Source: Rhodococcus sp. JCM 9791 (lineage in GTDB: Bacteria > Actinomycetota > Actinomycetes > Mycobacteriales > Mycobacteriaceae). Taken from it: a DNA stretch of 34,933 nucleotides. This document shows positions 1 to 34,933 of this stretch, piece after piece. Within the stretch, counting starts at the first letter, position 1. Every line of letters begins with the position of its first letter. The stretch is from contig BBEG01000015.1 of assembly GCA_001312645.1 (NCBI GenBank), positions 1-34,933 of the forward strand, given 5' to 3'. Under the pieces are notes generated by a model. That model ran no database searches, had not been told where the DNA came from, and saw only the letters and a list, made by a program, of their open reading frames with translations. The translations under genes and the position numbers were made by a program.

Positions 1-123
1 CCTCTCACGCCCGACGAGCACCACGCGTGCGGCCTCATCGGCGAAGGCCAGGGCGGTCGCCCGCCCGATGTTGGCAGTCGCGCCGGTGACGATGACGACC
101 TTTTCGCTCAGTCCGGTATCCAT
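1..123 (-). CDS. Short-chain dehydrogenase/reductase, N-terminal part only
   Basis: The complement read from the ATG at 123 gives [20 protein letters not shown], then [21 protein letters not shown], and runs off the left edge. This is the first beta-alpha-beta unit of a classical SDR, with a TGxxxxIG dinucleotide-binding motif (TGATANIG) and a following strand that ends in a charged residue. Only 41 residues are visible, so the substrate cannot be guessed. It shares its strand with the TetR gene at 393-1019 but is separated from it by about 270 bases. Confidence 0.75.
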
Positions 124-158
124 GGTCAGCCTTCCTCGAACACGTTCGGACGGTCGTC

Positions 159-416
159 GTGCATGCCGGTAGGTATTTCGGTCGAGGTCGGGGACCGGTG
201 GAGCAGAAGAGCATTCTTCATGTCCGGAACCATACTCTTCATGAGGCCTGGATCGTCCGCGGGAGTACGGGTCGCCAGAGGTTGATCCAGCCGGGCCGGT
301 TCGACGTCACCGCTGCGATGCCGGTGGGGTGCCCGTGTCGGCGGACCGAGAAGGGCAAGTGTGGCTGCCGGATCGAGGTGGCCGAGCCAGGTTCAGGCGC
401 TGTCCTCGACTACTGA
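159..416 (+). CDS. Possible small protein with CxC/CxC cysteine pairs
   Basis: This is an 85-codon frame starting at GTG, with a possible internal GTG start at 198. The second half has strong G/C at third codon positions, as real genes here do, and contains two close cysteine pairs (GCPCRR and GKCGCR) that could bind a metal. I do not recognise a family. The 3' end overlaps the end of the convergent TetR gene by 24 bases, and there is no clear ribosome binding site. It may be a genuine small protein or a chance frame in a GC-rich spacer. Confidence 0.3.
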
Positions 417-1019
417 GATTCCGAGTGTGCGGGTCCACGGGTGCCCTTCGAAGACGCGCACGAAATCCTCCGCGAATTCTTCCAGATCTTTGTGACCTTG
501 AGTGATGCCCAGGGTCGACTCGTTGGCGAGGGTCGCCCCGAGGCTGGAGATCATCACCGACATCAACGTCGGGGGCAGTGCATCGAGGTTGATGCCTCGC
601 TGCGGAGGATCACGGTGAGCGCGGCAACCTGACTCTCCCGGTACCGCTCTGCGTACGCCGCTATCTCGGTGCGGATCTCCTTTCGGTGATTCGCCAACGC
701 CATGAACTCCATCAGCAGCGCGGCCCCACGGGGTTCGGTGGCCACTCCCACAGTGCGCGCATGGGTGTCTCGGACGTGAGAGCCTTGCGCTGTCTCTCCA
801 GATTGGCCTCGGCGCCTCGCCGGAGCACCGCGACGAACAGTTCGTCCATGGTGGGGAAGTAGTAGTACACGAGAGCTGGATTGACACCGGCCTTGGCCGC
901 GACCCGGCGTGAGGTTGCTGCGGCGTAGCGTCCTCGAGGAGGATGTCGCCGGTGGCTTCGATCAGCAGATCGCGTGTGTCGTTGGTGCCTTCACGACGCC
1001 GCTTTCGGGGAGCGCTCAT
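393..1019 (-). CDS. TetR-family repressor (frameshifted), likely regulator of the 1305-11100 cluster
   Basis: This DNA-binding repressor has an N-terminal helix-turn-helix and a C-terminal ligand domain. Read in three frames it gives MSAPRKRRREGTNDTRDLLI, then YAAATSRRVAAKAGVNPALV followed by YYYFPTMDELF (recognition helix and its continuation), then a helical C-terminus ending in GISVVEDSA. Breaks lie near 925, 748 and 600; one extra G at each restores about 209 aa, the usual TetR length. It diverges from the aldehyde dehydrogenase at 1305. The 16-bp palindrome at 1092-1107 lies in the shared promoter region and recurs at 2784-2799, so autoregulation plus control of both downstream units is the simplest reading. 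The inducer is unknown. Confidence 0.85.
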   Translation of the reverse strand: MSAPRKRRREGTNDTRDLLIEATGDILLEDATPQQPHAGSRPRPVSIQLSCTTTSPPWTNCSSRCSGEAPRPIWRDSARLSRPRHPCAHCGSGHRTPWGRAADGVHGVGESPKGDPHRDSGVRRAVPGESGCRAHRDPPQRGINLDALPPTLMSVMISSLGATLANESTLGITQGHKDLEEFAEDFVRVFEGHPWTRTLGISVVEDSA

Positions 1020-1091
1020 GCGGCATCCTCGGAGCGTCCGATCCTTGACGCACTGATCATTCCGGTGCTATCCATGTGACGCAGCCTATCA

Positions 1092-1107
1092 TTAGGCGAT
1101 CGCTTAA
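1092..1107. promoter_or_regulatory. Palindromic operator, copy 1
   Basis: TTAGGCGATCGCTTAA is a near-perfect 16-bp inverted repeat between the divergent TetR (start 1019) and aldehyde dehydrogenase (start 1305) genes. The same sequence, with two changes in one half-site, recurs at 2784-2799. Size, symmetry and location fit a TetR operator; binding is inferred. Confidence 0.7.
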
Positions 1108-1304
1108 CAGGCTGTCGGATGCGGTGCCGCGCTCAGTCCTGTCCGTGGCCTCTTCATCCAGCGTCCGATGCTTGCACGTGCCCACGAATCAAATCGAATC
1201 ACACGGTAGCACTTATCAATTCGCTCATCGAGCGAACTCGGTGGGAAGTCTCGATACTCCCACTGCGCATCGATTCACCTTTCGACCTTCGAAGGAGAAG
1301 ATGA

Positions 1305-2782
1305 ATGTCCTCTGTTGAACAGGAAGCCCCCACCGATGTCGTGACCGACCAGCGGTTGCTCATCGGTGGCCGGCTGCTCGACGCCGCCTCTGCCTACCCG
1401 TCCGTCAACCCTGCCACCGGCGAGATCTTCGGGTACGCCCCGGATGCGTCCGTCGAGGATGCCGAGGCGGCGATCGCCGCTGCCAGGCGCGCTTTCGAGA
1501 CCACCAGCTGGTCGACGGATGTGGCGTTTCGGCAACGGTGCCTCGAGCAACTCCATCAAGCGTTGACCGATCACCTCGAAGACCTGCGAGATCTGACGAT
1601 CACGGAGGTCGGTGCCACCGTCGCGCTGACCAAGGAAGCGCAGCTCGAAGGCCCGCTCGAGATCGTCCGCTACTACTCGGACCTGCTGAAGACCTACGAG
1701 TTCAGCGAAGAGCTCGGCTCGGCCGAATACATGGGCCAGCAGCACCGCCGCTGGGTGGAGAAGGAGGCAGCCGGGGTCGTCTCGGCCATCGTTGCCTACA
1801 ACTTCCCCAACCAGTTGGCGCTGGCCAAGCTCGCTCCCGCGCTGGCCGCGGGCTGCACCGTCGTGCTCAAGGCGGCGCCGGAAGCTCCGCTGGTCACGTT
1901 GGCCATCGCCGAGTTGATCGCGCTGCACACCGATATCCCGGCGGGCGTCGTCAATGTCCTGTCGTCGACGGATGTGGCCGTCGGTGAGGTGATGACGACG
2001 CACCCGGAGGTCGACGTCGTCACCTTCACGGGTTCCAGTGTCGTGGGCCGCAAGATCATGAAGCCGCCGGCGACACTTTGAAGCGAGTGTTCCTCGAACT
2101 CGGTGGCAAGTCGGCGCTGATCGTGCTCGACGATGCGGACTACGGGCCGATAGCTCCGTATGCGGCATTCGGCATCACGATGCATGCAGGTCAGGCGTGC
2201 GCACTCAACTCCAGGCTTCTGGTGCCGCGGAAGGATCACGACCGGATCGTCGAGGCAGTCGCGGCCATGATGGGCCGCGTCCGCTTCGGTGATCCTCGTG
2301 AGAAGAAGACCTATATGGGCCCGTTGATCAGCGAGAAGCAGCGCGACAAGGTGCACGGGATGGTCGAGCGCGCTGTGGCCGCAGGCGCGACCCTCGTGAC
2401 CGGTGGCGAAAAGGTCGACCCGGGCTTCTTCTACACGCCGACGCTACTGGCCGGGGTGGACCCCGACAGTGAGATCGCGCAGGAGGAAGTGTTCGGCCCG
2501 GTTCTCGCGGTGATCCCGTACGACGACGAAGACGATGCCGTGCGGATCGCCAACAACTCCCCGTACGGGTTGTCGGGCGCGGTCTTCAGCGGCGACGAGC
2601 AGCGAGCGCTGAACGTCGCCCGCAGGATCCGCACCGGCACATTGGGTATCAACGGAGGCAACTACTTCCAGCCTGATGTTCCGTTCGGCGGTTACAAGCA
2701 ATCGGGGATCGGCCGCGAGATGGGTGAGGCGGGGCTGGAGGAGTTCCTCGAACGAAAGGCCATGGCTACGATCCTCCCGTGA
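1305..2782 (+). CDS. NAD(P)-dependent aldehyde dehydrogenase (one frameshift)
   Basis: This enzyme oxidises an aldehyde to the carboxylic acid in the cytoplasm. Start ATG 1305 has GAAGGAG seven bases upstream. After repair of one break near 2064 (AAGCCGCC, expected AAGGCCGCC) the protein is 492 aa, normal for the family. Family features are the cofactor strand TFTGSSVVGR, the catalytic Glu in ELGGKS (about residue 265) and the nucleophile Cys in GQACALN (about residue 299). The Glu-Cys spacing of 34 is that of classical ALDHs. PFGGYKQSGIGREMG near the C-terminus is also typical. It lies between the two copies of the palindromic operator, so it is probably controlled by the TetR at 393-1019 and oxidises an intermediate of the downstream pathway. 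Confidence 0.93.
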
Positions 2783-2783
2783 G

Positions 2784-2799
2784 TTAGGCGATCGACTAA
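2784..2799. promoter_or_regulatory. Palindromic operator, copy 2
   Basis: TTAGGCGATCGACTAA is a 16-bp inverted repeat starting two bases after the aldehyde dehydrogenase stop codon and about 260 bases before the CoA-ester lyase start. It matches the operator at 1092-1107 in 14 of 16 positions. It suggests a separate regulated promoter for the 3056-11100 operon. The rest of the 2783-3055 spacer shows no credible gene. Confidence 0.7.
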
Positions 2800-3055
2800 T
2801 TATTGGTCAAGGGTGCTGGGATTGCGTTCCGAGTGGCCGTATACATACAGCTAGACAGACCCATGAACTGGAATTGCCCCAGCACCCCTTGACCTTGATC
2901 GAATCCAAGTGTTAAACATATGACTAAGACGCACTACGCTCGAACGTCGATCGATCGCCACAGCCCGGCGACACCGCGACGGATATTCAGAGTTCGCCAC
3001 AGCGCTGTACTTCAACAGTATTCAGCAGCACCCACACTTGAACGGGAGATGCGAA

Positions 3056-3977
3056 GTGACACGGGCACGACGCTCCGAGCTGGCAACGCCGGCAAGCAAC
3101 GAATCGATGTGCGCGGCTGCGGCCCGCTCCGACGCCGACCTCGTCTTTCTCGACCTCGAGGACGCATGCGCGCCGTCGATGAAGAAGGCCGCGAGAGGGA
3201 TTGCGGTGCAGGCGTTCACCGAGCTGGATTGGGGCCGGACCACCCGGGCGGTCCGGGTCAACGGCCTGGATACGCGTGGTGCCACGACGACCTGATCGAG
3301 GTCGTCACCGCGCCCGCGACACGCTCGACGTGATCATCGTGCCCAAAGCCCGCACCGCCCGCGACGTGTGGTGGGTCGATGTCATGCTCACCCAGCTCGA
3401 GTCGAAGCTCGGGCTCACGAAGCCGATCGGCCTCGAAGTGCTGATCGAGGAAGCGGAAGGCCTGTTCAACGCCCAGGAAATCGCGAAGGCGAGCCCACGC
3501 GTCGAGGCCCTCATCTTCGGTGTCGGTGATCTCTCGGCGTCACTGCATGCCCGCGTCGGCGGCAACTTCCGGCCCGCTCCCGGCACCTACCCAGGCGACT
3601 TCTGGCACCACGCACGCGTTCAAGTCCTCGCCGCGGCCCGGGCAGCGGGTATCGATGCGATCGATTCTCCCTACCCGGACTACGCCGACGCCGATGGCTA
3701 CCGCACCGACGCCGAGCATGCCGCGATGCTCGGATTCGACGGCAAGTGGGCTATCCACCCCAGCCAGGTACCGATCGCAAACAAGGTCTTCACACCCACT
3801 CCGGACGAGATCGCACACGCTCGCAACCTGGTCGACGGCTACCGTGCCGCACAGACCGGTGGCGTCGGCGCGCTCGGCCAGGACGGTCAGCTCGTCGATG
3901 CCGGACACCTCCGCCTCGCAGAGAACGTCCTCGCGAAAGCTGAACTCGCACTGACCGACAGCGGAGCAGTCCGATGA
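3056..3977 (+). CDS. HpcH/HpaI aldolase - citrate lyase beta-like CoA-ester lyase (two frameshifts)
   Basis: CitE-like enzymes cleave or form C-C bonds in beta-hydroxyacyl-CoA thioesters such as malyl-, methylmalyl- or citramalyl-CoA, using Mg2+. GTG 3056 is chosen as start because GGGAG lies just upstream and the homologous region begins there. Visible motifs are VFLDLEDA near residue 30, RVNGLDTR, the [11 protein letters not shown] strand with its acidic ligand, [10 protein letters not shown], and the signature KWAIHPSQV near the C-terminus. Breaks near 3277 and 3313 put about 12 residues ([12 protein letters not shown]) in a third frame; repair gives 307 aa. It overlaps the next gene by ATGA. 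With the CoA transferase at 6652 it suggests that the pathway ends by cleaving a CoA thioester, probably to acetyl- or propionyl-CoA and an oxo acid. Confidence 0.87.
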
Positions 3978-4729
3978 CGGGGCGCCTCGACGGCAAGGTC
4001 GCCATCATCACCGGCGCCGGTTCCGGCATCGGGCGGGCGAGCGCCAACCTGTTCGCCCGCGAAGGCGCCAAGGTGGTCTGCGCCGACATCAGTGGTCAGG
4101 AGAAGGAAACCGCCGACGAGATCGGGAACGCTGCGGTCGCGGTGCACGTCGACGTGGTGAACTCCGCGGACGTGCAAGACATGGTCGCCGCAGCGGTGGA
4201 CTCCTTCGGTCGCCTCGACGTGCTGTTCAACAACGCGGGGCTCAGTGGCAAGCGCGGACCCATCGCCGAACTCGACGAGGACGCGTTCGACATGGTCGTC
4301 GCGGTCAACCTCAAGGGTGCCTTCCTCGGCATGAAGTATGCGATCCCCGCCATGATCGCCTCCGGTGGTGGCTCCGTCATCAGCACGGCGTCCGCGTCGG
4401 CGCTGGTCGGGTGGAAGGGCATCGCGGCGTATTCCGCAGCGAAGGGTGGCGTCGTGCAGCTCACCAAATCGGCCGCGCTCGATTACGCGACGAGCGGTAT
4501 CCGGGTCAACGCGATCTGTCCGGGCATGACCTGGACGGGACTCGCCGGCGCTGCCGCCGACGGACACGTTGCTCCGCCCACCGGAGAAGGTCGGGTACCA
4601 CCCCAGCCGATGAAGCGTTGGGGAGTTCCGCAGGAATTGGCCAACGCCGCACTGTTTCTCGCCAGTGACGAATCGTCGTTCATCACCGGCACTGCCATTC
4701 CGGTCGACGGCGGGTACGTCGCACGCTGA
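3974..4729 (+). CDS. Short-chain dehydrogenase/reductase
   Basis: This intact 251-aa classical SDR interconverts an alcohol and a ketone using NAD(P). It has the nucleotide motif TGAGSGIG (residues 13-20), NNAG (86-89), the catalytic Tyr/Lys in YSAAK (Tyr153, Lys157) with an upstream serine in the STASASA strand, and the C-terminal PVDGGYVAR. An Asp after the second strand (CADIS) suggests a preference for NAD over NADP. It starts inside the stop codon of the lyase gene (ATGA), so the two are translationally coupled. A likely role is oxidation of a ring alcohol to the ketone before ring cleavage; this is inferred from context. Confidence 0.93.
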
Positions 4730-4760
4730 CCTGCCCGACTCGACTGACGAACGGACAGCC

Positions 4761-5721
4761 ATGACACGACCATTTCGCTTCGCCGTCCAGGCGAACAAAG
4801 CGGCCACTGCAACCGAGTGGCGCGACACGGCCCGCCGCGTCGAAGGCCTCGGATATTCCACGCTCTTTCAGTCCGATCACTACCTCGGCGCAGGCCCCGC
4901 GCAGCAGAAGTCGGGGTGGCCGCCCCAGTACCTGGCACCGATCGCATCGCTGGCGGTCGCGGCGGCGTCACCACCACACTGCGTGTGGGATGCCGGGTCT
5001 TCTGCACCGACTACCACGTACCCGGGGTGCTGATCAAGGAAGCAGCGACCCTCGATCTCTTGTCCGACGGCCGATTCGAATTCGGCATCGGCTGCGGTTG
5101 GAGCGAACACGAATATCGTGCCATGGGTGTGCCTTTCGCACCGGCCCCCGAACGGGTATCGAAACTGGAAGAGGTCGTCGCCCTCTTCAAAGCGCACTGC
5201 ACGGGGCAGCCCCTCGATTTGAGCGGCGAGTACGTCACCGCGCAGGACTATGCCGGATTGCCCCTGCCGGTGCAGCAGCCGCACCCGCCGATCATCATCG
5301 GTGGCAGTCGTAAGCGGGTGTTGTCGCTGGCCGGGCGTGAAGCCGACATCGCCAGTATCAGCACGGTGTCGTTCGAGCCGGTCAACGCGCAGGGCCGCAC
5401 CCCGCAGCAGGAGCGGTCAAACGCCTCCAGTTCGTCCGCGACGCAGCGGGTGATCGTTTCCCCGATCTCGACATCGAAAGCTCACCCTTCTTCGTCAAGA
5501 TCACCGAAGATGCGGACACCGCACTGAACAAGATCGCCTCCCGACTGCGTATCAGCGTCGACGGACTCGCAGATCATCCGAATGTGCTGGTCGGCGGTGT
5601 CGACGGGGTCGCCGACCAGCTGCTGAAGCGTCGCGAGACCTTCGGTGCCAACTACATCTCCGTGCAGCAGAGCAATTTCGAGGAGTTCGCGCCCGTCGCG
5701 CAACGCCTCGCAGGACTCTAG
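4761..5721 (+). CDS. Luciferase-like (LLM) flavin- or F420-dependent oxidoreductase (two frameshifts)
   Basis: This TIM-barrel protein belongs to the bacterial-luciferase superfamily. It starts MTRPFRFAVQANKAATATEW, continues with LFQSDHYLG, the barrel core LLSDGRFEFGIGCGWSEHEY and PPIIIGGSRKRVLSLAGREA, and ends NVLVGGVDGVADQLLKRRET. The start and the GIGCGW region resemble the actinobacterial F420-dependent group of this superfamily. FMNH2-dependent monooxygenation, including Baeyer-Villiger-type chemistry, is the main alternative. Breaks near 4967 and 5416 are each repaired by one G, giving 320 aa. No flavin reductase partner lies in the operon, which mildly favours F420. Its place between an SDR and the C-C hydrolase suggests it acts on the ring intermediate. 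Confidence 0.85.
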
Positions 5722-5733
5722 AGAAGGACAGTC

Positions 5734-6648
5734 ATGACCAAGAGATCACGTTTCAGCGAATACAAGGATCGCTACGCGAATTACAAGTTCGAACTCACCG
5801 AAGACGGCATCCTGTTCATGCAGTGCCACACCAACGGTGGGTCGCTGGTGTGGGACTGGAAATCACACGACGACATGGCGGATGCATTCGCCGATGTCGC
5901 GGGTGATCGTGAAATCAAGTGCCTGATCCATACCGGTACCGGCGAGAACTACAACGCCGACTGGGGTTACATGCCCGACGGCTCGCCGATCGACACACCG
6001 ATCTACCAGGCGATGCCCGGCGACCGCGGTCTCTGGAAGCTCGACGAAAAGGCCTGGTACAACCGCAATCTGATGTTCAACGTCCTCGACGTCGACGTCC
6101 CCATGATCAGTGCGATCAATGGGCCGTGCAACATCCACTCCGAAGTGCCGCTGATGGGCGACATCGTGCTCGCCTCGGACACCGCCTGGTTCCAGGACGT
6201 CTCGCACTTCCCGCGCGGACAGGTTCCCGGCGACGGACAGCACGTGATCTGGAACTTCCTCGCCGGCCACAACCGCGGCCGCTACCTGTTGCTCACCGGC
6301 AAGAAGCTGTCGGCGGAGGAAGCCAAGGAGTGGGGTGTCGTCGCGGAGGTGCTGCCGAAGGACCAGCTGCTCGATCGCGCCTGGGAGCTGGCCCACGAAC
6401 TCGTCCGGAAGCCCCCACTGACCCTCCGCTACACCCGACAGCTGTTCACCCATCAGCTCAAGCGGGCATTCCTCGACCAGATGAACCAGGGCATCGGTTA
6501 CGAGACCTATGCCCAGCGCGCATTCTTCCCGGTCGGTGGCTACATGCAGCCGCTGGACCGTGCGTGGGACGACAAGCCCTGGACGAACCGGGACGACAGC
6601 GTCGACGCGGATGGCAACAACAACACAGCCGGCCCCGCGGAGGGCTGA
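5734..6648 (+). CDS. Crotonase-fold C-C hydrolase, 6-oxocamphor hydrolase-like
   Basis: This intact 304-aa crotonase-superfamily protein resembles Rhodococcus 6-oxocamphor hydrolase, which opens a cyclic 1,3-diketone by retro-Claisen C-C hydrolysis without CoA. From recalled data, that enzyme's key residues are Trp40, His122, His145, Asp154 and Glu244. Here Trp40 (GGSLVW), His135 (NIHSEVP), His158 and Asp167 (FQDVSHFPRGQVPGDG) and Glu257 (GIGYETY) are all present; the last four share one 13-residue offset. The segment NRGRYLLLTG is also shared. There is an extra C-terminal tail of about 40 residues rich in N, D and G. A normal enoyl-CoA hydratase would have catalytic glutamates in place of these residues, so hydrolysis of a beta-diketone is more likely. 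GAAGGA lies before the ATG. It probably performs the ring-opening step of the operon. Confidence 0.9.
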   Translation: MTKRSRFSEYKDRYANYKFELTEDGILFMQCHTNGGSLVWDWKSHDDMADAFADVAGDREIKCLIHTGTGENYNADWGYMPDGSPIDTPIYQAMPGDRGLWKLDEKAWYNRNLMFNVLDVDVPMISAINGPCNIHSEVPLMGDIVLASDTAWFQDVSHFPRGQVPGDGQHVIWNFLAGHNRGRYLLLTGKKLSAEEAKEWGVVAEVLPKDQLLDRAWELAHELVRKPPLTLRYTRQLFTHQLKRAFLDQMNQGIGYETYAQRAFFPVGGYMQPLDRAWDDKPWTNRDDSVDADGNNNTAGPAEG

Positions 6649-6651
6649 TCC

Positions 6652-7835
6652 ATGCACGCGCTCGACGGAATCAAGGTCCTGGACCTGGGCACATTCATCG
6701 CAGGCCCGTTCTGTGCAACGGTGCTCGGTGAGTTCGGGGCGGAGATCATCAAGATCGAGCGCCCGGGCGTAGGCGACCACCTGCGCCGATTCGGAACAGA
6801 GACGGACTGCGGGGACACCCTCGTCTGGCTCAGCGAGGCCCGCAACAAGCGGTCGGTGACCTTGGACCTGACAGACCCTCGTGGTCAGCAGATCCTGCGG
6901 GAACTGATCGCCGACATCGTCATCGAGAACTTCCGGCCCGGGGTGATGGAACGCTTCGGGTTCGGATTCGACGAAATCCACGCGATCAATCCGCGCACCA
7001 TCATGCTGCGGGTGTCCGCCTACGGCCAGAGCGGGCCGAACCGCGACCTTCCGGGCTTCGCTCGGGTCGCCCACGCGTTCTCCGGCCTGGCCTACCTCGC
7101 CGGCGAACCGGACGGCCCGCCGGTGACGCCGGGCTCGACGTCACTGGCCGACTACATGACCGGCTTGTACGGGGTGATCGGGGTACTCACGGCGCTGCAG
7201 GCACGGGAACGCACGGGTCGCGGGCAGGTCGTCGACCTGGCCCTGTACGAGACGATCTTCCGGGCCCTCGACGAGTTGGCCCCGGCGTTCCAGCAGTTCG
7301 GTTTCGTCCGCGAGCGGATGGGCGCCGACACCGTCAACGTCACGCCGCACAGTCACTACCAGGCCTCCGATGGCGGATGGGTGGCGATCGCCTGCTCCCA
7401 CGACGACATGTTCGTCCGCCTCGCGAAGGCGATGGGCGACCCGGACCTGGCAAGCCCGGACCTATTCGGCCCCAAGGCCGCACGGCTGAAGGCCCGCGAC
7501 GAGGTGAACTCCCTCGTCTCGAGCTGGTCGGGTCGCTTACCCGCGACGAAGTGATCGCGCGATGCGTCGCCGCGGATGTGCCGGCGGGGCCGTTGAATTC
7601 GATCGCCGACATCGTCCGAGATCCGCAGTTTCTGCACCGGGGCACCATCACGACCACCGAGTCGCGAATCGGCCCACTCGCCGTCCCCAACGTCATTCCT
7701 GCCCTCTCCGACACTCCGGGTGAAATCAGGTGGCTGGGTAAGGAACTCGGATCCGACACGGATTCGGTGCTGCAAGAGCTTTTGACTCGAACTCCGAGCG
7801 AGATCGCCGCCCTGCGCGCAGATGGCGTGATCTGA
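6652..7835 (+). CDS. CaiB/BaiF family (class III) CoA transferase (one frameshift)
   Basis: This family moves CoA from a donor thioester to a carboxylic acid through an aspartyl-CoA intermediate. The N-terminus GIKVLDLGTFIAGPFCATVL, the GAEIIKIERPGVGD segment, NKRSVTLDL and VIENFRPGVMERFG are characteristic. The catalytic Asp is Asp167 in SLADYMTGLYG, close to the usual position near 169. One break near 7533 (TGGTCGGG, expected TGGGTCGGG) is repaired to 394 aa; the C-terminal part contains CVAADVPAGPLNSIADIVRD. It starts four bases after the C-C hydrolase stop. The natural substrate would be the carboxylic acid released by ring cleavage, primed for the CitE-like lyase. That order is inferred. 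Confidence 0.92.
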
Positions 7836-7874
7836 TCGCTCTCAACAGATTTGCTACGAGAAAGGTGCCACACC

Positions 7875-9163
7875 ATGGCAATCCAGGAGAAGTTGGCCAC
7901 CGGCCAGGGGAAGTTCACCCCGAGATATCCGGAACTGGGAACCGGACCCGTCAGCTACGACGACGCCGTCTCCGAAGAGTTCTTCCTCGCCGAACGCGAA
8001 GCAGTGTTCAAGCGGTCGTGGCTCAAAGTGGGGCGCGTCGACCAGCTGCCGCGAATCGGCAGCTTCTTCACCCGTGAACTCGTCGGGCTCGGTTCGATCG
8101 TCATCGTGAAGCAGGCCGACGGCACGGTCAAGGCGCTGCACAATGTGTGTGCCCACCGCGGCAACAAGGTGGTGTGGCAGGAGCATCCCGCAGAAGAGAC
8201 GAAGGGCTCCTGCAAGGCCTTCACCTGCAAGTACCACGGCTGGCGGTACGGGCTCGACGGCAAGGTCGACCACGTCACCAACGAGGAGCAGTTCTTCGAC
8301 CTCGACAAGGGCGCCCTCGGCATGCCGGAGCTGCACTGCGACACGTGGGCCGGCTTCATCTTCGTCAATTTCGATCCCCACGCTCAGCCGTTGCGTTCGT
8401 TCCTCGGTGAGAAGTTCACCGCGGTCGAGAGCTACCCGTTCGAGAAGATGACGGAGCACTACGGCTACAAGACGAAGGTCAAGGGCAACTGGAAGCTCTC
8501 CATCGACACGATCCTCGAGTGGTATCACCCGCCGTATGTGCACGGCCGGTTCATCGATCGCGACGTCTCGAAGGCGGAGAAGCTGGTGCCGCCGCCGGAC
8601 TCCTACTATTACGACCTGTTCACCTCGCACATGCTCAACTCGGTGCCCGGTCCGCCGCAGCTGCCCCCGCGCAAGCCCGGTGAGCTCGGACCCGCCCAGC
8701 GCAATCAGCGCTGGATCTACAAGTTGCTGCGCGCCGGCCTGTTCGGGCCCGACGACGTGCAGGACATCGGCCACTGCCCGACGTCCTCAACCCCGGCAAC
8801 ATCAAGTCCTGGGGCAACGACGCCTACTGGCTGTTCCCGAACTTCTCGGTGCAGATCTGGGCCCGCAACTTCTACATCACCTACCAGTACTGGCCCGAGA
8901 CGGTCGGGGAGCACAGCTACGAGCTCGATATCTACTTCCCGCCGCCGCGCAATGCCGCGGAGCGTCTCGCCCAGGAGATGACCGCTCAGACCACCATCGA
9001 GTTCGCGATGCAGGACTCGAACACTGTGGAAGCAACACATTCGGCGCTGGCTACGGGCGCCAACCGGGAGTTCCACCTGTCGGATCAGGAACTGATGATC
9101 CGCAACTTCCACAAGGTTGTCCGCGACACGGTTACCACCCACCAGAACCTCAGCGAGAAGTAA
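7875..9163 (+). CDS. Rieske non-heme iron oxygenase, alpha subunit (one frameshift)
   Basis: This is the catalytic subunit of a ring-hydroxylating or demethylating oxygenase. The Rieske [2Fe-2S] motif is Cys92-x-His94 (CAHRGN) and Cys118-x2-His121 (CKYHGW). The mononuclear iron site follows NWKLSIDTILEWYHPPYVHG, with the two His ligands in the YHPPYVH segment and a candidate Asp in FAMQDSN. A break near 8775 (CCACTGCC, expected CCACCTGCC) is repaired to 429 aa. ATG 7875 is preferred over an upstream in-frame start because GAAAGGTG lies about 8 bases before it. No ferredoxin or reductase is encoded in the operon, so electrons must come from elsewhere. The substrate is unknown. Confidence 0.93.
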
Positions 9164-9174
9164 GGACATTTCCG

Positions 9175-9510
9175 ATGACGACTTCGACTCTGCCGGAATC
9201 ATTCCGGGAACTCGAGCCCTTTGTCGACGAGTGGGCGCTGGCCACCCGCGAGGAACGCTACGACACGCGTATGGCTCGCACGATCGACGAACTCGACCGC
9301 TTCTACGATGCGATCGCGCCGCGTGCCGAGGAGGCGATCGACTACCTCAACGGATTCGATCTGCAGGACCTGCCCGAGGCCGAGACCACACTGTTGCACC
9401 TGATGTATTCGCTGGTCATGGTGTCGTACCCGGTCAACGTGTTCCGTCAGCCGAAGATCCCCGACTCCGGTGCCGCATTCTTCGACACCGTCGTCGAACC
9501 TGAGGTCTGA
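9175..9510 (+). CDS. Uncharacterised 111-aa helical protein in a Rieske/TauD operon
   Basis: This small, acidic, probably all-helical protein (MTTSTLPESFRELEPFVDEW...) has no signal peptide, membrane segment or cysteine. The stretch LDRFYDAIAPRAEEAIDYLN and the C-terminal MYSLVMVSYPVNVFRQPKIP look conserved in style rather than random, and the frame is unbroken with strong third-position GC. It begins 11 bases after the Rieske stop, preceded by a weak purine-rich AAGGACA, and ends four bases before the TauD-type gene. I do not recognise a named domain. Position suggests an accessory or small subunit for the Rieske oxygenase, but that is a guess from neighbourhood only. Confidence 0.75.
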   Translation: MTTSTLPESFRELEPFVDEWALATREERYDTRMARTIDELDRFYDAIAPRAEEAIDYLNGFDLQDLPEAETTLLHLMYSLVMVSYPVNVFRQPKIPDSGAAFFDTVVEPEV

Positions 9511-9514
9511 CGCC

Positions 9515-10351
9515 ATGGCCTACACCGTCACCGAGATCGGCCCCACAACGGGCGTCGAGATCAGCGGCTTGTCCGGGGCCGAACTCGTGGATCAGGATGT
9601 CGCCGATGTCGCGTTGGATGCACTGAACCGACGAGGCGTGGTGATCTTCAGGGAAGCGAACCTGTCCGAGGACGACCTGGTTGCGTTCAGTCGCCTGTTG
9701 GGTAAGGTTGCGCAACTTCCGCTGGGCGGCGATTCGAAGCATCCGGAGATCCAGAAGGTCACCCGCGATGCATCGCAGAGCAAACTCGCCGCCTACCGCG
9801 AGGGCACCTTCTTCTGGCACATCGACGGCACCACCGCCGAGGTGCCCGACAAGGCGACGGTGCTCATGGCCCGTCAGGTGTCCGACGACGACAGCGGTGA
9901 CACCGAGTTCGCGAACACGTATGCCGCCTACGAGGAACTGCCGGCGGCCGACAGGGCAGAACTCGACGCGCTGCGTGTCGTGCACAGCTTCGCAGCCTCG
10001 CAGCTGCTGGTATATCCGGATCCCGACCCGAAGGAGCGAGCGGCGTGGGATCGCAATCCGTCGCGCGAACATCCGCTGGTGTGGACCCGGGGTTCCGGCA
10101 GGAAGTCGATGGTGCTGGGATCCACGGCCGAGCAGATCGTCGGTAAGTCCGAGGACGAGAGCAAGACGCTGCTGAACCGGTTGCTGGAATGGTCGACGCA
10201 GGATCGCTTCACACTCCGCCACCAGTGGCGGGTGGGTGACCTCGTCATCTGGGACAACACCGGAATGCTGCATCGGGCCTGCCCCTACGGCGAACAGTCC
10301 GCGCGTCTGATGCTCCGCACGTCGCTCGTCGGTGAGGAGGTCGTGCAATGA
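9515..10351 (+). CDS. TauD/TfdA-family Fe(II)/2-oxoglutarate-dependent dioxygenase
   Basis: This intact 278-aa enzyme couples 2-oxoglutarate decarboxylation to hydroxylation of a substrate. The iron facial triad is His102-x-Asp104 (FFWHIDGTT) and distal His253 (DNTGMLHRACPY); Arg264 or Arg268 (ARLMLRTSL) would bind the 2-oxoglutarate carboxylate. ATG 9515 is chosen over an upstream frame extension that overlaps the previous gene. Family members hydroxylate sulfonates, aryloxyacids, carnitine-like acids and others, often causing loss of a substituent. A second oxygenase in one operon implies a substrate with at least two sites to attack. It overlaps the next SDR by ATGA. Confidence 0.93.
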   Translation: MAYTVTEIGPTTGVEISGLSGAELVDQDVADVALDALNRRGVVIFREANLSEDDLVAFSRLLGKVAQLPLGGDSKHPEIQKVTRDASQSKLAAYREGTFFWHIDGTTAEVPDKATVLMARQVSDDDSGDTEFANTYAAYEELPAADRAELDALRVVHSFAASQLLVYPDPDPKERAAWDRNPSREHPLVWTRGSGRKSMVLGSTAEQIVGKSEDESKTLLNRLLEWSTQDRFTLRHQWRVGDLVIWDNTGMLHRACPYGEQSARLMLRTSLVGEEVVQ

Positions 10352-11100
10352 CCGCGAAGGTTGCACTGGTGACGGGTGGCGGTTCGGGCATCGGCCGGGC
10401 CATCTCCCATCGGCTCGCCTCCGACGGGTATGCGGTGGCCGTGCTCGACCTGAACGCCGCATCGGCGAAGACGGTGACCGAGGAGATCCTCGAAAAGGGG
10501 CATACTGCAGTAGCATTCGGTGAAGTGGATGTGTCGGACCGATCGCGGGTGGACGCCGCCGTCGAAAGCGTGCGGGAAAGCCTCGGCGCGGTATCGGTTC
10601 TCGTGAACAATGCCGGCATCACCGGATTCAAGAAGTTCGGTCACATCACCGACGAGGTGTGGGAGCGCACCCTCGCGATCAACCTGTCGGGACCGTTCTA
10701 CGCGTGCCAGGCCGTGGTACCCGACATGGTGAAGGCGGGCTGGGGGAGGATCGTGAACATTTCGTCCTCCAGCGCCCAAGGCGGTCAGCAGTTCATGACC
10801 CATTACGTGGCGTCGAAGGCCGGGCTCGTGGGTTTCACGAAGTCGTTGGCTCTGGAGCTCGGTCCGGAGGGCATCACCGTCAACACGATCCCGCCTGGTT
10901 TCGTGGACACCCCGATGCTGCGCGGGTCGGAGAAGGACGGTCTTCTCGGCGGCAGTGTCGACGAACACGCCGACCGCACACCGGTCCGGCGTGCCGGGAG
11001 GCCTGAGGATATCGCAGCGGCGTGTTCGTTCCTGTGCTCGGAGGAGGCCGGGTACATCACGGGCCAGGTCATCGGCGTGAACGGTGGGCGCAACACCTGA
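10348..11100 (+). CDS. Short-chain dehydrogenase/reductase (FabG-like)
   Basis: This intact 250-aa classical SDR has TGGGSGIGRA near the N-terminus, an Asp at the end of the second strand (VLDLN, favouring NAD), NNAGITG, the ISSSSAQ serine strand, catalytic YVASK and a C-terminal ITGQVIGVNGGRNT. It is the last gene of the operon and is coupled to the dioxygenase by an ATGA overlap. A strong hairpin at 11146-11191 follows. It differs clearly from the SDR at 3974, so the pathway probably has two alcohol oxidation steps. A role in 3-hydroxyacyl-CoA oxidation is also possible. Confidence 0.93.
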   Translation: MTAKVALVTGGGSGIGRAISHRLASDGYAVAVLDLNAASAKTVTEEILEKGHTAVAFGEVDVSDRSRVDAAVESVRESLGAVSVLVNNAGITGFKKFGHITDEVWERTLAINLSGPFYACQAVVPDMVKAGWGRIVNISSSSAQGGQQFMTHYVASKAGLVGFTKSLALELGPEGITVNTIPPGFVDTPMLRGSEKDGLLGGSVDEHADRTPVRRAGRPEDIAAACSFLCSEEAGYITGQVIGVNGGRNT

Positions 11101-11145
11101 CCTGAGAATCGGTAGTTGCTGTCGCACAGCATGCTTCCCGCGGCG

Positions 11146-11191
11146 ATCCCAGTCATCCGCGTCTGCAGTCGCAGGCGCGGATGACTGGGAT
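11146..11191. terminator. Long perfect hairpin between convergent genes
   Basis: Sixteen bases (ATCCCAGTCATCCGCG) pair perfectly with 11176-11191. Inside, CTGC/GCAG pair around an AGTC tetraloop, with only a T-G wobble between the two stems, giving about 21 paired positions. It sits between the end of the catabolic operon (11100) and the convergent minus-strand gene (11213). There is no T-run, as is common in actinobacteria. It should stop transcription from both sides. Confidence 0.75.
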
Positions 11192-11212
11192 GTGCGCGGG
11201 AAGAGGGATAGG

Positions 11213-11542
11213 CTACGTGTCGACGTCGATGGCCTGAAGCTGTCGTACCCAATCGAACTCCGCTTCGAGAAAGGCTTCGCCGCCGGAGGCGAAGGCGTCG
11301 CGGAGTTGGGTGAGGGCTTCGATGAACTGTTGGATCCGTTCTCTCGCGGACTCGGGGGTGCCCGCAGCTTTCCTGTTGTAACCCGCCGCGAGCTGCTTGG
11401 CGGATTCGAAGTCGCCGAAGCCTTCAGTGATCTGGAGTCTGTCCGTGGTCTTCAACGCCCGCTCGAGTTCGGTGAGTGCGGTGTTGCAGATCGCCACGAT
11501 CTCGTCGATGACGGGTGGCTCGAGTCTTACGAAATCCGACAT
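11213..11542 (-). CDS. Small helical protein, ESX/WXG100-like in size, partner of a DUF3558 lipoprotein
   Basis: This 109-aa protein starts MSDFVRLEPPVIDEIVAICN. The ATG at 11542 has a good GGAGG just upstream and is preferred over a longer frame. Heptad-like helices continue through RERIQQFIEALTQLRDAFAS. There is no signal peptide and no clear WXG turn, though a GFGDFESAKQL segment lies in the middle. Size, helicity and pairing with a DUF3558 lipoprotein resemble ESX-type small proteins, but I cannot assign a family. It lies 23 bases downstream of the lipoprotein gene. A decayed second copy of its C-terminus lies at 12241-12375. Confidence 0.7.
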   Translation of the reverse strand: MSDFVRLEPPVIDEIVAICNTALTELERALKTTDRLQITEGFGDFESAKQLAAGYNRKAAGTPESARERIQQFIEALTQLRDAFASGGEAFLEAEFDWVRQLQAIDVDT

Positions 11543-11565
11543 ACTTACCTCCGTGGTGGGGCTCG

Positions 11566-12159
11566 TCAGTGACTGATGAACGGCTCGACCGAAGACACAA
11601 AGTCTTCCAGCCCTGTACACCACTCGCTTTGAGCGGAGGGCCCCGGATGGTCCTTGTAGTGGAGTCTGCTGAAAATGACAATCCCGAAGTCAGTTTGAAG
11701 GATGTAGCGGCACGTATCGGTGGTGTTCGGATCGATTTCGACGAGGGCCGGCCGGTTGTTGATTGACGTGAGGGTGGCGACGTTGCCGTTCTTCAGAAGT
11801 TCTTCTTCGAGAGTGACGTTGCCCGCCATGACGTTGAGCCCGTAGCCGCGCCTGACCCCGGGGACTGGGTCGTCTTTCTCGTACGTGCATCCGAGAAACG
11901 TGTACGACCCCATCGGCATGTCCGCGAATTCTTTGTGCGCCGCGTCGTATCCGGCCGCGGTCATCACGTCGTCGGGGAGGTCGAGGCACGGGTCGAAGGT
12001 GATGTCGGGGCGGCCCGAGTCGTCGACGATGCGCGGGGTTCGGGTCGTAGGGGCGGCGGCCTCGGTGGTGGTGTCGACCTCTGTTGCCGGCGTTGGTCCG
12101 CAGGCCGACACAACCGCGACCACCGCAGCACCCAGCGCTGCATGCCTCCACCCGCCCAC
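11566..12159 (-). CDS. DUF3558-family lipoprotein
   Basis: This intact 197-aa protein has a short N-terminal signal (MGGWRHAALGAAVVAVVSAC) ending in a lipobox at about Cys20. A Thr/Ala-rich linker with TTRTPRIVDD follows, then a globular part with the DUF3558 pattern: ITFDPCLDLPDDVMTAAGYD, FLGCTYEKDD, DTCRYILQTDFGIVIFSRL and a C-terminal TGLEDFVSSVEPF. The paired cysteines probably form disulfides outside the membrane. DUF3558 proteins are actinobacterial lipoproteins of largely unknown function. It is probably cotranscribed with the small helical gene downstream. Confidence 0.88.
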   Translation of the reverse strand: MGGWRHAALGAAVVAVVSACGPTPATEVDTTTEAAAPTTRTPRIVDDSGRPDITFDPCLDLPDDVMTAAGYDAAHKEFADMPMGSYTFLGCTYEKDDPVPGVRRGYGLNVMAGNVTLEEELLKNGNVATLTSINNRPALVEIDPNTTDTCRYILQTDFGIVIFSRLHYKDHPGPSAQSEWCTGLEDFVSSVEPFISH

Positions 12160-12240
12160 GCGACCCCCCGATTCGCTGAAAATCGGTTCGACGCTAGCAC
12201 AACCGGTCCCACCATGATTCCCGTGCGGAAAGGGCGATGG

Positions 12241-12375
12241 CTACGTGTCGGCGTCGGAGTTGATGGTCTGGAGTTGCCGCGTCCAATAGAATTCGGCTTC
12301 GAGGAGGCTTCGCCGCCGGAAGCGAACGCGTCGCGGAGCTGGGTGAGGCTTCGATGAACCTGGTCGATGGATGCT
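12241..12375 (-). pseudogene. Remnant of a second copy of the 11213-11542 gene
   Basis: The complement encodes LTQLRDAFASGGEA and then, one frame over, LEAEFYWTRQLQTINSDADT followed by a stop. This matches the C-terminus of the intact gene (EAFLEAEFDWVRQLQAIDVDT) closely. The first 70 or so residues are missing and there is an internal frameshift. The bases after the stop also match those beside the intact gene (GGCTACGTGTCG), so this is a duplicated DNA segment rather than chance similarity. Confidence 0.8.
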
Positions 12376-12379
12376 TCAT

Positions 12380-12710
12380 TCAAGCGTCGAGTAGCGGTTC
12401 GATTGCCGCGACGAAATCGTCCAGTCCCGCCCACCCCTCACCTTGCGGGACCGGGCCCGTATGGTCCTTGTGATAGGGGCGATTGAAGAAGACGACACCG
12501 AAATCGGTCGCGAGTACATATGTGCACTCGTCGTCGCCGAAGGTGATGTCGGGGCGGCCGAGTCGTCGACGATGCGTGGGGTGCGGGTCGTCGAGGCGGG
12601 GGCCTCGGTGGTGTCGTCGACCCCTGGTGCCGGCGCTGGTCCGCAGAACGACGCAACCGCGACCACCGCAGCACGCCCCCACCTGCCCACGCGACCCCCG
12701 ATCCGCCGAA
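12380..12710 (-). pseudogene. Internally deleted second copy of the DUF3558 lipoprotein gene
   Basis: In two frames the complement gives a signal-like AAVVAVASFCG, then STTRTPRIVDDS, then GRPDITFGDDECTYVLATDF, GVVFFNRPYHKDHTGP and GLDDFVAAIEPLLDA. Compared with the intact gene at 11566-12159, about 90 residues are missing between DITF and the C-Y-(V/I)-L segment, including the FLGC cysteine region. There is also a frameshift in the linker. Loss of the core makes this a true pseudogene, unlike the single-base breaks elsewhere. The sequence just upstream (AAAATCGGTTCGACGC) also matches that of the intact copy. Confidence 0.82.
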
Positions 12711-12760
12711 AAATCGGTTCGACGCCGACACTGCGGGCAGGAGGTGTCCGCAGTGGTGGT

Positions 12761-13748
12761 TCAGGACGGGAGTGTGAGGAACTGCATCGGGTCGCTCTTC
12801 TCGAAGTGGCCCGACACCTCACCGGCAAGGCCACCTTGTAGTGCGGTGTCGCTGAGAAGATCCAGCTTGCCCGCCCGCGCACCCTCGCTGAAGTCGAGAT
12901 CGTCCAGATCGACCACACGATGTTGGGTCGGGTGGTCGACTCGAACACGTATCGCTTGTTGGTCAGATCGGCAACGGTCTGCCAGATCGTCTGCGAAACA
13001 TAGGGTTTTCCTGGAGCCGGTGTTCGGAATGGCTGCGCTGCATTGCGCATGACGCTGAGGATTCCTGCGACGGCCTCGACCGGGTTCTCCGGATCCGGTA
13101 GGCGGCCGACGTAATGTGCGGCGCGGGCAAACCTGTCGGATGCAGAATCGGTGCCGGGGATCGGCTTGTCACCCCCGAAACCCTCGATCTGCCTCAGCAA
13201 GTCGATCTGTTTGTCGTAGGTGGGGGAGTTGGTCATGACGACGTGGTCGCGGCTGTGCCAGATCACGGCCTTGCCATCGAGGTACTCGATGACCGCAGAG
13301 TCTCCGGTCGCGTCGTCCAGGGCCAAGTGCACTGCCGGGACTTCACCGGTAGCTGGGTCGCCCAGCGGCACTACCTGTACGCCTGTGCGGTCGATCCACG
13401 ACACTGCCTCGTCGACTGTCGCGAAGTTGTCGAGGAAATACTGCATCCAGACGGCCATGCTGAGTCCGGGTTTGCTGTTGTCATATGTGCCGTAAGTGGA
13501 TTCGGTGAGCCAGAGGATGTGCCCTGCCAAACCCTCCTCGTTCATACCATCGACGGTCATCATGTCGTAGGCTCCCGCCACGACGCTGCCGTACTTCGCC
13601 CTCCAGGCCAGGTTTCCTCCGACACCGTCGTTGCGTTCGACACCGCGAGGAAGCGACCACAGGTTCGTCCCGGTATCGCGTGGTAGTCCATGTTGCGGCC
13701 GACAAGCACACCACCGGAGGGTTCGTTCCAGACGACTCGAGTGCACAT
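12761..13748 (-). CDS. Choloylglycine hydrolase / penicillin V acylase-type Ntn amidase (two frameshifts)
   Basis: These enzymes hydrolyse linear amides (bile-salt conjugates, penicillin V, acyl-homoserine lactones or N-acylethanolamines) with an N-terminal Cys nucleophile. ATG 13748 encodes Met-Cys-Thr-Arg, so removing Met exposes Cys as catalysis requires. GRNMDYH follows, as in the family's RxMD motif, then GTNLWSLPRGVER, VDGMNEEGLAGHILWL and VMTNSPTYDKQI, typical of this fold. Breaks near 13668 and 12915 are repaired by one G each, giving 329 aa. No signal peptide is seen, so the product is probably cytoplasmic. It lies upstream of the DUF3558 pseudogene on the same strand. Confidence 0.88.
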
Positions 13749-13994
13749 TCTTTTGCCTTTCCAGGACGAGTACGGTTCCCGAGGCTGCGGTATGTCGATG
13801 ACGTGTCCAGCGCGCATTTCTCGGCAATGGTGTATTCAGGTGTCGTGTTGAAACAGTGGGTTCTGCACTATCGTCCCGTGGCGAATAGAAACTCCTTCTC
13901 GAATGGTCTCCCAGAGTTTTCTATCACTCTTCTCCTGCGGATGAACCGTCTCGGTCGCGGGGGAGGGTTAGATCGAGGGGTGAATTTCAGCGCG

Positions 13995-14841
13995 TCATCG
14001 GTCGCTGGGCGACGTTGTCGGCACGGAGGGGGGTCGATGTCGGCGTCACCGAAGAGCCGCCGTGGAATGCGACTCCACAACGTCTGTCCGGTGGCAGGCT
14101 CGGTCGCGGCGGTTTCCGGTGGGCCGTCGTCGTGAGGGTCGGTGGTCACGCTGTGCCCTCGCGAGAACTCTCGGTGTCGTTGTTCTCCGGCACGCGGGCG
14201 ATGCCGGCCCGAGCGAAGGCGCTGATGATGCGTCGGCGCAGGTCGCGACCGACTTCGAACTGTTTGCCCGGAAGGGTGCGCGCGACCATACGTACTGTCA
14301 CCTTGTCGAGCTGGAGGCGGGTGCCTCCCATGGGGGACGGTTCGTCGAACAGCAACTTGTTCATCCGGCCATCGAGGAACGTTGCTGCCCGGCCTCTCGC
14401 AGGATGTCGTTGATCCGGCTCAGGTCCGCTCCGAGGGGCACGGGCACGTCCGCCACCGCGCGTGCCAGTCCTTCGACAGGTTGGTTGCCTTCATGATCTG
14501 GCCGTTGGGGACGGTCACCATCTCCCGTCGTTCGACCGCAGCTGGGTGGCCCGCAGGCTAACGTCCTCGACAGTGCCTCGGTGGTGTTGGCTCCGGTGAG
14601 TGTGAGGGTGACGGTGTCGCCGAACGCGTACTGGTTCTCCGCAATGATGAAGACTCCGGCGAGGAGGTCTTGCACGAGGCGCTGCGCACCGAAATCGATC
14701 GCCGTGGCCGGCGCGACGATGCCCGTGACCGGTAGCCCGAGGTTCCGCAAGACGCTCACGAACGCGATCGTGCAGATCGCACGCGATCCAGGCGACGACC
14801 TGGGCGACGGAGTGCCGATGCTCGAGTGTCTCCGAGCGCAC
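13995..14841 (-). CDS. MscS-family mechanosensitive channel, truncated and multiply frameshifted
   Basis: Pieces in several frames assemble into an MscS core: HRHSVAQVVAWI, FVSVLRNLGLPVTGIVAPAT (transmembrane pore region), FGAQRLVQDLLAGVFIIAEN, then GTVEDVSLRATQLRS, VTVPNGQIMKATNLSKDW, VPLGADLSRINDILREAG and VRMVARTLPGKQFEVGRDLR. At least five shifts are needed (about 14780, 14570, 14535, 14380, 14150). Another G near 14150 would fuse the tail TTDPHDDGPPETAATEP, giving a stop near 13995. The first transmembrane helices expected of MscS are not found upstream of 14841. The gene may be a real remnant with a lost 5' end; sequence errors alone would not explain that. Confidence 0.65.
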
Positions 14842-15270
14842 GCGAGGTCATCCGTCCATATCGGTGGCTCCCCTTCGAGCGCTCGCAGCACCGTCGATTC
14901 TTGTGCCCTGTTCGACACCGTCAACTCCCTGGGTGCACATCGGGACGAAATCCGGAATGTGCGCACGTGCTTGTGCGACACGACGAGATTGGTGTTGGAG
15001 GTGGCTGGTCGTGCCGTGGATTCGACGCTGGCAGAGGCCACGTACAAGCGGAGGTTTCGTCGAGTTCAGTATTCCGCCGACACCGGAGTTTGTTGTGATA
15101 GATTGCGAATCGTTCCAGTATCCGTTGCGCATCTGGTTTCCGTCCGGAATTCCGGATCTCGATTTGTTGGTGTATCCGACGCCCTTCGATAACCGCCGAC
15201 TGTACGAGCTGCGGTAATCATCCGACCGGCGGAGACGGCGAAGTCCCGGCAGGTCCACAAGGAGGTACGC
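14842..15270. other. Spacer between mscS remnant and fatty-acid operon
   Basis: About 430 bases without a credible gene. Open frames exist on both strands but lack normal codon bias. The base composition is lower in GC than its neighbours near 15060-15180. It contains a 14-bp perfect palindrome, TCCGGAATTCCGGA, at 15143-15156, about 115 bases before the dehydrogenase start. It probably holds the promoter of the 15271-17909 operon. Confidence 0.5.
15143..15156. promoter_or_regulatory. 14-bp palindrome upstream of the oleate hydratase operon
   Basis: TCCGGAATTCCGGA is a perfect inverted repeat upstream of the 15271 start. Location and symmetry suggest a regulator-binding site. A single copy was noticed and no adjacent regulator gene is present, so the evidence is weak. 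Confidence 0.35.
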
Positions 15271-16125
15271 ATGAGTGAAATTCGAAAAGTCACTGTACTC
15301 GGTGCCGGCGTTCTGGGGTCCCAGATAGCGTTCCAGTCGGCATACAAGGGATTCGACATCACCTCCTACGACATCAGCAATGAAGCGCTCGACGGCGCAC
15401 GGGAGCGGTTTGCCGGATTGGGTGAGACGTACAAGCGGGACGTCGCAGGTGCCACCGAGGACGCTGTTCGGGAAGCGCGCGAAAGACTCACACTGACAAC
15501 GGATCTAGAAGAATCAGTGGCGAACGCCGACCTTGTTGTCGAAGCGGTTCCGGAGATCCTGTCACTCAAGCAGGAGATCTACGGGAAGATCGGGGCTGCA
15601 GCGCCGTCGAAGACCATCTTCGCGACCAATTCGTCGACGCTACTCCCGAGCGACCTGAAGGAGTCCACCGGGCGCCCCGATCGGTTTCTCGCGCTGCACT
15701 TCGCGAACCAGGTCTGGCAATTCAACACAGCCGAGATCATGGGCACTCCCGATACGGACCCGGCAGTGTTCGCAGCAGTGGTCGAATTCGCGACCGAGAT
15801 CGGCATGGTGCCCATCGAACTGCACAAGGAGAAGGCCGGGTACGTCCTGAACTCGCTCCTCGTGCCCTTCCTCTCTTCGGCTGCGCAGCTTGCTGCCGGC
15901 GGATACGCCGACCCTGAGGCAGTGGACAAGACGTGGAAGATCGCGACGGGCGCGCCGATCGGACCGTTCCAGATCTACGACATCATCGGCCTCTCCACCC
16001 CGTACAACATCATGGCCAACGGCGACGATGAGCAGCAGAAACTCGCGGTGTGGCTGAAGGAGAACTACATCGACAAAGGCAAGCTCGGCCTCGCGTCGGG
16101 CGAAGGTTTCTACCGATACTCCTGA
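15271..16125 (+). CDS. 3-hydroxyacyl-CoA (3-hydroxybutyryl-CoA type) dehydrogenase
   Basis: This enzyme oxidises an L-3-hydroxyacyl-CoA to the 3-oxoacyl-CoA with NAD. The intact 284-aa protein has the Rossmann motif GAGVLGSQ near residue 10, the acidic end of strand two (SYDIS), ATNSSTLLPSDL, catalytic His in LHFANQVW (HFxNP-like, here HFANQ) and a C-terminal domain with GYVLNSLLVPFLSSA. ATG 15271 is preceded by GGAGG. The Gln replacing the usual Pro in HFANQ is also seen in some family members that act on other hydroxyacids. The downstream oleate hydratase implies a fatty-acid role; the two are spaced 18 bases apart. Confidence 0.9.
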   Translation: MSEIRKVTVLGAGVLGSQIAFQSAYKGFDITSYDISNEALDGARERFAGLGETYKRDVAGATEDAVREARERLTLTTDLEESVANADLVVEAVPEILSLKQEIYGKIGAAAPSKTIFATNSSTLLPSDLKESTGRPDRFLALHFANQVWQFNTAEIMGTPDTDPAVFAAVVEFATEIGMVPIELHKEKAGYVLNSLLVPFLSSAAQLAAGGYADPEAVDKTWKIATGAPIGPFQIYDIIGLSTPYNIMANGDDEQQKLAVWLKENYIDKGKLGLASGEGFYRYS

Positions 16126-16143
16126 GACGAGAACTGAGGCGCG

Positions 16144-17909
16144 ATGTACTACAGCAGCGGCAACTACGAGGCATTCGCCCGTCCACGCAAGCCAGAGGGT
16201 GTGGACGACAAGTCGGCGTGGTTCGTCGGCTCGGGACTGGCTTCGTTGGCGGGGGCAGCATTCATGATCCGCGACGGCAGGATGGCCGGCAACCGGATCA
16301 CGATCCTCGAACGGCTGAAGTTGCCCGGCGGTGCACTCGACGGAATCAAGGAGCCGAAGAAAGGGTTCGTCATCCGCGGTGGGCGCGAGATGGAGGATCA
16401 TTTCGAGTGTCTGTGGGATCTGTTCCGGTCCGTCCCCTCCCTCGAGGTCGACGACGCAGCGTGCTCGACGAGTTCTACTGGCTGAACAAGGATGACCCGA
16501 ACTATTCGCTTCAGCGCGTCACGGAGAAGCGTGGGCAGGACGCCCACACCGACTTCAAGTTCGATATGAGCTCGAAGGCGCAGAAGGACATCATGAAGGT
16601 GTTCCTCACGCCGCGTGAGGAGCTCGAGAACAAGCGCATCGACGAAGTATTCGGCCGCGAGTTCCTCGACAGCAACTTCTGGCTGTACTGGCGCACCATG
16701 TTCGCGTTCGAGGAATGGCACAGTGCGCTCGAGATCAAGCTGTATCTGCACCGGTTCATCCACCACATCCGTGGCCTACCGGATCTGAGCACCCTGAAAT
16801 TCACCAAGTACAACCAGTACGAGTCGCTCGTGCTGCCGCTGTACACCTGGTTGCTCGACCAGGGTGTGAACTTCCGGTTCGACACCGAGGTCACGGACAT
16901 CGATTTCGAGATCACGCCCGAGAAGAAACAGGCCACGCGTATCCACTGGATCTCCGACGGAGCCGAGGGCGGCGTCGATCTGGGTCTCGATGATCTCGTG
17001 CTCACCACCATCGGCTCGCTGACGGAGAATTCGAACAACGGCGACCACCACACACCGGCGCGCCTCGACGAGGGGCCCGCGCCGGCATGGGATCTGTGGC
17101 GTCGGATCGCAGAGAAGGATCCTGCCTTCGGTCGCCCCGACGTGTTCGGTGCGCACATCCCCGAAACCAAATGGGAGTCCGCGACCGTCACGACACTCGA
17201 CGAACGTATCCCCGAGTACATCGAGAAGATCTGTAAGCGGGATCCGTTCAGTGGACGTGTCGTCACCGGAGGCATCGTCACCGCCCGGGATTCGAAGTGG
17301 CTGATGAGCTGGACAGTGAACCGTCAGCCCCATTTCAAGCAGCAGCCCAAGGATCAGATAGTCGTGTGGGTGTATTCGCTGTTCGTCGACGTTCCGGGCG
17401 ACTATGTGAAGAAGCCGATGCAGGAGTGCACGGGCGAAGAGATCACTCAGGAATGGCTGTACCACATGGGTGTTCCGATCGGAGACATCCCGGAGCTCGC
17501 AGCGAATGCCGCGAAGACAGTGCCGGTAATGATGCCCTACGTCACCTCGTTCTTCATGCCGCGTCAGGCGGGGGACCGACCGGACGTGGTCCCGGAGGGT
17601 GCCGTCAACTTCGCTTTCCTCGGGCAGTTCGCGGAAACCACCCGCGACTGCATCTTCACCACCGAGTACTCGGTCCGCACCGGAATGGAGGCTGCATACG
17701 AGTTGCTGGGCATCGAACGTGGTGTGCCCGAGGTGTTCGGATCGACATACGACATCCGGAAGCTGCTGCAGGCAACGTACTTCCTCAACGACAAGAAGGA
17801 AGAGAACGTACCGCTGCCGAAGCTGATGCGTCGACGGCTGAGCAAGAAGCTCGACGAGAACGAGATCGGCCAATTGCTGCACGAGTACCACATCTTGACC
17901 CGAGAGTAA
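16144..17909 (+). CDS. ohyA: Oleate hydratase, FAD-dependent (one frameshift)
   Basis: This enzyme adds water across the cis-9 double bond of oleate or palmitoleate to give 10-hydroxy fatty acids; FAD has a structural role. The start [20 protein letters not shown], the FAD motif [71 protein letters not shown] and [20 protein letters not shown] match the Rhodococcus-type oleate hydratase as I recall it. One break near 16460 (GCAGCGTG, expected GCAGCGGTG) is repaired to 588 aa, slightly shorter than many bacterial members. It follows the dehydrogenase gene directly and ends 23 bases from a convergent gene. Suggested roles are detoxification of unsaturated fatty acids or entry into beta-oxidation. 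Confidence 0.95.
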
Positions 17910-17932
17910 CTGGGGCACCGCGTAGGTGGAGG

Positions 17933-18897
17933 TCAGACGGTGAGGATCACCTTCCCGCGCGCTGTCCGGCCCTCCACCGCCGCGTGCGCTGCTGCGGCCT
18001 CCGACAAAGGGAAGCGTGTGATCAGCGGTCGGAACTCCCCGGTCGCAGCGCGCTCCAAGGAGGTCGAGCGCAATGCGTCCCACCCGCCCGGCGGAACCAT
18101 GCGTGGCCCCAGCGCCCAGGTCGCTGTGAGTTGCCGGGAGATCAGGTCGGTGGTTGCGATCTCGGTGGGTGAGCCGGATGCCCACCCGTAGAGGATGATC
18201 CGGCCACCAGGGGCGAGAAGTTCGAGAGCCTGTCGCCCGATCCGGCCGCCGACGCCGTCCATCACGACGCTGACCCGGGGTGCAGAGGCAAGGCGCTCCG
18301 GCCAGTCGGGATCGCTGTAGTCCACCGCGATATCGGCACCGTTGTCGCGCACTTGTGCGGTCTTCGTCGCACCACCGGCGGCCCCGACGACGAAAATGCC
18401 CTCACGATGCAAGCTCTGGACGAGCAGCGTGCCGATGCCACCGGCGGCAGAGAGGACGAGGACGGCATCGTCGACCGTCGGTTGTGTGGCGTGCAGTAGA
18501 CCCAGCGTGGTTGCACCGGTGCCGACCATCGCGACGGCGACGTCGGCGGACAGGTCGTCGGGGATGGGGTAGAGGTTTTCCACGCGAGCGACGGCGAGTT
18601 CGGCGTAGCGCCGTGGCCGTCGAGGTGCGCAGCGACTCTCCGACCGATCCATGTGGCTCGACGCCGTCGCCGACCGCATCGACAGTACCGGCGACCTCCC
18701 CGCCCGGCACGAGCGGAAGTGTCGGTGGCAGATGCGGTCCCACCGTCTCGCCGCGCCGGATCTTCGTCTCGATGGTGTGTACTCCGGCTGCTTCGACCGC
18801 GACACGGACTTCGCCCGGGCCCTGGAACAGGGTCCGCAAGGTACTCGTAGATCAGGTTGTCGGGAACGCCGAAGGCGTGCAGTCGTATTGCGTGCAT
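17933..18897 (-). CDS. Zeta-crystallin-type NADPH:quinone oxidoreductase (three frameshifts)
   Basis: This medium-chain dehydrogenase/reductase lacks a catalytic zinc. Restored pieces are MHAIRLHAFGVPDNLIYEYL, GEVRVAVEAAGVHTIETKIR, LPLVPGGEVAGTVDAVGDGV, YAELAVARVENLYPIPDDLS, the NADPH motif SAAGGIGTLL, VMDGVGG, and a C-terminus ending EGRTARGKVILTV. Breaks are near 18818 (one extra G), 18655 and 18613 (one base lost each); the restored length is 321 aa. Its ATG is one base after the MFS stop, so it is the third gene of a minus-strand operon. It probably reduces quinones or reactive enones, matching the neighbouring exporter and FMN reductase. Confidence 0.87.
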
Positions 18898-18898
18898 G

Positions 18899-20323
18899 TC
18901 ATACCTCGATGCGTCGGCGTGGAAGGAGCAGTGCGGGGAGAAGCGCAGCGGCCAATATTACGGCCACCCACAGGTAGGTGGAACGGAAAGCATCCGCCAG
19001 GAGAGGAAGGGAAGACTCGGGAAGTAGGAAGGCCTGCTCGAGATCCTGCACCTCGGGCAGGCGCTCGGTGACGGACCGCGCGAGCCCGGCCGAGAACACG
19101 GCAGTGCCCAACGCGACCGCGACCTGCTGAATGATCATCAGCCCGGTGCTGGCGGAGGGCACCTCGTCGTGGGTGAGGCCGCGGGTTCCCGCGGCAGTAG
19201 CAGGCATGAGCGTCATACCGATGCCGACGCCCATCACCGACATAGCGGCCATGAGCTGCCAATACGGGGTATCGGCAGAGACGAGGACGGCGAAGAGCAG
19301 AACCCCGGTGGGGGCAATGATCGTGCCCAGCGCGACGACTCGGCCGGGTGGAACCCGATCGACCAGGCGCGTGGCCACCTGCATCGTGAGGCCGGTCGCG
19401 ACAACCTGCGGAATACTCAGCAGTCCGGTGGTGTGTGCGTCCTCCCCGCGAACCATCTGATAGTAGAGCGGCAGCAGGACCATGGACCCGAAGTACGCCG
19501 CTGCCGCGAACGTGAGGGTGAGAGCCGACGCGGCGAGTCTGCGGCGACGGAACAATCGGAGTTCGATGAGCGGCTCGTCGGTCGTGAGAGACCGGACGAC
19601 GAATCCGGCCCCGAACAGGCCGCCGAGCGCGGCGAACATGATTCCTCCGCCGGTGAGTCCGAAGACCAACACTGCGAGTCCGCATGACAGCAACGCGAGC
19701 CCGATCCAGTCGAGGCTGCGTCGAGTGCGGGTCGGGTCGGTGGGGAGAAGGCGGGCGGCGAGTAGCACGCCGACGAGACCGACAGGAACGTTGATCAGGA
19801 AGATCCAACGCCACGATGCCGCGTCGATGAGGAGGCCGCCCAGTACCGGGCCGATCAATGGCCCGATGAGAGGTGGGATGCCGAGCATGCTCATGAGCCG
19901 ACCGTTTTCGCCTTCGCCCGCTGCGCGGAGCACGATGGTCATGCCGACCGGCATCAGCATGCCGCCACCGAGTCCCTGCACTACACGAAAGACCACCAGC
20001 GACCACACATCCCATGCGCACGCGCACAAGACCGAGCCGAGCACGAACAAGATGATTGCGGTGAGGTAGAGCCGCTTGGTGCCGAAGCGTCCGACCGCCC
20101 AGGCGGTGATCGGGATGATGGTGACCAGCCCGAGGACGTATCCGGTGGTCACCCACTGGATGTCGGTCATCGTGGCGTGGAACTCGCGGGCAAGGGTGCC
20201 GATCGCGATGTGGACGATCGTGGTGTCGAGCACCACCATCAGCATGTTGAGTACGACGACCAGCGTCACGGTCATCGGCCGAACCGCCGCGCGTTGCCCG
20301 GCCCGGCCGATGACTGCGGTCAT
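18899..20323 (-). CDS. MFS multidrug exporter, DHA2 (EmrB/QacA) type
   Basis: This intact 474-aa integral membrane protein uses the proton gradient to export drugs. Hydrophobic segments start with VTLVVVLNMLMVVLDTTIVH, which carries the D-T-T-I-V-x-x-A motif of the DHA2 family in the first helix. WVTTGYVLGLV, GRFGTKRLYL (motif A loop) and the GxxxGPxLGG antiporter motif (LIGPVLGGLL) follow. The hydrophobic profile fits 12 to 14 helices. ATG 20323 overlaps the FMN reductase stop (ATGA). A longer upstream frame exists only because it overlaps that gene. It is probably controlled by the TetR at 20996. Confidence 0.93.
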   Translation of the reverse strand: MTAVIGRAGQRAAVRPMTVTLVVVLNMLMVVLDTTIVHIAIGTLAREFHATMTDIQWVTTGYVLGLVTIIPITAWAVGRFGTKRLYLTAIILFVLGSVLCACAWDVWSLVVFRVVQGLGGGMLMPVGMTIVLRAAGEGENGRLMSMLGIPPLIGPLIGPVLGGLLIDAASWRWIFLINVPVGLVGVLLAARLLPTDPTRTRRSLDWIGLALLSCGLAVLVFGLTGGGIMFAALGGLFGAGFVVRSLTTDEPLIELRLFRRRRLAASALTLTFAAAAYFGSMVLLPLYYQMVRGEDAHTTGLLSIPQVVATGLTMQVATRLVDRVPPGRVVALGTIIAPTGVLLFAVLVSADTPYWQLMAAMSVMGVGIGMTLMPATAAGTRGLTHDEVPSASTGLMIIQQVAVALGTAVFSAGLARSVTERLPEVQDLEQAFLLPESSLPLLADAFRSTYLWVAVILAAALLPALLLPRRRIEV

Positions 20324-20904
20324 GCGGGCACTCGCAGCGATTTCAGTGCTTCCGACCAGGCGGAGACCTCGTCGATCAGGCCGGTCAGCGCCGGTTCCTG
20401 GTGCTGCCCAGGTATCAATGCTCCGGGTTCCAGTGGGTCGGTGATGTCGAAGTCGTGGTGCAGCGACAGTACTACCTGGGTGCGTACGGTCGCGACCTTG
20501 ACCTCGGCCAGTACGAGCCGAAGGTGTTCGGCTGCCCGCACCCCTCCGGCTTGGACTCCGTACGTGACGAATCCTGCTGCCTTGTCGGCCCATTCGTCGA
20601 ACAGGAAGTCGATGGCGTCCTTCAATGCTCCGGGGAAGGAGTGGTTGTATTCCGGTGCGACGAAGACGAATCCGTCGTACGCCCCGATCGTCGCGGCCCA
20701 CCGTCGTGTGTGCTCCTTCTCGTACGTGCCGAAGATCGCGGGCGCGGACTCGTCGAGGTGCGGCAGGTCGTAGTCGCGTAGGTCTATGACGTCGTAGGTG
20801 TCGTCCGGCCGGTGTTGCTGGGCGACCTCGTGGACCCACTGCGCCACGGCTGCTGCGCGACGTCCGGGGCGGGTGCTGCCGACGATGATGGCTATCCGTG
20901 TCAT
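20320..20904 (-). CDS. NAD(P)H-dependent FMN reductase (flavodoxin fold)
   Basis: This intact 194-aa protein reduces FMN or quinones using NAD(P)H. The N-terminal phosphate loop is VGSTRPGRRA, followed by the flavin-contact motif APEYNHSFPGALKDAIDFLF, as in the NADPH-dependent azo/FMN reductase family, and VTYGVQAGGVRAAEHLR. It is the first gene of a three-gene operon with the MFS exporter and quinone oxidoreductase, and diverges from a TetR across the operators at 20939-20979. The likely role is quinone or azo-compound detoxification. It could also supply reduced flavin to an oxygenase elsewhere. Confidence 0.92.
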   Translation of the reverse strand: MTRIAIIVGSTRPGRRAAAVAQWVHEVAQQHRPDDTYDVIDLRDYDLPHLDESAPAIFGTYEKEHTRRWAATIGAYDGFVFVAPEYNHSFPGALKDAIDFLFDEWADKAAGFVTYGVQAGGVRAAEHLRLVLAEVKVATVRTQVVLSLHHDFDITDPLEPGALIPGQHQEPALTGLIDEVSAWSEALKSLRVPA

Positions 20905-20938
20905 GCGGTGTCTCCTCGGTCGTTGGGTGCACAAGTAA

Positions 20939-20979
20939 AGTACAACGGGTAATGTATAAAGTGCAATAGGTGTTGTACT
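20939..20979. promoter_or_regulatory. Tandem pair of operators in the FMN reductase/TetR divergent promoter
   Basis: Two 20-bp sites lie 21 bp apart, or two helical turns. The second (20960-20979) is AGTGCAA-N6-TTGTACT, an inverted repeat with one mismatch. The first (20939-20958) is AGTACAA-N6-ATGTATA, a weaker version. AAGTACAAC at 20938 also pairs with GTTGTACTT at 20972-20980. Two repressor dimers on one face of the DNA would block both divergent promoters. The nearby TetR is the likely ligand. Confidence 0.7.
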
Positions 20980-20995
20980 TACTAAGGTGTGGACC

Positions 20996-21571
20996 ATGGC
21001 GTTACGTGCTGACAAGCGAGAATCGATTCTGACCGGGGCGCTCGAGGTGTTCGCCCGCGACGGTTACACGCGGGCCGGCATCGACGTGATCGCCAAAGAA
21101 GCGGGAGTCTCGACGCGGACGATCTACAACCATTTCGGCGACAAGGCGACGCTCTTCCAGGCTGTCATCACCGCAAGCTCCGATCGCGTCGCGGCCGGGC
21201 ACATGTCCGCGATCGACAACTACCTGCGTAAGGTCACCGACCTCGAGGATGACCTCACGGACCTGGGCGTTGCCCTGGTGTGGGACGAGGAGTACGTCAC
21301 CCACTTCGCTCTCGTCCGTCAGATACAGGCCGACATCGACCACATTCCGCCCGCTGCCATCGACGCATGGAGAGACGCCGGGCCGCTACGCGTGCGCCGG
21401 CACCTCGCCGATCGTCTCGAGAAGCTGGACGGGCTGAACCTCGACGACCCGATGCTCGCCGCGTTCCATCTGATGGCATTGATCGGCCGGGACACCTCGG
21501 GCGGGGGGCGTTCGACCGAAGAGCATGTGCGCGCGGGCGTGCGGGTCTTCCTGCACGGCTATTGCGATTGA
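20996..21571 (+). CDS. TetR-family repressor of the FMN reductase/MFS/quinone reductase operon
   Basis: This intact 191-aa regulator starts MALRADKRESILTGALEVFA; the helix-turn-helix is GYTRAGIDVIAKEAGVSTRT followed by IYNHFGDKATLFQAVI. The C-terminal ligand domain is helical. ATG 20996 is preferred because AAGG lies about 8 bases upstream; an in-frame GTG at 20987 would add three residues. It diverges from an operon for redox enzymes and an exporter across a double palindrome, the normal arrangement for a repressor induced by a toxic quinone or drug. It ends close to a convergent gene with a shared hairpin terminator. Confidence 0.92.
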   Translation: MALRADKRESILTGALEVFARDGYTRAGIDVIAKEAGVSTRTIYNHFGDKATLFQAVITASSDRVAAGHMSAIDNYLRKVTDLEDDLTDLGVALVWDEEYVTHFALVRQIQADIDHIPPAAIDAWRDAGPLRVRRHLADRLEKLDGLNLDDPMLAAFHLMALIGRDTSGGGRSTEEHVRAGVRVFLHGYCD

Positions 21572-21582
21572 TCCAGCACAAA

Positions 21583-21621
21583 GTGTGGATCTGAGCCCGG
21601 ATTCCGGGCCCAGATCCACAC
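21583..21621. terminator. Bidirectional hairpin terminator
   Basis: GTGTGGATCTG (21583-21593) pairs perfectly with CAGATCCACAC (21611-21621), and CCCGG/CCGGG pair inside. It lies between the convergent TetR (ends 21571) and solute-binding protein (ends 21629) genes, so it can serve both. Confidence 0.75.
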
Positions 21622-21628
21622 AATGTTG

Positions 21629-23200
21629 TCAGTCGATCCACAGCTCCTCTGGCAGAGGCGAGCCGAGCGTGTACAACTCGACGCCATGGACGTCGTTGCT
21701 GTACATGACCGAGGGAATTGCACGGACGTACCAGATGCCCGGGATCACCTCGATCAAGCGTTCCTGCACGGTGTCGTAGGCGGCCTTGCGGTCATCGAAC
21801 GCCTCACTGATGCGTCCGGTATCGAGTGCTGCGTCGAGTTCGGGATCGTTGGTGCCTGTGAAGTTGCCCGTCGATTGGGAATGCAGCGCGGTCCACAGCG
21901 CGAAATCGGGGTCCTGGACGATTGTGGCGGTGATGATCATGTCGAAGTCGCCGGTAGTGAGCCGCGTGGTGGCCGTCGCGGCGTCGAGCATGTCGACACC
22001 CACCTCGACGTTGTCGTACGCACTCAGCTGCGCCTGCACACCTTCGGCGAGAATCCTGGAATCAGTGGTGGGGAAGGAAGCGAAGGAGAAGCGGACAGGC
22101 GTGCCTTCTGCGGCCAGTTCGTCGAACAGTCGTTGGGCTTCGTCGGGGTCCGATTCCTGGAAGGCGACGTCGCTGAAGAAGGGTGATTGTTCGGGAAAGA
22201 AGGTCTCGGGGACTTCACCTTCGCCGTTGTACACGACGGTGTTGAGCGCATCGAGATCCAAAGCCAATCTCACGGCACGGCGGGCGCGCACATCGTCGAA
22301 CGGGGCCCGACGCTCGTTCATTCCGATCATCTGGCCGCCGCCGGTGGGCAGGGTTTCGGTCTGGAGCCCGGCCTCACGAGCCATGTTGATATTGGCCATG
22401 GTCGACTCCAGAGACAGGTCTGCGGCGCCGGTGGTCATGGCATTGATGCGCTGGTTGGTGTCGTGAACGCCCTTGATCGTGAGGCGGTCGAGATAGGGTT
22501 TGGGCGCGTCCCAGTAGTCGGGGTTCTTCTCCAGCTCGATGGCGCTTTGGCGGGTCCAGTCGACCAATGTGAACGGTCCGGCACCGACCGGGTTCTCGTC
22601 GAAGGCTTGCCGCCCCTTCTGTAGGGCGGCCGGTGACGCGATCCAATTCAGCGCGCCGGCAACGAGTGATTCCGCGAAATGCGGGTTCGGTGCCACCATC
22701 GTGACCTTCAGATTCGTGGCATCGATGACCTCGGTGTCGGCAACCTGGACCGCTTGCCTGGTCGAGGTCGAACCGATACTGGGGTCGCGCAGGCGATCCC
22801 AATTGAACTTGACGGCTGCGGCGTCCAGCGGGGTGCCGTCGGTGAACATCAGACCGGGCCGGAGCGCCAGGTTGTAGGTGATGCCTCCGTCGGAGGACGA
22901 GAAGTCGGTGGCCATCTTGTACTCGATGTCGAACGTCTCGGGGTCGTTGATCATCAATGTCCCGTACAGCGCGTTACCCAATGCGGGGTGAAATGCGAAG
23001 ACATTGGACATCGACGCCGGGTCCAGGGACGGGGGTTCGGCAGCCTGCATGATCGTCATCGATCCGCCGGCTACGGGACTACCGTCCTCGCCTCCGGATT
23101 CGCTGTCCGGGGTGCTGCCTCCGCAGGCCGCTACGAAAAGGAGCAACGCACTGCTGCACAGTGCTGAGACGAGCTTCGGATACGGTGAGATTCGGCGCAT
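21629..23200 (-). CDS. ABC transporter solute-binding lipoprotein, family 5 (peptide/nickel type)
   Basis: This intact protein of about 523 aa starts MRRISPYPKLVSALCSSALL and has a lipobox at LLFVAACGG, so it is exported and anchored. The start at 23200 has GAGAGG upstream; an in-frame ATG at 23236 would add 12 residues. Family features are ITYNLALRPGLMFTDGTPLD followed by AAAVKFNWDRL, GAGPFTLVDWTRQSAIELEK, NPDYWD and RRAVRLALDLDALN. Ligands of the family include peptides, opines, nickel and sugars. No permease or ATPase gene is nearby, so it must work with components encoded elsewhere. The same-strand neighbours are the oxidoreductases upstream, suggesting uptake of their substrate. Confidence 0.93.
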   Translation of the reverse strand: MRRISPYPKLVSALCSSALLLFVAACGGSTPDSESGGEDGSPVAGGSMTIMQAAEPPSLDPASMSNVFAFHPALGNALYGTLMINDPETFDIEYKMATDFSSSDGGITYNLALRPGLMFTDGTPLDAAAVKFNWDRLRDPSIGSTSTRQAVQVADTEVIDATNLKVTMVAPNPHFAESLVAGALNWIASPAALQKGRQAFDENPVGAGPFTLVDWTRQSAIELEKNPDYWDAPKPYLDRLTIKGVHDTNQRINAMTTGAADLSLESTMANINMAREAGLQTETLPTGGGQMIGMNERRAPFDDVRARRAVRLALDLDALNTVVYNGEGEVPETFFPEQSPFFSDVAFQESDPDEAQRLFDELAAEGTPVRFSFASFPTTDSRILAEGVQAQLSAYDNVEVGVDMLDAATATTRLTTGDFDMIITATIVQDPDFALWTALHSQSTGNFTGTNDPELDAALDTGRISEAFDDRKAAYDTVQERLIEVIPGIWYVRAIPSVMYSNDVHGVELYTLGSPLPEELWID

Positions 23201-23321
23201 GATCGACCTCTCGGACTTGACGCACAAATGAGTCATGTGGGTGAAGCGGACGGCGGAACGTTCTCGGTCGCTTTGAACCGAGCGCTGATCGAGTGCTCTG
23301 TGTGCTGCCGGAGATCCGAAC

Positions 23322-23357
23322 GATCGGTCGCCGATGCAGGTGCATCAGCGACCGATC
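23322..23357 (-). terminator. Hairpin terminator after the mycofactocin-type SDR
   Basis: GATCGGTCGC (23322-23331) pairs with GCGACCGATC (23348-23357), and inside, ATGCA/TGCAT pair after a two-base mismatch on each side. It lies 60 bases after the SDR stop at 23418 and before the solute-binding protein start at 23200, so that gene probably has its own promoter. Confidence 0.65.
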
Positions 23358-23417
23358 ACGACGCGACGTGGGGTAGAACGGGTCGGCGCGTTCGGAGTAC
23401 CCCTGCTCTGTAGGTCC

Positions 23418-24252
23418 CTATCTGAGCAACGATCCAGCGTCGATGGGTAGGGCGACGCCGGTGATGAAGCGAGCATCGTCGGACGCGAGAAACAGTGCCG
23501 CCGCGCTGATGTCCTCTGGCTCGACCACGGTGTCGGCAGGATCTGGCCCGTCTGAGCGACCTTGGCGAAGTCCTCCTTCGTCGGGTTCGGCAGGTCGGGT
23601 AGAAAGAGTCGGTAGGTTTCGTCATTGAGGAGCATCGGTGTGCCCACATTGGTGGGGCACAACGTGTTCACACGAATGCGCTTGTCGCCCAGTTCCAACG
23701 CCAGTGTGCGCATCAGGCCGATGACGCCGTGCTTCGCCGCGATGTAGTGGCCGATATGCCGCGCGCCGCGCAAGCCGCCGACGGAACTGGTCAAGATGAT
23801 CGATCCTCCTCGCCGCCGGCCACGATATGGGGAGTGGCCACCTTCGTGGTGGTCCATACGCCGGTCAGGTTGACGTCGATCATGTCGCGCCATGCCTTCT
23901 GGGTCATCTCGTCGAGGGTCGCGCCTTCGCTGGCCAACCCTGCATTGGCCACGACGACATCGAGGCGGCCGAACTTTTCGACGCCCTCCCGTACAACTTC
24001 TGTCATGACGTCTTCGTCGCGCACGTCCGCTTCGACGGCATGGATGCGGCGGCCCAACGCCTCGACCTGGTTGGCTGTTTCGGCGAGATCATCGGGCGTC
24101 GACATGGCGATCTTGACGCCGTCGAGTTGCTTGCAGACGTCGACCGCGATGATGTCTGCGCCTTCTTCGGCCATACGGACGGCGTGGCTTCGTCCTTGAC
24201 CGCGGCCCGCACCGGTGATGAAGGCTACTTTTCCTTCGAGTTTTCCTGACAT
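23418..24252 (-). CDS. Mycofactocin-dependent type SDR oxidoreductase (two frameshifts)
   Basis: The start MSGKLEGKVAFITGAGRGQG, then RSHAVRMAEEGADIIAVDVC, matches the SDR subgroup associated with the redox peptide mycofactocin, in which NAD is held tightly and recycled by that cofactor. NAGLASEG, SIILTSSVGGLRG, catalytic YIAAK and a C-terminal ITGVALPIDAGSLLR in restored frames complete the fold. Breaks near 23812 and 23532 are repaired by one G or C each, giving 278 aa. ATG 24252 with GAGG upstream is chosen; ATG 24264 is an alternative. It follows the molybdenum hydroxylase genes and may oxidise an alcohol made or used by that enzyme. Mycofactocin genes are not in this window. Confidence 0.85.
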
Positions 24253-24300
24253 GTTGTGCCTCATTTCTGTTCATGAGCGGCTCCGCTGAGTCGCTCGTTC

Positions 24301-24324
24301 CGGCCGAATGGGCGCATTCGGCCG
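24301..24324 (-). terminator. Hairpin between coxG-like and SDR genes
   Basis: CGGCCGAAT (24301-24309) pairs perfectly with ATTCGGCCG (24316-24324) around a six-base loop. It lies between the end of the CoxG-like gene (24346) and the SDR start (24252). It may be a partial terminator or an RNA-processing site. Confidence 0.6.
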
Positions 24325-24345
24325 ATCAACGCGAGAATCCGAGAG

Positions 24346-25037
24346 TCAGGCAGAAGTGCGGTGACGCCACCGAACCAACAGGGGGACCGCCAATACCACC
24401 GCCGCTGCGGGGATGAGCACTCGGGTGAGACGGCTGCGTCGGCCGCCGATATTGAGGAGATCTATCGGCGGTGCAGTAGCAGTGCGGCCTGCGATGGGGT
24501 TAGAGGTGTTGCTTGTTTTCACGTCTGCCGGCTCGGTACCGTCCGATGGGTTCGGGCCTATGCTCTCCGAGGCATCGACGTTCGAAGTTCCTGCAGACAC
24601 AAGGATCTGTTCTGCGAGATTCGCGGCGAACTGCCCGATGAGCTTGTTGGACACCTCGGCAAGCGCTCCACGTCCGAACTGCGCGGGCTTTCCGGTGATG
24701 TCGAGTTCGGTCTCGACGAAAACATCGGTACGTCCGTCCGACTCGGACATGCGACACGTAATCACCGCGCTCGCCGTACCGTTTCCACGGGCCTCTCGAC
24801 CGCTACCTTCGAAGACCACGACCTTGGCGGCCTCATCCTTCGAACGTAGTTCGATGATGCCGCCATATTTCAAGGCGATAGGGCCACTTTGACCTTGATA
24901 TTGCCGGAATACTTGTCGCCGTCATGGGACGTGATGGTAGCTCCGGGAACGCAGGGAGCGACTCTTTCGATATCGAGCAATACAGGCCAGGACTCGTCGA
25001 CGGGGACAGCGATGCAGAAGGTGTTCTCGAGTTTCAT
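24346..25037 (-). CDS. CoxG-like SRPBCC protein with C-terminal membrane anchor (one frameshift)
   Basis: CoxG proteins help mature or tether molybdenum hydroxylases at the membrane. The N-terminus MKLENTFCIAVPVDESWPVL, CVPGATITSHDGDKYSGNIK, then VGPIALKYGG and the SRPBCC core with TELDITGKPAQFGRG and LAEVSNKLIGQFAANLAEQI follow the family pattern. A Ser/Thr/Pro-rich linker of about 50 residues leads to one hydrophobic helix (VLIPAAAVVLAVPLLV) and a basic tail, so the protein should be bound to the inner face of the membrane. A break near 24890 (GTGGCCCT, expected GTGGGCCCT) is repaired to 230 aa. It is the last gene of the hydroxylase operon. Confidence 0.85.
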
Positions 25038-25066
25038 ATCGATCCTTGTGGTAGACGCATCGACGG

Positions 25067-25536
25067 TCAGGTGGTTGCCGACGCTGCACGGATGGCGGCC
25101 ACAATCCCTTGATAGCCGGTGCAGCGGCAGATGCTTCCGGAAATTCCGTCGCGAATCTCTTCGTCCGTCGGGTCGGGATTGTCCCGCAACAGTGCCGTGG
25201 CAGTGACAATGAACCCTGGTGTGCAGAAACCACATTGGAGACCGTGGTGTTTGCGGAAGGCTTCCTGGATGGGTGCGAGCGTGCCGTCGGGAGAGGCGAT
25301 GCCCTCGACGGTGGTGATGCAGGTGCCGTCGGCCTGGACTGCGAAGACAAGGCATGCCCGTACGGCCTCACCGTCCATCAAGACCGTGCACGCGCCACAG
25401 ACGCCGTGCTCGCAACCACGTGGGTCCCGGTCAATCCACAGTTGACCCGTAAGAAGTCGGCCAGCGTCAGCCGGGGCGGGACGGACGAGCGCCTCACCGT
25501 GCCGTTGACCTCGATCGTAATATCGACGTCAGTCAT
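25067..25536 (-). CDS. Molybdenum hydroxylase, small [2Fe-2S] subunit (one frameshift)
   Basis: This CoxS-like electron-transfer subunit carries two [2Fe-2S] clusters. The restored 156-aa protein begins [20 protein letters not shown]. The plant-type cluster motif is [15 protein letters not shown]; the second cluster motif is CGFCTPGFI with a later CRCTGYQG. A break near 25418 (GTGGTTGC, expected GTGGGTTGC) lies just before the first cluster Cys. The ATG overlaps the end of the restored medium subunit gene by eight bases. It passes electrons from the molybdenum site to FAD on the medium subunit. Confidence 0.92.
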
Positions 25537-26403
25537 CGATTGCCTCCTCGAGAGCGCTCTTCAACGCGCGTGCACCATGGTTGCCCCGACGCGTGTGCGG
25601 TACGCAGCGGAGCCGTGCAGGTCGGCAGGAACCGACTCCAGGTCGGACACCGCCGCGTGGCCGACGTCGCGCACCTGCAGGTCGTCGATCGAGCAACCGA
25701 CCAGGGAGCGCTCCGTCGAGGTTGCCCGCATCGGTATCGACCCCAGGCCGAAGAGTCCTATGCTGCAGCTTTCGACTCGCGAACTGTCGTCGATCTTCAC
25801 CGCTACGCAGGCTCCTGCCATGGCGAAGTCGCCTTTGCGGCGTGAGAATTCATTGATTGCGAACCCGCATCGTCCTTCCCGGACGGGGAAGGTGACCTTT
25901 GTGAGAATTTCGTCGTCGCGCAAGGCTGTGGTCCACATCCCGGTGAAGAACTCGGAAGCCGGTATGGTTCGTCGGCCGCTCGAGGACAGCGCCTCGAGTT
26001 CGGCATCGAGAGTCAACGCTACCGCAGGGTATTCCGCAGCAGCGTCTGCGTGAGCCACGGAACCACCGAGTGTGCCGCGATTGCGGATCGGGAAGTGTCC
26101 GATCAGCGGGGTGGCTCGGGAGAGCAACGGTACTGACTCGAGGACGGTGGTGGACAAGCCAACTGTGGCCTGGTTCGTCGTTGCACCGATAACTATGGAG
26201 TCCGAATCATGCGTTATTCCGGCAAGATCGGTGAGTCCTCTGATATCGATCAAGTGCTCGAACGCGGCCAGCCGAAGGTTGAGCATCGGCATCAAGCTCT
26301 GGCCACCCGCAATGAGCTTGGCGTCGTCCCCGAACTCTGTCAGGAGTTCGGCAGCCTCCTCGGGTGTGGTCGGCCGATGGTATTCGAATGCCGAAGGTTT
26401 CAT
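25529..26403 (-). CDS. Molybdenum hydroxylase, medium FAD-binding subunit (likely one late frameshift)
   Basis: This CoxM-like subunit binds FAD. MKPSAFEYHRPTTPEEAAEL at the start and the FAD motif AGGQSLMPMLNLRL near residue 32 are diagnostic. A second FAD-contact segment is IRNRGTLGGSVAHADAAAEY. As written the frame stops at 25561 after TMVHAR; one extra G near 25566 extends it by [11 protein letters not shown] to a stop at 25529. That ending overlaps the small subunit start and is usual for the family. The restored length is 291 aa. Its ATG overlaps the large subunit stop (ATGA). Confidence 0.9.
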
Positions 26404-28734
26404 GTGTTCGCCGCCGAGGTTCGGGAGGAGTCGAGCATGGCGATGATCGTGGCCGGGCTCAACGGCAGGTGATCGACCTCGACACCGAACGGCGCCAGCG
26501 CATCGACGACAGCATTGACCACGGCAGGAGCCGAGCCGATCGCTCCACCTTCGCCTACACCCTTGTGGCCACCTGGCCCGGACCAGGAGTTTCGATGTGC
26601 CCCAACTCGATCACCGGGACCTCATTGGCCGTGGGGAGTAGATAGTCCATGAAGTTGTGGTGATCGGGTTTCCGGTGTCGTCGTAGGCAAGATGCTCGTA
26701 GAGAGCGCCACCTATTCCTTGAACCGTACCGCCGTAGATCTGGCCTTCGACCACGTTCGGATTGATCATGGGGCCACAATCATCACTTACTATGTAGCGC
26801 AACAGTGTTACCTCGCCCGTTTCGATGTCTACTTCGCACGTGCACACGTGTGTCGCGTTGGCCCAGATCAGTGGACTCTGTGCTCGGTATCGTTCGCTGA
26901 CCTCCACGCCGGAGGGGACGTCCGAGGGGAGAGTAAGAGTTTGGAAGTAGGCGATGTCGGCGATGTCGGCCAAGCTCAGTTCCCGGTTCGGCACACCTCG
27001 AACTGTGGCTCGGCCCTGTCGGAATTCGACGTCATCGGTGTCGACTTCGAACGCGTGCGCAGCGATAGCCAGAATCCGCTCACGCAGGACCCCCGCGGCC
27101 TGAGCCACGCGCCGGCGGTCATCGAACCCGACCGGCTGCCGCCGGTACCGCGCCGAAGGGAGTGATCGCGGTGTCGCCTTGCACCGTGTTGACATCCCCG
27201 ATCTCGACACCGAGCGCGTCGGCGGTCAACTGGACCACCGTGGTCTCCAGGCTGTTACCGCATGAGCCACCCGCAACGTAGACGTTGACCTTGCCCGACG
27301 GTTCGATCCGAATGGTGGCGCCCTCCGTGGCGTGGAACGCGGTAGCGCCAGTTGTGGGCTCGAGATATGTGCATGTGCCGACTCCGATGTACCGACCGTC
27401 CTGGCGTGCGAGATGCTGCTCGCGGCGGAACGCCGGGTAGTCCAGGATGTCGAGCGCCTGCTCGAAGGTTTCACGCGGTGTCGCATCGGAGTACGGCATA
27501 CCGTTGGGGTTCGATACCGGCAATTCGTCGACTCGCAGCAGGTTGAGCCTCCGGAGTTCGACCGGGTCGATGTCGAGCTTCCGTGCCGCGGTGTCCAGCG
27601 CTACCTCGCGCGCCATCGATTCGAACTGCCAGGGCCCGCGATAGGCAGTACGTCCAACTGTGTTGGAATACATCAGTTTCGTTCTGAATGTGGCCGCAGG
27701 AACTCGGTACGGTCCGGGGAACAGCATGCCGACAACCCCGCCTGCGGTCATCGGAGGTGTGACCGGGTAGCGCCCACGTTCTGCACATACTCGAGGTCGG
27801 CGGCAAGGAGCGTTCCGTCGGCGTCGAACGCGAAGCGCCCTGTCCCATGTTCCTGGCGGGCCATTCCTGCAGACATCAGATGCTCTTGCCGATCTTCGAT
27901 CCACTTGAGTGTGGCCCCGGCCTTCCTTGCGGCCAGCATGATGCAGATTTCCTCGCGCTGCGGTACCACCTTCTGCCCGAATCCGCCCCCTGTATCCCGG
28001 ACGATCACTCGCACGTGGTGCTCATCGATTCCGAGGACCCGTGCGCATACCAATCGCACTTCATGTGGTGCCTGAGTGGACGTCCAGACCGTCATGTCGC
28101 CCGCTGCTGCCGACCATTCCGCGACCACTCCTCGCGTTTCCATCGGCATGGGCATGTGGGCCTGCTGGTGCACAGTCTGCTCGACGACATGCGCGGCACT
28201 GTCGAAGAGGGGCTCCAACTCCGACAACGGTCTACCGGAGAGTTCACCCGCCAGATTGCATGGCGCATACGAGTGCACGAGTTCGGTGTTCTCATAGGAT
28301 GTTTCGTAATCGACTACCGGAGTCAGCGGCTCGTATTCGATGAGGACTCGCTCGGCTGCATCCTCCGCGACATAGCGATCGGCGGCGATGATGAGGGCGA
28401 CCGGATCTCCGACGAACCGGACCTCGCCCTCCGCAAGTGGTACACGGATCAGACGATCAGCGACACGTTCTGCTGTGTACCTGAACTCGTGTACGTCGGA
28501 ATTCAGGTCTGCCGCAAGATATATTGCGGTGACGCCGGCGATAGCGAGAGCTTCGGATATGTCGACATCGAGAATTCGTGCGCGAGCATAGGGGCTGCGC
28601 ACGAAGCACGCATGTAGCATGCCGGGTCGAGTAATATCGTCAACGAATATGCCTGCGCCGGTGAGCAAACGAGCATCCTCGATTCGTGGAATGCGGACGC
28701 CGACCGAATTGCCCGTCTCCTCGATGATGGTCAT
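26400..28734 (-). CDS. Molybdenum hydroxylase, large Mo-cofactor subunit, non-CO-dehydrogenase type (five frameshifts)
   Basis: This xanthine oxidase-family catalytic subunit hydroxylates N-heterocycles or aldehydes with water as the oxygen source. The start MTIIEETGNSVGVRIPRIED, then ARLLTGAGIFVDD, METRGVVAEW, DTGGGFGQKVVPQREE, VAGGSCGNSLETTVVQLTAD and the catalytic Glu region KGVGEGGAIGSAP are family motifs. The loop facing molybdenum is AYRGPW, not the AYxCSFR of true CO dehydrogenase, so CO oxidation is unlikely. Breaks near 27768, 27148, 27113, 26658 and 26590 are repaired by one base each to exactly 780 codons. ATG 28788 is an alternative start. Its order L-M-S-G and overlaps mark one operon; the substrate is unknown. 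Confidence 0.9.
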
Positions 28735-29298
28735 CGGACTGCTCGCACTCGAGGTTGTGCGACGTCCGGCGCGGGCATCTCCGGACATCGAATGCTGTTG
28801 AGGGCCAATTGATTCCTTCCAGTAGATGCAGGTCGTAAACCCGATGGTGCAGTCCTGCGCAGGCGGACTCGCATCTGAAGGGTGGTGAACTACATGGGGG
28901 TGAGGACGTTCCGAACATCGACAAGGTATCCGTAGGTGCCCTGCAGTGCAGTCACCAGAAGCTGTGCAGAACTCGCGTTGTGCCTGGTTCAACAAGACTT
29001 GTTGGTCAAGTTAGCGGTTGTGCGATGTGGTGTCAATCATCGATTTGCAGACGAGGCGCGTTCGCAGGCCGTGTCCGATACATGTTGGCAGCGAACATAT
29101 GTGGAGCGCTCGAATGAGCAGTTGGCGCCATGGAGGATCAGAGGGCTGTGGTGGCTCGAGATGTCGTCGAGGCACGTATCCGGTGTCGTCTGTGGCAGGT
29201 GTGAAGTGCCGATCCGATCACTGGATACGTGCCGGGGTACCGACGCCACTGCGCCGTAACTATCGTGCTGGATTAGCTCAGGGGCGAGGTAACGCGCT
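28735..29298. other. Spacer between the P450 gene and the molybdenum hydroxylase operon
   Basis: About 560 bases between two minus-strand operons with no frame I would call a gene. It should hold the promoter of the hydroxylase operon, which reads leftwards, and the end of the P450 transcript. It contains an 11-bp inverted repeat with arms at 29171-29181 and 29223-29233. Several AT-rich stretches near 28980-29090 contrast with the flanking genes. Confidence 0.5.
29171..29233. repeat. Widely spaced 11-bp inverted repeat
   Basis: GGCACGTATCC at 29171-29181 is the exact reverse complement of GGATACGTGCC at 29223-29233, with 41 bases between. A shorter GGCA/TGCC pair lies in the loop. It could fold as a long hairpin after the P450 gene (transcript end) or serve as two half-sites for a looping regulator. 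Confidence 0.55.
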
Positions 29299-30581
29299 TC
29301 AGTCCCATGCCACGGGCAGTGAATGAACTCCGAAGACCACCATGTCTGTCCGTAGTGGGATTTCTGCGGCAGGCACGGTGAGTCGGAGACCCGGCAGGCG
29401 CTTGAACAGTTCGACGAGCCCCACGCGTAGTTCTACACGCGCGAGCTGCTGTCCCAGGCACTGGTGAATGCCGTAGCCGAAGGCCATGTGCCCGGTGTCG
29501 CGCGGACGGGTGACATCCAACTGGTCGGAGTCCGGCCAGCGCTCCTCGTCCCGGTTGGCGGTGGGCAACGAGATCACGACAGTGTCACCGGCCGGAATCG
29601 TCACCCCGCCAAGGGGTATGTCTTCCAATGCGATGCGAGTCGGGCCGGTATGCGACACCGACAGGTACCGCATCAGTTCTTCGATGGCTGCGTCGATGAG
29701 TGTCGGATCGTTCTGGAGCGCAGCAAGCTGCTCCGGGTGCTCCAGCAGTGCGAAGACGCTCAGTGCAAGCATGTTGGCTGTGGTCTCGTGCCCCGCGCCG
29801 AGAAGCGTCACGCCGATGTCGATCAACTCGGCGTCGGTCAGCGGTGGATCGGCGGCCAGCTCGCCGCTGATCAAACCCGAGAGCATGTCGTCACCGGGCT
29901 CGGCGCGTTTGGCGACGACCAGATTGCGCATGAACTCCCACAATGCGATCCCGGCGTCGCGCTGCTGTTCCGGGGTGTTGTTGATGTTGAGGGTGATCGC
30001 GCTCCGTTCCTGGAACTCTGCCCGGTCCTGGTACGGCACACCGAGCATCTCGCAGATCACCAGTGACGGTAGAGCCAACGCGAAATCTGCCACGAGATCG
30101 GCGCTGGTGCCGGCGTCCTGCATGGCGGTGATGAGTTCGTCGGTGATCTCGTGTACTCGCTGATCCAGGGCACGCATTCGGCGTACGGTGAACTGGCTGG
30201 TCAGTACCCGTCGTAGTCGGGAGTGTTCCGGGGGATCCATGAAGATGAACATGCCGTCGGTGCGCTGCAAGTCCGGTCGGGCGGGGCAGCCGCCGTCCGT
30301 CACCTGTTCGGAGGTCAAGGACATGGCGTTGATGTTGCGCACCACGTCGGAGCTGAGGCGGGTGTCCGAGATCGCTTTGCGGACTTCGTCGTAACCGGTG
30401 ACAAACCAGACGTGTGCGCCGTTGAGCAGTGGCACTTTTGCGACCGGGCCCTGTTCCTCTTGTAGTCGGAACCGTGCGGCGGGCGGGTCGAAGGGGCACC
30501 CGGTCCTTTCGGACAGTTCAGGGGGAGAGGTCGTCGGCCGGTCAACGATCCGATCGGGGCGGTCGTCTCGGTGGCATTCAT
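29299..30581 (-). CDS. Cytochrome P450 (one frameshift)
   Basis: This soluble bacterial P450 inserts one oxygen atom into an organic substrate. The oxygen-binding I-helix motif is GAGHETT, the ExxR motif is ELMR in EELMRYLSV, and the heme-binding loop is FGYGIHQCLGQQLAR with the Cys thiolate ligand. The early GCPFDPPAARFRLQEEQGPV is typical of actinobacterial P450s of the CYP105/107 type of organisation. A break near 30537 is repaired to 427 aa and joins the N-terminus MNATETTAPIGSLTG. The ATG overlaps the TetR stop (ATGA), so TetR and P450 form one transcript. The ferredoxin at 31439 is its likely electron donor; a ferredoxin reductase is not nearby. Confidence 0.94.
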
Positions 30582-31294
30582 GGGCTGTTCCCTTCGTTGG
30601 CTGTGGGTTCGGAGTGAGTGTTTCGGGGGTGCCGCGGGGCGGTGAGCATCCCGGTGACGGCGTCGATGAGCGCTTCGCCGATCATGGGCCAGTCGGCGGG
30701 CACGCCTGTGCTCGCGGCGAGACGTTCCTCGGCGGCGCAGGTGTGCAGGACGACCATCCGTATTGCCCGTCTCCGTAGGGCTTCCTCGGCAGGTGGAAGC
30801 TCCGGCACACCGGACCATGTGTTGTATCTGGGGACTTGCACCAGTGCGCCGGTCAGAATCTCGTCACGGAGCACGGGATCGACGTCGACCTGAGCGATGA
30901 AGCGTGCCTGCCAGCTCGGATTTCCGAGTTCGGCCAGGTGTTCGATATGCGGCCGGATGAAGCTCGCTACGTGGTCGCGGGGGTCGTCGGAGTCGCGCAC
31001 CTGTTCGCTCAATTCGCGGGTGCGCGCGGCAATCGGTTCGCCATGTCGGCGGATGATCGCGCGGACCAGGTCTACGCGGTCTCCGATGTGGTATTTCAGC
31101 GCAGAATTGTTGCCGATTCCAGCTGCTTCGACGATGTGCCGCATCGACACCTGGGCCATGCCTTGTTCGGCGAACAGCTGTTCTGCAGTGGTGAGTAGTA
31201 GTTGTCGGGTGGCCTCGCCCTGTTCCTTTCGTGAAACTGGTTGAGGGGAGGAAGCAGACGAGTTCTTTGACATGGTCATCATTTTGTCTCCCAC
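30578..31294 (-). CDS. TetR-family regulator of the P450 locus
   Basis: This intact protein of up to 238 aa has an N-terminal helix-turn-helix: TRQLLLTTAEQLFAEQGMAQ, then VSMRHIVEAAGIGNNSALKY and HIGDRVDLVRAII. The following domain is long and helical with RRAIRMVVLHTCAAEERLAA. Several in-frame ATGs lie close together (31294, and a few codons later), so the exact start is uncertain. It is first in an operon with the P450 and diverges from the ferredoxin gene. The palindrome at 31327-31348 lies about 30 bases before the start and is its probable operator, giving autorepression and coupled control of both P450 parts. Confidence 0.91.
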   Translation of the reverse strand: MGDKMMTMSKNSSASSPQPVSRKEQGEATRQLLLTTAEQLFAEQGMAQVSMRHIVEAAGIGNNSALKYHIGDRVDLVRAIIRRHGEPIAARTRELSEQVRDSDDPRDHVASFIRPHIEHLAELGNPSWQARFIAQVDVDPVLRDEILTGALVQVPRYNTWSGVPELPPAEEALRRRAIRMVVLHTCAAEERLAASTGVPADWPMIGEALIDAVTGMLTAPRHPRNTHSEPTANEGNSP

Positions 31295-31326
31295 GACGCC
31301 CCTCGCGTTCCGCCGCCTCCGAAATT

Positions 31327-31348
31327 ATCTCAGACACGTATCTGAGAT
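31327..31348. promoter_or_regulatory. Palindromic operator between TetR/P450 and ferredoxin genes
   Basis: ATCTCAGA-N6-TCTGAGAT forms perfect 8-bp arms around CACGTA, 22 bp in all. It sits in the 145-base divergent promoter region. It is long and symmetric enough for a TetR dimer pair and would control both directions. Confidence 0.78.
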
Positions 31349-31438
31349 GTGTTGTACCGTACTCGACAGGCGCATGTCTGCCAATGGTTTTCGTCGACAA
31401 AGGTGCGCCGCATGCGAACGGCGACAAGGAGATCTCCC

Positions 31439-31636
31439 ATGAAGGTGAGCGTTGATACTCAGAAGTGCATCGGCTCCGGAATGTGCGTACTGCACACGCC
31501 GGAAGTATTCGACCAGCGTGACGACGACGGTGTGGTGATGCTGGCGACCGAGAGTCCCGTACCGGAACTGGACGGCTCGGTCAGGGAGTCGGCCGCCGCG
31601 TGTCCCGCTTCTGCGATCCATCTCGTCGAATCGTGA
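31439..31636 (+). CDS. Small one-cluster ferredoxin ([3Fe-4S] type), P450 partner
   Basis: This 65-aa electron carrier starts MKVSVDTQKCIGSGMCVLHT and continues with PEVFDQRDDDGVV and ACPASAIHLVES. The cluster ligands are the Cys in KCIGSGMC (first and last) and the Cys in ACPASA. The residue at the usual fourth ligand position is not Cys, which fits a [3Fe-4S] cluster. AAGGAG precedes ATG 31439 by about 8 bases. It diverges from the TetR-P450 operon under a shared operator and probably delivers electrons to that P450. A hairpin terminator follows at once. Confidence 0.93.
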   Translation: MKVSVDTQKCIGSGMCVLHTPEVFDQRDDDGVVMLATESPVPELDGSVRESAAACPASAIHLVES

Positions 31637-31654
31637 ATCGTGTCGTGAGAAATG

Positions 31655-31684
31655 AAAGGCGTCCACCTGTAGGTGGACGCTTTT
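31655..31684 (+). terminator. Intrinsic terminator after the ferredoxin gene
   Basis: GCGTCCACC (31659-31667) pairs perfectly with GGTGGACGC (31672-31680) around TGTA, followed by TTTT, with AAAG on the upstream side. This is the clearest classical terminator in the window, 18 bases after the ferredoxin stop. Confidence 0.88.
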
Positions 31685-31929
31685 CGTCGTGGATGGCAGG
31701 TCTGTTGCGTCGGCGCGAGTATCTGTGACACTCAGTTGCAGAAGATATTCGGCGGTTATGTGACGGCATTCGGCGGTTCTTCTTAGGATTGGCCGAGGAG
31801 ATGTGACCGAGAATAGAGCGCGCTCGACAATCGTGTAACGACTCTGGGTCGTTGCTCGATTGAATGATCAACTGCGCCGACTTGTGTGGGCGTCGCCCAC
31901 GCGTGCGCGCTCGCGCCCGACCACGAGAG

Positions 31930-32459
31930 ATGCCTGTGCCGTCAACGCCCGACCCGTTCGATTTCAGCGAGTATTCGACCTCGCGGGACGGTACCGATAC
32001 GTCGCCGCCGGACTCGGGCGGTCCGGTGTGGGGTAACACCCCGACGTTCGGCGGTGGATTCACCACGTCTCCCGATCCGTTCGGGCCGGGCACGACGTCA
32101 GCCACACCCGACGCATTCGCGTCGGCGGCACCGGCTCGGTCGCCCTCGTTCGCGCAGGGAAGGACGCCCGCGGGATGGCTGCCGCAGCGCTGGTGACAGC
32201 GCTCGCAGGAGTGGTACTGGCCATCGTCGCCCTGCTGGGCGGTGCGGTGGGATTTGCGGTCGCGGGATGGCTCCTCTCCGGGCCGACAGCAGCCCTGCTC
32301 CTTGCGAAGCACATGATCGCCGATACCACGGAGCGGGCCCTTCCTGTGTATCAACCGTCGAAGGCCGCGCAGACCCTCTATCGGGTGGCCGTCGGCCTCG
32401 CCGCGGCCGGGATCGTCGCAAGTGCATGGGTGATCGCAGAATGGGCGGGCCGGTTGTGA
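31930..32459 (+). CDS. Pro/Ser/Thr-rich small membrane protein (one frameshift)
   Basis: The N-terminal half (MPVPSTPDPFDFSEYSTSRD and on) is a disordered region rich in P, S, T and G with repeated DPF motifs. After a break near 32157 the frame continues KDARGMAAAALVTALAGVVL, AIVALLGGAVGFAVAGWLLS and a last helix GLAAAGIVASAWVIAEWAGR. That is two to three membrane helices in about 176 aa. An earlier ATG at 31864 is in frame but has an arginine-rich run and poor codon use, so 31930 is preferred. The stop overlaps the start of the VWA gene (GTGA), so the two are coupled. Function is unknown. Confidence 0.7.
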
Positions 32460-34933
32460 GAAGACTTGCCGTAGTCATTGCAGTCCTCCTCGGGTGCCTG
32501 GTCATGGCGCCCACGGCGTCGGCCCAGCCGCAAGACTCGCAAGAATCCGCCGTCGCAGATTTCGGCGGGTGCCTGGCGTCGCAGCGCGAAGGCGACCTGC
32601 TGCTGATGATCGACGAATCGGGAAGCCTGCAGCAGTCCGACCCGGATGCCGCACGCGTCGAAGCGGCGAACTACCTGCTCGGCCAACTCGAATCATTCGG
32701 TAGCTCGGCCGGCGTGGCACTCGACGTCGCGGTGGCGGGTTTCTCGTCCGATTTCACCATGCATGCTCCTTGGACTCGTCTCGATTCCGGCACGCTTCCC
32801 GAGTTGCAAGATGAGGTCGACGCGTTCCGGTCGCGTACCTCCGGTCTCGACACCGACTACTGGCTTGCCCTCGACGGGGCGCGCGGTGCGCTCGCCGAGC
32901 ACGCGACCGGCGGTCCCGCGACATGTCAGGCGATCGCGTGGTTCTCCGACGGCAAACTCGACTTCACCGCACGCGACGGAGAGAAGCCGTACGCGCCCGG
33001 CATCTCGATGGCCACGGACGAGGGCGTCGCCCAGGTCGTCGACGCGGCCCGCGAGTCGATCTGCCGCCCCGCGGGGCGTTGCCGATCAGCTGAGGTCCTC
33101 GGGCATCGTCACCTTCGCGGTCGGCCTCGCCAACGGCACTGCGCAGGTTGCGGACTTCGACCTGATGAAGTCCATCGCTACGGGTGAGCCGGCCGCCGGG
33201 CAGGCATGCGGCGCCCGGACCGAACCCACACCCGGCGACTTCTATCTGGCGCAGAACATCGACGATCTGCTGTTCGCCTTCGACGCGTTCAGCAGTCCGG
33301 GCCAGGCGCCACTCGAGAACGAGACCGGCGTGTGCGCCTGGAAGTGTGCGACGAGGCGCAGCACCGTTTCGTCCTCGACAACTCCATCAGCCAGGTGACC
33401 GTCCTCGGATTCGCCGACGCGGAAGGCCTCGTCCCCACCCTGGTCACCCCGGACGGCACCGAACTGCCGATGGCCTACACCCCGACCGCCTCGAACACGA
33501 TCGTCGACGGGGTTGCCGTCGACTACCGCTGGTTGTCGGACCGGTCGGTGTCGTTCACGATGCAACAGCCCGAGTCGGCGTCCGGGCAGTGGCAGGGCAT
33601 GTGGGCGCTGGTGTTCGTCGACCCCGACGGATCCGATCCTGGTGCTCGATCCAAATCGAACATCCACATCTCGGGCAACCTCTTCCCGGCGTTGCTGGGA
33701 CAGGACGTCACGGCCATCCACGCAGGTGAGGTCACCTCCGCTGTCCAGCTCGGCATCGTCGACAGCGACCGCGAGGAGATCGATCCGTCCGATCTGCTCG
33801 GGACTGCGTCGCTCTCGGTGTCCCTCACTGACGCCGCCGGAGTCGATCACACCCTGGCGTCGCAGGTGTCCAAGGACGCGATGGCCGCGCCGATCGAATT
33901 GGACCTCACCGACGTTGCGCCCGGCGCAGCGACGTTGCGGCTGGTTCTCGAAGTGACCACAGCCGATGCGACGAACGCGTCCGGCGCGGTCATCGCACCG
34001 GGCACCGAACTCACCCCTCAATACGTGGACGTGCCGCTGGCCCTCGCACCACCCATCGGTTTTCCGACGGTGCCCAGCAGCCTCGATCTCGGCGCGGTCG
34101 AAGGCTCGGGAACCTTCCCCAGCGACATGCAGATCGGCGGTCCGGGCTGCGTCTGGGTCGACCCGGCCTCACCGGTGCGGATCGACGCCGTCCCGGACGC
34201 GTCGGCGACGCGACCCTCACTGTCGGGGGTGCCACCACACCCGAGAGTTGCCTGACGATCGAGGAAGGCGCCACCGGAACACTGCCACTCGAACTCGTCG
34301 TCCCCGAAGCCGGCAACGGCGCGTTCAACGGTCCCTGCGCCTGATGATCGCTCCCACCGGCGAACTCGATCGCGCGATGCCCGTCGACGTGCCGTTCACC
34401 GCGGAGCTGCTCAAGCCGCTCAACAGCGGCCGCTTCTGGCTGGTCTTCGCGCTCGTGTTCCTCGCGGGAATCGCGATCCCCTTCGCGATCCTCTACGCGC
34501 TCAAGTGGTTCGCCTCCCGGATCCCCGCCGAGACCCTCAAGGCGCAGAGTTTCCCGGTGACGATCTCCGACAGCGGACTCCTGCGCAACGGGCAACCGTT
34601 CGTCCTGCACGACAACGACCTCATCGAAGCCGTCCGAGGTCTCGACACACCGGCACGCCACGTCGATGTCGACGGTGCCCGGCTCGAAACGCGTATGGGC
34701 GCCTCACCCGTCGGAGCGGGACACGTGGTCGTGAAAGCCGCGGGAATGCTCGGTGCGTCCGGTGCAACACCGGCGACCGATCGCCGCAGCGGCGACGCGC
34801 GACTCCCGCTGGCCGTGCACAACAACTGGGTGCTCCTGCACGACCCGGACGGACCACGTGACCACGCGACGCTAATGCTGCTCGTCGGGGGAGGGACCTC
34901 GTCCGAACGACGCAGTGCACTCATCGACGAAGC
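32456..34933 (+). CDS. VWA-domain protein with signal peptide and C-terminal membrane helix, continuing past the window (several frameshifts)
   Basis: GTG 32456 begins a signal peptide VRRLAVVIAVLLGCLVMAPT with a cut likely after ASAQ. A von Willebrand A domain follows, with a MIDAS metal site in MIDESGSLQQ (DxSxS), then WFSDGKLDF and GIVTFAVGLANGTAQVADFD. Beta-rich, Ig-like stretches follow: VLDNSISQVTVLGFADAEGL, MWALVFVDPDGS, SLSVSLTDAAGVDHTL. Near 34432-34500 a hydrophobic helix (WLVFALVFLAGIAIPFAILY) crosses the membrane, and a further domain lies beyond it. Breaks near 33070, 33338, 34202 and 34337 are each repaired by one G. The layout suggests an extracellular sensor or adhesion head with a cytoplasmic tail. 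The end is outside the window. Confidence 0.82.

Follow-up and report, generated by a model that had tools for sequence, protein, structure and literature searches.

On balance, we read ten + strand genes of the Rhodococcus sp. JCM 9791 contig BBEG01000015.1 (the window, 34,933 nucleotides) as a catabolic operon of patchy distribution that would act on an alicyclic, possibly terpenoid, compound and open its ring by a retro-Claisen reaction. The operon comprises, in this order, the genes for an aldehyde dehydrogenase (ALDH), a CitE-like lyase, a short-chain dehydrogenase (SDR1), a luciferase-like oxidoreductase (LLM), a hydrolase resembling 6-oxocamphor hydrolase (OCH), a CaiB-type CoA-transferase, a Rieske oxygenase, a small protein named here Sml, a TauD-type dioxygenase and a second short-chain dehydrogenase (SDR2) (Table 1). 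The operon is a variation on known kinds of enzymes, and its novel part is Sml, an undescribed conserved component and the most unexpected one of the set. Our searches of open-licence papers turned up no description of the cluster, nor of any pathway around a hydrolase of the type of OCH or of the Anabaena beta-diketone hydrolase (ABDH); the conserved operon provides such a hydrolase with a testable pathway and named hosts.

Table 1. Features of the operon and its surroundings in the Rhodococcus sp. JCM 9791 contig
Feature	Position	Strand	Evidence and state
Probable TetR-type regulator	393..1019	-	divergent from operon; frame doubtful in this contig
Aldehyde dehydrogenase, Rv0768 type	1305..2782	+	PF00171 in two pieces; one frameshift near 2063
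CitE/HpcH C-C lyase, malyl-CoA-lyase-like	3008..3977 (start approximate)	+	PF03328; three frameshifts
Short-chain dehydrogenase SDR1	3974..4729	+	PF13561, PF00106; intact; dN/dS 0.10
Luciferase-like oxidoreductase (LLM), F420-dependent subfamily	4761..5721 (end approximate)	+	PF00296; two frameshifts
6-oxocamphor-hydrolase-like C-C hydrolase	5734..6648	+	PF00378 crotonase fold; 1o8u 3e-61; intact; dN/dS 0.03
CaiB-type (family III) CoA-transferase	6652..7835	+	PF02515; one frameshift
Rieske oxygenase alpha subunit	7875..9163	+	PF00355, PF00848; one frameshift near 8771
Sml, 111 aa, small helical protein without known family	9175..9510	+	intact; directly downstream of Rieske gene
TauD/TfdA-type dioxygenase	9515..10351	+	PF02668 (SMB37 protein); intact; dN/dS 0.09
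Short-chain dehydrogenase SDR2	10348..11100	+	FabG-like NCBIfam subfamily model above cut-off; intact; dN/dS 0.07

Organization and recurrence of the operon

In varying form, the cluster is found in 18 loci of seven genera and, in addition, in L072, with a distribution that is scattered among actinobacteria. Because gene content and much of the gene order reappear across the 18 loci, the grouping is not due to chance. The initial annotation had proposed a catabolic operon and had set the conservation of gene order as a test beforehand; the recurrence supports a conserved, catabolic-looking operon. Every gene that it named was confirmed by Pfam or NCBIfam; however, it omitted Sml, which lies between the Rieske and TauD genes, and overlooked frameshifts in five operon genes. 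In Rhodococcus sp. SMB37, the coordinates show that the nine genes from CitE to SDR2 overlap or are at most 37 bases apart. The TetR-like ORF itself gave no match in the Pfam scan, and tblastn scored it at 47% to a SMB37 TetR protein that does match TetR_N.

TauD is optional, since it was full-length in 8 of the 19 sources. At the thresholds used, CaiB was found in 11, CitE in 10 and ALDH in 12 of these sources, with absences that partly reflect contig ends; the lower pathway is therefore not constant. Even in L020, L024 and L026, where a 39-41% relative stands in for CaiB, the CaiB and CitE genes stay together. A search of plasmid DNA with the core region returned no record covering 80% of that region.

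Compared with the operon of SMB37, which is intact and 88% identical, the draft JCM 9791 contig carries eight one-base indels that affect the ALDH, CitE, LLM, CaiB and Rieske genes, that is, five of the ten. The SDR1, OCH-like, Sml, TauD and SDR2 genes are intact in both strains and are under purifying selection (dN/dS 0.03-0.10). Since SMB37 has the complete operon and two further contigs of the JCM 9791 genome (L052 and L061) also carry split Rieske genes, the frameshifts look like sequencing or assembly errors. A pseudogene cluster was judged less likely on these same grounds, together with the one-base nature of the events and the low dN/dS values.

The proposed ring-opening hydrolase

By its sequence, the hydrolase is assigned to the 6-oxocamphor hydrolase/beta-diketone hydrolase group of the crotonase superfamily. 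Its best PDB matches were OCH (1o8u, 3e-61) and ABDH (2j5g, 2e-57), versus 6e-19 for the best enoyl-CoA hydratase, and these two were its only clear relatives in PDB. All six active-site positions checked against OCH (W40, H45, H135, H158, D167 and E257) are kept, and the residues are identical in the JCM 9791 enzyme, in the 16 full-length cluster orthologues and in L072. In a tree of a small sample, 18 cluster sequences formed a single clade (support 0.89) that grouped with OCH and ABDH. PDB matches, active-site residues and tree thus sustain the earlier view of an OCH-like enzyme and not an ordinary enoyl-CoA hydratase.

Identity to OCH (1o8u, 1szo), a protein that comes from a Rhodococcus as well, is 44% over the aligned part, and Trp40, His45, His122, His145, Asp154 and Glu244 are all conserved; among them are the catalytic His, Asp and Glu of OCH. 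In contrast to OCH, the cluster hydrolase has a longer loop around positions 75-105, with about 13 extra residues near 80-100, a C-terminal extension and a gene context of Rieske, Sml, CaiB, CitE and F420-type LLM genes. Because of the extra residues and the 44% identity, there may be room for a substrate other than that of OCH. ABDH (2j5g, 2j5s) is 43% identical, with the His and Asp positions kept and the Glu position outside the aligned stretch, and carries Phe where the cluster hydrolase, like OCH, has Trp40. An excerpt of PMC3584854 gives D153, H144, E243 and H43 as the catalytic residues of ABDH. The AlphaFold model of the cluster hydrolase (pLDDT 48) was left out of the analysis.

The Rieske oxygenase and its constant neighbour

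The Rieske gene, judging by its motifs, encodes an oxygenase alpha subunit: PF00355 and PF00848 scored above their cut-offs, the [2Fe-2S] ligands are present as C-x-H and C-x2-H, and C92, H94, C118, H121, E215, H218 and H223 are invariant in 17 sequences. In the E-x2-H-x4-H stretch, the iron site of Rieske oxygenases, the Glu is shared with the carnitine monooxygenase CntA (6y9c), whereas the dioxygenases 9jp5, 5xbp and 4hjl have Asp. Compared with ring-hydroxylating Rieske oxygenases, the protein is 26-33% identical to plasmid relatives among the matches listed, and is paired with Sml, the operon holding no gene for a Rieske beta subunit, a reductase or a ferredoxin.

Sml matched nothing in Pfam, NCBIfam or the PDB sequences, and a fold search with its predicted model, which is small and helical, listed 52 hits with E values of up to 10, none of them at E <= 0.001. 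Its 16 sequences share no invariant Cys or His that could serve as metal ligands, and to judge from this and from the family searches Sml would not be recognisable as a ferredoxin or as a SnoaL-like beta subunit. In 396 actinobacterial genomes, Sml adjoined one Rieske subfamily in all 35 places found, and it did so with a Rieske gene in six of the seven plasmid loci examined, where the records annotate it as 'hypothetical protein'. Rieske-Sml pairs, often with TauD, are widespread without an OCH gene nearby, and those oxygenases therefore need not serve a ring hydrolase. It is about as likely as not that Sml, as a small helical subunit or as a dedicated maturation factor, is a new kind of obligatory partner for this whole Rieske subfamily across Actinomycetota and Pseudomonadota, and that the operon is one pathway built on a Rieske-Sml module and feeding a new retro-Claisen ring-cleavage route. 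If the pairing is functional, one class of Rieske enzymes has a component overlooked by annotation, and Sml could matter for the expression of these enzymes and for the reading of many catabolic clusters.

The remaining enzymes

Searches with the other SMB37 proteins sharpened two of the initial assignments. The nearest solved relatives of the CitE-like protein are malyl-CoA/beta-methylmalyl-CoA lyases (5ugr, 9.5e-73; 4l9y, 6.2e-66), with 90 of 500 bits against NF041626 and no NCBIfam model of that group reaching its cut-off. The luciferase-like oxidoreductase passed TIGR03621 (257.4 bits, cut-off 213.15), which places it in an F420-dependent subfamily. For CaiB, the family III CoA-transferase fold is clear and Asp169 is present in the SMB37 protein, with a score below the succinate-glutarate CoA-transferase cut-off (242 of 750 bits). 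TIGR04284 was the best model for ALDH, below its cut-off (635 of 775 bits). The SMB37 TauD protein displayed PF02668 with the HxD and distal His motifs; against the model for taurine dioxygenase, TauD stayed below the cut-off (116 of 313 bits).

Proposed pathway and alternative readings

In the pathway that we propose, the ring would be hydroxylated by the Rieske oxygenase, with Sml beside it and TauD in some strains, and SDR1, SDR2 and the F420-dependent oxidoreductase would modify alcohol and ketone groups so that a cyclic 1,3-diketone is formed. The OCH-like enzyme would then use water to cut the C-C bond between the carbonyls in a CoA-independent retro-Claisen reaction that yields a keto acid; His158, together with Asp167 and Glu257, would probably provide the acid-base catalysis. 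Any aldehyde formed could be oxidised by ALDH, CoA would be transferred to the acid by the CaiB enzyme, and the malyl-CoA-lyase-like protein would split a 3-hydroxyacyl-CoA into an acyl-CoA and a 2-oxo acid, for instance glyoxylate. By analogy with the chemistry of these families, a terpenoid substrate is plausible.

The substrate of the hydrolase might instead be a 1,3-diketone in an open chain or a side chain, such as a plant or microbial beta-diketone, with oxygenases and dehydrogenases preparing or trimming side chains. The enzyme is about equally near OCH and ABDH, and an enzyme of another Rhodococcus has been reported to cleave the beta-diketone curcumin, which is open-chain; however, Trp40 is kept as in OCH and replaced by Phe in ABDH, and the curcumin enzyme, CurH, is thiolase-like and unrelated, so that we regard this reading as rather unlikely. 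It is still less probable that the hydrolase is an ordinary crotonase working on a CoA ester, either as a hydratase or as a ring hydrolase of CoA intermediates, after the CaiB step and not before it. Its fold is that of the crotonases, the CaiB gene is directly next, and excerpts of the steroid literature name ring-opening crotonases on CoA esters (COCHEA-CoA hydrolase, HIEC-CoA intermediate), but the enzyme groups with the CoA-independent OCH and ABDH, and five of the seven crotonase paralogues in its own genome lack the His-Asp-Glu set while the other two possess the set but not W40, H45 and H135.

A biosynthetic (tailoring) role of the cluster seems very improbable. Rieske and TauD enzymes do tailor natural products, the pentalenolactone F synthase family came up as a weak secondary hit for TauD (82 of 550 bits), and the cluster is patchy and present in genera reputed as antibiotic producers. 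Against this, CoA-transferase, C-C lyase and aldehyde dehydrogenase are better suited to catabolism, and none of the selected proteins searched with Pfam belonged to a family of polyketide synthases, peptide synthetases or terpene synthases.

Relation to known pathways

The catabolic route that we favour shares its logic with camphor degradation in Pseudomonas putida, which proceeds through P450cam, CamD, diketocamphane monooxygenases and CamF (excerpt of PMC4097962): hydroxylation, conversion of alcohol to diketone, C-C opening and CoA activation. In that pathway, the ring is opened by Baeyer-Villiger oxidation and a ligase provides the CoA step, whereas in the operon the opening would be hydrolytic and a CoA-transferase would take the place of the ligase. 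We also considered camphor degradation via 6-oxocamphor, curcumin (Rhodococcus sp. no. 34), abscisic acid (Rhodococcus) and the anaerobic steroid ring-A beta-diketone hydrolase; no connection of any of these routes with the cluster could be made, nor did a sequence comparison exclude any. The operon holds no P450, and hence not the camphor hydroxylase expected for 6-oxocamphor degradation, the nearest P450 gene in the window being at 29299-30435. Nevertheless, a P450 may take part in the cluster pathway, since L012, L016, L019 and L072 have P450 genes close to the cluster. Two of these, L016 and L019, also have near the cluster FAD/NAD/[2Fe-2S] reductases suited to the Rieske enzyme.

Operon content and state of the assembly

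Every gene of the initial annotation's list (aldehyde dehydrogenase or ALDH, CitE-like lyase, SDR1, luciferase-like oxidoreductase or LLM, 6-oxocamphor hydrolase (OCH)-like hydrolase, CaiB, Rieske oxygenase, TauD and SDR2) was found, but the list was not complete, a gene for a small protein (Sml) having been overlooked. In Rhodococcus sp. SMB37, which carries the operon intact, nine genes run from CitE to SDR2, overlapping or with at most 37 bases between neighbours; 225 bases separate the end of the ALDH gene from the downstream operon, and a TetR gene is divergent. The window operon is 88% identical to that of SMB37 in nucleotides, and eight one-base indels relative to SMB37 lie inside its genes (ALDH, one; CitE, three; LLM, two; CaiB, one; Rieske, one), SDR1, OCH, Sml, TauD and SDR2 being intact with dN/dS of 0.03 to 0.10 in the same comparison. 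Since split Rieske genes are also present on two other contigs of this genome (L052 and L061), the frameshifts point to sequence error rather than gene decay. The draft genome, of which the window is contig C15, comprises 6.34 Mb in 947 contigs and is 76% complete. No reductase or ferredoxin gene was found inside the operon.

Features of the window and of the compared loci
Sequence	Feature	Position	Strand	Content or remark
Window	Sml	9175-9510	+	111 codons; between Rieske and TauD
Window	Choloylglycine-hydrolase-family protein	12376-13827	-	PF02275
Window	3-hydroxyacyl-CoA dehydrogenase and oleate hydratase (MCRA)	15271-17909	+	adjoining genes
Window	Segment 97% identical to SMB37	16050-21563		
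Window	Probable second catabolic cluster	21629-30435	-	SBP_bac_5 (21629-23236), SDR (23791-24264 part), FAD-binding CO-dehydrogenase-like subunit, cytochrome P450
L016, Prauserella endophytica	ABC transporter genes	2-730	-	near OCH cluster
L018, Streptomyces himalayensis	ABC transporter genes	9-2699	-	near OCH cluster
L020, Actinomadura	PaaX-type regulator (Pfam)	12650-13585		between Sml (or SDR2) and SDR1

The proposed ring-opening hydrolase

The OCH-like identity proposed for the product of the gene at 5734 agrees with its best solved matches, which were 6-oxocamphor hydrolase (3e-61) and the Anabaena beta-diketone hydrolase (ABDH, 2e-57), the next being the enoyl-CoA hydratase EchA15 at 6e-19. 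Positions 40, 45, 135, 158, 167 and 257 are W, H, H, H, D and E, as they are in 16 full-length cluster orthologues and in locus L072; the OCH counterparts are W40, H45, H122, H145, D154 and E244 (script numbering), and the His122 column has Ala in the 1szo row. An excerpt of PMC3584854 gives D153, H144, E243 and H43 as catalytic residues of ABDH, the Glu falling beyond the aligned stretch in our comparison. Two of seven crotonase paralogues of the same genome (L002 and L003) have the His158-Asp167-Glu257 set without W40, H45 and H135, and the set is not kept in the other five. In a small tree of 36 sequences, with partial OCH and ABDH rows, the 18 cluster hydrolases grouped together as a single clade with a support of 0.89, placed on the same side as OCH and ABDH. 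Plasmid relatives show about 38-43% identity among the matches listed, and the gene surroundings of the seven opened differ. The relative in Sphingobium MI1205, adjoined by P450, TauD and SDR genes, has Tyr at the W40 position and Ala at that of E257, and the one in Novosphingobium US6-1 has Asn at W40 and Leu at H135.

Distribution and variation of the cluster

Lack of a conserved gene order would have counted against the proposed operon, but the gene set recurs, with variations, in 18 named loci. These were obtained by scanning a named genome collection with a hydrolase pattern that detects close relatives only; they represent seven genera (Rhodococcus, Nocardia, Prauserella, Amycolatopsis, Streptomyces, Actinomadura and Parafrankia) and include two loci from a single Nocardia macrotermitis genome. 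With the window they make 19 sources, in which, presence being scored by identity thresholds, OCH was constant (19/19) and Rieske (18), Sml (18), LLM (17), SDR1 (17) and SDR2 (16) nearly so; ALDH (12), CaiB (11), CitE (10), TauD (10, eight full-length plus fragments in L025 and L028) and TetR (5) were less constant. The two absences of LLM and SDR1 are due to L027 and L028, the sequences of which start within OCH. In L017, which stops 1.2 kb beyond OCH, SDR2 follows OCH at once without Rieske and Sml; in L018, Sml and SDR1 each appear as two pieces; in L025, SDR1 and LLM are on the opposite strand, 4 to 6 kb upstream. OCH and LLM lie on opposite strands in L016 to L026, and in the Actinomadura loci L020, L024 and L026 CitE adjoins a different CaiB (39-41%). 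Locus L072 of genome G479 groups OCH, Rieske, Sml, LLM and an ALDH.

The cluster is rare among the genomes searched. It was present in two of the 101 genomes that the relatives search covered at E <= 1e-60 (the window's own and G001, the one carrier among 17 same-genus genomes listed) and in two of 397 in the order-level search at E <= 1e-100 (the window's own and G479). The PaaX-type regulator gene of L020 has the same relative place in L026, judged by the start of its sequence, and in L024, judged from a gap only; in the loci of Nocardia and Rhodococcus this place is taken by a TetR gene.

Sml and its genomic association with Rieske oxygenases

Sml is an undescribed conserved component of the operon. 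The family had no match in Pfam or NCBIfam, 16 members scanned singly hit four families with one member each (best E 0.041), and PDB sequences gave nothing better than E 0.22. AlphaFold models Sml as a bundle of helices at a mean pLDDT of 86, the C-terminal tail being of low confidence, and Foldseek returned no match for it at E <= 0.001. A metal-cluster role is unlikely, since no Cys or His is invariant in the alignment.

When 396 actinobacterial genomes were searched with a profile, 35 Sml matches turned up in 13 genomes (window counted), each of them immediately downstream of a Rieske gene that belongs to the same subfamily (30/30 in L039-L068, and the remaining five, L081 included, checked separately). 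The reverse search with Rieske in a like-sized genome draw, an incomplete control in that it scored no more than four candidates from each genome and also defined the subfamily itself, gave at least 34 stretches above 250 bits, counted as 33 genes. Sml adjoins 32 of these stretches; the other two are 5' parts of frameshifted genes of the window's own genome, the 3' parts of which border Sml. Among the lower-scoring stretches scored (142-165 bits), 0/8 had Sml within 200 bases. Eighteen plasmid records match Sml, and Rieske is directly beside it in six of seven plasmid loci opened, Sml coming first in Cupriavidus. The seventh, Sphingomonas sp. MM-1 pISP4 with linC (L034 3934-7330), has an intact Sml-like gene neighboured only by a broken, opposite-strand Rieske remnant near IS6100 copies. 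TauD follows at least eight Rieske-Sml pairs (L056, L057, L059, L060, L063, L068, L081 and L082) for which the stretch examined contained no OCH-type gene; the Rieske-Sml module, to which TauD is often added, therefore extends beyond the window operon.

Because a SnoaL-like gene (Pfam) follows Sml in Variovorax and Acinetobacter, simple substitution of Sml for the usual beta subunit is improbable. Its constant position beside this Rieske subfamily, while other neighbours vary, makes Sml a probable partner or maturation factor of these oxygenases.

Other enzymes and proposed pathway

LLM scores above the curated cut-off of the F420-dependent TIGR03621, and its best solved relatives are named F420-dependent oxidoreductases. 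CitE is nearest to malyl-CoA lyases without reaching the curated models' cut-offs, and the nearest model for CaiB, succinate-glutarate CoA-transferase, scored 242/750 bits, far under its cut-off; CaiB has Asp169, which we take to be the catalytic position. In the Rieske protein the [2Fe-2S] ligands are invariant and an E-x2-H-x4-H motif is present, its first position being Glu in the row of carnitine monooxygenase 6y9c and Asp in the three dioxygenase rows shown. TauD has HxD and the distal His. In L016 and L019, FAD/NAD/[2Fe-2S] reductases are encoded close to the cluster, and in L073 and L074 close to further Rieske-Sml pairs; two plasmid pairs are adjoined by PDR/VanB-family reductases, and L012, L016, L019 and L072 have P450 genes in the vicinity of the cluster.

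What the analysis establishes is family membership, residues and conservation; family chemistry suggests a course in which Rieske (and TauD) would carry out hydroxylation, SDR/F420 oxidation would give a beta-diketone, hydrolytic retro-Claisen cleavage would follow, and CoA transfer would precede lyase cleavage. The general outline resembles camphor degradation, but the proposed ring opening by hydrolysis and the CoA-transferase are features of the window operon, which is not classed as a camphor pathway. A search of open-licence literature, made without a name for Sml, found no papers describing this gene combination. The diketone that OCH cleaves is a bicyclic monoterpenoid, and the names of some hosts point to an association with plants; on these grounds we tentatively favour a terpenoid or another alicyclic compound of plant origin as the substrate.

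Neighbouring genes

The segment shared with SMB37 has another place and orientation there, which suggests a rearrangement; beyond 21563, the window had no match within the two SMB37 regions compared. The coding score of the choloylglycine-hydrolase-family frame is low over part of its length, and the gene is perhaps frameshifted. The transporter genes of L016 and L018 are of peptide type (SBP_bac_5, oligo_HPY ATPase and permease), and they lie near the OCH cluster, as does the SBP_bac_5 gene of the window at 21629-23236; all are possible substrate importers. Contigs C1 and C144 of the same genome (L070 and L071) carry three more Rieske-Sml pairs beyond that of the window, the C1 region also encoding TauD, ALDH and a transport protein of the SBP_bac_5 family.
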